46,409 bases of DNA from assembly GCF_900099935.1 (NCBI RefSeq), contig NZ_FNEK01000036.1, positions 1-46,409 of the forward strand, in the 5' to 3' direction. The position numbers were made by a program, and so were the translations under genes. Each line of letters starts with the position of its first letter. Position 1 is the stretch's first letter. This document shows positions 1 to 46,409 of this stretch, piece by piece. The notes under the pieces were generated by a model. It was given only the letters and a program-made list of their open reading frames with translations. It was not told the DNA's origin and did no database searches. This stretch comes from Aliiruegeria lutimaris (GTDB lineage: Bacteria; Pseudomonadota; Alphaproteobacteria; Rhodobacterales; Rhodobacteraceae).

Positions 1-263
1 GTCTTGCCGTGCTTCACATAAGGTTTGACATAGGCCGCCGGCATGAGCCGAACATCATGGCCAAGCTTGCGCAGTTCGCGACCCCAGTGATGGGCTGAAC
101 CGCAAGCCTCCATTCCAACCACACAGCGTGGCAATGTCTCGAAGAAGGCGAGCAGCTTCGCGCGTTTGATTTTCTTGTTGATGATCTTACGCCCGGTAGC
201 CGAAACGCAGTGCACCTGAAAAACGTCCTTGGCCAAATCCAGGCCCACCGTCTTTACTGTCAT
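1..263 (-). CDS. IS110-family transposase, 5' part (cut by window edge)
   Basis: This is the first ~87 codons of a DEDD-type transposase/recombinase that runs off the left edge. The N-terminus reads MTVKTVGLDLAKDVFQVH, the family signature carrying the first acidic residue (Asp in GLDLAK), and a later GMEACGSAHHWGREL stretch carries the next acidic position. IS110/IS1111 elements move with a DEDD RuvC-like enzyme and usually do not make target duplications. The start at 263 is preceded by AGGAGCC at a good distance. A 10-bp inverted repeat sits just upstream. Whether the element is intact cannot be told, because the C-terminal half is outside the window. Confidence 0.88.
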   Translation of the reverse strand, partial: MTVKTVGLDLAKDVFQVHCVSATGRKIINKKIKRAKLLAFFETLPRCVVGMEACGSAHHWGRELRKLGHDVRLMPAAYVKPYVKHGK

Positions 264-264
264 T

Positions 265-338
265 GGATGGCTCCTTTCCTCGCAGTCGATGACAACTGCA
301 CTTTGGCACGTTCGATGCCGGTGGAGCAGGAGCCATCC
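265..338. repeat. Inverted repeat next to the IS110 transposase start
   Basis: GGATGGCTCC at 265-274 is matched by its perfect reverse complement GGAGCCATCC at 329-338. The pair brackets the upstream region of the transposase. IS1111-type members of the IS110 family carry subterminal inverted repeats, so this may mark the left end of the element, or its promoter. The exact IS boundary is not visible. Confidence 0.5.
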
Positions 339-398
339 ACCTCATCCGCAATGCGCAGGAAGCTGAACTACTTCAGAACCAGCCGAGAACTGGGCAAT

Positions 399-587
399 CT
401 ACCCAGCTTCCCGATCAACCTTTCCCTGTCCCCACAGCAACCGCGAAACCTCCGGCACCTGCAGCGCCGGCCGATCCCGGTTCGCCTTCAATTTCTCGAT
501 TTCTTCCCGTAGCCGCTCCAGTTCCAGATACCCCTGCATGCCGCCCAGACGCTCGATGAGCGCCACGTAGGAGCGTGCTTCGCTCAT
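399..587 (-). CDS. Small hypothetical protein (phage-like pair, second gene)
   Basis: A 62-residue charged protein, predicted helical (LELERLREEIEKLKANRDR, residues ~21-39, looks like a short coiled coil). Its ATG overlaps the stop of the upstream 119-residue gene by four bases (ATGA at 584-587), which supports translational coupling and a real gene. No family recognised. The partner resembles DUF5681 proteins that often sit near phage terminase genes, so a phage or integrative-element origin is likely, but that is inference. Confidence 0.55.
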   Translation of the reverse strand: MSEARSYVALIERLGGMQGYLELERLREEIEKLKANRDRPALQVPEVSRLLWGQGKVDREAG

Positions 588-943
588 GCTGATCTCACAC
601 CCCCCCGGCCGGCGGCGAGGATGGCCTCTCTGGCGGCCTGCACGGCCTCCTGTGGGGTGTTGAGATCTGAGGGGATTTCAATCCGCACGAAATCGGCGTT
701 CTTCGGCGGCCGGATCCGGTCGATAACCCATGTAGCCACGTGAGGGTCGCCCTCGTCGAGAGCCCGATCGATGACATCGGCGGCCTTTCCGAGAAAATCT
801 TCCAGCCGCTCGTTGGCGAGGTGGGCAGCACGCGCGTTCACGCCATTCGCCCCCGGGGGCCGTCCGGGCGACCGAGGGGGCCTATTGCCGGGCAGGAAGC
901 GACCGTCGGGGCCGCGTTTGTCGTTGGTTGTATCGTTGGTCAT
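584..943 (-). CDS. DUF5681-like phage-associated protein
   Basis: A 119-residue protein with a basic, Gly/Pro-rich N-terminus (GPDGRFLPGNRPPRSPGRPPG, residues ~12-32) followed by a helical acidic body. This N-terminal pattern is typical of DUF5681-like proteins found in prophages and mobile elements; the biochemical role is unknown. It is followed by the 62-residue gene with an ATGA overlap. The start at 943 is the first ATG. The frame stays open further upstream and contains a Cys-rich stretch, but no convincing earlier start was found. Confidence 0.6.
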   Translation of the reverse strand: MTNDTTNDKRGPDGRFLPGNRPPRSPGRPPGANGVNARAAHLANERLEDFLGKAADVIDRALDEGDPHVATWVIDRIRPPKNADFVRIEIPSDLNTPQEAVQAAREAILAAGRGGVRSA

Positions 944-1334
944 AGCGTCGCCTTTGTCGCCATTATGTGTGCCGCAAAAGGGGCAGCAATACTGACATAA
1001 TAGCGTGGTTAGGGGCGAGTGTCAGGGGGAGAATGAACCTTGGGAACCGGACCTTCGAGACACACAGGGCTAAGGTAGCTTGAGCGGACTTTCTGTCCTG
1101 ATGCCCGTGCAGCGAATTTCGTCAAGGCTCATCGCGTAGTTCGGCGAACGAATTGCCGCGATGCTACAATTCCTCCCCAATCCGGTTGTTCAACGGGGTC
1201 AACCTGGCCTAGATCCAAACCGAACTTTCGCCGCACGGGCACCGACTGTCTCACAACCGGACATTTCCGCCATCGAAATAGATGTGTTCAGCCACACTTC
1301 CGACGGCGTTAACCTCGCCATCAGGGCAACGCTC
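944..1334. other. Gene-poor gap upstream of the phage-like pair and downstream of cysK
   Basis: About 390 bases with no coding region I can support. Short open frames here have no ribosome binding site and no recognisable product. No RNA gene or strong terminator hairpin was seen. Confidence 0.5.
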
Positions 1335-2411
1335 TTAGTCCGCGGGCATTTGAGCAGTGGGGCTGGACATGGAAATTTCTATTTCCTCGTCCGTCATGTC
1401 CTCCTCGATCCCCTCAAAAAGAGGTGTCGACAGATATCGTTCGCCTGTGTCAGGCAACATGACGAGCATCACTGAACCTTCTGGCGCCTTCTCTGCGAGC
1501 TGCATCGCGACCGCAAAGGTCGAACCTCCTGAGATGCCCGTGAAGATGCCTTCCTTGGCGGCGAGGCGCCGGGACCACTCAATCCCATCGGCGCCGGGGA
1601 TCGGGATGAGTTCGTCGTAGTAGGACTTGTCAATCGCCTCCTGCAGCACCCACGGAATGAAGTCCGGCGTCCATCCCTGGATCGGATGCGGCTCGAATTT
1701 TGGGTGGCTCTCGGTCGGCTGGTGCGCGTCATTGCGGGTGTTCACGTATCCTGAAGAGACTATGGCCGCGTTGGCTGGTTCGGTCAGGATGATCTTGGTC
1801 TCGGGCCGTTCTTTGCGAAGTACGCGGGCAACGCCTGAGACCGTGCCGCCCGTGCCGTAGCCCGTAATCCAGTAGTCGAGCCGTTCGCCCTCGAAGTCGC
1901 CAAGGATCTCTCGGGCGGTCGTAGCTTCATGAATGTCTGCATTGTCCTTCGTCTCGAACTGGCTGGCGAGGAACCAACCATTCTGCTCCGCGAGTTCCTT
2001 GGCCTTGTTGTACATACCGAAACCCTTCTGGGCCCTCGGCGTGAGAACGACTTTCGCACCGAGAAATCGCATTAGCTTCCGCCGCTCCACCGAGAAACTG
2101 TCTGCCATGGTCACGACAAGGGGATAGCCTTTGGCCGCGCAAACCATGGCGAGGCCGATACCGGTATTGCCCGATGTGGCCTCAACAACAGTCTGTCCGG
2201 GCTTCAGTCGTCCGTCTTGTTCGGCGGCCTCGATGATATTCAGGGCGAGGCGATCCTTCACCGATCCGGCCGGATTGAAGGCCTCGAACTTCACATAGAC
2301 GGTAACTTGCTTAGGCGCGATGTTATTAATGCGTATGCACGGTGTATCGCCAACGGTGTCCAGAACGCTGTCGTAGCGGCGCGCGCGCCCTGAAGTCGTA
2401 CGAATTGTCAT
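1335..2411 (-). CDS. cysK: Cysteine synthase family PLP enzyme (O-acetylserine sulfhydrylase-like)
   Basis: 358 residues. Family members condense O-acetylserine with sulfide to give cysteine, using PLP. The PLP lysine is K52 in NPAGSVKDR; the substrate loop SGNTG is at 80-84 and the phosphate-binding GTGGT at 186-190. The protein is longer than the usual ~310-320 residues and has an acidic C-terminal tail. I chose the ATG at 2411 because GGGAGGGAC lies just upstream and homology begins there; the frame is open further 5' with no family similarity. It stands alone, amid mobile-element genes, so it may be an extra acquired copy. CysM or cystathionine beta-synthase-like activity cannot be excluded. 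Confidence 0.88.
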   Translation of the reverse strand: MTIRTTSGRARRYDSVLDTVGDTPCIRINNIAPKQVTVYVKFEAFNPAGSVKDRLALNIIEAAEQDGRLKPGQTVVEATSGNTGIGLAMVCAAKGYPLVVTMADSFSVERRKLMRFLGAKVVLTPRAQKGFGMYNKAKELAEQNGWFLASQFETKDNADIHEATTAREILGDFEGERLDYWITGYGTGGTVSGVARVLRKERPETKIILTEPANAAIVSSGYVNTRNDAHQPTESHPKFEPHPIQGWTPDFIPWVLQEAIDKSYYDELIPIPGADGIEWSRRLAAKEGIFTGISGGSTFAVAMQLAEKAPEGSVMLVMLPDTGERYLSTPLFEGIEEDMTDEEIEISMSSPTAQMPAD

Positions 2412-2689
2412 GTGTCCCTCCCAGTTCTTTGTAATCGCACACCTGAGCAGCCTGCCACATATCGCAATCGATTTATATGCTGGCTGCGCTCGCCGCGACG
2501 CACCGGCAGGATCTCTGCTCGAACTGAATGTAGCCTTCTGCGTGCGCGCGCAGCGGAACCCTGAGGGGGCTCGTTTGGGTTCCTCGCCGCCGTTCGGCGC
2601 CAATTCTTAGACGTCCGGTCTGGGGCCGGTCTGTTTCCGCACCAGCGACGCGGTACTCGCGCCTCAGCGGCAGGAAAGCGCAGTCAGCC

Positions 2690-2793
2690 GGCCGCCGCGA
2701 CGGTGTGATGGTTGTTGGTCTTGATGGCGTCGATGTGGGCGACACGTTGATTGGTGAAGGACTGGCGGCGCGGTTCATCTGCGGCAGGACGTG
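2690..2793 (+). pseudogene. Remnant of a staphylococcal-nuclease-like (SNase) protein, C-terminal piece
   Basis: A short plus-strand frame ending in a stop at about 2793 reads VVGLDGVDVGDTLIGEG followed by LAARFICGRT. This matches the C-terminal pattern of small thermonuclease-like proteins (DG-x-DVG-x-x-LI-x-x-GLA-x-x-x-x-CGRT). No matching N-terminal half with catalytic residues is present upstream, so this looks like a decayed fragment. It is based on motif memory only; a profile search would settle it. Confidence 0.4.
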
Positions 2794-2837
2794 ATGCCCG
2801 AGGTTGCCGAGGCCTTGGCGTGGGTGAAGTTGGGGAC

Positions 2838-2959
2838 GGTTTTGACCCGGTTTAGGCCGATTAAGGTCAAACCAGTTCCGACGGGTCCGGCTTAAGTAGG
2901 GCGGGCCGGAAGGACGGTTTTGACCCGGTCTCCTTATAGGGACCGGTCAAACCGGTCCC
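2838..2959. repeat. Inverted-repeat cluster (two GGTTTTGACC / GGTCAAACC units plus a palindrome)
   Basis: GGTTTTGACC occurs at 2838-2847 and 2916-2925, each followed by GGTCAAACC (2865-2873 and 2945-2953), so two similar dyads lie about 78 bases apart. The second also forms a perfect 8-bp stem, GGGACCGG (2939-2946), TCAAA loop, CCGGTCCC (2952-2959). The cluster lies directly after the stop of the RepA-like gene. It could be a terminator, a binding array, or part of a replication origin of the integrated element. No T-run follows the stem on the minus strand, so a simple terminator is not obvious. Confidence 0.6.
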
Positions 2960-2963
2960 GTCC

Positions 2964-4478
2964 CTACGAGCTGTCCCTTGGGTTCTTCGGGTTCCAAAGG
3001 AACTGATTATTCATGCACAAGAGACCTTTTTCGACCAGCCGGTTTACCGCTTCCCTGATCTTTCCCGCGCGTCGATCCTTTTCGCCATTCTCGGGCGGGT
3101 CCATCTTGCCCTTCGCCATTTCCCGGAGATCGGAAAATCCAACGATAGTGAAGCGCCCCGGTTCTGGCCATCCCTTCCCGGAAGGGTTCTTCTTTGCATC
3201 GGGCTCTGCCGCCAAGATCTGAAAACTCTCCATCACCACCTGCTGGTTACCACCGAGGCGCTTTTTCTTGCTGGCAGTTGCATTCGCGGTCTTTACTTCC
3301 TGCAAGTCGGCAGGGACCGCGACGACCGCCTTCACCACTTTTCCTTTCGGTGTCTGGCCGAGTTCGACGGCGGTGGTACGAAATGCAAACTGCTCTCCGT
3401 CCTCACCCTCCCGCTGCTTCGTTACAGTAATCGTGCGACCAGCTTCCCCGCGCTCGATCCTGATCTCAGTGTCCAGCGCGCCGAGCAGGCTGGAATGTCC
3501 GCGCATCCCTCTTGCCGCATCCTTGCCGGAATGATGAACGAGAACAACGCAGCAGCCCACCTGTTCGATCAATTCGACGATGTTATCTATCAGTGCCCCC
3601 ATGTCTTCGGGGCTGTTCTCGTTTCCACCGTTAAAAGATCGGTTCAAAGTGTCGATCACGATCAGCCTGACTGGCTTTTCGACGTCTTTGGAAAGGACCT
3701 TTGCCAGTTCGCCAATCTTCTTGCGGTACTGATCGTTGCTCCTGAGGTCGATCGTAGTGTTGATCGTCGCGAAACTTTGTAGGTCATCGTCCGACAGGTC
3801 GAGCACTTTCTTCGCAGCCGCCACCCGGTTGGAAAACATCCTAGACCCTTCCAACGCCGCGTAGATCACCACGCCCGGCTCGACCATCTTACCGTTCCAC
3901 TCGCGGCCTGCAGCGATGTGCAAGGCCATCGACAGCGTCGCCGCCGACTTGCCGGAGCCGGGCTCTCCGTAGGTGACGGAAAAGCCACTTTCCATAAGAA
4001 CATCTTCGATCACCCAAATGTCCTCAAGAACCGCGTTAGCGGTCTCCGCGCCCCGTTTAACCTTGAGAAGGCCAATTGCACTGCCTACTAGAAAAACCTC
4101 GCCGGACGCGATGGCCTCCTGCCGGGCAGCATTCAGGTCACGTTCTAGAGCGGCTTCGTTTGCCGAGTTCAGCGCTAGCTCCGTGTTACTCGGGTTGTGG
4201 AGATACTTAACCGGCTTTTCGTCTGGGATTGACTTGGTTGGGACAGGAACGATGAGCGATCCGGCGGGATCCCAACGAGCGTCCAAACCTTTCTTTTCCA
4301 GTTCGATGGTAATACGGGCTCGCCAATTCTCATCTGGATGATCATAAGCGGTACCCGCTTCCTCCGCGATTTTCGTTACAGTCGCTTTCACGTAGTCACG
4401 GTCAAATAGCCCAGAAGCTGTTGGGTGCTCTCCTCTCATCTGCCTTTCGAGCCGGACGAATGGATTTTCTGTCGTCAT
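2964..4478 (-). CDS. RepA-like AAA ATPase / helicase of a mobile element
   Basis: 504 residues. It has a RecA-fold ATPase core: Walker A GEPGSGKS at 171-178, a Walker B-like LIVIDTLNRSF around 260, and a VLVHHSGKD motif as in RepA (RSF1010-type) hexameric helicases and phage DnaB-like proteins. These unwind DNA at element origins. The N-terminal ~150 residues are less conserved and the C-terminal ~100 look like a winged-helix tail. The start at 4478 is chosen because its ATGA overlaps the stop of the upstream gene (4475). The inverted-repeat cluster follows immediately. Role in replication or in the excision cycle of the island is inferred. Confidence 0.75.
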   Translation of the reverse strand: MTTENPFVRLERQMRGEHPTASGLFDRDYVKATVTKIAEEAGTAYDHPDENWRARITIELEKKGLDARWDPAGSLIVPVPTKSIPDEKPVKYLHNPSNTELALNSANEAALERDLNAARQEAIASGEVFLVGSAIGLLKVKRGAETANAVLEDIWVIEDVLMESGFSVTYGEPGSGKSAATLSMALHIAAGREWNGKMVEPGVVIYAALEGSRMFSNRVAAAKKVLDLSDDDLQSFATINTTIDLRSNDQYRKKIGELAKVLSKDVEKPVRLIVIDTLNRSFNGGNENSPEDMGALIDNIVELIEQVGCCVVLVHHSGKDAARGMRGHSSLLGALDTEIRIERGEAGRTITVTKQREGEDGEQFAFRTTAVELGQTPKGKVVKAVVAVPADLQEVKTANATASKKKRLGGNQQVVMESFQILAAEPDAKKNPSGKGWPEPGRFTIVGFSDLREMAKGKMDPPENGEKDRRAGKIREAVNRLVEKGLLCMNNQFLWNPKNPRDSS

Positions 4479-4948
4479 CCCACCGTCCTCCGGACCTTGA
4501 CGCCCGGCAAGAGGTTTTCGGCGACCCAAGCGCCGATACCCTCCAATCCGTGCTTGCGTCGGCACTCGTCGGAAATAACAGCAACCCGGGCTGTTTCATC
4601 TTTCCAACCGCGCAGGCGACCATTCTTACTCAACTTGGGCTTGGCGGTTGATCGCACTAGTACAAGGTCGGGCAGCACCCTGCCCGCACCGATCTTCCCA
4701 CCGCATCGCAAACACTTACAGGTTCCCTTAGTCATTTCGTCGAGCAAGGTACCCGCTGCGGGGTGACCGGCGTGCAGAGCCTCGTGCCAACTTGTAAACG
4801 TTGCGACGGTCGTGCCGCCCGACTTCGAGGCTTTCGGATCGTTCTGGAATATCTGACGGCGCAGCGAACCCAGTTCCGCCTCATTCAGATCTGGGTGGAC
4901 CGAGACTTTCGCGCCGGGCTTGTTGAAAAGGTCTTCTATGTATTTCAT
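4475..4948 (-). CDS. Hypothetical protein with a Cys-rich (zinc-ribbon-like) centre
   Basis: 157 residues from the ATG at 4948, which has GGAGA a few bases upstream. The middle carries CKCLRCGGK, a CxxC-containing knuckle that could bind zinc; a single Cys (DECRRKHG) lies further on. The gene is coupled to the AAA ATPase by an ATGA overlap, suggesting they act together, for example in loading or priming. No family recognised; the function is not assigned. Confidence 0.6.
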   Translation of the reverse strand: MKYIEDLFNKPGAKVSVHPDLNEAELGSLRRQIFQNDPKASKSGGTTVATFTSWHEALHAGHPAAGTLLDEMTKGTCKCLRCGGKIGAGRVLPDLVLVRSTAKPKLSKNGRLRGWKDETARVAVISDECRRKHGLEGIGAWVAENLLPGVKVRRTVG

Positions 4949-5092
4949 TGGATCTCTCCAGTTGCTGGAGATCGCCGGGATGGGTATCCTTTTCTTGCCG
5001 TTTCCTAACGGCACGTAGGTTGACTTGCTTGCTGCCCGAACGATCTCCGCCCCTCTCCGGTCCGTCGCCGGTGGAGGGGCGACTTCACTTCA

Positions 5093-5362
5093 TCAAGCGG
5101 CGTCCGCTTTCTCCAAGGTGGCGATGGCGGCGTGCACATCGGCCTTCGTCCAGAAGCACGGGTCAGTCGCCTTGCTGCGACCGGGGCGGTGCTTGGGGGG
5201 AGCGAACGCCCCCTGTTGAACCCGTGCCCACCAGTGGGAACGGCCATAAGGGTACGGACCAGCATGATTGACGGTCGATACAAACTGGTTCGTGCGGAGA
5301 AGCTGACTGTCGTCGAGGGCGTCAAACTCTGCCTGCGTCAGCGGCTGAGGCTTCTTTCTCAT
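5093..5362 (-). CDS. Small DNA-binding-like protein (excisionase/AlpA-type candidate)
   Basis: 89 residues from the ATG at 5362, which has a strong AAGGAGG upstream. It is basic, with a C-terminal part (FWTKADVHAAIATLEKA) resembling the tail of small MerR/AlpA-like excisionase proteins. It lies between the integrase and the RepA-like operon, the usual place for an excisionase or element repressor. No confident helix-turn-helix can be delineated by eye, so this is a suggestion from context. Confidence 0.5.
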   Translation of the reverse strand: MRKKPQPLTQAEFDALDDSQLLRTNQFVSTVNHAGPYPYGRSHWWARVQQGAFAPPKHRPGRSKATDPCFWTKADVHAAIATLEKADAA

Positions 5363-5663
5363 CCCGGATGCGCCTCCTTGGGCGCTGGGGCATGGCTCTA
5401 GTGGTAGGGTGATCTGACACGTCGCGATCCGGCCATGCCCTCGGTCGAGGGATGCGTCTTGCCAGATCACCGCGACCTGAGAGCTGGTTCACTGCTACCC
5501 GCCAATGGCTGCTTCGGGGCGCGTTGCTACAGTTCATCGTCAGTGATACCGCTCTGCTCCCCCGGTTTTGTTGGCTTTCGCCTCACACGCTCCGAGCGTC
5601 TGCGGATTTCCATGGACGATAACAAAGGCAACGGGGGATGGAAACAGCATATTTTCACACAAC

Positions 5664-5686
5664 AAAAAGCCGCCCTGAAGGGCAGC
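5664..5686 (-). terminator. Rho-independent terminator of the integrase gene
   Basis: On the minus strand, just after the integrase stop, a GC-rich stem (GCTGCCCT / AGGGCGGC, two-base loop, one G-T pair) is followed by TTTTTG. This is a textbook intrinsic terminator in position and form. Confidence 0.85.
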
Positions 5687-5700
5687 TCTTGGCGTTCGGG

Positions 5701-6834
5701 TCAGCCCGGGATCTGCACCACGTTGGCCCCGGCCTGTCCGGTGACGAAATCAGCCCAGCGGTGCATCAGGGCGCGGCGGCGCTCGAAGGCCGAGGAGCGG
5801 GCATAAGCCTGCTGGGCCTTCGATCCGACCGCGTGGGCCAGAACCATCTCGGCGACGTAGCCGTCCGCCCCGTTGTCGATGCTCCAGTCCCGGAAAGAAC
5901 TCCTGAAGCCGTGCGGCACGAAAGGCTGCCCGCGCCGCCGGAGGACTGCCGTCAGAGTCATGTCCGACATCACCTTGCCGCCCTGACCGGGGAAAAGGAG
6001 GCCGTCTTCCCGGACAAGTTCCAAGGCCGCCAGTGCAAGTGGCACACGAAACTCCTGTGCCTTCGTCTTCCGTGCCTTCATCAGTTCGGCGGGAACGGTC
6101 CAGACATCGTCCTCAATCTGGTCGGCGTGGGCGTGGCGGACCGGCGTCGATCTGGAGGCTGTCAAGATCAGGAACTTCAGCGCTCGATCACCCGCCTTGT
6201 CGCCGAGGCTGGCGAAGAACTCCGGCAGATCCTGCCACGGCATCGCCGGGTGGTGCGTCACCCTGTGGCCTTGATCGCCGAGCATCACCTTGGCCCGGTC
6301 GATTACGCGCGGATCGACGTCGTATCCCGCAGCTTCTGCATGGCGCAGGGCTTGGCCAAGCCTCTGGATCGCCTTCTCGCTGGCGCTGGTCTTGGTCCGC
6401 CAGACGGGCCGGAGCGTCTCGGCAACGTCGGCCTGCGTGATGCTCTCGACGTCTCGGTGGCCGAGCTTCGGCAGGACGTGGACCTTGAGGGGCGACATCC
6501 AGCGCCCGGCCGTGCCGTCTCCCTTCAGCCCAGCCTTGCGAGCCTCGAAGGTCAAGTCGATCACATCGGCGAGGGTGAGCCTGCCACGAGCCTCGCGCGC
6601 TTCGGTGGGGTCCGATCCCGCAGCCACCAAGGCGGCGGCTTCGTCGCGCTTCTGGCGCGCCTTCAAGAGGCTGACTGCGGGATAGCTGCCGAGGCTCATG
6701 CGCTGCCGCCTCCCGTGCAGCGAGTAGCGCCACATCCAGAGTTTGGCGTCGCCCCTGACACGCAGATAGAGGCCGCGCCCGTCCATGTGCTCACCATCCT
6801 TCAGGCGGCGGATCTTGGGGTCGGTCAGATTCAT
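5701..6834 (-). CDS. Tyrosine integrase, P4 family (DUF4102 N-terminal arm domain)
   Basis: 377 residues. An N-terminal DUF4102-like domain (LTDPKIRRLKDG, then LYLRV) binds arm sites; a SAM-like core-binding domain follows (~100-180), then the catalytic domain: Arg in LTASRSTPVR, HGFRSSFRDW (HxxR), a later His (VLAHAVGSK) and the tyrosine in QQAYARSS. It catalyses site-specific insertion and excision of a genomic island. The start at 6834 is preceded by AAAGGAAAA. Catalytic residues look intact; the position after Arg I has Pro where relatives have Glu (STPVR), which is unlikely to be catalytic. No tRNA gene serving as att site was found next to it. Confidence 0.9.
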   Translation of the reverse strand: MNLTDPKIRRLKDGEHMDGRGLYLRVRGDAKLWMWRYSLHGRRQRMSLGSYPAVSLLKARQKRDEAAALVAAGSDPTEAREARGRLTLADVIDLTFEARKAGLKGDGTAGRWMSPLKVHVLPKLGHRDVESITQADVAETLRPVWRTKTSASEKAIQRLGQALRHAEAAGYDVDPRVIDRAKVMLGDQGHRVTHHPAMPWQDLPEFFASLGDKAGDRALKFLILTASRSTPVRHAHADQIEDDVWTVPAELMKARKTKAQEFRVPLALAALELVREDGLLFPGQGGKVMSDMTLTAVLRRRGQPFVPHGFRSSFRDWSIDNGADGYVAEMVLAHAVGSKAQQAYARSSAFERRRALMHRWADFVTGQAGANVVQIPG

Positions 6835-7540
6835 TGCGTTTTCCTTTCCATGAGGAGGCCAAAAAGGAGGCCAATCCGCACCCAATCCGTAGTTGTCCAC
6901 GGTATTTCATGGTGGTCGACGGAAGGCCAGAAGATCCTTGTATCATTGGCATTATGACGATGTTTTTCTGGGGGATCGCCGGAGACCTATGGTGCGTCTC
7001 GACCGCACCAATCATCCGAAAAACAACAGGTCTTCTCTGTTCCTTCAACGAAGGAGGAGACTGTTTATCTTGGATGCACCAGCACCTGGGCACTCATGAA
7101 ACGAAACAAATCATAGTCAGCTGAAGTCGCCGTCCCGACCGGATGTCGAGCGATTATTGGCGAGAGAGAGCGTACGCGCTCCACGGACACAGGCCGCATG
7201 GACGCTCCGGTCAAGTGAATGACCGTGATGGGGCTACCGAGGTGCGGCGCGGGCAAGAACTACCCGTTTTGAAGGTGGCAAGAGCGGAAAAGAGCGTGCG
7301 TTCAGTTGAGATCGCCGCGAAGTCCCCCCGTGGACCTTCCTGTCTCCGACAGCAGCATTTCTCCATGAATCGACGTCTCGGCAGGAAGCGTTTTCCGAAC
7401 CGCTTCGCTGTGTAGGCACTCGGCCAGCTTCTGCCTCCCCCTCCGACCTGTTATCTCTTCATCGTGGCCCTGCCGCAGGGAAAGGCATAAAGAGAATGCG
7501 GCGGATCCCTCGCCGGACAAGAGTATCAAAGGACAACCAA
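6835..7540. other. Gap between integrase and transporter gene
   Basis: About 700 bases without a supportable gene. A short GGTGCG...CGCACC hairpin lies near 6992-7010 but does not fold into a tRNA. The attachment site of the island may lie here or beyond the left edge; no direct repeat was established. AAAGGA of the next gene's ribosome binding site is at the right end. Confidence 0.45.
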
Positions 7541-9208
7541 ATGTCATTGATCCCAAGCCTCAACGAAGTGGCTTTGACGGTGATTGCGATCTCCATCGCT
7601 GCGTCGCTCGGGCTCCTGCTCGGGCGACAGAGTTTTCGCGGTGTTGGGCTCGGTATCGGGGGCGTGCTGTTCGCGGGCATCGCGGTTGGTGATCTCGCAA
7701 CTCGCGGCGGCCTGCATTTCAGTGACGAGATGATGGAATTCATCCGGGAGTTCGGCCTGATCCTCTTCGTCTTCACTATCGGCATCCAGGTCGGCCCCGG
7801 CTTCTTCGCCTCCCTGCGCAAGAGCGGGCTGCAGCTCAACATCGCCGCGGCCTGCATCGTCATTCTCGGCGTTGCGGTCACGGTGGCGATCCATTTTGCA
7901 TTTGGCGTGCCGGTCCCTGCCCTCGTGGGTGTCATGTCGGGTGCCGTGACCAATACACCGGGCCTTGGCGCCGCGACCCAGGCGTTGAACGATCTCGGCG
8001 CGGGGGTCGAAGCCGAGGCGATGCCATCGCTCGGCTATGCGGTCGCCTACCCGTTCGGCATCGTCGGCATCCTGCTGACCATGTTGTTGATCCGTTTCGT
8101 GACCCGTGTCGACATCAAGGCCGAGGAAGAAGCCTACGAGACCGCGATCCGCAAGGGCGCGAGCGCCCTGCCCTCGCTCAATGTCGTGATCCGCAACGCC
8201 AATCTGGACGGGCTTCGCTTGGGCGAGGTGCCGGGCCTCTTCGACGAGGGCGTCGTTGCCTCCCGCATGAAGAAGGACGGAGAGTTGATCCTGCCCCGGC
8301 GCGACACGCTGGTTCAGACAGGCGACATGCTCCACCTCGTGGGCACGAGCGAAAAACTCAACGCGATGCGGATCGTGCTCGGCGAAGCGACGGATGCCGA
8401 GTTGACGACCAAGGGAACGCGACTGAGCTGGGCCCGGATGGTCGTCACCGAACGCAAGGTGATCGGTCACCGGCTGCGCTCTCTCGGCATCACGGAAAGC
8501 CATGGCGCCACGATTTCGCGCATCATGCGGGCGGGAGTGGAGATCCCGGTGCAGGCCGACAGCACGCTGGAATTCGGCGACATCCTGACCGTTGTCGGCA
8601 GCGCGGAGGCCATCACCGAAACCCGCGCCATGCTGGGTGACCAGTCAAAGCGGCTCGACGAGGTGGACTTTCCGGGCCTCTTCGTCGGCATGGCGCTCGG
8701 CGTCCTGCTAGGTTCGATTCCATTGGCGATGCCCGGCCTTCCGGCGCCGCTTAAGCTCGGACTGGCGGGCGGTCCGCTCATCGTGGCGATCCTGCTCGGC
8801 CGGCTCGGCCATTGGGGACCGTTCATGTGGTTCATGCCGCCGGTCGCCAACCATGCCCTGCGCGAGTTCGGAATCATCCTGTTCCTTGCCGTGGTCGGGA
8901 TCAAGGCCGGCAGCCGGTTCCTGGACACGCTCCTGAACGGGGACGGGCTGGCCTGGGTTGCCTATGGCGCGTTGATCACGCTGATCCCGCTGCTGGTGGT
9001 CGGCTTCGTGGCGCGCGTTGTCTTCCGGTTCAACTACCTGTCGCTTTGCGGCGTTCTCTCCGGCTCGATGACCGATCCGCCCGCACTTGCCTTTGCCAAT
9101 GCCCAAAGCCCGGCTTCGGCGGCCTCCATTGCCTATGCTACGGTCTACCCGCTGGTCATGGGGCTGAGGATCTTCGCGCCGCAACTAATCGTCTTGTTGC
9201 TCTTATAG
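7541..9208 (+). CDS. YidE/AspT-type transporter with two RCK_C (TrkA-C) domains
   Basis: 555 residues in the inner membrane. The layout is the duplicated one of the AspT/YidE/YbjL family: about five hydrophobic helices (residues ~5-180), two soluble TrkA-C/RCK-like domains (~200-375), then about five more helices to the end. Each membrane half carries a Gly-rich turn (GAVTNTPGLGAA; LSGSMTDPPALAFANA), a family hallmark. AspT exchanges aspartate for alanine; most members have no known substrate, so I leave it open. The start at 7541 has AAAGGA upstream. It lies between the island and the B12 locus, with no clear functional link to either. Confidence 0.85.
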   Translation: MSLIPSLNEVALTVIAISIAASLGLLLGRQSFRGVGLGIGGVLFAGIAVGDLATRGGLHFSDEMMEFIREFGLILFVFTIGIQVGPGFFASLRKSGLQLNIAAACIVILGVAVTVAIHFAFGVPVPALVGVMSGAVTNTPGLGAATQALNDLGAGVEAEAMPSLGYAVAYPFGIVGILLTMLLIRFVTRVDIKAEEEAYETAIRKGASALPSLNVVIRNANLDGLRLGEVPGLFDEGVVASRMKKDGELILPRRDTLVQTGDMLHLVGTSEKLNAMRIVLGEATDAELTTKGTRLSWARMVVTERKVIGHRLRSLGITESHGATISRIMRAGVEIPVQADSTLEFGDILTVVGSAEAITETRAMLGDQSKRLDEVDFPGLFVGMALGVLLGSIPLAMPGLPAPLKLGLAGGPLIVAILLGRLGHWGPFMWFMPPVANHALREFGIILFLAVVGIKAGSRFLDTLLNGDGLAWVAYGALITLIPLLVVGFVARVVFRFNYLSLCGVLSGSMTDPPALAFANAQSPASAASIAYATVYPLVMGLRIFAPQLIVLLLL

Positions 9209-9317
9209 CGACTGAGGAGCTGCAAAACGCGCCCAATCCGGCGGTTGCGCGGCAGGTACCAGCCTCTGGCAACGCGAGTCTCTGGAAACTGGCGGCGGCA
9301 TTTGATAGGGGCGACGG

Positions 9318-9499
9318 GATGGTTTCCCGCCGGCCCCGGTCGGGATCGGGATGAAAAGGGAACTCGGTGCGGCGCCTCTGGTGCCCAATCCGGGACTGCC
9401 TCCGCAACTGTAGGCGGAAAACGGCGCCGAAATTGCCACTGCGGAGCCCCGCGGGAATGCCGGTGCCGATACCCTCCGCGAGTCAGGAGACCTGCCATC
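9318..9499 (+). promoter_or_regulatory. Cobalamin riboswitch 1 (upstream of exbB-exbD-exbD-tonB)
   Basis: The core elements are in order: AAAGGGAA, CGGTGCGG, CCGCAACTGTAGGCGG, CCACTG, GGGAATGCCGG, and the B12 box GAGTCAGGAGACCTGCC ending near 9495. A closing stem GATGG (9318-9322) / CCATC (9495-9499) bounds it. Adenosylcobalamin or a relative would bind and lower expression. The GC-rich stretch between the box and the exbB start (9551) is the probable expression platform; no U-run was seen, so blocking of translation initiation is more likely than termination. Confidence 0.93.
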
Positions 9500-9550
9500 G
9501 GGTTGTAACCCTAACCCGGGGCGGGGCGCCTCGGCCGGAGCTCTGACGAC

Positions 9551-10261
9551 ATGGACATGGACAACACCCAATTCGGTTTCTCTGCCCGCGAGGCGGCGGC
9601 AGGCCTCGGCAACCTGCTCGACAAGGGCGGCATCGCGATCTGGGTGATCGCAGCGCTCTCGGTGGTGGCGCTGACGCTGGTATTCTGGAAGATCTGGCAT
9701 TTTTTGCGCGACGGCACCTTCTTTGGCGGCCGCCACACAGGCGAGGCTGCGCTGCTGTGGCAGCGCGGCGAGCAGGAGGCGGCGCTGGCGATGGTCGAGG
9801 GACGAAACTCCCTGCGGGCGCGGCTGGCGCTCGCGGCGATGCAGGCCCTGCGCGACCCCAAGCTCGGCATCGCCGCCGCGGAGACAGAGACGAGCCGCGT
9901 CGCGCGCGGCCTGCTCAGCGAAGCCCGCTCCGGGCTGCGCGCGTTGGAGCTGATTGCAACCATTGCGCCGCTGCTGGGCCTGCTGGGCACGGTGCTCGGC
10001 ATGATCGCGGCCTTCCAATCCTTGCAACAGGCCGGCAGCCGGGCCGATCCGGCCATCCTCGCGGGCGGGATCTGGGAGGCGCTGCTGACGACGGCGGCCG
10101 GCATGGCGGTGGCGATCGTCGCCTCGGTCTGCCTTGCCTGGTTCGAAAGTGTGCTGGAGCGGCTGCGCCACGATATGGAGGATATCGCGACGGTCATTTT
10201 CCTTCGGGCTGGCAGTGACAAGACCCCGCCAGCGGAGGACCGCGTGGAGGCCGCCGAATGA
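9551..10261 (+). CDS. exbB: ExbB/TolQ/MotA-type proton channel subunit of the B12 uptake motor
   Basis: 236 residues in the inner membrane. An N-terminal helix (~28-50) and two C-terminal helices (~137-162 and ~175-198) match the MotA/TolQ/ExbB domain; the signature ATIAPLLGLLGTVLGMIAAF and LLTTAAGMAVAIVASV stretches are present. ExbB forms the pentameric channel that uses the proton gradient to energise TonB. It is the first gene after cobalamin riboswitch 1 and overlaps the next gene by ATGA (10258), so it very probably serves corrinoid transport rather than iron. Confidence 0.9.
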   Translation: MDMDNTQFGFSAREAAAGLGNLLDKGGIAIWVIAALSVVALTLVFWKIWHFLRDGTFFGGRHTGEAALLWQRGEQEAALAMVEGRNSLRARLALAAMQALRDPKLGIAAAETETSRVARGLLSEARSGLRALELIATIAPLLGLLGTVLGMIAAFQSLQQAGSRADPAILAGGIWEALLTTAAGMAVAIVASVCLAWFESVLERLRHDMEDIATVIFLRAGSDKTPPAEDRVEAAE

Positions 10262-10641
10262 GCTTTTCCTTCGGACCGCCCACCCGCCCACGGCGTCCCA
10301 ATCTCACGCCGATGATCGATGTCGTCTTCTTGCTGCTGGTCTTCTTCATGCTGGCCTCGCGCTTCGGCACCGACATGATCCTGCCGCTGGAGCTGGCCGG
10401 CAGCGGAGCGGGTGGCTATTCAGGCCCGCCCCGGCTGGTCGATATCCGGCCGGACGGGCTGGAGCTCAACGGTGTGCCGGTTGCCGAGGCGGAACTTGCA
10501 TCCCGGCTTTCGACACTGGCCAGCACCCCGCAGGACGCGATCGTTCTGCGGGCACAGGACGGCGCGGAGCTACAACGGGTCATCGACGCGATAGAACTGC
10601 TGCGGGCCGGCGGTTTCGAGCGCTTCGTGATGGTCGAGTAG
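10258..10641 (+). CDS. exbD: ExbD/TolR family protein, copy 1 (with conserved Asp)
   Basis: 127 residues: short cytoplasmic N-terminus, one membrane helix (~18-38) and a periplasmic domain. The helix starts NLTPMIDVVFLLLVFF; D21 corresponds to the essential proton-carrying aspartate of ExbD. ExbD dimers sit inside the ExbB ring and couple proton flow to TonB. The start overlaps the exbB stop by ATGA, and the second exbD begins one base after this stop. Confidence 0.9.
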   Translation: MSFSFGPPTRPRRPNLTPMIDVVFLLLVFFMLASRFGTDMILPLELAGSGAGGYSGPPRLVDIRPDGLELNGVPVAEAELASRLSTLASTPQDAIVLRAQDGAELQRVIDAIELLRAGGFERFVMVE

Positions 10642-10642
10642 G

Positions 10643-11035
10643 ATGCGGATCCCGGAACCGCCACAGCGGCCGCATTTCGAAAGCATCCTGCCGATGATCA
10701 ACGTGGTGTTCCTGCTGCTGATCTTCTTCATGCTGGTGGCACAGCTGACGCCGCCCGATCCGCTCGACGTGACCGTGCCGGAGGCCGCGGAATCCGATCC
10801 GGCGGACACCGCGCTTGTGCTTTTCCTCTCTGCCGATAGTCAGCTCGCCTTCCGCGACAGGATGGGGGAAGACGCACTGGCAGCCCTGGCGGACGCCCTG
10901 AAGGCGGAGGACGCGCCGCGCGACCTGCTGCTGCGCGCCGACCGCGCGGTGCCCGGCGCCACCGTCGCGGCGCTGCTTCCCAGGCTGCGCGCCCTCGGCG
11001 TACAGGATCTCTCGCTGGTCACGGTGGCGAAATGA
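10643..11035 (+). CDS. exbD: ExbD/TolR family protein, copy 2 (conserved Asp replaced by Asn)
   Basis: 130 residues with the same topology as copy 1, but the membrane helix reads ILPMINVVFLLLIFF: N20 (codon AAC) stands where ExbD/TolR proteins have the essential Asp. The rest of the helix and the periplasmic domain look intact. A lone subunit with Asn would be expected not to carry protons, so it may pair with copy 1 in a heterodimer having a single protonatable site. Translation is tightly coupled on both sides (one-base gap upstream, ATGA overlap with tonB). The residue change is seen directly; its effect is inferred. Confidence 0.9.
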   Translation: MRIPEPPQRPHFESILPMINVVFLLLIFFMLVAQLTPPDPLDVTVPEAAESDPADTALVLFLSADSQLAFRDRMGEDALAALADALKAEDAPRDLLLRADRAVPGATVAALLPRLRALGVQDLSLVTVAK

Positions 11036-12069
11036 GCCGCTGGCTGGAATTGCCGGCCTTCCTCGGCATGGCGCTCCTCGTGCACCTGCTGCCATTCGGT
11101 TTCGGCCGGGAGGGTGGCGACGCGGGCACCGGTGGCGATGGTGGCGCTTCCATCATTGCCATGCAGGCCGCTTCGTCAGACCTCACCGCCCTGGTCGCGG
11201 CCTGGGACAAACCGCCGGAGCTAACCACCCCCACGCAGGCAACCCGGCCGGAGCCCCCCCCTTCGAGCCTGCCCGCCAACATACCGTTTGAAACGGTGCC
11301 TCCTGCCCAAGGCACTCCGCCCCCGCCGGCCCCGACGCCCGCCGCCGCCGGGGCGTATCCGCGCCAGCCGGCCGGCCCTGCGCCTCTTCCGCCCGCGCCG
11401 TCTCTTCCGGTGCTGTCGGAGGTGCAAAACCTGTCGGAAGCGTCGCCCATCCGCCTTGCCGAAACCGTCCCGAATTCGGCCCCCGACACGCCCCGACCGG
11501 CAGCTCTTTCGTCCAGCCCGCCACCGGAAACAGCCTTTGCCGCGCCGCAACCGCCAGAGCGCATGACGCCCCCCGAAACCGGGACCGTCCTTGAGGCGTC
11601 TCCGCGTCCGATGGCGCGCCCACAAAATACCGTGCCCACCACCCAGCAAACGAGATCGCCTGCTACGCCCCCGAAGCCCGCCGTAACGCCTTCCCCTGCC
11701 ACGCGTGCCGCCGGAAGCGGGGCAGGCAACGCAGCGGGCGCTGCGAAATCCCCCGGCACTGGCGACCTGTCCGAAGCGAAGGCCCGCAACCTCGTGGCCC
11801 GCTGGGGCGGCGGGATCCGTGCCCGTATCGCCCGTAATAAACGATATCCCACCGCGGCTGGCCGGGCAGCGGGCACAGCAACCGTTGCGCTGAGCGTCGG
11901 GCGGGATGGACGATTGCAGAGCGTGCGGATCGCCCGCAGTTCCGGCAACGCGATCCTCGACGCTGCCGCGCTCGATGCTGTCCGCCGGGCCGCCCCCTTC
12001 GCGCCTGCTCCCCGAGGCCTCGCGGATCAGCGATACAGCTTCACGGTTCCGCTTCGCTTCACCCGCTGA
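11032..12069 (+). CDS. tonB: TonB-family energy transducer for corrinoid uptake
   Basis: 345 residues. An N-terminal membrane anchor (~4-22) is followed by a long Pro/Ala-rich spacer (~60-240) that can span the periplasm, then a TonB C-terminal domain (~255-345) with RARIARNKRYPTAAGRAAG, VSVGRDGRLQSV-like and SSGNAILDAAALDAVRRAAPF motifs. It would pull on the Ton box of the outer-membrane receptor encoded next door. The start overlaps the exbD stop (ATGA at 11032). The GC-rich Pro coding creates long spurious antisense frames here. Confidence 0.88.
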   Translation: MSRWLELPAFLGMALLVHLLPFGFGREGGDAGTGGDGGASIIAMQAASSDLTALVAAWDKPPELTTPTQATRPEPPPSSLPANIPFETVPPAQGTPPPPAPTPAAAGAYPRQPAGPAPLPPAPSLPVLSEVQNLSEASPIRLAETVPNSAPDTPRPAALSSSPPPETAFAAPQPPERMTPPETGTVLEASPRPMARPQNTVPTTQQTRSPATPPKPAVTPSPATRAAGSGAGNAAGAAKSPGTGDLSEAKARNLVARWGGGIRARIARNKRYPTAAGRAAGTATVALSVGRDGRLQSVRIARSSGNAILDAAALDAVRRAAPFAPAPRGLADQRYSFTVPLRFTR

Positions 12070-12195
12070 AACTCTGCATTCCAACGCTGGTACGTCATGC
12101 CGCCTACTTGTTGCGAGTCGACCACAGGGCGGCCTACTCTCCACATTCCACACAGAACCTGCTTGGCCCCTGCAGGGAATCTGCACAGAAGGGGC

Positions 12196-12377
12196 GCTCT
12201 GGTTCGGGTGGCCTCGCTGCCCGGCAAAAGGGAACGTGGTACGGCGCCACTCGCGCGTCAAATCCGCGACTGCCCCCGCAACTGTAGGTGGAGAGCGGCG
12301 CCGACGGGCCACTGTGGATATTCCGCGGGAAGGCCGGCGACCCGCTAGGACCCACGAGTCAGGAGACCTGCCAGAGC
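12196..12377 (+). promoter_or_regulatory. Cobalamin riboswitch 2 (upstream of btuB-btuFCD-cbiZ)
   Basis: It is closed by a perfect 7-bp stem, GCTCTGG (12196-12202) / CCAGAGC (12371-12377). Inside are AAAAGGGAACG, GGTACGG, CCCCCGCAACTGTAGG, GCCACTG, GGGAAGGCCGG and the B12 box GAGTCAGGAGACCTGCC. This is a second full aptamer about 2.9 kb after the first, so the energy genes and the uptake genes are controlled separately by the same ligand. Confidence 0.94.
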
Positions 12378-12494
12378 AGCCAACCCGGTTCCCGCGCGGG
12401 GCGCGTGGAGAGCGGCGGACCCTTTCCGTTGTGGTGGCGTTGCAGCCGTCCGCGGCCGGGGGACCCCGACCAAAGACATTTCTTGATATGACGC

Positions 12495-12512
12495 GGCCAC
12501 GAATACGTGGCC
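12495..12512 (+). promoter_or_regulatory. Hairpin just upstream of btuB start (possible expression platform)
   Basis: GGCCACG (12495-12501), AATA loop, CGTGGCC (12506-12512) form a perfect 7-bp stem 18 bases before the btuB ATG. It has no U-run, so it is more likely part of a translational switch or an mRNA-stabilising element of the riboswitch leader than a terminator. Confidence 0.5.
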
Positions 12513-12530
12513 TGTCGCATGGGGTATGAA

Positions 12531-14474
12531 ATGAAGACTTCCCTTCTCGCCTTTGGCGCCACTCTCCTGGCCGCCGGATCCGCCTTCGCCCAGGATAGCG
12601 AACCGTTCCAACTCGACGAGATTATCGTCGGCGCCGGCCTGACGCCGGTCGAAGCCTCCCGCTATGGCCGCGCCGTCAGCGTGGTCACCGCCGAGGACCT
12701 CGAAGAACGCCAGATCCGCCACGTAGCCCAGGCACTGCGTGCCCTGCCCGGCGTTTCGGTCAGCCCCTCCGGTGGCCCGGCCTCCAGCACGGTGGTGCGG
12801 ATGCGCGGAACCGAGAGCAATCATTCGCTGGTGCTGGTCGACGGCATCGATGTTTCCGACCCGACCACCGGCGCCTTCGATTTCGGCGACATGCTGGCCG
12901 ACGACATCGAACGGATCGAAGTGCTGCGCGGCCCGCAATCCTCCATCTATGGCTCCAATGCGATCGGCGGCGTGATCAATATCGTCACCCGCAAGGCGAC
13001 CGAACCCGGCTTCCACGGATCGGCCAATGCCGAACTTGGCACCGAGCAGACCGCCGGCGGCGGGATGGCGCTTCGCTACAGCGACGAGCGTACCCGCCTG
13101 TCCTTCTCGGCCGCGCGCCGGGTCAGCGAGGGCTATGACGTCTCCGGCAGCGATGGCGAGCGGGATGGCTATGCCAAGACCGCGCTCAACGCACGCGGCG
13201 AGTTCGACCTGAACGACATGGCCATGATCGGCTTCTCCCTGCGCCACACCGAGAACAGCTCCGAATACGATGCGTTCAACTGGGGTGCGGCGAGCCGCGA
13301 AGACCTTGTGACCGATGCCGATTACGAGGCAGACAGCACCGACACTTTCGGCTCCGTCTTCGCCACGCTGGACGCCTGGGACGGCCGCTTCCGCAGCGAG
13401 ATCACCTATAGCCGGGGCAAGCTGGACAGCCAGGATTGGCTCGATGGCGATGCGACCGCCGATTACACCACCACCCGCACGCGGCTGAGCTATCGCGGCA
13501 GCGTCTCGCTCGATGGCGCCGAGGTGCAAAGCTCGGCGCAGGTGGCCAGCTTGCTGATCGAACGCAAGGAAGAGACCTTCGAGAATAACGATGCCGACCT
13601 CGTCTATGACGACGCGATGCTGGGCGAGCGTTCACGCGAGTTGATCGGCTACGTGCTGGAATATCGCGGTAGCTTCCTCGATGATGCGCTGACGGTGCAA
13701 GCCACCGGGCGCTACGACGACAATGACGCGTTCGAAGACGCCAGCACCTGGTCGCTGGGCCTCTCCTACGCCCTGCCCAACGGGCTGACCCGGCTGCACG
13801 CCTCCGCCGGCACCGGTGTTCAGAACCCGACCATGTACGAGCAGTTCGGCTATAACCCCGGCATGTGGATCGGCAACGAAGCCTTGGAGCCGGAGAAGAG
13901 CCGCGGCTGGGATGTCGGAATCGAACAGCGTTTCCTGAACGATGCGCTGGTGGTCGACCTCACCTATTTCCGCTCCGAGGTCACCGACGAGATTTCCACC
14001 GCCTATGACGTCGCCACCGGGATTTCGACCGCCTATAACGAGGACGGCACGAGCGACCGCAAAGGAGTCGAACTCTCGGCGGATTACACCTTCGGCAACG
14101 GTTTCACCCTTGGCGGCGATTTCACTTGGCTCGACGCGACAGACCCCGATGGCGGCATTGAAGTGCGCCGGCCGGAGCGCGAATTGGCGCTGCGAGCAAG
14201 CTACCTGCTGCCCAATGATCAGACGCTGCTCGGCGCGGATCTGCGGCATGTCTCGGGGCTCTGGGACTTCGACTACACCACGCCTTCCTTCGGCGAAGAC
14301 CGCGTGAAGCTGGACGATTTCACCGTGGTGAACGTGACCGCCCAACACCGGTTCAACGACCGCGTGACCCTGACCGCGCGGATCGACAACCTGTTGGACG
14401 AGGAATACGAGGAAATCTACGGCTATGCAGCACCGGGCCGAAAGTTCTATGCCGGTCTGAAAGCCAGCTTCTGA
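12531..14474 (+). CDS. btuB: TonB-dependent outer-membrane corrinoid receptor
   Basis: 647 residues. A signal peptide (MKTSLLAFGATLLAAGSAFA) is followed by a Ton-box-like DEIIVGAG, a plug domain (~30-160, with VVRMRGTESNHSLVLVDGID and VLRGPQSSIYGSNAIGGVINI) and a 22-strand type beta-barrel ending in the aromatic YAGLKASF. It imports cobalamin or other corrinoids across the outer membrane with TonB. Riboswitch 2 and the btuFCD-cbiZ genes behind it fix the substrate class. The start at 12531 gives the best signal peptide, with GGGG upstream; an ATG at 12519 is the alternative. Confidence 0.9.
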   Translation: MKTSLLAFGATLLAAGSAFAQDSEPFQLDEIIVGAGLTPVEASRYGRAVSVVTAEDLEERQIRHVAQALRALPGVSVSPSGGPASSTVVRMRGTESNHSLVLVDGIDVSDPTTGAFDFGDMLADDIERIEVLRGPQSSIYGSNAIGGVINIVTRKATEPGFHGSANAELGTEQTAGGGMALRYSDERTRLSFSAARRVSEGYDVSGSDGERDGYAKTALNARGEFDLNDMAMIGFSLRHTENSSEYDAFNWGAASREDLVTDADYEADSTDTFGSVFATLDAWDGRFRSEITYSRGKLDSQDWLDGDATADYTTTRTRLSYRGSVSLDGAEVQSSAQVASLLIERKEETFENNDADLVYDDAMLGERSRELIGYVLEYRGSFLDDALTVQATGRYDDNDAFEDASTWSLGLSYALPNGLTRLHASAGTGVQNPTMYEQFGYNPGMWIGNEALEPEKSRGWDVGIEQRFLNDALVVDLTYFRSEVTDEISTAYDVATGISTAYNEDGTSDRKGVELSADYTFGNGFTLGGDFTWLDATDPDGGIEVRRPERELALRASYLLPNDQTLLGADLRHVSGLWDFDYTTPSFGEDRVKLDDFTVVNVTAQHRFNDRVTLTARIDNLLDEEYEEIYGYAAPGRKFYAGLKASF

Positions 14475-14487
14475 GCTCACCCTGACA

Positions 14488-15324
14488 ATGCGCCACCCGT
14501 TTCTCATCGCCATCTGTCTTGGCCTCGCCCTTCTCGGGGCCGGGGATGGACAGGCCGCGCCGGAACGGGTGGTGTCAATCAACCTCTGCACGGACCAGCT
14601 TGCGCTGATGCTCGCCGCGCCCGGGCAGCTCGCGTCTGTCTCCCGCCTGTCGCAGGATGCACGCAGCTCTTCCATGGCGGAGCTTGCCCGAACGCTTCCG
14701 GCAAACAGCGTCCGCGCCGAGGAAGTGTTTCTCTACAATCCCGATCTCGTGCTTGCCGGAACCTTTACCGATCTGGCAACCCTGTCTATGCTGCGCCGCC
14801 TCGGCGTCCGGGTGGAGGTCATCGCGCCGGCCTATTCGCTGGAAGATGTCCGTACGAAGGTAACGCAGATGGGCGGCCTGCTTGGCCGTGAAGCGGAAGC
14901 GGCGGCGCTGGTGGCGGAGTTCGACAAGGGCCTTGCCGCGCTGGAACAACCAAACGGGAAGCGTCCGCGCGCCGCGATCTACGAGGCGCGAGGCTACAGC
15001 GCCGGCCCCGACAGCCTGTCGGGCGCGATCCTCGCAGCGGCCGGGTTCGACAACGTGGCGACCGAAACGGGCCTCACCGTCGGCGGCGTGATTGCGCTGG
15101 AGCGGCTGGTAATGCTGGAACCGGAGCTGGTGGTGCTGCCGACGACGTGGCCCGGCGCCTCCCGCGCTGAGGAGATCCTGCAACACAGCGCCCTGCGGGA
15201 ATTGCAACGGCAAGCTGGCACTGCCCCGCTGACCGACCGCGACTGGATCTGTGGTACGCCGCATGTTCTGCGCGCCATAGGCGGGCTTGCGCAGCCGCGG
15301 ACGCAACTTGGCGGTGCCGAATGA
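14488..15324 (+). CDS. btuF: Periplasmic corrinoid-binding protein of the ABC importer
   Basis: 278 residues: signal peptide (~1-23), then the type III binding-protein fold of the BtuF/FecB family: ERVVSINLCTDQLALML, LVLAGTFT, and the central helix region. It hands corrinoids from the outer-membrane receptor to the BtuCD permease. It follows btuB after 13 bases and overlaps the permease gene by ATGA. Iron-siderophore binding is excluded mainly by context (riboswitch, CbiZ). Confidence 0.87.
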   Translation: MRHPFLIAICLGLALLGAGDGQAAPERVVSINLCTDQLALMLAAPGQLASVSRLSQDARSSSMAELARTLPANSVRAEEVFLYNPDLVLAGTFTDLATLSMLRRLGVRVEVIAPAYSLEDVRTKVTQMGGLLGREAEAAALVAEFDKGLAALEQPNGKRPRAAIYEARGYSAGPDSLSGAILAAAGFDNVATETGLTVGGVIALERLVMLEPELVVLPTTWPGASRAEEILQHSALRELQRQAGTAPLTDRDWICGTPHVLRAIGGLAQPRTQLGGAE

Positions 15325-16313
15325 CCGGGTATCGCGGCCTCATCATCGGGCTGTCCGCGCTTGTTACGGCGCTGTTTCTGACCTCGCTTCTCGTCGGACC
15401 GGCGGGGCTTTCGCCCCTGCGCAGCCTCAACGCGCTGATCTTTGGCGCGGACGGGCCGATCACCCTCGTGATGCGCGAAATTCGCCTGCCGCGCGCCATC
15501 CTGGGCGTCATGGTCGGCGGCGCGCTCGGGCTGGCGGGGGCCGCGATGCAGGGCTACCTGCGCAACCCGCTGGCCGAACCCGGCCTGCTCGGCGTCAGCG
15601 GATCCGCTGCGCTTGGCGCGGTGCTGTCCATCCAGACCGGGATTGTCGCGGGGTTTGCCCTCGCCCTGCCGCTGGCCGCGCTCGGCGGGGCGGCGCTCTC
15701 CGTGGGCCTGCTCCTGCTGCTCGCGGGACCACGCGGCGGCTCGCTCTCGCTGATCCTCGCCGGCATCGCGCTCTCCGCACTTGCCGGAGCCTTGACCTCT
15801 CTGGTGCTGAATCTCTCGCCCAACCCATTCGCAGCAGCGGAAATCGTCTTCTGGATGCTCGGCTCGCTCGCCGACCGATCCTTCCTCCATGTCGCGCTGG
15901 CACTGCCCTTCATGGCCTTGGGCGCCGCGCTGCTTCTTCCGCTCGGGCGCGGGCTGGACACGCTCACGCTGGGCGAGGATGCCGCCGAAGCGCTCGGCAC
16001 CCGGCTCGGCCGGCTGCGGCTGATGCTGGTCGCCGGGGTCGCTGCCCTTGTCGGCGCGGCGACGGCCGTGGCCGGGTCCGTCGGTTTCGTCGGTCTCGTC
16101 GTCCCGCACCTTCTGCGCGGCGCGGTCGGTGCACGGCCCTCCCGCCTGCTGCTGGCATCGGCACTCGGTGGCGCAGCCATGGTGCTGGCCGCCGACATCG
16201 CCGTGCGACTGCTCGTGCCGGAACGCGACCTGAAACTGGGCGTCCTGACCGCCATCGTCGGCGCGCCGCTCTTCCTGCATCTCGTCTACCGGACCCGGCG
16301 GGGGGAGCTATGA
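15321..16313 (+). CDS. btuC: FecCD-family permease of the corrinoid ABC importer
   Basis: 330 residues, about 10 membrane helices, with family motifs IRLPRAILGVMVGGALGLAGAAMQG-like at ~50-75, NPLAEPGLLGVSGSAALGAV and VGFVGLVVPHLLR around 250-262. It forms the membrane channel for vitamin B12-type substrates with BtuD. Both junctions overlap by ATGA, so btuF-C-D-cbiZ is one translational unit. Confidence 0.9.
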   Translation: MTGYRGLIIGLSALVTALFLTSLLVGPAGLSPLRSLNALIFGADGPITLVMREIRLPRAILGVMVGGALGLAGAAMQGYLRNPLAEPGLLGVSGSAALGAVLSIQTGIVAGFALALPLAALGGAALSVGLLLLLAGPRGGSLSLILAGIALSALAGALTSLVLNLSPNPFAAAEIVFWMLGSLADRSFLHVALALPFMALGAALLLPLGRGLDTLTLGEDAAEALGTRLGRLRLMLVAGVAALVGAATAVAGSVGFVGLVVPHLLRGAVGARPSRLLLASALGGAAMVLAADIAVRLLVPERDLKLGVLTAIVGAPLFLHLVYRTRRGEL

Positions 16314-17068
16314 GCCTGATGTCCCTCGATCGACTGACGGTAAGGCGCGGCGGCTGCCCGGTGGTCGACGCCGTCTCGCTGCAGGTGGAGCCGGGCGAGG
16401 TCGTTGGACTCATCGGGCCGAACGGCGCGGGCAAGACATCGCTGATGCGCGCCGCCCTCGGGCTGCTGCCACATGAAGGCCATGCGTCGCTCGCAAAAAT
16501 GGTGCCCGCCGCACGCGCCAAACATGCCGCCTGGCTGCCGCAGGGTCGGGAAATCGCCTGGCCCGTGTCGGTGGAAACCCTCGTCGCCCTTGGCCGGGTG
16601 CCCCATGATGCCCGGGGTGGGCCCGCCGACGGGGAGGCGATAGACCGCGCGCTCAAGCGCATGAACCTCGCCAGCTTCCGCAACCGCACCGCCACCCAAC
16701 TTTCCGGCGGCGAGCAGGCGCGGGTTCTTCTGGCGCGGGCGCTGGCACAGGAAACACCCCTGTTGCTGGCCGACGAGCCCATCGCCGGACTCGACCCCGC
16801 CCATCAGATCGCCACGATGGAGACATTCAACATGCTGGCCGCCGAGGGCCGAAGCGTGGTCGTTTCCCTGCACGATCTGGGGCTGGCGGCGCGGTTCTGC
16901 ACTCGGCTGGCGATGATGCAATCCGGACGCCTCGTCGCCGAGGGCCGGCCCGCCGACGTTCTCTCGGCAGACCGTCTTGCAACGGTCTTCGGCATCACCG
17001 CCTGGCGGCAGGAGACGGAAGCGGGGCTGATGCTGCAGCCGCTCGCCCAGTCAGGAGAGCGCAGATGA
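16310..17068 (+). CDS. btuD: ATPase of the corrinoid ABC importer
   Basis: 252 residues. Walker A GPNGAGKTS (~39-47), Q-loop, ABC signature LSGGEQARVLLARAL (~130), Walker B LLLADEPIAGLD, and the H-loop in VVSLHDLGLAARF. It powers BtuC. The start at 16310 overlaps the btuC stop by ATGA; the frame is open much further upstream, but that extension is merely a shadow of btuC. Confidence 0.9.
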   Translation: MSLMSLDRLTVRRGGCPVVDAVSLQVEPGEVVGLIGPNGAGKTSLMRAALGLLPHEGHASLAKMVPAARAKHAAWLPQGREIAWPVSVETLVALGRVPHDARGGPADGEAIDRALKRMNLASFRNRTATQLSGGEQARVLLARALAQETPLLLADEPIAGLDPAHQIATMETFNMLAAEGRSVVVSLHDLGLAARFCTRLAMMQSGRLVAEGRPADVLSADRLATVFGITAWRQETEAGLMLQPLAQSGERR

Positions 17069-17724
17069 AGGTCCGCCACGAGGCGCCATGGCTGATCGCC
17101 GACCTCGACGGCCCGCGCAGGGTGTTGAGCTGGGCGATAAACCGCCCCGGTTTCGTCACCGCCGAGAGGATCGTCTTCCGAGAGGTCCGCAACAAGGACC
17201 TGCCGGAAGGGCGCGATCCGGTAGTGTGGCTGGCGCAGACCCTTGAAGCCGCTGGCCTGGCGGATGCACCCGCGTTGCTGACTTCCCGGAATGTCGCGTC
17301 CTTCGAATTGCATTGCACGGCGCTGGAGGGCGTCACGGTTCATTGCCTGGCCACGGTCGGCCTTTCCAATGCCGAGCGCGTCGGCTACCGGCAGCGCTTC
17401 GATCCCGCCAGCTTCGGCACGATCAACATCGCGGTTGATTGCTCCGCCGGTCTGACCGAAGCCGCCCAGATCGAAGCGCTAACCATCGCCACGCAAGCCC
17501 GCACGGCGGCGGTGATCGACGCCGGAATGCAATTGCCCGAGGGCCCGGCGACCGGCACCGGAACCGACTGCATCGCCGTTGCGACCCCACCGGGCGAGAT
17601 CGGTTTCGCCGGGCTGCACACCGCGATTGGCGAAGCCGTCGGCCGGGCCGTCTATGACGCGGTTTTCGCCGGTGCGCGGAACTGGATCGCCACCCGTCCG
17701 GACCTTTTGCCCGAACCCGACTGA
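17065..17724 (+). CDS. cbiZ: Adenosylcobinamide amidohydrolase
   Basis: 219 residues. CbiZ removes the aminopropanol side chain of adenosylcobinamide (and in some bacteria of pseudocobalamin) to give adenosylcobyric acid, letting imported incomplete or foreign corrinoids be rebuilt. The CbiZ pattern is visible: VLLTSRNV-type segment (ALLTSRNVASFE), VGLSNAERVG, TINIAVDCSAGLTEAA and GTGTDCIAVATP near the C-terminus. It is the last gene of the riboswitch 2 operon and overlaps btuD by ATGA. This means the cell salvages more than cobalamin itself. No corrinoid synthesis genes lie nearby. Confidence 0.9.
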   Translation: MKVRHEAPWLIADLDGPRRVLSWAINRPGFVTAERIVFREVRNKDLPEGRDPVVWLAQTLEAAGLADAPALLTSRNVASFELHCTALEGVTVHCLATVGLSNAERVGYRQRFDPASFGTINIAVDCSAGLTEAAQIEALTIATQARTAAVIDAGMQLPEGPATGTGTDCIAVATPPGEIGFAGLHTAIGEAVGRAVYDAVFAGARNWIATRPDLLPEPD

Positions 17725-17791
17725 CAAGAGCCTCGCGGGAGAACCCGGCTCCCACACCACGGAGCAGGGCCACGCGGCTATCGGCCTGTTT

Positions 17792-18373
17792 TCAGATATT
17801 TCCCTCGATGCGCTCGACCAGATCGACAAGGATCGTCAAGCCGTAGGGCCAGCGCCCGAAGCCACTCTCGGCATTGATATGGCCGGCCGGGCCGAGATCG
17901 ACCCATTCCGACCCCCAATAGGCCGCGAGCTGTTTGGTCCGGTCCAGCGAGATGAGCTGGTCATCATGGCTTGCCACCAGCACAGTCGGCCGATCGAGCC
18001 GGCTACGCGGAATGATCTCCTCCGCCTCGAAGCGCATCGGCTCGGCGGGGGCAACGAACATGGCGCCCGCGACATTCGGCGGGTTCTCGGCCAGCACGCA
18101 GGCGGAAGCCAGCGCCCCCAGCGAATGGCCGATCAGGATCACCGGCTTTTCGCATTCGGTCAGACGCCGATTGATCGCATCGATCCAGTTATGAATATCG
18201 CGGATATCCCAGCGGCTCATGGAAATGCGGGAAAAGAGCGGGGTCTTTTCCTCCCACATCGTCTGCCAATGCTCGGCGGAGGAATTCTTGAAACCGGGCA
18301 CGAGAACGAGATCGTAATTCTCGATATGCCCTTCGAGGGTCTCGATGGCTTCAGGATTTCGGATCGGGCTCAT
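17792..18373 (-). CDS. Small alpha/beta hydrolase, RBBP9/YdeN family
   Basis: 193 residues. N-terminal LVLVPGFKNSSAEHWQTMWE is the RBBP9/YdeN oxyanion-hole and substrate loop; the nucleophile elbow is GHSLGA (~83-88), with an Asp in ASHDDQLI and the catalytic His in GPAGHINAESGFG. Predicted serine hydrolase of unknown substrate. It ends the citrate lyase block, 39 bases after citX, on the same strand, so it may be co-transcribed; a metabolic link is not evident. Confidence 0.85.
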   Translation of the reverse strand: MSPIRNPEAIETLEGHIENYDLVLVPGFKNSSAEHWQTMWEEKTPLFSRISMSRWDIRDIHNWIDAINRRLTECEKPVILIGHSLGALASACVLAENPPNVAGAMFVAPAEPMRFEAEEIIPRSRLDRPTVLVASHDDQLISLDRTKQLAAYWGSEWVDLGPAGHINAESGFGRWPYGLTILVDLVERIEGNI

Positions 18374-18412
18374 GAATTCCGCAGCTGGTGGCGTTGGCCT
18401 TGAAAGGACGCC

Positions 18413-18979
18413 TCATGGTTTACCCGGCTCATCGGGCAACGCAAGGCTGTTGGCGTCGCGGGCGGCCTGTACGCGCTCGGCGATCACCGCCAACAGTTCT
18501 TCGATCGGGTGGGCGCGGGAGCGAGTGCAGGCATGGGCGGGTTTATCGCAGACAAGGCAACGCCGTTTCTGCAAGCCCACATCTCGGCGGGAGAGCGGGG
18601 TTCCGTCCGCGGCGTGCACATCCAGGTCCCACAGCCGGCCCAGCGGATGGCTCTCTTCCAACGCAACCATGGCGGATTTGAGCGCATGGGCATCCGCTTC
18701 GACCACGTAGAGCGCTTCCGGTCCGGTCTGCAGATCGTCGGCAAATACTTCGGCGAAACGCCAGCCCATGGCCGCGAGCCGGGTCGGGATCGCGATCCGG
18801 GCGGCCTCGGCCAGTTCGATGGCGGCCGGGCAGAGCTTGACCGCACCGGGCAGGACGATGGACAGCGTGATCACGGAACACTGATGGTCCGAAAGCGCTG
18901 CGTCCCGCCTTGCGACGCGGGCCTCGCGCGCGGCGAGGACCGCTTCCAGATCGGTTGGAAGGCCTTCGAAAAGGGTCAT
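18413..18979 (-). CDS. citX: Holo-citrate lyase synthase (apo-CitD prosthetic-group transferase)
   Basis: 188 residues. CitX transfers the phosphoribosyl-dephospho-CoA group onto the serine of the citrate lyase acyl carrier protein. Family motifs are clear: GRLWDLDVHAADGTPLSRRDVG, then RRCLVCDKPAHACTRSRAH near the C-terminus. The start at 18979 overlaps the citG stop by ATGA. With citG it provides the maturation of the lyase encoded upstream. Confidence 0.9.
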   Translation of the reverse strand: MTLFEGLPTDLEAVLAAREARVARRDAALSDHQCSVITLSIVLPGAVKLCPAAIELAEAARIAIPTRLAAMGWRFAEVFADDLQTGPEALYVVEADAHALKSAMVALEESHPLGRLWDLDVHAADGTPLSRRDVGLQKRRCLVCDKPAHACTRSRAHPIEELLAVIAERVQAARDANSLALPDEPGKP

Positions 18980-19899
18980 GCCCCACTGCTTTCGAGCCGC
19001 GCGAAAAACCAGGTAAGGCCGACGAGATCCGCCGTGCCTCCGGGCGAGAGGTTGCGGGCGATGAGGGCGTCGTCGAGCGCTTCGAGCCGGGCAATGAAAT
19101 CGGATGCGTTAGCGCCGAGCCCCGCAATCGCCTCCGCTTCGCGGCGGACATACTCCGTCGCCTCCGGCCCGCCACGGGCGATCAGGTTGGTATCGGCATT
19201 CTGCGCCAGCAGGGCCGCAAGGGCAGCCAGAAGGCAGCGTTCCTCTCCTGCCCCGTGGGAACGTGCGGCGCGAAAGGCAGCCAGCCCGATTTCGCGGACC
19301 GTGGCAAAGCCGGACTCGGCCTCTCCGCGTGCACCGCGTATCCCGTAGCGCCGATAGATATATTCCCCGGCGGTCGTCGCCGTACGGTTGGCCCCGTCGA
19401 GGTCCCGCGCGACGATCCCGGCGGCGATAGCGGCCACCTCGCCACACAGGGCGACGGTCTCCAGAGCCGCCCCCTTTGCGGTCAGGCGACCGGCGGCACC
19501 GAGGGCAAGGCCGAAGGCGAATATCGCTCCCTTGTGCGTATTCACGCCATCCGTCGCGCGGAACATGGCCGCTTCGGCAATCAGGCCGAGGCGACGCAGT
19601 TCTGGCAAGGCCTCCGTCGCCGGCATATCCGCAGAGGCCACACCGGACAGGAAGAATTGCTCGAAGAAGGGCGCGATGGCCGCAGCGCTTGCTTCGAAAG
19701 TGGCGACATTCATGTCCGAATGCGCCCCGTTGTTGCGAAGATCCACCAGGCCCGGTTTGGGTGTCAGATGTACCTCGACCAGCAGCGCCTCGTGGACGAG
19801 CTGGGAAAGATAACCGGCGCGGGAAACCAGGGGAGCGGCGGCCGTTTGGCCAGTGCCGCGCCCCGTAAGAACCGAGATTTCCCGCGCTAGCAGGCTCAT
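18976..19899 (-). CDS. citG: Triphosphoribosyl-dephospho-CoA synthase
   Basis: 307 residues. CitG makes the precursor of the citrate lyase prosthetic group from ATP and dephospho-CoA. Motifs: LLVEVHLTPKPGLVDLRNNGAHSDM (~38-62), GVNTHKGAIFAFGLALGAAG (~118-137) and NADTNLIARGG. It is linked by ATGA overlaps to citF upstream and citX downstream. It is separate from CitX here, unlike the fused CitXG of some bacteria. Confidence 0.9.
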   Translation of the reverse strand: MSLLAREISVLTGRGTGQTAAAPLVSRAGYLSQLVHEALLVEVHLTPKPGLVDLRNNGAHSDMNVATFEASAAAIAPFFEQFFLSGVASADMPATEALPELRRLGLIAEAAMFRATDGVNTHKGAIFAFGLALGAAGRLTAKGAALETVALCGEVAAIAAGIVARDLDGANRTATTAGEYIYRRYGIRGARGEAESGFATVREIGLAAFRAARSHGAGEERCLLAALAALLAQNADTNLIARGGPEATEYVRREAEAIAGLGANASDFIARLEALDDALIARNLSPGGTADLVGLTWFFARLESSGA

Positions 19900-21398
19900 G
19901 GCGCGATCTGCCGGACGGTATCGATGATCGTACCATCGCGATAGCGGACATGGCCCACGACATTGTCGAGGAATTCCAGCGGTTCGGGCTTGCCCGAGAG
20001 CGAAATCGCCCGCTGGTAGAGATCCCCGATCGGTTTGACGGGCAGACCCGCCGCCTTCAGCCGCTCGGCCACATCGGGCCGGTTCGGGTTCACCGCGATG
20101 CCGTGCTCGGTAACGAGTACGCCGACAGTTTCTCCCGGCGTAACCCGGGTGGTTACCTGCTCGACCACGGTCGGGATGCGCGTGCGCAGTAACGGGCCAA
20201 CCACGATGGACAGGTTCGCCCCCGCGGCGGTGTCCGCGTGCCCGCCAATCGCGCCGCGCACGACACCGTCCGAGCCGGTCAGCACGTTGACGTTGAAATT
20301 GAGGTCGATCTCCAGCGCCGAGAGGATCACCATGTCCAGCCGGTCAACCGTGGCACCCTTGGAGAGCGGCGAAGCATAAAACTGGGTGGAGATCTCCATA
20401 TGCGAGGCGTTTGCCTGCAGGGATCGGGCGGCGACGGCATCGAAGCTCTGGGTGTCGACCAGCGTGCCGATCAACCCTTTCTCGTGCAGGTCCACCATGC
20501 CGCCGGTCTGCCCGCCAAGCGCCCATCCGGCCTTGATTCCCTTGGCCCGCATCCGGTGTTCGAGAAAGCGCGATGTCGCGGTGGAGGAGCCGCCCGTCCC
20601 GGTCTGCATCGAGAAGCCGTCCTCGAAGTAACCGGCATGTTCCATCACCTCGGCGCAGAGCTTGGCAATAAGAAGCTCGCGCGGGTTGGTGGTGGCGCGG
20701 GCCGCACCGACGGAGATCTTGGCCGGGTCGCCCACTTCCTCGACCTGCACGATCCAGTCGACCTGATCCTGCCGGATCGAAGCCGGGTTGTTCGGGAAGG
20801 GTACGATCTCCTCGGTGAGCATGACGACCTTGTCGGCATACATCGCGTCCACCATCGCGTAGCCAAGCGAGCCGCACCAACTGCGCCCGGACACGCCATT
20901 GGCATTGCCGAACGGGTCGCAGGCGGAGACGCCGAGAAAGGCAACGTCGATCTCGATCTCGCCCTGCTCGATCAGCGCCACGCGGCCGCCATGGGAGTGG
21001 AAGGTGACGGGTTCGTCCATGAGGCCGTTGGAAATGGCCTCGCCCAGCTTGCCGCGCAGGCCGGAAGTGAAGAGCTTGCGGATCACGCCGGACTGGATAT
21101 TCGGGATGATGGCCGCGTTGATGCCAAGCAGCGAGCTGGGCGCCAGCGTGAGGTCCTTGAACCCCATCCGCGCCAGCGTCTCGACCACCAGGTTGATCAC
21201 CTTGTCGCCCTCGCGGAAGGCGTGGTGGAAGGAGACGGTCATGCCATCCTTCAGCCCGGTCCGGCGAATAGCTTCCTCAAGGTCAGGGAGGATCTTGCGG
21301 TCGCCATTGGCCTCGGGCCCGGTGGCAAAGGGGATCTTCGCGTTGAAGCCTGCGAAGGGGGCGAGCCCTGCGACCTGCGGGTTGCGATCAGATGCCAT
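19896..21398 (-). CDS. citF: Citrate lyase alpha subunit (citrate:acetyl-ACP transferase)
   Basis: 500 residues. CitF swaps acetyl for citryl on the carrier protein. Typical sequences include LKDGMTVSFHHAFREGD, QTGTGGSSTATSRFLEHRM, a GGQTGGMVDLHEKGLIGTLVDTQ-like region and GAIGGHADTAAGANLSIVV. The ATG at 21398 is preferred because AAGGAG lies eight bases upstream; a GTG at 21407 overlaps the citE stop and is the alternative. It sits between citE and citG. Confidence 0.9.
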   Translation of the reverse strand: MASDRNPQVAGLAPFAGFNAKIPFATGPEANGDRKILPDLEEAIRRTGLKDGMTVSFHHAFREGDKVINLVVETLARMGFKDLTLAPSSLLGINAAIIPNIQSGVIRKLFTSGLRGKLGEAISNGLMDEPVTFHSHGGRVALIEQGEIEIDVAFLGVSACDPFGNANGVSGRSWCGSLGYAMVDAMYADKVVMLTEEIVPFPNNPASIRQDQVDWIVQVEEVGDPAKISVGAARATTNPRELLIAKLCAEVMEHAGYFEDGFSMQTGTGGSSTATSRFLEHRMRAKGIKAGWALGGQTGGMVDLHEKGLIGTLVDTQSFDAVAARSLQANASHMEISTQFYASPLSKGATVDRLDMVILSALEIDLNFNVNVLTGSDGVVRGAIGGHADTAAGANLSIVVGPLLRTRIPTVVEQVTTRVTPGETVGVLVTEHGIAVNPNRPDVAERLKAAGLPVKPIGDLYQRAISLSGKPEPLEFLDNVVGHVRYRDGTIIDTVRQIAP

Positions 21399-21403
21399 GT
21401 CTC

Positions 21404-22279
21404 TCACTCCTTGCGCAGGCCGGAGGCTGCGGCGCGGTCCAGCACGCGGCGGGCATTGTCCACCACGGGGCCGTCGATCATCTTGCCGCCCATGGCGATC
21501 ACGCCGAGGCCCTGTTTCTCGGCCTTCTCGGCAGCGGCGACGACGCGTCTGGCGTAGTCCATCTCCTCCTGCGTCGGCGCGTAGGCATTGTGGAGCAATT
21601 CGATCTGACGCGGGTTGATCAGCGATTTGCCGTTGAAGCCGAGCCTTTTGATCAGGTCCACCTCCTTGAGGAAGCCTTCCTCGTCATCGAGATCGGAGAA
21701 GACAACGTCGTAGCAGTCGATCTTGGCGGCGCGGGCAGCGTGGAGGACGGCGCAGCGGGCATAGAAAAGCTCCGTTCCGTCGCCGCGCTGCGTCTGCATG
21801 TCCATCACGTAATCGAAACCTGCCAGCGCGATGCCGGTGATGCGCGGGCTGGCCTGCGCGATGGCGAGCGCATTGACGACACCCGAGGCGCTCTCGATGG
21901 CGGCCATCAGGTGGGTGGAGCCAACTTCCCGGCCGCAGTCGCGTTCGATCCGCTCGACCGCTGCTTCCAGTTCGCGAACCTGTTCAGGCGTATCCGTCTT
22001 GGGCAGGCGGATCGTGTCGGCGCCGCCGCGAATGGCGGCCTGCAGATCGTCATGGCCAAAGGGTGTGTCCAGCGGGTTGATCCGCACAACGCGCTCGATG
22101 CCGTCATAGAGCGGCTGTTGCAGAGCGTGGAAGACGAGCAGCCGCGCGGCGTCCTTCTCGCGCAGCGACACGGCGTCTTCTAGGTCGAACATCACCGAGT
22201 CGGGTTTGAAGACGAAAGCGGTGGACAGGCTCGCAGCCGAGGAGCCCGGCACGAAGAGCATGGAACGGCGAAGTCTCAT
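21404..22279 (-). CDS. citE: Citrate lyase beta subunit (citryl-ACP lyase)
   Basis: 291 residues, HpcH/HpaI aldolase-like TIM barrel. CitE splits citryl-ACP into oxaloacetate and acetyl-ACP. MRRSMLF-type start ([15 protein letters not shown]), [20 protein letters not shown] with the metal/substrate acidic residues, [14 protein letters not shown], and [15 protein letters not shown] are diagnostic. The start at 22279 overlaps the citD stop by ATGA. Confidence 0.92.
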
Positions 22280-22569
22280 TTCAGCGCCTCCCAGTCGAGC
22301 GTCGTCTCGCCCGCCGCGCGCATCACGGCGGCCTGAACGCGGGCGCGGATGGTGCAATCGAGCGCGCCTTTGTCCTGGATGATCAGCGTGCCGGTGGTCA
22401 CGCCGAGATGGTCCAGAACCTCCTCCACGGTGGCGCGGATCTGCTTGCCGAACTGGTGCAGGACCTCGCTCTCGATCACGATCTCAAGCGGATCGTCCGA
22501 GGGCGTGATGCGGATGAAGAGATCGCTGGACTCGAGCGTCCCGGCCAGCGCCTCCTGTTTGAGCAACAT
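22276..22569 (-). CDS. citD: Citrate lyase acyl carrier protein (gamma subunit)
   Basis: 97 residues. CitD carries the CoA-derived prosthetic group on a serine; S14 in the [11 protein letters not shown] sequence is the expected attachment site. The start at 22569 has GGAGAGGAA upstream. It is followed by citE with an ATGA overlap, the standard citDEF order. Confidence 0.92.
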
Positions 22570-22618
22570 TTTGCATTCCTCTCCGTTTGGCCCACGCCGC
22601 GAGCGGGCCGGTATCCTG

Positions 22619-23659
22619 TCACCCCTGTTGCGCGACAAGGGCTACGTATTTCGTCTTCAACAGCTCGAAGGTCGCGGGCGGCACAAGGTTGCGAATGCTG
22701 TCAAGGTCGCCCTCGTAGAGATGCCTGCGCACTTCGGATGCCGAAATGGCGGTGCCATTGAACTCGGTTCGGGGTATTTCCACGACTTTGATCGCCGGCC
22801 CGCTGCCGCGCACCTCGTCCTGCAGCCAGACCATCATGTCGCTATTGTACTTGTTCGTCGTCGGGCAGAAGGGCTCCGTGCCGACGAAACGATGCGTGAT
22901 ACCAAGCGCGGGCGCGATATGGTTGCGGAACATCAGCAGATCCACAGCTGTGTGGCATTTGCCGACGATCCCCTGATCCTTGAGGAAATAGCAGGAGAAG
23001 GTCGCGCGGCTAACCATGTATTGCGAGCCGGGATGCAGGGTCAGGTTGGGGATGCCCAGGATGTTTTCCTCGGCCAGGTAGTAGCGATCCTGGTAGGAAA
23101 ACAGCGAAACATCCTCGCGCACCATGAACAGGTGCAGCCAGTCGCACGCCTTCGCCGCCTGCTCGACAAGGTAGCGGTGGCCATAAGTGAACGGGTTGGC
23201 GTTCGCCACGACGCAGCCGATTTTCTCGCCCTCTACACGGTGCTTCTGCAATTGCTTGCAGTAGGATTTGATGCCGATCGGCGTGTTCTCCATCAGCACC
23301 ACGGTGTCGGGCATTTCCACAAGGTCGTAGAAACCGCAGCCGCGAAAGAATTCGGCGTTCTTCGGCTCCGTATAGACGAAAAGCGTGGCATATCCGTGGC
23401 TGTGGGCGAGATAGGTGATTTCGCTCACCAGCGTCAGCGAAAGCGCCGTGCCGCGATATTCCGGAAGGATTGCAACACCCTTGATGACGTTCTGCTGCAG
23501 GCCCGCGCAGGCAACGAGCCGATCGCGGTCACGGCAGACGACGAAGGTTTCGATCCCCTGTTCGTAGAGCAGATCGCAAGCGCCCAGCAGCTTCTTGATC
23601 TCGCGGCGCTCGGCATCTTCGTGATCCGGCTCGACGGTATAGAAATCGAGGTCTTCCAT
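22619..23659 (-). CDS. citC: Citrate lyase ligase (acetate:SH-citrate lyase ligase)
   Basis: 346 residues. CitC acetylates the carrier protein thiol with acetate and ATP to activate the lyase. An N-terminal GNAT-like acetyltransferase fold (~1-120, LPEYRGTALSLTLVSEI) precedes a nucleotidyltransferase-like domain with NPFTYGHRYLVEQAA, the HxGH-like ATP site, and TAISASEVRRHL. It is the first of the cit genes proper, 170 bases after the DUF4387 gene, with a strong hairpin in that gap. Confidence 0.92.
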   Translation of the reverse strand: MEDLDFYTVEPDHEDAERREIKKLLGACDLLYEQGIETFVVCRDRDRLVACAGLQQNVIKGVAILPEYRGTALSLTLVSEITYLAHSHGYATLFVYTEPKNAEFFRGCGFYDLVEMPDTVVLMENTPIGIKSYCKQLQKHRVEGEKIGCVVANANPFTYGHRYLVEQAAKACDWLHLFMVREDVSLFSYQDRYYLAEENILGIPNLTLHPGSQYMVSRATFSCYFLKDQGIVGKCHTAVDLLMFRNHIAPALGITHRFVGTEPFCPTTNKYNSDMMVWLQDEVRGSGPAIKVVEIPRTEFNGTAISASEVRRHLYEGDLDSIRNLVPPATFELLKTKYVALVAQQG

Positions 23660-23784
23660 GGCGACCAGGGTCCGATCTGGTGCGGTGACGCCGAGAGCTG
23701 CCGCCGCTTTTGGCGAAGGCCGGTCTCTCGCTACGTCAAGCGGTATTGCCCGCGTGGCGCCCGGAGAAAACCGACAATGTTGCA

Positions 23785-23823
23785 GCCCTGCCCGGCGGTC
23801 AGTGCATGTTATCCGGGCAGGGC
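23785..23823 (-). promoter_or_regulatory. Strong stem-loop between the DUF4387 gene and citC
   Basis: GCCCTGCCCGG (23785-23795) and CCGGGCAGGGC (23813-23823) form a perfect 11-bp stem with a 17-base loop, starting seven bases after the DUF4387 stop on the minus strand. A GGTTTTCTCC tract follows about 12 bases later, too far for a typical intrinsic terminator. It could be a leaky terminator or an mRNA-processing/stability element that sets different levels for tctCBA-atuA and cit genes. Confidence 0.6.
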
Positions 23824-23829
23824 GCTGGT

Positions 23830-24129
23830 TCAGATCTCCATTTCGGCCACGAGGGCGGCAAAGGAGGCGCCGTGCATGTCACGGTCCAGTCGCGTGCCCT
23901 GAATCTGGGGCCTCGGGATCGAGAACTTGACCACGTTGAGGCTGTCGATGTCGAAACGCTTAAGCAGCGTCGCATCGGCTTGCAAAAGCTTCACCACGGC
24001 CTCCGTCTTCAGCCCTTCGGAGACGCGCCGGAACATCTCCGGGGTACCGCAGAAGATGTCGATGGTCAGCCAGAACGGCCCTGCATTCTTGGAGCGGACC
24101 TTGGGAACGATATCGCCGAGCCTGCTCAT
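23830..24129 (-). CDS. DUF4387 protein (partner of the AtuA-family protein)
   Basis: 99 residues. It fits DUF4387: KVRSKNAGPFWLTIDIFCGT (~10-29) and a C-terminal SLNVVKFSIPRPQIQGTRLDRDMHGAS-like region. DUF4387 proteins are repeatedly encoded next to AtuA-family (DUF1446) proteins; their reaction is not known to me. Here it overlaps the AtuA gene by ATGA (24126-24129), which supports a two-subunit enzyme. The position between a tricarboxylate transporter and citrate lyase suggests a tricarboxylate or hydroxy-acid substrate. Confidence 0.82.
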   Translation of the reverse strand: MSRLGDIVPKVRSKNAGPFWLTIDIFCGTPEMFRRVSEGLKTEAVVKLLQADATLLKRFDIDSLNVVKFSIPRPQIQGTRLDRDMHGASFAALVAEMEI

Positions 24130-25475
24130 GCGCCGATCTCCACGGTCTCAAGGGAAAAGGCCTCCCACGGGTCCGCAAGCTCCAGCACGTGGTTGAGGCA
24201 GAACTCGTAGACCATGCCGCGGTTCATCTCCGGCGGCGAGAAGGGGAAGGCAAAGGTCGGCATCTCCTCCTGTTCCGTCAGCGGGTGATGGAGCAGGTAG
24301 GGGTTGAGGATCTTGGCCACCTCGCGGGCCATCGCCTCGGTATCGGCGGTGACAATGCCGAGCACGCCGACCTCGCTGCCGATCTGCGCCTTGGCATCGA
24401 GGGGGCCGAGTGTGGCATCGGCCCCGATCAGGCGCAGCTCCAGCGAGAAGCCGTCCCCTGCCCTTTCTCGCACCTTGGCGCTGCACTTGGTCTCGATGTC
24501 ATCGCACCACGCGCGGATATTCTCGACGTAACGGTGGTCCCGCACCAAGGCGAGCGAGACAACCTGGTAGCCCGCCTTGCGCGCGCCTTCGAGCTTCACC
24601 GTGTAGCGCTCCGAGGGCACCCATTTCGAGCCCGTCACGCGCACGCGGCGGTCGTCGAGCGCTGTATACGTGGCCTCGGTCACGTCGAGATGCCCGCCCG
24701 GCTCGTAAAGGACATACGGGTCAGAATTCTCGTAGAGCATGTGGGCGGAGACGGTGTGGGGCGTGGCCCGCGCCTCCGCCCCCATCGGAGTCATGGTGAA
24801 ACCTTCCGCGTCGAACTCGATCAGGATCGTGCCCGAATTGGGCGAGGTCGTCGCCAGCGCCCCGCACTCGCCGATCTTGGCGCCATGCCAGGCCCCGCCG
24901 GGGTGGCAGCCGCGCGACAGAGGCAGCGCCGAGATGATCGCGGTATCCGTGGTCCGCCCGGCGATGACGATATCGGCGCCGGTCTCCAGCGCGCCCTGGA
25001 TATGTTCGGCCCCGGCAAGAGCGACGATATTGGTGCATTCGTCGATCAGCTCGGGCGAAATCTCGGGCGCCGGCACCAGCGGCGTCACCTTGCCCGCGCC
25101 CAGCGCATGGGCGATCCGCGACGCTGGCTGGCCGGACTTCAGCACCGCCACCTTGAGCGTCTCGCCCGTTTCGGCGGCGATTTCGCGGGTGATGTCGAGC
25201 AGCCAGTCCACGGCGCTGTCGGCACCACAGGTGCCGGCGGTACCGATCAACAGCGGCACGCCGGCTTCACGGCGGGCAGCCATCAGCTCTCGCCATTCGG
25301 CCTTGGTCGAATTGGCGGAATATTTCGAGGTCCCGGTTCCAAGGTAATGGGGCCCACTATCCGTGGACCCCCCGTCGATGGCAATGATATCGGGTTTCTC
25401 GGTGATACCCCGGGCGAGCGCGTCACGGTCGTAACCGAGACCCAGCGCGCCCGAGGGGATGAGAACCTTGACCAT
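24126..25475 (-). CDS. AtuA-family (DUF1446) protein
   Basis: 449 residues. The N-terminus KVLIPSGALGLGYD, the IAIDGGSTDSGPHYLG loop (~33-48), LLIGTAGTCGAD and DIVIAGRTTDTAIISALPL are AtuA/DUF1446 hallmarks. AtuA was named from acyclic terpene use, but the family is broad and mostly uncharacterised. The start at 25475 shares one base with the tctA stop (TGATG), and the stop overlaps the DUF4387 gene by ATGA, so tctCBA-atuA-DUF4387 is one translational chain. A role in converting the imported tricarboxylate, perhaps into citrate, is inferred from context only. Confidence 0.85.
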   Translation of the reverse strand: MVKVLIPSGALGLGYDRDALARGITEKPDIIAIDGGSTDSGPHYLGTGTSKYSANSTKAEWRELMAARREAGVPLLIGTAGTCGADSAVDWLLDITREIAAETGETLKVAVLKSGQPASRIAHALGAGKVTPLVPAPEISPELIDECTNIVALAGAEHIQGALETGADIVIAGRTTDTAIISALPLSRGCHPGGAWHGAKIGECGALATTSPNSGTILIEFDAEGFTMTPMGAEARATPHTVSAHMLYENSDPYVLYEPGGHLDVTEATYTALDDRRVRVTGSKWVPSERYTVKLEGARKAGYQVVSLALVRDHRYVENIRAWCDDIETKCSAKVRERAGDGFSLELRLIGADATLGPLDAKAQIGSEVGVLGIVTADTEAMAREVAKILNPYLLHHPLTEQEEMPTFAFPFSPPEMNRGMVYEFCLNHVLELADPWEAFSLETVEIGA

Positions 25476-26980
25476 CAATCGGTAATCCTCTGCGGCTTCT
25501 TCAGGACCTTGCGCAGGAACATCGGCGCGACGAAGCCCGCAACCGCCACGAGCCAGAGGCCAATGGAGATGGGGGAGGAGAAGAGATAGCCGATCTCCCC
25601 ATCCGAGAGCACCATGGCCCGGCGCAGCGCGTCCTCCATGTGGCCGCCCAGAAGGATACCGAGGATGATCGGCACCGTGGGCACGTCAAGCTTGCGCAGC
25701 ACGAAGCCGAGCGCACCGAAGGCTACCATGAGCAGCAGGTCGAAATAGCTGCCCGAGAGCGAGTAGATGCCGACGAAGGAGACCATCGTCACGCCCGGCA
25801 GCAGCACCCATGGCGGAACCATCAGGATCTTCACGAAGACCTTCACCATCGGCACGTTCATCAGCAGAAGCACGACGTTGGCGATCAGCAGCGAGGCGAT
25901 AAGGCCCCAGACCACTTCCGGCCGCTCGGTGAAGAGCGTCGGACCCGGCGTGATGTTGAGCGTCATCAGCAGCGCCAGCAGGACGGCGGTGGTCCCGGAA
26001 CCCGGAACACCAAGCGTTAGCATCGGCACCAGTGCACCACCGGCGGCCGCGTTGTTGCCTGCCTCGGGGGCTGCGACCCCCTTGGGGACACCGGTTCCGA
26101 ACTTGCCTTCCTCGCCGGCAATGCTCTTCTCGGTCATGTAGCTGAGGAAGGAGCCGAGCGAGGCACCGGCACCGGGCAGAACGCCGGCGATAAAGCCGAT
26201 GAGCGAGCAGCGCAGCATGGTCCATTTCGTCTCGACGATGTCCTTCCATGGGATCGTCACCTTATCCAGCTTGACTCCGATGGAGGTGTTCTTGCCGTGG
26301 CTCTCGATGAAGAAGAACACTTCGGCAATGGCGAAGAGACCGACGATGGCGACAAGGAAGTCCACGCCGTCATAGAGGTGCAGGTTGCCCCCCGTGAGGC
26401 GCGGCAGGCCGGAGTTGTTGTCCACACCGATCATGGCGATACCGAGACCGATACAGGAGGCGATGGCGGCCTTGGCCTGGTTGTTGGAGGACATGCCGCC
26501 AAGGGTGGCGAAAGCCAGCATGTAAAGGGCGAAATACTCGGCAGGACCGAAGACGAAGGCCACGCGAGCCAGCAGTGGCGCCAGCACAATGAGCCCAAGC
26601 GTGGCGAGGAAGGCACCGACGAAGGAGGCGACGCCGGAAAGCACCAGCGCGTCACCGGCGCGACCGGCCTTTGCCATTGGGTAGCCGTCGAGCGTGGTCA
26701 TCAGCGCCGGTTCGTCGCCGGGAATGTTGAGCAAAATCGAAGAGATACGACCACCATACATGGCGCCGTAATAAACCGCGGTCATCAGGACCAGCGCGGA
26801 GGTCGCGTCGAGCCCCACGGTGAAGGTGATCGGGATGAGGATCGCGACGCCGTTCGAGGGCCCGAGGCCCGGCAGGGCGCCGACAATCGTGCCGATGAAA
26901 CAGCCGATCACGGCCAGCATCAGCGTGAAAGGCGAGAGAGCGACGCCAAAACCCATCGCGAGATTTGAAAGAATGTCCAT
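25475..26980 (-). CDS. tctA: Tripartite tricarboxylate transporter, large membrane subunit
   Basis: 501 residues, about 11-12 membrane helices. TctA motifs: GALPGLGPSNGVAILIPITF (~35-54), YGAMYGGRISSILLNIPGDEPA (~72-93), a second Gly-rich repeat GVLPGAGASLGSFLSYMTEKS (~265) and GSGTTAVLLALLM. It is the sodium- or proton-coupled channel for the TctC-delivered substrate, such as citrate or tricarballylate. It follows tctB by ten bases. Confidence 0.93.
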   Translation of the reverse strand: MDILSNLAMGFGVALSPFTLMLAVIGCFIGTIVGALPGLGPSNGVAILIPITFTVGLDATSALVLMTAVYYGAMYGGRISSILLNIPGDEPALMTTLDGYPMAKAGRAGDALVLSGVASFVGAFLATLGLIVLAPLLARVAFVFGPAEYFALYMLAFATLGGMSSNNQAKAAIASCIGLGIAMIGVDNNSGLPRLTGGNLHLYDGVDFLVAIVGLFAIAEVFFFIESHGKNTSIGVKLDKVTIPWKDIVETKWTMLRCSLIGFIAGVLPGAGASLGSFLSYMTEKSIAGEEGKFGTGVPKGVAAPEAGNNAAAGGALVPMLTLGVPGSGTTAVLLALLMTLNITPGPTLFTERPEVVWGLIASLLIANVVLLLMNVPMVKVFVKILMVPPWVLLPGVTMVSFVGIYSLSGSYFDLLLMVAFGALGFVLRKLDVPTVPIILGILLGGHMEDALRRAMVLSDGEIGYLFSSPISIGLWLVAVAGFVAPMFLRKVLKKPQRITD

Positions 26981-26990
26981 GGCGCGCCCC

Positions 26991-27431
26991 TCAGCCCAGC
27001 ATCGATTTCGGTACCGCGACGAGGCCGAGGCCGAGCGCGTATTTGAAGATCAGGAACAGCCCGAGTGAAAGACCGATACCGGCCAGCACGGCCTTTACGG
27101 GTTTTGGCTGAATCTGGTAGGACAGGAACCCCGCGGCGATCGCCGTCGGCAGCAGGAAACCCAGCGGCTTGAGTGCATAGGCATAGCCTATGAGGACGAT
27201 CACCGAGAGAGCCAGCGCCCCCAGCGTGGCAAGCTCGGGCCATTCGGGGTCCGGGTCGGGCCGGATGGCGATGACCATGCCACACAGGGCAGCCACGGAG
27301 CCGATGATGATGGGGAAGGTGCGCGGGCCGACGGGGTCGGCCATGAAACCGGTCTGGATCTGTGTGGCGCTGGCGATATACGCCAGCGCCACCAAGGTCG
27401 CGACCGCACCGAAGATACGGTCAGAGGCCAT
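26991..27431 (-). CDS. tctB: Tripartite tricarboxylate transporter, small membrane subunit
   Basis: 146 residues with four predicted membrane helices (start MASDRIFGAVATLVALAYIA; helices near 6-24, 38-56, 74-100, 108-140). TctB proteins are poorly conserved but recognised by this topology and position. The ATG at 27431 shares one base with the tctC stop (TAATG). Confidence 0.88.
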   Translation of the reverse strand: MASDRIFGAVATLVALAYIASATQIQTGFMADPVGPRTFPIIIGSVAALCGMVIAIRPDPDPEWPELATLGALALSVIVLIGYAYALKPLGFLLPTAIAAGFLSYQIQPKPVKAVLAGIGLSLGLFLIFKYALGLGLVAVPKSMLG

Positions 27432-28390
27432 TACTGGATGACCCCCAGTTGCTTGGAAAGTGTGTTCACGTCGGCAACGACCTGATCGACATAGTTCTGG
27501 AAGTCGGCGCCGACCTTGGTGAACTCGGCCAGACCGTTGGCTTCCATAGCCGCTTTCCACTCGTCGCTATCGGCGACCTGCTTCAGCTTCTCGGCCCACA
27601 TGTCGAAGGTCTCGTCGGAAACGCCCTTCGGGATGTAGAGGCCGCGCCAGTTCACCGCGACCACGTCGACACCCTGCTCCTTGGCGGTCGGGATGTCATC
27701 GAAGCCCGGCACGCGCTCTTCGGTCAGAACCGCCAGTACGCGCACATCGCCCGACTTCAGGAAGCCCACGACCTCGGACATGTCGCCTGTCATTGCCTTG
27801 GTGAAGCCACCCACGGTCTGGGTGATGGCGTCGCCGCCATTGTTGGTCGAGATGTACTTGACCTTGGTCACGTCCTCAACACCAGCCTTCTGGAACACCA
27901 TCAGCGGCTTGAGGTGATCGAAGCCACCCACCGCGGAGCCACCGGCGAAGGAAACCGAGGTCGGATCCGCCTTGGCGGCTTCGATGAGTTCGTTGAGGTT
28001 CTGGAACTCGCTGTCCTTGCCGACAACGATCACGCCCGGGTCGGCGCCGATCGAGCCAACCCAGCGGACCTGGTCAGCGGTCATGCCGGCATAGGCGTTC
28101 TGGGCCAGACGCGTGGTGGTCGCCGAGGACGCGGCGATGATCAGCTCGGCGTCGTCATTGCGCTCGGCCACGACGTGGGCATAGGCAAGACCGCCACCGG
28201 CGCCGGCCATGTTCGTCACCTGGATCGGCTTGTCCACGGCGCCGATGTCGAACATGATCTTGCCGATCTGGCGGCAGGTGAAGTCCCAGCCGCCGCCGGG
28301 GTTGGCAGGCGCGATACATTCGGCGGCGAGCGCCGAGGTTGCTGTCAGGGCAAAAGTTGCACCGGCAAACAGGATGGATTTCGGATTCAT
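27431..28390 (-). CDS. tctC: Tripartite tricarboxylate transporter, periplasmic binding protein
   Basis: 319 residues with a signal peptide (MNPKSILFAGATFALTATSALA). The ECIAPANPGGGWDFTCRQIG and VTNMAGAGGGLAYAHV stretches (~25-80) are the TctC/BugD ligand-binding loops; two extra cysteines (C25, C40) could form a disulfide. It captures the tricarboxylate and delivers it to TctAB. The start at 28390 has AAGGGAGG upstream. It is the first gene of the operon, separated from the regulatory genes by 140 bases holding candidate operators. Confidence 0.92.
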   Translation of the reverse strand: MNPKSILFAGATFALTATSALAAECIAPANPGGGWDFTCRQIGKIMFDIGAVDKPIQVTNMAGAGGGLAYAHVVAERNDDAELIIAASSATTTRLAQNAYAGMTADQVRWVGSIGADPGVIVVGKDSEFQNLNELIEAAKADPTSVSFAGGSAVGGFDHLKPLMVFQKAGVEDVTKVKYISTNNGGDAITQTVGGFTKAMTGDMSEVVGFLKSGDVRVLAVLTEERVPGFDDIPTAKEQGVDVVAVNWRGLYIPKGVSDETFDMWAEKLKQVADSDEWKAAMEANGLAEFTKVGADFQNYVDQVVADVNTLSKQLGVIQ

Positions 28391-28405
28391 GGATAGACCT
28401 CCCTT

Positions 28406-28471
28406 GGAATCGTTCTGGCCGACGGCCATCGGAATCGATTGTTGAAGCCAAAACCTGACACCATCCTGTCA
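28406..28471 (-). promoter_or_regulatory. Candidate operator region upstream of tctC
   Basis: A symmetrical TGACA-N6-TGTCA lies at 28456-28471. Nearer to tctC are TGGCCG-A-CGGCCA (28416-28428) and a direct repeat GGAATCG (28406-28412 and 28431-28437, 25 bases apart). The TGACA dyad is the best candidate for the binding site of the TctD response regulator; this is inference from position. Confidence 0.45.
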
Positions 28472-28530
28472 CTGTGCAAACTTTGCTCAAATTTTTAGCG
28501 GGCAAACGCCGGCGCCGGGCAGTGGCAGGG

Positions 28531-29568
28531 CTATTCCCGCACCACGGCGTCCAGCCACGCCTTGGAGAAGGAGGCACGCTTTAAGTCGTCGAGATAGACC
28601 AGCAGCCCCGGACCGATCCTTATCGGGCGCAGCGAAGGAGTCTCGTCGCTCGCGCGCGGATTGACGGTGGCAAAGGGGTAATAATCGGGTGGATCTCCGC
28701 TCCAGGCCGCCTCCAGAAGGAAATCGACAAAAGCACCACCGAGCCCCGGGCTCCTGGAGCTTGCCGGGATGAGGGCGGTACGGTGCATGACCGTCACGAA
28801 ATCCTCCGGCATGACGATCTCGATGGCCTCGCCCGCTGCCTGTCGCGGCTCGGCATAGGAGCCCAGCGCGTTATAGGCGAAGGCAAGCTTTCCCGACGCT
28901 ACATCGCTGATCATCTCTGCGGAACAGCAATAGAGATGGGTGCCGAGCCCGCCCATGACCTCCATCAGGCGCCAGAATATCTCGGACGTGCGTGCGTCCT
29001 GCGTCGCAAACAGGTAGCCTGCACCGCTGCTGCGAATGTCGTAGGTGCCGATCCGGCCTCGAAAACGCTCCGGATGTTCGCGCAGCAGCGTGATCAGGTC
29101 CTGCCGGTTGCGGGGCCGCGCCAGCCCCTCGAACGCCGCCGGGGAGACGACCAGCGTCGCCGCTTCCTGCGTGAAGGCAAAGACCTGATCGCGCCAATTG
29201 GCCCAATCTGGCAGCCGGGACGTGGCCGTGGAGACGTGGCTCCGTGCCATCCCGTCATTGGCCAGCTTGGTCTGCAGATCCATCGCGGAAGACAGGGCGA
29301 CATCGAAGGCCTGCCCTTCGCTCATGAGGGCGTTCATCATCTCGGTGGAACTGGCCACGGTATAGTCGATTGTGGTGCCCGGGTTGCTTTCCTGAAACGC
29401 ACGCAGCATCGGCTCGAAGATCTCGATATCGGTGGTCGACAGGATCCGCAGCACCGGGCTGCCCGGCGCGGCCTCGTAGATGACATGCGCTTCGCTCTCG
29501 AAGGCGCGGGCGGCGGTGCCCAGCGTGATCAGGGTGATCAGGACAGGGGCAAGACGAGCGAGACGCAT
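28531..29568 (-). CDS. Periplasmic binding protein paired with TctDE
   Basis: 345 residues: signal peptide (~1-22), then an iron/sulfate-type extracellular binding fold (LRILSTTDIEIFEPMLRAFQESNPGTTIDY). Such proteins are commonly the third gene beside tctD-tctE and are thought to act in ligand sensing or uptake. No ABC permease or ATPase genes are near, so a sensory role with TctE is likely. It overlaps tctE by 31 bases (29538-29568), showing co-translation. Confidence 0.8.
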   Translation of the reverse strand: MRLARLAPVLITLITLGTAARAFESEAHVIYEAAPGSPVLRILSTTDIEIFEPMLRAFQESNPGTTIDYTVASSTEMMNALMSEGQAFDVALSSAMDLQTKLANDGMARSHVSTATSRLPDWANWRDQVFAFTQEAATLVVSPAAFEGLARPRNRQDLITLLREHPERFRGRIGTYDIRSSGAGYLFATQDARTSEIFWRLMEVMGGLGTHLYCCSAEMISDVASGKLAFAYNALGSYAEPRQAAGEAIEIVMPEDFVTVMHRTALIPASSRSPGLGGAFVDFLLEAAWSGDPPDYYPFATVNPRASDETPSLRPIRIGPGLLVYLDDLKRASFSKAWLDAVVRE

Positions 29569-30923
29569 GCGCCAACTCCTTCCGGGTTCTGTTCGAGTTC
29601 AAGCCGACCGCCATGCGCCTGGGCAACCTCGTCGGCAATGGTCAGCCCGAGGCCGGAGCCGACCGTGCCCTGCGAATTGCTGCCCCGCGCGAAACGTCGG
29701 GTCAGCCGCTTGCCGGCCCCTTTGGGAAAGCCCGCTCCCTGGTCGCTGACTTGGATATGACAGGCGCCGTCCTCGGCCCACATGTCCACGGCGATATCGC
29801 TCTCCGCGGGGGAATACTTGACGGCATTGTCCAGCAGGTTGCCGAGAGCGTTCTGGATTAGGATCGGGTCGCCCGTCACCCGCAGATCGGTCGGGGCGAC
29901 GACGGTGATCGCAATGTCCTTCAAACCGGCCACCGGCTGCAGGCGGCGCACGGTTTCGGCGATCAGGTCGCTCGGCCGGAGCGGCACATGTTCGAGCTGG
30001 TCCGTGCGGAAGGTGACCATCGCGTGATCCAGAAGCTGGCCGGCGGCACGGGAGCTTTCGTCCAGCGCATGGATCATGTCGTTGAGCGAGGCGCGGTTCT
30101 CTGGCTTGTCCATGCGGTTCAGCGCGATCTCGGCCTGCGCACGCACGGTCGCAAGCGGCGTGCGGACACGGTGGGCCGCTTCGGCCATGAAATCTTCGGA
30201 GCGTGTGAGCGTGATCTGCAAGCGGCCGATGAGCCGGTTGAGCGCCTCGACCAATGGCGCCATTTCCCGCGGCACCTCGGCCACGACCGGACGCAGGTCC
30301 TGCGGCCCCCGGCGCGAAACGGAAGCAGCGAGCCGTTCCAGCGGATCGATGGCAGACTGCGCCACGGCCACGGCCAGCGCACCCGCGACGGCGAAGAAGC
30401 CGATCCCGAGATAGACCGCGTTGCGCCAGATCTCCTGCAGCGTCTCTTGCGCGCCACCCCGGGTCTGCGCAACGGAGACGGTGACATGGATCGGGCGCTG
30501 CCCGCGCGCCAGGAGCCGCGATGCCGTGGCCATGCGCACGCTCTCGCCCAGGAAATCCACCGTATCGTAGCTGCGCCCGCGCTCATTGGCCTGAAGAGCC
30601 GACCTGGGCAGATCCTCGTAGCCTGTCAGATGCGCGCCATCGACCGTGACCCTGTAGAACACCCGGTCATCGGAGACATTGCCGAGCATCGCCATCGCGG
30701 CATAGGGAATGTCGATGCTGATCTCGCCATCCAGAACTGTGGCGGATTCGAGAATGGAAGTTACGGAGGCATCGAGGATATTGTCCTGGCTGACCTGCGC
30801 GACCTTCTCGGCAAAGTTCAGCACGATGACAAAAAGCAGCCCCGCCAGCAGTGCCGAAGACAGCAGAAGCCGAAACGTGAGGCGGCGGCGGATCGAGCCG
30901 GTGATGACGGCCTTGTCGCTCAT
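29538..30923 (-). CDS. tctE: Sensor histidine kinase of the TctE type
   Basis: 461 residues in the inner membrane: TM1 (~14-36), a periplasmic 2CSK_N-type sensor (~37-165), TM2 (~170-190), HAMP, H-box with the phosphorylated His in AAHRVRTPLATVRAQ (~250), N-box DNAVKYSP and G-boxes DQGAGFPKG and GSGLGLTIADEV. It would sense a tricarboxylate directly or through the neighbouring binding protein, and phosphorylate TctD. ATGA overlap with tctD. Confidence 0.9.
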   Translation of the reverse strand: MSDKAVITGSIRRRLTFRLLLSSALLAGLLFVIVLNFAEKVAQVSQDNILDASVTSILESATVLDGEISIDIPYAAMAMLGNVSDDRVFYRVTVDGAHLTGYEDLPRSALQANERGRSYDTVDFLGESVRMATASRLLARGQRPIHVTVSVAQTRGGAQETLQEIWRNAVYLGIGFFAVAGALAVAVAQSAIDPLERLAASVSRRGPQDLRPVVAEVPREMAPLVEALNRLIGRLQITLTRSEDFMAEAAHRVRTPLATVRAQAEIALNRMDKPENRASLNDMIHALDESSRAAGQLLDHAMVTFRTDQLEHVPLRPSDLIAETVRRLQPVAGLKDIAITVVAPTDLRVTGDPILIQNALGNLLDNAVKYSPAESDIAVDMWAEDGACHIQVSDQGAGFPKGAGKRLTRRFARGSNSQGTVGSGLGLTIADEVAQAHGGRLELEQNPEGVGACVSLVLPLS

Positions 30924-31585
30924 TCCACCTGCAGCCGGTAGCCGAGCCCGCGCACGGTGACGATGGAAACCGGCGAGCCGTCGAGATGCTTGCGCAGGCG
31001 GCCGACATAGACCTCGATCGCGTTCTCGGAGACCTCCTCCTCGTAGGAAAACAGCCGGTCCACGAGTTTCGCCTTGCTCAGGATCTGGTCCTGCGCGCCG
31101 AGAAACAGCTCCAGCAGGCGCAGTTCCTTGGCCCGAAGCGTGGTGGTGCGGTCGCCCACCTTGAGCGTGCCGGCCTGTGGATCGAAGGTGAGATTGCCGA
31201 TATGGCGCTGGTTGGTACCGCTGCCGCCCCGCCGCCGCAACACCGCCCGACAGCGCGCCTCCAGTTCGGAGAAATCGAAGGGCTTGGTCAGGTAGTCATC
31301 GGCGCCGAGATCGAGCACCGTCACCCGGTCCGAGACCTCGGAACGCGCGGTTAGTACTATGACCGGGGTTTCGTCCTGCAATCGGCGCTGCTCTTCGAGG
31401 AAATCCCGCCCGTCGCCATCGGGCAGCATGATATCGAGCAGGATCAGGTCATATTCCGTGGTGGCAATAAAGTCCTTGCCCGAGGCAATATCCGGGCCGT
31501 GATCGACGACATGCCCATCCAGCGTGAGGCGCTCCGTTACGGCGGAGGCCAGCTTGGCATTGTCCTCGATCAGCAGGAATCGCAC
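30920..31585 (-). CDS. tctD: OmpR-family response regulator of the TctD type
   Basis: 221 residues. Receiver domain with acidic pocket E7/D8, phospho-acceptor D51 (LILLDIMLPDGDG) and Lys in LTKPFDFSE; C-terminal winged helix ending VSIVTVRGLGYRLQVE. The start is a GTG at 31585 (VRFLLIEDNAKL), supported by GGAGGA eight bases upstream; the longer open frame from 31687 has no family similarity. It likely activates tctCBA. Confidence 0.9.
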   Translation of the reverse strand: MRFLLIEDNAKLASAVTERLTLDGHVVDHGPDIASGKDFIATTEYDLILLDIMLPDGDGRDFLEEQRRLQDETPVIVLTARSEVSDRVTVLDLGADDYLTKPFDFSELEARCRAVLRRRGGSGTNQRHIGNLTFDPQAGTLKVGDRTTTLRAKELRLLELFLGAQDQILSKAKLVDRLFSYEEEVSENAIEVYVGRLRKHLDGSPVSIVTVRGLGYRLQVE

Positions 31586-31673
31586 CCGAATTCTCCTCCA
31601 AAGCGCAGATCCGGCCCGGTTGGGGTCGATCCGCTGCGATGCTAATGCAAGCGCGCGCGGTGATCCATCGACG

Positions 31674-31704
31674 AAAAGAGCCGGCAACGCGCAGCTGCCG
31701 GCTC
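31674..31704 (-). terminator. Rho-independent terminator after otnI
   Basis: GAGCCGGCA and TGCCGGCTC form a perfect 9-bp stem (31678-31704), followed on the minus strand by TTTTCG. It closes the threonate operon and separates it from tctD. Confidence 0.88.
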
Positions 31705-31727
31705 CTTTCGAAACTTCGGACCTTGCG

Positions 31728-32480
31728 TCAGCCCTTCATCCAGCCGAGGCCCTCATCCGTCGTGCCACGCGGCTTGTATTCGGCGCCAAGCGGGGCGTCA
31801 TAGCCGAGGCTCGCGATATGGGCGAAGATGTGGTCGTAATTCACCTCGCCGCAATCGGGCTCGGTGCGCTCGGGCACGCTGGCGAACTGGATATGGCCGA
31901 TCACCGGCAGACGGTCCGTGAGGCGCCGGGTCAGGTCACCCTCCATGATCTGAAGGTGGTAGCAGTCGAACATCAGCTTGATATTCGGCGCGCCGACTTC
32001 CTTGATGATCTCCACCGCCTGCGCGGAGGTGCCGAGGAAATAGCCCGGCGCGTCATGATGGTTGAGCGGCTCGATCAGGATGGTCTTGCCGAGCTTCGCC
32101 GCCTGTTCGCAGGCATAGCGCAAGTTGGCGACGAAGGTCGCGTGCGCTTCCGGGCCTTTGGCGAAACCGGCCATGACATGGACATTCGGCGTACCGATTA
32201 CCTCGGCATAGGCGAGCGCCTGATCGATGGCCGCCTTGGCCTCAGCCTCGCGGCCGGGCAGCGCGCAGAGCCCGTTTTCGCCGGGATTGCCGCGCACGGT
32301 GTTGAGGCCGAGCATGGTCAGCCCGGTCTCCTTGAGTGCGGCGGCCACGTCTTCGGCGGGCGTCTCGAAGGGCCAGTGACACTCGACTGCGTCGAAACCG
32401 GCGGCCTTGGCGGCGCGAACGGCATCGGGGAGGGAAAGCTCGGTCCACAGGAAGCCGAGATTGGCGGAAAACTTGGTCAT
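31728..32480 (-). CDS. otnI: 2-oxo-tetronate isomerase
   Basis: 250 residues, AP-endonuclease/xylose-isomerase-like TIM barrel of the hydroxypyruvate isomerase family. FSANLGFLWTELSLPDAVRAA, FDAVECHWPFETP, ILIEPLNHHDAPGYFL and LMFDCYHLQIMEGDL carry the acidic and His metal ligands. It interconverts 2-oxo- and 3-oxo-tetronates so that both threonate and erythronate can enter the pathway. The start at 32480 lies one base after the otnC stop; a start at 32501 inside otnC is less likely. Confidence 0.88.
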   Translation of the reverse strand: MTKFSANLGFLWTELSLPDAVRAAKAAGFDAVECHWPFETPAEDVAAALKETGLTMLGLNTVRGNPGENGLCALPGREAEAKAAIDQALAYAEVIGTPNVHVMAGFAKGPEAHATFVANLRYACEQAAKLGKTILIEPLNHHDAPGYFLGTSAQAVEIIKEVGAPNIKLMFDCYHLQIMEGDLTRRLTDRLPVIGHIQFASVPERTEPDCGEVNYDHIFAHIASLGYDAPLGAEYKPRGTTDEGLGWMKG

Positions 32481-32481
32481 A

Positions 32482-33135
32482 TCAGTCGTCCCATTCGACA
32501 TTGAACTTGGTCACGAGGCCCTGGATCTGCGCCTCGTTCAGCATTTTCGGAGAGAGCCCGCGCGTGAGGATGGCGAGCTTCGAGGTCTCCTCAAGCTCTT
32601 CCATCGCGTAGCAGGCGGCCTCGAGGTCCTTGCCGGCCACGACGGGGCCGTGATTGGCCAGCACCACGGCGGAGCGCTTGCCCGCCAGCCCGCGGATCGC
32701 TTCGCCCATCGCCGGATCACCCGGCATGAAATAAGGCAGCAGCTTCACCTTGCCGAGCTTCATGATGCCATAGGCCGTGAGCGGTGGGATCATGTCCTCG
32801 GGGTCGGTGTCGGGCAGCATCGAGAGCGCGACCGAGTGGGTGGAGTGCAGGTGCACCACCGCGCCGGTCTGCGCGGGCCGGGTCTCGTAGAAGGCCGCGT
32901 GCAAGGCGACCTCCTTGGTCGGTGCGTCGCCGTCGATATGGGCGCGGGCCTCGTCCAGAACCGAGAGCCGTGCCGGGTCGAGACGGCCGAAGCAACTGCC
33001 GGTGGGGGTCACCAGCAGCCGCCCGTCTTCCAGCCGCGCCGAAATGTTGCCGCTGGCGCCGGGGGTCAGCCCCCGGTCGTAGAGCGACTTGGCAAAGAGA
33101 CAAACCTGCTCGCGCAGGCGGGCCTCGGCGCTCAC
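32482..33135 (-). CDS. otnC: 3-oxo-tetronate 4-phosphate decarboxylase (class II aldolase family)
   Basis: 217 residues. Metal-dependent class II aldolase/adducin fold: LTPGASGNISARLEDGRLLVTPTGS (~22-45), VVHLHSTHSVALSML with the His pair, and VVLANHGPVVAGKD. It decarboxylates the phosphorylated 3-oxo acid to dihydroxyacetone phosphate. The start is a GTG at 33135 that overlaps the otnK stop (GTGA); the open frame further upstream overlaps otnK and is not used. Confidence 0.88.
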   Translation of the reverse strand: MSAEARLREQVCLFAKSLYDRGLTPGASGNISARLEDGRLLVTPTGSCFGRLDPARLSVLDEARAHIDGDAPTKEVALHAAFYETRPAQTGAVVHLHSTHSVALSMLPDTDPEDMIPPLTAYGIMKLGKVKLLPYFMPGDPAMGEAIRGLAGKRSAVVLANHGPVVAGKDLEAACYAMEELEETSKLAILTRGLSPKMLNEAQIQGLVTKFNVEWDD

Positions 33136-34409
33136 GAGATCTGCTCCAGCTTCTCGAACGCGTTGGTGAAGAAGGTAACCGCGCCAAAATTGCCGGATTT
33201 CAGCGTCATGGCGATCTGCGTGTCGCCCGAGCGGCACCATGTCCACGGCACGCCGGGGGCGATTTCCGCGTCGATCTCCATCGCCGTGACGCCGAGCGCC
33301 TTGGTCACCGCGCCCGAGGTTTCGCCACCGGCGACGACGAAGCGGCGCACACCTTGAGCCAGAGCGTCCTGCGCCAGTTGCGCCAGCGCGGATTCCACCA
33401 GTTCACCGGCCTCGGCGACACCCAGTTCGGCCTGAACCTTGGCGACGTCTTCCGGCTCGGCGGTGGCATAGATGATCTTGGGCGTTTCCGGATCCTGCGC
33501 AGCCAGCCAGTCGCGCGCGGCCTGCGGGCCATTGGCGGCCAGGTCCAGCGGGTCAAGCTTGTAACCTGCCGCCTTGGGCAGGTAATCGGCCACCTGCGCG
33601 CGCGTCATCGCCGAACAGGAGCCGGAGAAGACGATGGATCCCTTGCCCACCTGCGGCGCGGATTCGCGCTTGGCAGCTTCGGTGATGGAGCCTTCGCGCA
33701 GGTAGATGCCGGGCAGCGGCATGGCGACGGCGGAACCGCCGGTCATCAGCTTCATGTCGTGGCAGGCCTCGGCAATGATGCCGAGATCCTCGTCGGCCAC
33801 CGCGTCGACGACGACATGCGCCACGCCCTGGGCCTTCAGCTCGTCGAGCCGCGCCTTCAGCGCCTCCGGGCCGCGCGCCACGGTCAGGCGGTTGGCGAGC
33901 CCCACCTTGCCCGTCACTTGCGGCTCGATCAACCGCATCAGGTTGCTGTCGCGCATCGGCGTCAGCGGGTGGTCTTTCATCGGGCTCTCCGCCAGCGGCA
34001 GCTCACCGACAAACAGGTTGCCCATGAAAATCGCGCGGCCGTTTTCGGGGAAGGCCGGGCAATAGATCGTCTGCTCCGCCCCGATCTCGGCCATCAGCGC
34101 CTCGGCCACAGGGCCGATATTGCCCTCTGCCGTGCTGTCGAAGGTCGAGCAATATTTCCAGAAGAACCGCTCCGCGCCCGCACGGCGCAGCCAGTCCAGC
34201 GCGGCGCGGGTCTCGGCCACGGCCTCGGCCACCGGCACGGTCCGGCATTTCAGCGCGATCACCTCGAAGGCGGCGACATCCGCGTCTTCCGGCGCCTCCT
34301 CCGGCACGCCCATTCTGAGCGACACTTTCACGCCGGAGCGCGCAAGCAGCCCCGCAAGGTCCGTCGCACCGGTGAAATCATCGGCAATACATCCAAGAAC
34401 CACGCCCAT
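33132..34409 (-). CDS. otnK: 3-oxo-tetronate kinase (four-carbon acid sugar kinase, DUF1537)
   Basis: 425 residues. N-terminal substrate domain begins GVVLGCIADDFTGATDLAGLLARSG (Asp pair typical of DUF1537), with PAFPENGRAIFMGNLFVG in the middle and a C-terminal nucleotide domain with SGSCSAMTRAQV and VVAGGETSGAVTKAL. It phosphorylates 3-oxo-tetronate with ATP. The ATG at 34409 is preferred (GGAG six bases upstream) over 34421. Confidence 0.9.
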   Translation of the reverse strand: MGVVLGCIADDFTGATDLAGLLARSGVKVSLRMGVPEEAPEDADVAAFEVIALKCRTVPVAEAVAETRAALDWLRRAGAERFFWKYCSTFDSTAEGNIGPVAEALMAEIGAEQTIYCPAFPENGRAIFMGNLFVGELPLAESPMKDHPLTPMRDSNLMRLIEPQVTGKVGLANRLTVARGPEALKARLDELKAQGVAHVVVDAVADEDLGIIAEACHDMKLMTGGSAVAMPLPGIYLREGSITEAAKRESAPQVGKGSIVFSGSCSAMTRAQVADYLPKAAGYKLDPLDLAANGPQAARDWLAAQDPETPKIIYATAEPEDVAKVQAELGVAEAGELVESALAQLAQDALAQGVRRFVVAGGETSGAVTKALGVTAMEIDAEIAPGVPWTWCRSGDTQIAMTLKSGNFGAVTFFTNAFEKLEQIS

Positions 34410-34474
34410 CGTGCTCTCCATCCCTTCCGTTTGGAACCATCCGGGCCGGAAGCGCTCCGGCCCGGCATGGTCAA

Positions 34475-35380
34475 TCAGTCTTCAACGCCCGGCAGCTTCA
34501 CGCCGGCTTTCTTCGCCAACAGCTTTGCCACGGCGGCATCGTCCTCGCGGCCCATCCCGGCGGCGCTCGCTTCCTTGAAAAGCGCCAGCGCGGTGTCCGA
34601 GAGCGGTGTCGGACAGCCGTCACCGGCCTCCGAGACCACAATACCCAGATCCTTCACGAAGATGTCGACAGCGGAATGGGGCGTGTAGTCGCCATTGACC
34701 ACATGCGCACCGCGATTCTCGAACATCCAGGAGTTGCCGGCCGAGCCGGTGATCACTTCGTAAAGCGTTCCCAGATCGACGCCCATCTTGGCGCCGAGCG
34801 TCATCGCCTCGGCCATGGCGGCAATATGAACGCCGGCCAGAAGCTGGTTGATCATCTTCACCCGGCTGCCTGCGCCGCAGGTGTCGCCCAGACGGTAGAT
34901 ACGACCCGACATCGCCTCCAGCGCCGGCATCACGCCGTCCAACACGGCATCCGGCCCCGAGGCCATCAGCGTCGTCTCGCCACTGGCGGCCTTGCCCGAA
35001 CCGCCCGAAGTCGGCGCGTCGATCGCCTTCATGCCGGCGGCTTCGAGGCGAGCACAGATGTCGCTCATCGCGCTCGGCGGCATGGTCACGCATATTACGA
35101 AGGTCGTGCCCGGCTTCGCGGCCGCGACGGCCCCGTTCTCACCGAAAAGAACCGTCTCGGTCTGCGCCGCGTTCACGACGAAAACCATGACGAGATCCGC
35201 CTCCGCCGCGCCCTCGGCCGGGGTCGCGGCACGCCGGCCGCCCTCTGCCACGAATTTCGCCAGCGCCTCTTCGCGGATATCGACAGCGACGGTCGGAAAA
35301 CCCTCGCGCAAGAGCGAGACAGCGGCTCCCCAGCCGATCGAGCCGAGCCCGATCACGCAGGCATTCAGTTTTGTGGACAT
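34475..35380 (-). CDS. ltnD: L-threonate dehydrogenase (3-hydroxyisobutyrate dehydrogenase family)
   Basis: 301 residues. Rossmann fold ACVIGLGSIGWGAAVSLLREG near the N-terminus, substrate-binding DAPTSGGSGKAASGETTLM (~120-138), and the catalytic Lys in SRVKMINQLLAGVH (~170-183). It oxidises L-threonate (or D-erythronate) with NAD+ as the first step of the pathway completed by otnK, otnC and otnI. The start at 35380 has a strong AGGAGGAA. It is the first gene of the operon, divergent from the LacI gene. Confidence 0.88.
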   Translation of the reverse strand: MSTKLNACVIGLGSIGWGAAVSLLREGFPTVAVDIREEALAKFVAEGGRRAATPAEGAAEADLVMVFVVNAAQTETVLFGENGAVAAAKPGTTFVICVTMPPSAMSDICARLEAAGMKAIDAPTSGGSGKAASGETTLMASGPDAVLDGVMPALEAMSGRIYRLGDTCGAGSRVKMINQLLAGVHIAAMAEAMTLGAKMGVDLGTLYEVITGSAGNSWMFENRGAHVVNGDYTPHSAVDIFVKDLGIVVSEAGDGCPTPLSDTALALFKEASAAGMGREDDAAVAKLLAKKAGVKLPGVED

Positions 35381-35500
35381 TGCATTCCTCCTGGATTCCG
35401 GGCGCAGGCCCGTAACGCCCCGGACCGCGCCGCGGCCCGTTTGAACGACCTGCATTGGCGCCTCCGCAGCGTTTCGGCGATCTTCGTTGGATGTCGCCTT

Positions 35501-35546
35501 GGTATCGATACCGGTACCGATACCTTGACGCTGGACCGACTGTCAA
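35501..35546 (-). promoter_or_regulatory. ltnD promoter with overlapping LacI-type operator
   Basis: 35501-35524 is a 24-bp near-perfect inverted repeat: GGTATCGATACC followed by GGTACCGATACC. On the minus strand TTGACA (plus 35541-35546) could be a -35 and TATCGG, 18 bases on inside the repeat, the -10. A repressor bound there would block ltnD transcription. The divergent LacI-family gene 100 bases away is the obvious binder. Confidence 0.7.
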
Positions 35547-35624
35547 GATTCAAGTATCTGTCAACAAAGACTGTCGCGACGGCCCCTGCCGGAGCGCGCT
35601 GGCGGGAGGCGAAAACAAGAGCAA

Positions 35625-36635
35625 ATGGCTGGCAAAAGGCTGACCCTGGCAGATGTCGCACGGGCTGCGGGCGTCTCCAAGATGACCGCCTCGCGCGCGC
35701 TGCGCGATGCCGGAGACGTTTCGCGCGAGAGCGTCGAGAAAGTGCAGCGCGCCGCGCGCGAGATCGGCTATATCGGTAACCCGATCGCCATGTCGCTGTC
35801 GAGCCAGCGGACCAACCTCGTTGGCGTGGTTGTCCCGAGCGCCTCCAATATCGTCTTCGCCGAGGTTCTCGCCGGCATTACTGAAGCGCTGTCCGACAGC
35901 GGGTTCCAGCCGGTGATCGGTGTGACCGATTACGATCTGGACCGAGAGGCCGAGACGATCCGGAGCATGTTGTCTTGGCGGCCCGCCGGGCTGATCGTGA
36001 CCGGGCTCGACCAGCCCGAAGCGGCGCGGCGTCTGCTCGAACATGCTGGTCTGCCGGTGGTCCAGATCATGGATACCGACGGCACGCCAACCGATGGCTG
36101 CGTCGGCATCGCCCAGACCGACGCCGGCGCCGCTATGGGACGGGCGCTGTTGGAACAGGGCCGGCGCCGCATCGGCTATATCGGCTGCGACCTGGCCGGT
36201 GACACACGGGCCACCAAGCGCTGGCTGGGGTTCGAAGCCGCTCTGGCCGAAGCGGGCGTACCGCTGGCCGGTACGCTGGTTGCGGACCGGTCATCTTCCA
36301 TCGCTGCCGGACGCCAGTTGACCGCCGAGTTTCTGTCGCAACATACCAATATCGACTGCATCTACTATTCCAACGATGACATTGCCGTCGGCGGACTGTT
36401 TCACTGTCTCCATGCGGGGATACCGGTTCCCGAGGAGATCCTGCTGACAGGGTTCAACGGCCTGGACCTGGTTGAGGCGCTGCCGGTTCCCATCGCAACG
36501 ACGATCACGCCGCGCCATGAGATCGGCTTCAAGGCGGCGGAACTTATCCTCGCGGCAGCCGAGCGACGCAGCACCCGCGTGGATACGCGGATCGAGCTTC
36601 CCACGCGGATCGAAATGGCGGCGGGCTTTCACTAA
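35625..36635 (+). CDS. LacI-family regulator of the threonate operon
   Basis: 336 residues. The N-terminal helix-turn-helix LTLADVARAAGVSKMTASRALRD with the hinge helix (~45-60) is followed by a periplasmic-binding-type ligand domain (~60-335; VGVVVPSASNIVFAEVL, IYYSNDDIAVGGLFHCL). Likely ligand is threonate, erythronate or a pathway intermediate. It is divergent from ltnD with one clear palindrome between them, which could also serve autoregulation. GGGAGG lies upstream of the start. Confidence 0.9.
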   Translation: MAGKRLTLADVARAAGVSKMTASRALRDAGDVSRESVEKVQRAAREIGYIGNPIAMSLSSQRTNLVGVVVPSASNIVFAEVLAGITEALSDSGFQPVIGVTDYDLDREAETIRSMLSWRPAGLIVTGLDQPEAARRLLEHAGLPVVQIMDTDGTPTDGCVGIAQTDAGAAMGRALLEQGRRRIGYIGCDLAGDTRATKRWLGFEAALAEAGVPLAGTLVADRSSSIAAGRQLTAEFLSQHTNIDCIYYSNDDIAVGGLFHCLHAGIPVPEEILLTGFNGLDLVEALPVPIATTITPRHEIGFKAAELILAAAERRSTRVDTRIELPTRIEMAAGFH

Positions 36636-36661
36636 CGGCGAGCAAGGCGTTTCGCGCGGGG

Positions 36662-37369
36662 TTACGGCGTTTTCTTCAGCTGCACGGACGTATTGTCCTC
36701 GGCATAGCGTCGGAGCTGCGCGACATCATTGATAGTGGCGAAGGTTCCGGAGATCCGCACACCCACGGAGCGCAGGCGCGTGAAGGCGCGGGACAGGGTT
36801 TCAGGCTTCATGCCCAGCCGCCCGGCAATCAGGGACTTGTCATACGGAAGGGCCACGATGGCGCTTTCGGCGTGAGGATCGCAGAATTCGAGCAGGAACC
36901 GGGCGGTACGCTCCGCGCCCGTCTGGGCCTTGAGCTGTTCGAGCTGCGACACGAGCGTGTGCAGGTGAACGAAACTCGAGGCGAGGATCGTCTCGGCAAT
37001 CTCGGGGTCGCTGCGCATCAGCTCACGCAAGGCGCAGATCGGGATCTCGACGATTTCGCAAGCCGTGACGGCCTCGGCCGACACCGGGTAGTCGCTGCCG
37101 CGAAACGCGACAGCCTCGCCGAAGCTCTCGCCCCTGGAGAAGACATGCACCACCGTTTCATCGCCGCCCTGCGTGATACGGAAGAGCTTCACCCAACCTT
37201 CAACGATGATATGAACCGCATGCGCCAGCTCCCCTTGCAGGAAGAGATATTGCCCCCTGTCGAACACCCGCCAGTTCGACCGATCCAGGATTCCCGCCGC
37301 GGCCTTATCCGGAAAACCCTTCAATAACAGAGAGTTGCGCGCAATTCTCTTGCGGTCTTCGTCCTGCAT
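36662..37369 (-). CDS. Crp/Fnr-family transcription regulator
   Basis: 235 residues: cyclic-nucleotide-binding-like sensor domain (~25-140, FLQGELAHAVHIIVEGWVKLFRIT, FSRGESFGEAVAF) and a C-terminal winged helix (IAGRLGMKPETLSRAFTRLRSVGV, ~175-200). The N-terminal Cys set of an FeS FNR is absent, so an NnrR/Dnr-like (NO, heme) or other sensor is more likely. It sits at the 3' end of the nap genes on the same strand, making it a candidate nap regulator. The start at 37369 has GAAGG upstream. Confidence 0.85.
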   Translation of the reverse strand: MQDEDRKRIARNSLLLKGFPDKAAAGILDRSNWRVFDRGQYLFLQGELAHAVHIIVEGWVKLFRITQGGDETVVHVFSRGESFGEAVAFRGSDYPVSAEAVTACEIVEIPICALRELMRSDPEIAETILASSFVHLHTLVSQLEQLKAQTGAERTARFLLEFCDPHAESAIVALPYDKSLIAGRLGMKPETLSRAFTRLRSVGVRISGTFATINDVAQLRRYAEDNTSVQLKKTP

Positions 37370-37639
37370 CCACCCTTCCCCGTACGGATCGCGCGGCACG
37401 CATGCCACCGCTCCAGTTTCCTCCGAGCCTTGTGGTGCCATGGTTCCGGGGAAGTTTCCAGTGACGGTGAAGATTTCGGCGGGAAACGTCACGTATGTCC
37501 GGCCTTCCCTGCGATACGCGGAAAGGGGGCCGTTATATGGCTTGGATCTCTGGTTAAGGCGGTCCGGTCCGCTGCGCAGATCGGACCGCTTCAGGCTTTC
37601 AGGGAGCGCTCGGCAGCGCGCCCCGCAAGGTGCCTCGGG

Positions 37640-37897
37640 TCAAACGGTGGCGCCCCTGACCCGGATCGCTCTGCCCACGCAGCCGGCCACGACACCAACA
37701 CAGATGGCGATGGTCAGTTCCAGCGGCTCGGCCTGAGAAAAATCGAAACCGGCAAAGATATAGGTTTCGATGACCCCGATCACTGCGCCGAAAATGGCGG
37801 CCAGCAACAGGTTACGGGTCATCATGCCCAAGGCGAGGCCGAAAATCCCGGGCAGGCTCAGGATGTTTCCGGCAATGGTTCCGAGGATGTCCAGCAT
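37640..37897 (-). CDS. Small membrane protein downstream of napC
   Basis: 85 residues with two or three hydrophobic stretches (LGTIAGNILSLPGIFGLALG, LLLAAIFGAVIGVIETYIF, LTIAICVGVVAGCVGRAI). No family recognised with confidence. It lies 99 bases after napC on the same strand and ahead of the Crp/Fnr gene, so it may be a distal member of the nap transcript. Confidence 0.6.
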   Translation of the reverse strand: MLDILGTIAGNILSLPGIFGLALGMMTRNLLLAAIFGAVIGVIETYIFAGFDFSQAEPLELTIAICVGVVAGCVGRAIRVRGATV

Positions 37898-37996
37898 TGT
37901 CCAATCCTTCTCGATTTCTGTTCAACTGGCGCCAGGCGCCGTATCTGGTCCATGGCCGGCCGGGCGCCCCACCGGGGGCCCGGCTGCCCGACGATA

Positions 37997-38635
37997 TCAC
38001 TTGGCGGCCTCGATCCCCTCGGCGATCAGCTTGTATTGCTCGAGATAGTCGGCCGGCAGGCCATGCGCGATGCCCTGGTGGCAATCGATACAGGTCTTGC
38101 CTTCGTCCAGCGCCTTCTGGTGATCCGCAGCAGCGCGGGTCTCCTGAATGGTGAAATCCATGTACTCGAAGCTGTGACAGTTGCGACATTCGCGCGAGTC
38201 GGTCGTCTTCATCTTGGTCCAGACCGACGTCGCCATCTTGAGGCGATGATCCTCGTATTTTTCGTCGGTATCGATCGTGCCGATGATCTCGTGATAGAGG
38301 TCCTTGCTGGCCATGATCTTGGCCTTGACCTTGTACTGCCACTCATGGGGTACGTGGCAATCCGGGCAGGTCGCGCGCACGCCGGAATGGTTGTTGTAGT
38401 GAATGGTCTCCGTGTACTCGTCCCAGTTCTTGGTCATCGAGTGACAGCTGGTGCAGAACTGCTCGGTGTTGGTCTCTTCCAACGCCCAGTGGAACCCGCC
38501 CCAGGCCATTACCCCGCCAAGGAACCCCGCGATCAGCAGGAAACCGAGGCTGAGCACACCGCTCGGGCTCCAGAACCCGTTCCAGATGCGGCGAATGAAG
38601 CCGGGCCGCTTTTCGTTCGAACTGTTATTTGCCAT
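37997..38635 (-). CDS. napC: Membrane tetraheme cytochrome c (quinol dehydrogenase)
   Basis: 212 residues. N-terminal membrane anchor (~20-45) and four CxxCH heme motifs: CTSCH, CPDCH, CRNCH, CIDCH. NapC/NirT passes electrons from the quinol pool to periplasmic NapB. The start at 38635 has GGAAGGAGA upstream. It follows napB by 25 bases. Confidence 0.93.
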   Translation of the reverse strand: MANNSSNEKRPGFIRRIWNGFWSPSGVLSLGFLLIAGFLGGVMAWGGFHWALEETNTEQFCTSCHSMTKNWDEYTETIHYNNHSGVRATCPDCHVPHEWQYKVKAKIMASKDLYHEIIGTIDTDEKYEDHRLKMATSVWTKMKTTDSRECRNCHSFEYMDFTIQETRAAADHQKALDEGKTCIDCHQGIAHGLPADYLEQYKLIAEGIEAAK

Positions 38636-38660
38636 GGCTCGTCTCCTTCCCGTTCCGGGT

Positions 38661-39101
38661 TCAGCGCGCGACCGAAGGCACGAAAGCGTTGTCGACGAGC
38701 GCCGGAGCATTGACCTGCGGCACGTGGCACTGGTTGCAGAACCAGCGGGTTCCGGCCACCTGATCCATTTCATGGCCATCGCGGTCGAGATAATGGGTCA
38801 TCGAGAGGGTCGGCGCACTGCGGTCGCCGGCATTGCTCCAGTCATGGCAGCCAAGGCATTGGTTGGCCTTCAGGTCGATCTGGTACTGCTCGACCGAATG
38901 CGGGATGAGCGGTGGCTGCTGGCGGTATTCGCGGTTGAAGCGCTGCGTATCCTGCTGGAACACCTGATCGAGAACGACCGGTTCGTCGATGGCCGCGCCG
39001 CGCAGCGAGGTCAGCCCGCCCGCGGATTGGGCCAGGCCGATCCCGGCCAGGGTCAGGGTGGTTGCGGCGGCAAGAATGCCTGCAAGGACCGGCTGTCTCA
39101 T
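38661..39101 (-). CDS. napB: Periplasmic nitrate reductase diheme subunit
   Basis: 146 residues with a signal peptide (~1-25) and two heme motifs, CLGCH and CNQCH. It receives electrons from NapC (or NapGH) and passes them to NapA. IPHSVEQYQIDLKANQCLGCH is typical NapB sequence. GGAGAG lies upstream of the start. Confidence 0.92.
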   Translation of the reverse strand: MRQPVLAGILAAATTLTLAGIGLAQSAGGLTSLRGAAIDEPVVLDQVFQQDTQRFNREYRQQPPLIPHSVEQYQIDLKANQCLGCHDWSNAGDRSAPTLSMTHYLDRDGHEMDQVAGTRWFCNQCHVPQVNAPALVDNAFVPSVAR

Positions 39102-39122
39102 GGTTGCTCTCCGTTCATCGGT

Positions 39123-40046
39123 TCACGCTGCATTTCTGTTCGGCGATTCCGGGTTCGAAACCGCATCTGACGGGGCCTCGACACGGGCGTCGAAGCGGTG
39201 GGTAAATCTGAAGACGTCCATCGCGCAGACGTCGATGCACCGCCCGCAATTGGTGCAGTCGGGCGAGAGGATCAGCGGCGTCACATCGGCCTTGCCCTTC
39301 AGCGCGGGCGAGATGACCTGATTTTCCGGGCAGACTGCGTAGCAATCCATGCAATCGTCGCAATCGTCGCGCTTCACCGCGCTGATCCGAAGCAGGCTCT
39401 TGGTGCCGACAAGGCTGTAGAAGGCGCCGACGGGGCAGACATGCCCGCACCAGCCGCGGCGGGCCACGATCAGGTCGAAGACGAAAACCGCCGCGACCAT
39501 GGCCCAGACGAAGCCCATGCCGAACACGAGGCCGCGATGCACCATTGTGACCGGGTTCACCACCTCCCAGGCAATCGTGCCCGTCAGGGCCGAGACTAGG
39601 AAGACGGTGGCGAGGATCCAGTAGCGGGCGGAGCGTTTCGGCTGCCAGCCCTTCTGGAGGTTCAGCTTGTCGTGCAGCCAGTGCGCGCCATCAGTCACCG
39701 GGTTGATCGGGCAGACCCAGGAACAATAGACCCGCCCGCCGATCAGCGCATAGACCACGAGAACGATCAGTCCTCCGATGAGCGCGGTCGTCTCCGGCCA
39801 GTGGCCGGCGGCCATCATCTGGCCGAGGATCAGCGGATCGTTCAGCGGCAGGAAATTGAAGGTCATCGAACCCGCAAGGTTCCCCTTCACCCACCAGATG
39901 CCGAACCACGGCCCCATGAGGAAAAGGAACAGGAAGAAAGCCTGGCTGATGCGCCGCAGCACGAGATATTTATGCGCGCCGAACCAGCCCTTCACTTCCA
40001 GCGCTTCCTGTCCGACGGGGAGATGGACCTTGCCCTTGGTGCTCAT
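39123..40046 (-). CDS. napH: Quinol dehydrogenase membrane ferredoxin component
   Basis: 307 residues, four to five membrane helices, the NapH cysteine motifs CSWVCPINP and CGHVCPVGA, and two C-terminal [4Fe-4S] sites ([23 protein letters not shown]). With NapG it forms an alternative quinol oxidising branch. The start at 40046 overlaps the napG stop by ATGA; the frame is open further upstream only as a shadow of napG. Confidence 0.92.
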
Positions 40047-40921
40047 CGCGTCACCTCCGGCAGCTTGAAGACCGGATCGAAGCCGCCCTCGAATGCGCCC
40101 TCCGGCGTGGAGGGCAGCCCGTCCACGAGCCCTTCGATATAGCCTCCCGGTGCGGCCAGGTTGTCCGTGCCCGGTCCGGGCAGACGGTCGGGCAGGTCGA
40201 TGATGCCTTCGACGACCGGCGCGCCCTTGGCGTCCTTCTCTTCCCAGCCGAGCCGGTAATGCTCGCCCGGAGCGCCGCGCGCCAGACGCACCGGCAGCAC
40301 CTTGATCGCGGGCTCGGGCAGGACGCATTTCTTTTCGCAGATCCCGCAGCCGGTACAGGCATCGGCATGCACGATGGGCGCAAAGATCGCGTGATGGCCG
40401 GAACGCGCGTTATGGATCAGGTCGAGCGTTATCGCCTCGTCGATCATCGGACAGACGCGGTAGCAGACATCGCAACGCAGCCCGAGATAATTCAGACAGT
40501 TCTCCTGGTCGACCAGCACCGCGGTGCCCATCTGGGCGTCCTCGATGTCGGTCAGCCCCTTGTCCAGCGCACCGGTCGGACAGGCGAGCACGCAAGGGAT
40601 GTCGTCACACATCTCGCAGGGAACATCGCGCGCGGTGAAATAGGGCGTACCCGTCGCCGGGCCGTCTTGGCCGAGATCGGCCAGCACCAGCGTGTCATAG
40701 GGGCAATCCCGCACACACAGCCCGCAACGCACGCAAGCCGCGAGGAAGGCGTCCTCGTCCAGCGCCCCCGGGGGCCGGATGGCCTGATCCGGAAGCGCCT
40801 TCGCTTCGCGCGCCACATAGGCCAGAAGCGAGCCCGCCACCGCGCATCCCGCAGCCATGCGCGCGCTGTCGGTCATGAACCGACGGCGATCGATATGCTT
40901 TGGCTTTGCAGCGGTGGCCAT
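40043..40921 (-). CDS. napG: Ferredoxin-type protein NapG
   Basis: 292 residues with a Tat signal ([15 protein letters not shown]) and four [4Fe-4S] motifs ([54 protein letters not shown]). A periplasmic electron carrier that works with NapH to feed NapAB from quinol. It lies 51 bases after napA. Confidence 0.93.
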
Positions 40922-40972
40922 GCTTTTGTCCTGTTACCCGGTGTGAGCGCGCGTTTCCTGAATGCGCAACCT

Positions 40973-43465
40973 TCAGGCCCGTTCGACCTTGCAGGCGCAT
41001 TTCTTGAAGTCGGTCTCTTTCGAGAGCGGGCAGGTCGCATCGAGCGTCAGCTTGTTGGTAAGCTGGCCCTCGTCGAACCACGGCATGAAGACGAGCCCCT
41101 CGGGCACCTTGTTCCGACCACGGGTTTCGAGCCGCGAATTGACCTCGCCGCGGCGGGTGGAGATGACGATCTCCTGTCCGCGCCGCAGGCCGCGCGCCTG
41201 TGCATCCTTCGGGTGCATGTAGACCACGGCCGCCGGGAAGGAGCGGTGCAGCTCCGGCACGCGGCGGGTCATCGAGCCGGAATGCCAGTGCTCAAGAACA
41301 CGACCAGTGCAGAGCCAGAGGTTGAATTCCTCGTCCGGCTCTTCTGCGGCGGGCTCGTAGGGGGCGAAGATGATATTCGCCTTGCCGTCGGGCTTGCCGT
41401 AGAACTTCACGCCCTCGCCTTCCTTGACATAGGGGTCATAGCCCTCGCGGAAGCGATAGAGCGTCTCCTTGCCATCGACGACCGGCCAGCGCAGGCCGCG
41501 GGCCTGATGGTAGACATCGAAGGGGGCGAGATCGTGGGCATGGCCACGGCCAAAGGCGGCATATTCCTCGAACAGGCCTTTCTGGACGTAGTAGCCGAAG
41601 TGGTCGGATTCATCGTTGTCGAAGCCCTCGGCGGTTTCGGAGAGCGGGAACTTGTTCACCTCGCCGTTTTCGAACAGCACCTCGTAAAGGGTCTTGCCGC
41701 GCAGCTCGGGTTTCAGCGCCAGAAGCTCTTCGCCCCAGGCCTCCTCGACCGTGAAGCGCTTGGAGAATTCCATCACCTGCCAGACATCGGATTTCGCATC
41801 ACCCGGCGCCTTGACCTGCTGGCGCCAGAACTGCGTGCGGCGCTCGGCATTGCCATAGGCGCCTTCCTTCTCCACCCACATCGCGGTGGGCAGGATGAGG
41901 TCCGCCGCGAGCGCGGTCACTGTCGGGTACGGGTCGGACACGGTGATGAAGGTCTCCGGGTTGCGATAGCCCGGATAGCCCTCCTCGTTCATGTTGGGCG
42001 CGGCCTGCATGTTGTTGTTGCACTGCACCCAGTGGCATTTCAGCTCGCCATCCTTCAGCTTGCGGTGCTGCAGAACGGCGTGGAAACCGGGCTTGGGCGG
42101 GATGGTGCCAGCGGGCACGTTCCAGGCTGTCTCGCAGATCTCGCGGTGCGCATCGTTCGCCACGACCATGTCGGCCGGCAGGCGGTGGGCGAAGGTGCCG
42201 ACCTCGCGCGCGGTACCACAGGCCGAGGGCTGGCCAGTGAGCGAGAAGGGCGAGTTGCCCGGCTCGGAGATCTTTCCCACGAGCAGGTGGACGTTATACA
42301 TCAGCGAGTTCACCCAGGAGCCGCGGGTGTGCTGGTTGAAGCCCATCGTCCAGAGGCTCATTACCTTGCGGTTCGGGTCCGCATATTGCTTGGCAAGGCG
42401 CTCAAGCTGCGCGACCGGAACACCGGACAGCTCGGAGACATATTCGGCGGTGTATTCGGAGACGGCCGCGGCATATTCCTCGAAGCTGATCGGGGTCAGC
42501 TTGCCGGAATCCGGATTGGCCGCTGCCTGTTGCAGCGCGTGCTCGTCGCGCAGGCCATAGCCGATATCGGTGTCGGTCTTGGTGATGTTGACGTTCCTCT
42601 CGACGAACTCCTTGTTCACCAGGTCGTTCGAGATGATGTAGTTGGCGATATAGTTCAGGATCGCCAGGTCCGTCTGCGGCTTGAAGATGATGCCGTTATC
42701 GGCCAGTTCGAAGGAGCGGTGCTCGAAGGTGGAGAGCACATGCACCTCGCAACCCGGCTTGGTCAGGCGCGTGTCGGTCAGGCGCGACCACAGGATCGGG
42801 TGCATCTCGGCCATGTTGGAGCCCCAGAGCACGAAGGTGTCGGCATGCTCAAGGTCGTCATAGCAGCCCATCGGCTCGTCGATGCCGAAGGTGCGGATGA
42901 AGCCCACAACGGCAGAGGCCATGCAATGGCGCGCGTTCGGATCGATATTGTTCGACCGCACGCCCGCCTTCATGAACTTGGCGGCGGCGTAGCCTTCCCA
43001 GACCGTCCACTGGCCCGAGCCGAAGATCGACACGCCCGCGCCGCCCTTCTCCTTGAGCGCGGCCTTCCATTTCTCGGCCATTACGTCGAAAGCCTCGTCC
43101 CAGCTCACCGGCTCGAATTCACCATTCTTGTCGAATGCGCCGTTCGACTTGCGCAGCATCGGCGTCGTCAGGCGGTCCGTGCCATACATGATCTTGGACA
43201 GGAAATAGCCCTTGATGCAGTTCAGGCCCCGGTTCACCGGAGCATCCGGGTCGCCCTGGGTGGCGACGACGCGGCCCTCCTTGGTGCCGACCAAAACGGA
43301 ACAGCCCGTGCCGCAATAGCGGCAGGCGGCCTTGTCCCAACGAATGTCGGGCGTGCGCACCTGCGCCACGGCAGGCGCGTTCGGGAGCGTAATGCCCGCT
43401 GCGGAAGCCGTCGCCACCGCTGCGGAGGATTTCAGGAAAGTCCGGCGAGATTCTGACATGGTCAT
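40973..43465 (-). CDS. napA: Periplasmic nitrate reductase, molybdopterin catalytic subunit
   Basis: 830 residues. Tat signal SRRTFLKSS at the N-terminus, a [4Fe-4S] site CRYCGTGC with the fourth Cys in GLNCIKGYF, and the molybdenum-ligand Cys in [12 protein letters not shown]. It reduces nitrate to nitrite in the periplasm with electrons from NapB. The full length and intact motifs suggest a working enzyme. A second ATG at 43459 is possible. Its antisense strand is open over ~3 kb because of codon bias, not because of a gene. Confidence 0.95.
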
Positions 43466-43480
43466 TGGCTTGGCTCCGGT

Positions 43481-43762
43481 TCAGATGGTGCAGGGGGTGG
43501 CGACCGGCTGCGGCGCGTCTTCGTCGCCCTGCGGGTCCTCGAAATGATGATAGGTCAGCGTCAGGGACAGCACGCCGGGGATCTGGTGCATGTCCATGAT
43601 CACCTCGGAGGCTTGCTTTTCCTCGGTGTCCTCGACCACGACGATCAACCTGTCGTCTTCGGTTCGGGCATGGACCTCGACGCCGTCCATGGCGGTGGCG
43701 ATCGTCTCGACGCCCTCCGCCATTCCCGGCGCGGCATGGACCAGGCATCCACAGATATTCAT
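43481..43762 (-). CDS. napD: NapA Tat-signal chaperone
   Basis: 93 residues starting MNICGCLVHAAPGMAEGV, the typical NapD opening; VVVEDTEEKQASEVIMDMHQIPGVLSLTLTYHHFED continues the ferredoxin-like fold in two stretches. NapD binds the NapA Tat signal until the cofactor is inserted. The start at 43762 overlaps the napF stop by ATGA. Confidence 0.92.
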   Translation of the reverse strand: MNICGCLVHAAPGMAEGVETIATAMDGVEVHARTEDDRLIVVVEDTEEKQASEVIMDMHQIPGVLSLTLTYHHFEDPQGDEDAPQPVATPCTI

Positions 43763-44268
43763 GCTGTCGCCTCCAGTTCGTTCGTTTCCATTCGCGCAAA
43801 ATCTATCGCGCCTGCCGGACAGGCGGCGGCGCAGGCCCCGCATCCGGTACAGGCGGTCTCGTCGATCAAGGGCCGCGCCCGCCCGCCCGGCTCCAGCCGG
43901 AAGCGGATGGCCTGTTCGTCACAAAAATCCTGGCAGGTCCGGCAAGCCACGGCGTTGAGAGAAAGGCATCCTCCCTGAATGCGGGCTACCCAATCCCAAT
44001 CGGCGCGCGCCTCCTCGGTCAGCGCGCCGGTCTGGCAAGCCTGGATACAGTCGCCACAGAAGCTGCAGGCACCGGATTTCAGGTCGAGAACCGCAAGACC
44101 CTGTGAATCCTTGCGAAGGATCCCCTCGGGGCAAGCATCCAGACAATCGCCACAGCCGTCACACAGGCCGGAAAAACGGCTGATCCCGACCGCTCCCGGG
44201 GGGCGGGGCAGGTCTGCGATGTGAAATTTCGCGCGGAGAAAGTTCCGGCGGTTCGTGCTGGTGGCCAT
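43759..44268 (-). CDS. napF: Ferredoxin-type protein NapF
   Basis: 169 residues with several [4Fe-4S] motifs: CDGCGDCLDACPEG, CSFCGDCIQACQTG, CRTCQDFCDE and CTGCGACAAACPAG. NapF is a cytoplasmic protein that helps mature NapA. It is the first gene of napFDAGHBC. The start at 44268 is 60 bases from an FNR-like box. Confidence 0.9.
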   Translation of the reverse strand: MATSTNRRNFLRAKFHIADLPRPPGAVGISRFSGLCDGCGDCLDACPEGILRKDSQGLAVLDLKSGACSFCGDCIQACQTGALTEEARADWDWVARIQGGCLSLNAVACRTCQDFCDEQAIRFRLEPGGRARPLIDETACTGCGACAAACPAGAIDFARMETNELEATA

Positions 44269-44289
44269 TGGCTGCCTGACATACCTATC

Positions 44290-44341
44290 TATTAGTTGCT
44301 CAATAAAGTGACAAAGCTGACTCGTATTTGACTATCGTCAA
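44290..44341 (-). promoter_or_regulatory. napF promoter region with FNR/NnrR-type box
   Basis: TTGAC-TATC-GTCAA at 44328-44341 is a perfect dyad of the FNR/NnrR type (TTGA-N6-TCAA). Centred at -41.5 it would place the transcript start near 44293, about 25 bases before napF, with TTATTG as a poor -10. This is the arrangement of activator-dependent promoters. The Crp/Fnr gene at the operon's far end is a candidate binder; a global FNR/FnrL is another. Confidence 0.7.
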
Positions 44342-44627
44342 GACTAGCCCCGTCGTGGCGCCCAACTCGCAGGTCAAGTTGTCGCACCAGAATTGACATC
44401 AGGGAAATTCGTACCTTCAGACCTGCCTCTTTTGCCGTCCGGATTTCGCAATGCAATCACAGCGATCGCGGCGTTTTCCGGCACCCCGGCGCTGCTTGCT
44501 AACGGCTTTCATCAAAGCACTCAGATCACGCCGGGTTCACGCTGCCGGCACCGGGGCGGGATCTGCTGGAAAGTGCCCGCACACAAGGCTACAACGGGAA
44601 TGCAACTGACTTCGCAAGGCCAAGACT

Positions 44628-45368
44628 ATGCTGTCCAGACTGTTTCGAAAACGGCAGCCCCCGATTGAGTTCCAACCGGTCCAACCGGAAACAGTCATCG
44701 AAATCGTTGGTGACGTTCATGGCACAGCACATCTGCTGCGCGCCCTGCCCCCGGTTGAAGATGGAGCGACCCGCGTTTTTGTCGGAGACCTCGTAGACCG
44801 CGGAATGCAGTCACACGAGACACTGGAGATCGTCTTCGAAGGCTGCCGGAACGGCGAATGGATCTGCCTGAAAGGAAATCATGAGGAAATGTTCCTCCAG
44901 TTTCTTTCCGATCCGAGCAAGGGTCGGAACTGGCTGCGCTTTGGCGGATTGCAGACAATCGCCAGTTTCGACCTCGGCGGGATCACCGAGACCTCCAGCC
45001 CGGAAGCACTCGAGGACATCGCATCCGCCATCCGTGATCGCCTCACACCGGGCCTGCTCGATTGGCTGGAAAACCTACCCCATGTCTGGATCAGCAATAA
45101 TCTGGCAATTGCCCATGCCGGGCTGGACCCCAAGCTTCCGATTTCCCTGCAGAAGGAACAGGTCGCCCTGTGGGGGCACCCGGAATTCGCCAAAACGCCC
45201 CGCCGGGATGGCCAATGGGTCGCGCACGGCCATACGATCGTGGATACACCCACAATCCGCAACGGTGTGATCTCGGTCGATACAGGGGCATATGCCACGA
45301 ACCTTCTGACGCTTGCGCGCATCTCTCCCGACGGACAGATAGAGTTCTCCTATGCGCCACGAAAATAG
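44628..45368 (+). CDS. PPP-family metallophosphatase (serine/threonine phosphatase or Ap4A hydrolase type)
   Basis: 246 residues. The three metal motifs of the PPP family are present in order: GDVHG (~28-32), GDLVDRG (~53-59) and GNHE (~83-86); later His ligands lie in AIAHAGLD and VAHGHTIVD. It probably acts on phosphoprotein or dinucleoside polyphosphates in the cytoplasm. It is divergent from nap with no evident link. The substrate cannot be fixed by sequence alone. Confidence 0.85.
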   Translation: MLSRLFRKRQPPIEFQPVQPETVIEIVGDVHGTAHLLRALPPVEDGATRVFVGDLVDRGMQSHETLEIVFEGCRNGEWICLKGNHEEMFLQFLSDPSKGRNWLRFGGLQTIASFDLGGITETSSPEALEDIASAIRDRLTPGLLDWLENLPHVWISNNLAIAHAGLDPKLPISLQKEQVALWGHPEFAKTPRRDGQWVAHGHTIVDTPTIRNGVISVDTGAYATNLLTLARISPDGQIEFSYAPRK

Positions 45369-45888
45369 GCAAAAGGGGCTTCGCGGTGGCCGCAGCCTTA
45401 AGAAGCTTTAAGTAGGCAGCCTGCGCGCGAACCCGCGCAATGCAAATTTCGCTCGTTCTTATGTATTAATCTTCATAAGCAGGCGGTTCACCGTCACCCG
45501 TCACATTTGTGATATTTTATCTAAAGTCACAAACACCGGCCGGACCTTGCCCTAACCATGCTCACAGAAACCAGCCCGTTCCGACATCCCCTTTCGTCAA
45601 CGTGATGATTTTTATAAATAATTATTAGAGATCCGAGTTTTTTCGGGGCAAAGGCTACACACATGGGCGCATGGGAACCCTGCCTTCCTCCCGGGTCTGG
45701 GGCCATGGCATGTATCCGCCGCCCCGGTTGACAGAATCTCTCAATTTGAAGACAAACGTCGATGAGAGGGCTGTCGCTCTATTGACTTGAAAGTGCGGTA
45801 TTGCCGACGTTTTGATGACAATCTGAGTGTTCGTATCTGGTGATCGGTCTACAACCCTGCTTTCGGGGAGTCTTGGAAAGCTTTAGCG
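45369..45888. other. AT-richer intergenic stretch with inverted repeats
   Basis: About 520 bases with no supportable gene. It holds an inverted repeat TTTGTGA (45506-45512) / TCACAAA (45527-45533) with a 14-base spacer, and an AT-rich block (TTTATAAATAATTATTAG) near 45610. Its composition differs from the flanking coding DNA and suggests a large regulatory or promoter region for genes to the right. Confidence 0.5.
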
Positions 45889-46158
45889 GTGAGCAGTATT
45901 ATAGATTCTTTGACTTTGCCCCGCCGCTTGGCGGGTGATTTGCAATCATCAGGCCCGGACATTGGACGATCTGGCGCGGAAACCTCCGGCGCCTCCATTT
46001 CTCGTGGCCTCTGGGTTGCAATGCTCAACTGGACTTTCATGTTGCTCGCCCTGCCAAGTCTTATCGGAGCGGTCCTGGTACTTCTGATACTGAACAACTA
46101 CCGGCTTCTGTGGTTGCCGCCCGTAGTGCAAGGTTTTTTTGACGCTATTGGCGTGTGA
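45889..46158 (+). CDS. Possible small membrane protein
   Basis: 89 residues from a GTG at 45889, with GGAAAG about nine bases upstream. The C-terminal half has one or two hydrophobic segments (LWVAMLNWTFMLLALPSLIG, AVLVLLILNNYRLLWLP). No family recognised. Support is the ribosome binding site and the membrane pattern only. Confidence 0.35.
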   Translation: MSSIIDSLTLPRRLAGDLQSSGPDIGRSGAETSGASISRGLWVAMLNWTFMLLALPSLIGAVLVLLILNNYRLLWLPPVVQGFFDAIGV

Positions 46159-46198
46159 TCGATTGCGGTCTTCTGTCAGGCCTCGTTTTGCGGCGCAT

Positions 46199-46318
46199 TC
46201 AGAAGCCGCGGGCCGGGATGGTGATCAGCGGATCGGATCCACATCTGACGCACGAGCTCTGCGGCTCTGCCGGTAGTACTGGTTTTCCGATCCAGATCTG
46301 TTCGATCATTGCGCCCAT
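46199..46318 (-). CDS. Possible very small protein or gene remnant with CxxC
   Basis: A 39-codon frame from ATG 46318 ends ...SSCVRCGSDPLITIPARGF. The CxxC and the defined C-terminus look protein-like, but no family was recognised and no ribosome binding site is clear. It might be the tail of a decayed transposase or a real small protein; the rest of 46159-46409 shows nothing else. Confidence 0.2.
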   Translation of the reverse strand: MGAMIEQIWIGKPVLPAEPQSSCVRCGSDPLITIPARGF

Positions 46319-46409
46319 TCAGGTCATCGCTCTCTCACACTCCCGTCGCTCCAACGTTGGCGGGAAATGGAAAGCTGCTTACGTCGCCCCCAATGCCGGA
46401 TCCCCATAA

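Follow-up and report, generated by a model that had tools for sequence, protein, structure and literature searches.

The window analyzed here, a 46,409-nucleotide stretch of an Aliiruegeria lutimaris genome (contig NZ_FNEK01000036.1), carries a minus-strand array of genes in the order response regulator, sensor kinase, solute-binding protein, TctC, TctB, TctA, AtuA, DUF4387, citC, citD, citE, citF, citG, citX and a small serine hydrolase. The genes of central interest encode an AtuA-family protein (Pfam match PF07287; 24126..25478 on the minus strand from a TTG start, or 24126-25475 from the following ATG) and a DUF4387 protein (Pfam match PF14330; 23830..24129, minus strand), the candidate large (A) and small (B) subunits of a CmlAB-type lyase. 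They follow the genes for a tripartite tricarboxylate transporter, all on the same strand: the large membrane subunit TctA (25475..26980; PF01970, E 3e-148), the small membrane subunit TctB (26991..27431 with an ATG start; PF07331) and the periplasmic binding protein TctC (27431..28429; PF03401), which also matches TTT binding proteins in the PDB. AtuA and DUF4387 overlap by four bases, TctA and AtuA by one base with the ATG start or four with the TTG start, and TctB and TctC have one base in common. These coordinates bear out the tight tctC-tctB-tctA-atuA-DUF4387 chain described in the first-pass annotation, with one- or four-base overlaps from tctA through DUF4387; the position 25475 given there is the ATG start of AtuA.

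Upstream on the minus strand lie a solute-binding protein of the iron-binding type (28531..29568; PF01547, with a match to 3c9h_A at E 2.6e-53), a sensor histidine kinase (29538..30923) with PF08521 2CSK_N, HisKA and HATPase_c domains, which we take from this domain content to be TctE-like, and an OmpR-type response regulator (30920..31687; PF00072 and PF00486). The genes for the binding protein and the kinase overlap, and the binding protein adjoins kinase and regulator in many relatives. It is perhaps an accessory protein of the kinase, to which it may deliver the ligand or a complexed metal.

Downstream of the pair, again on the minus strand, we found citrate lyase ligase citC (22619..23659; TIGR00124, 388 bits against a cut-off of 262.1), the acyl carrier protein citD (22276..22638 as the longest frame, with the family match starting at residue 24; TIGR01608, 105.6 bits, cut-off 63.5), the beta subunit citE (21404..22357 as the longest frame, with the family match from residue 28; TIGR01588, 446.6 bits, cut-off 443.4), the alpha subunit citF (19896..21407; TIGR01584, 716.8 bits, cut-off 501.45), citG (18976..19899; TIGR03125, 304.7 bits, cut-off 272.3) and citX (18413..18979; PF03802). 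CitC, D, E, F and G all pass the NCBIfam equivalog cut-offs, CitE by only about 3 bits, and with CitX also present the operon is classified by sequence as that of a citrate lyase, for which specificity for citrate rather than citramalate is a prediction. A small serine hydrolase (17792..18373, minus strand; PF06821) follows citX in the window, in the related locus L031 of Aliiruegeria sabulilitoris and in the unlinked cit operons of the congeneric genomes G008 and G006; we know of no role for it in citrate lyase function.

Two further clusters are present in the window. Positions 31728-35455 on the minus strand encode Xylose-isomerase-like TIM barrel, class II aldolase, SBD_N/NBD_C and 3-hydroxyisobutyrate-dehydrogenase-like proteins; by its look we take this to be a four-carbon acid sugar catabolic operon, with the SBD_N/NBD_C protein presumably a kinase of the four-carbon acid sugar type and the gene at 35625-36635 on the plus strand presumably a LacI-type regulator beside it. 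At 14488-17724 on the plus strand, a periplasmic binding protein, a FecCD permease and a CbiZ adenosylcobinamide amidohydrolase, together with what we assume to be an ABC-ATPase-like frame within the cluster, perhaps serve corrinoid uptake and salvage.

We compared the AtuA-DUF4387 pair to proteins of known structure. When searched against PDB sequences, AtuA matched a single molecule, chain A of 9erq (E 2.4e-77), which is named 'Acyclic terpene utilization AtuA family protein / Citramalate lyase, subunit A (cmlA)', and DUF4387 matched the partner chain 9erq B, 'Citramalate lyase, subunit B (cmlB)' (E 1e-8). Structures predicted by AlphaFold for the two window proteins (mean pLDDT 90.8 each) gave the same answer in Foldseek, where 9evf_A (TM 0.93) and 9evf_B (TM 0.83) were the sole matches with E <= 0.001 for AtuA and DUF4387, respectively. 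The 9evf entry, released 2025-10-08, is entitled 'Citramalate lyase - ADP - pyruvate complex'. What is said here about CmlAB comes from the titles of PDB entries and the names of their molecules: a literature search on the lyase and its structure yielded no paper describing 9erq or 9evf among the matches listed, and in the literature searched we found no mention of DUF4387. The earlier statement that AtuA and DUF4387 lack a firm biochemical assignment is thus outdated, and the two-subunit enzyme proposed at the same time is supported by the matches of both proteins to citramalate lyase chains A and B.

The residues conserved in the family are nearly all retained. Using position sets chosen without the window clade, we found 32 of 34 AtuA positions (conserved in at least 95% of 13 CmlA-clade rows and at least 90% of 33 others) and 12 of 13 DUF4387 positions (at least 90% conserved outside the window clade) to be kept in the window proteins. 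These counts draw on 145 of 166 sequences, from which duplicate places, L152, L153 and short fragments had been excluded beforehand; the two structure alignments hold 56 and 51 rows from 81 possible. Large-subunit sequence and predicted fold, an adjacent small subunit in the same A-then-B gene order and the conserved residues together place the window pair in the CmlAB family, and its homology to the solved citramalate lyase makes it probably a C-C lyase itself.

The window pair is, as judged from sequence comparison, a family member rather than a close orthologue of that enzyme. Window AtuA is 35% identical to CmlA, and 31 AtuA positions are fixed differently between the window and CmlA groups (at least 95% within each), among them Thr177, which is Tyr in the CmlA clade and may line the substrate pocket. 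In a maximum-likelihood tree of 58 hand-picked rows, the window clade (21 rows plus L024; support 100/99) and the CmlA clade (8 rows; 100/97) are separated by other subfamilies, so that the window pair falls outside the clade of the solved lyase. The low identity and the separate clade imply that its substrate may differ from that of CmlAB, and even the reaction could be another.

The genomic setting of CmlA itself is informative. Its printed residues share 94.5% identity with a protein encoded in the Pseudomonadota genome G505, where the locus also matches glutamate mutase, methylaspartate ammonia-lyase and fumarase, and 91.5% identity with AtuA from an annotated Escherichia coli cluster with the order glmS-glmL-glmE-methylaspartate ammonia-lyase-AtuA-DUF4387-symporter-class I fumarase. 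A Prevotella nigrescens cluster is similarly composed (glmS-glmL-glmE-mal-AtuA-DUF4387-hypothetical-fumarase). From their gene content, the AtuA-DUF4387 pair stands at a step of these clusters that requires a citramalate lyase. The clostridial methylaspartate cluster carries Cit-type genes that putatively encode a citramalate lyase for the same step; for the enterobacterial cluster, the same source describes the DUF1446 gene as being of unknown function and the later fate of (S)-citramalate as unclear (PMC4682846). Unlike CmlAB, which goes with glm, mal and fumarase genes, the window pair is transporter-linked: none of the 71 related loci surveyed below has a marker for glutamate mutase, methylaspartate ammonia-lyase or fumarase/mesaconase less than 10 kb away, and the source genome has no match to the methylaspartate ammonia-lyase family PF07476.

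We also compared the pair to the AtuA of acyclic terpene utilization, which belongs to the same PF07287 family. This namesake is tentatively listed as an acetate-releasing lyase, with carboxymethyl-to-acetate chemistry proposed (PMC4847356), and such chemistry supports a common reaction type with the window pair. The terpene-locus AtuA L181 (3557-5362), an example from a carboxylase context, differs in being a single chain of 601 aa with a C-terminal PF23544 'AtuA_ferredoxin' domain; it has no Pfam DUF4387 match, keeps 18 of the 34 family-conserved positions and found nothing when searched against PDB sequences. Window AtuA carries PF07287 only, and neither a fused ferredoxin domain nor a geranyl-CoA carboxylase context, the two marks of the acyclic terpene type, was found for the window pair. 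The suggestion that DUF4387 might be a detached form of the ferredoxin-like domain comes from a 3-bit match to that domain of L181 in a one-target search.

We next turn to the neighborhoods of the pair in 80 related loci, the best 80 of 412 relatives and hence close relatives only. Context was counted in the 71 loci of at least 7 kb, the 9 shorter ones being excluded. DUF4387 directly follows AtuA in 71/71, and all but four (L051, L054, L056 and L066), hence 67, have a TctA gene no more than 10 kb away; matches to the kinase and regulator are found within the same distance in 43. The source genome has 11 TctA matches in 5.81 Mb, so that chance alone would place about 0.04 in a 20-kb neighborhood, and the adjacency is above chance, with the reservation that the loci are related and do not represent 71 independent events. 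The nearest TctA belongs to one of three types when joined at 55% identity: 61 lie upstream on the same strand as in the window, 10 downstream on the same strand and 6 upstream in another type (4 on the opposite strand, 2 on the same), over 77 loci that include later ones and count the G008 place at least twice (L032, L159). Three TctA types in distinct positions represent separate pairings with one transporter family, which argues for a functional link. The proposed tie of the pair to a tricarboxylate-type transporter is supported. Of the two associations that the first-pass annotation would have compared across genomes, the one with tct genes stood and the one with cit genes did not, as CitF lies near the pair in a single one of the 71 loci (L031), besides the window. 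Downstream cover reaches at least 5 kb in 65 of the 71 loci and at least 2 kb in 70, so that a few of the cit absences concern sequence beyond the fetched stretch. A family III CoA transferase is found in 8/71 loci, and in 5/71 it is accompanied by a short protein resembling citrate synthase, possibly a citryl-CoA lyase. The set of genes that most relatives have in common is limited to those for the transporter, the pair and the sensor system.

Wider contexts vary. Outgroup loci with 43-47% identity (L168, L171, L173) have a CitMHS citrate-type transporter beside the pair in place of TctA, and aconitase matches lie near it in L168 and L173. Among more distant relatives, a class I fumarase is found near L113 and L184 and an MmgE/PrpD protein near L179 and L182. 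None of the searched markers was detected at L120, L163, L164, L166, L172, L191, L194, L196, L197, L201 and L202, which indicates that the AtuA-DUF4387 family is broad. The informative contexts agree with a lyase whose substrates are tertiary hydroxy acids, either imported or formed by hydratases. As separate observations, D-2-hydroxyacid dehydrogenase matches lie beside the pair in L117, L119, L168 and L173, and L117 and L119 also contain hydantoinase/oxoprolinase genes, perhaps reflecting a further substrate class. TonB-dependent receptors are located upstream of the pair in L170 and of the CitMHS-pair set in L171; both may serve to take up metal-citrate-like complexes.

The explanation we favor, and hold to be probable, is that the pair is an acetate-releasing C-C lyase of the CmlAB type acting on an imported citrate- or citramalate-type acid, rather than a feeder of citrate lyase. 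The substrate would be a tertiary alcohol bearing a carboxymethyl arm, bound by TctC, imported by TctAB and possibly sensed by the binding protein-kinase-regulator set. AtuA and DUF4387 would then act as a two-subunit lyase, splitting the acid into acetate, derived from the carboxymethyl arm, and a 2-oxo acid that enters central metabolism; the latter would be pyruvate if citramalate is cleaved and oxaloacetate if citrate is. With ADP named in the title of the homologous structure, activation may proceed by phosphorylation: the enzyme may depend on an adenine nucleotide, perhaps to phosphorylate the leaving carboxylate transiently where citrate lyase uses a thioester, and release of acetate (or acetyl phosphate) would then involve neither CoA nor ACP. 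Alternatively, the ADP in 9evf could be regulatory or incidental. The transporter, pair and sensor set that stand alone in most relatives would be enough for an import-cleavage route of this kind.

As to the natural substrate, we give similar weight to a citrate-type tricarboxylate and to citramalate, with the tricarboxylate slightly higher; the type of transporter is weak evidence on this point. It is possible, if still tentative, that the window clade splits citrate or a homologue into acetate and a 2-oxo diacid without ACP or CoA. In the wider clade, two unrelated citrate-type transporter families (TctABC and CitMHS) lie beside the pair, aconitase neighbors it in two loci, citrate lyase genes accompany it in the window and L031 and the citryl-CoA-lyase-like module in five loci, and the threonine that replaces the tyrosine of the CmlA clade would be in keeping with an altered pocket. 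However, citrate is already an intermediate of the TCA cycle, which would not need a lyase if citrate were the substrate, and we know of no such ACP- and CoA-free activity for this clade. A somewhat more doubtful reading is that the pair is a true citramalate lyase, sharing the substrate of CmlAB, with TctABC importing citramalate. Homology and fold speak for it, and the recurrent gene set would suffice to convert citramalate into pyruvate and acetate; the different clade with its group-specific positions speaks against it, and the aconitase and CitMHS genes of some outgroup loci point to tricarboxylates instead.

We regard as very improbable that the pair binds a nucleotide and a metabolite in an accessory or regulatory, non-catalytic role in the window clade. 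The ADP of the homologous structure and the tight coupling to the transporter would agree with such a role, but nearly all family-conserved positions are kept, and a similar pair stands at a required enzymatic step in the methylaspartate clusters.

The relation of the pair to the adjoining citrate lyase genes can be judged from their junction (23660..23829, minus strand). The start of citC (23659) lies 170 bp past the DUF4387 stop, and tight coupling consequently stops short of the cit genes. In genome G008, from the same genus, tct-atuA-DUF4387 and citCDEFGX-hydrolase lie apart on two contigs, both over 50 kb away from the nearest contig end. When we aligned the window to these loci, homology to the G008 tct-atuA locus stopped 8 bp past the DUF4387 stop, and homology to its unlinked cit locus started 3 bp into citC. 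The junction contains a hairpin with an 11-bp stem, which we considered as a candidate terminator. Its fold does not reach significance (z -1.7, with 11 of 200 shuffled sequences folding equally well), and a scan for terminator- or promoter-like sites after DUF4387, which covered loops of 3-8 only and could not list this hairpin, found none. Co-transcription from DUF4387 into citC is possible. A conserved tct-atuA-DUF4387-cit operon was considered and set aside, since the gap, the junction and the unlinked copies argue against it.

The juxtaposition is also rare. Among 146 relatives, DUF4387 is present in 28 and full-length CitF in 7 (G000, G006, G008, G012, G013, G027, G042); both occur in G000, G008 and G027 but were seen together only in the window's own genome. 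G006 has a cit operon without DUF4387, and in G027 the two genes are on different contigs, with citF near a contig end, so that linkage is possible there. Across 398 Pseudomonadota genomes, DUF4387 was found in 25, full-length CitF in 8 and both in 2, the own genome and G505, the latter with roughly 114 kb between them; the own genome is again the only one with the two side by side. The joined arrangement, common to the window and L031, therefore looks lineage-specific, and its rarity leads us to judge that the modules were probably joined in this lineage rather than separated elsewhere.

In the first-pass annotation, the pair was to supply the neighboring citrate lyase with its substrate by isomerizing or otherwise converting the acid taken up, or else to handle a product of that lyase. 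The two-subunit enzyme of that proposal stands; the feeding of citrate lyase, to which the adjoining citCDEFGX genes of the window and L031 had pointed, deserves hardly any credence given the homology of the pair to a lyase, the single CitF neighborhood among the related loci, the separate cit operons of G008 and G006 and the one side-by-side case in 398 genomes. Citrate lyase uses an ACP thioester prosthetic group and is built from other protein families, but the expected net chemistry is alike, the carboxymethyl arm leaving as acetate. Under the acetate-releasing lyase reading, citCDEFGX would be a separate ACP-thioester lyase module with the same overall chemistry, joined to the pair in the window and Aliiruegeria sabulilitoris lineage, and the two lyases may share a substrate.

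Taken further, the window clade might constitute a nucleotide-dependent lyase for citrate or a homologue that dispenses with both CoA and the ACP prosthetic group. This would be a third biochemical solution to citrate cleavage, one that marine Rhodobacterales couple to the uptake of tricarboxylates and that could be exchanged for the adjoining ACP-type (citDEF) and CoA-type (CoA transferase plus citryl-CoA lyase) modules; we put this forward as a speculative extension that we consider unlikely as it stands. The functional puzzle posed by these proteins has largely been answered by the recent structure, and the new part is a transporter-linked CmlAB clade.

A CmlAB-type pair is a likely answer to the fate of (S)-citramalate in the enterobacterial methylaspartate clusters, a question raised earlier (PMC4682846). 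In the window and its relatives, the 'AtuA family / DUF4387' pair becomes a testable lyase with an import system. Alphaproteobacteria, for the most part Rhodobacterales among the loci seen, may thus have a pathway for the breakdown of citrate- or citramalate-type acids, and a route for an imported citrate-like acid that is possibly undescribed, in which cleavage of an unactivated carboxymethyl arm may proceed unlike that in citrate lyase.
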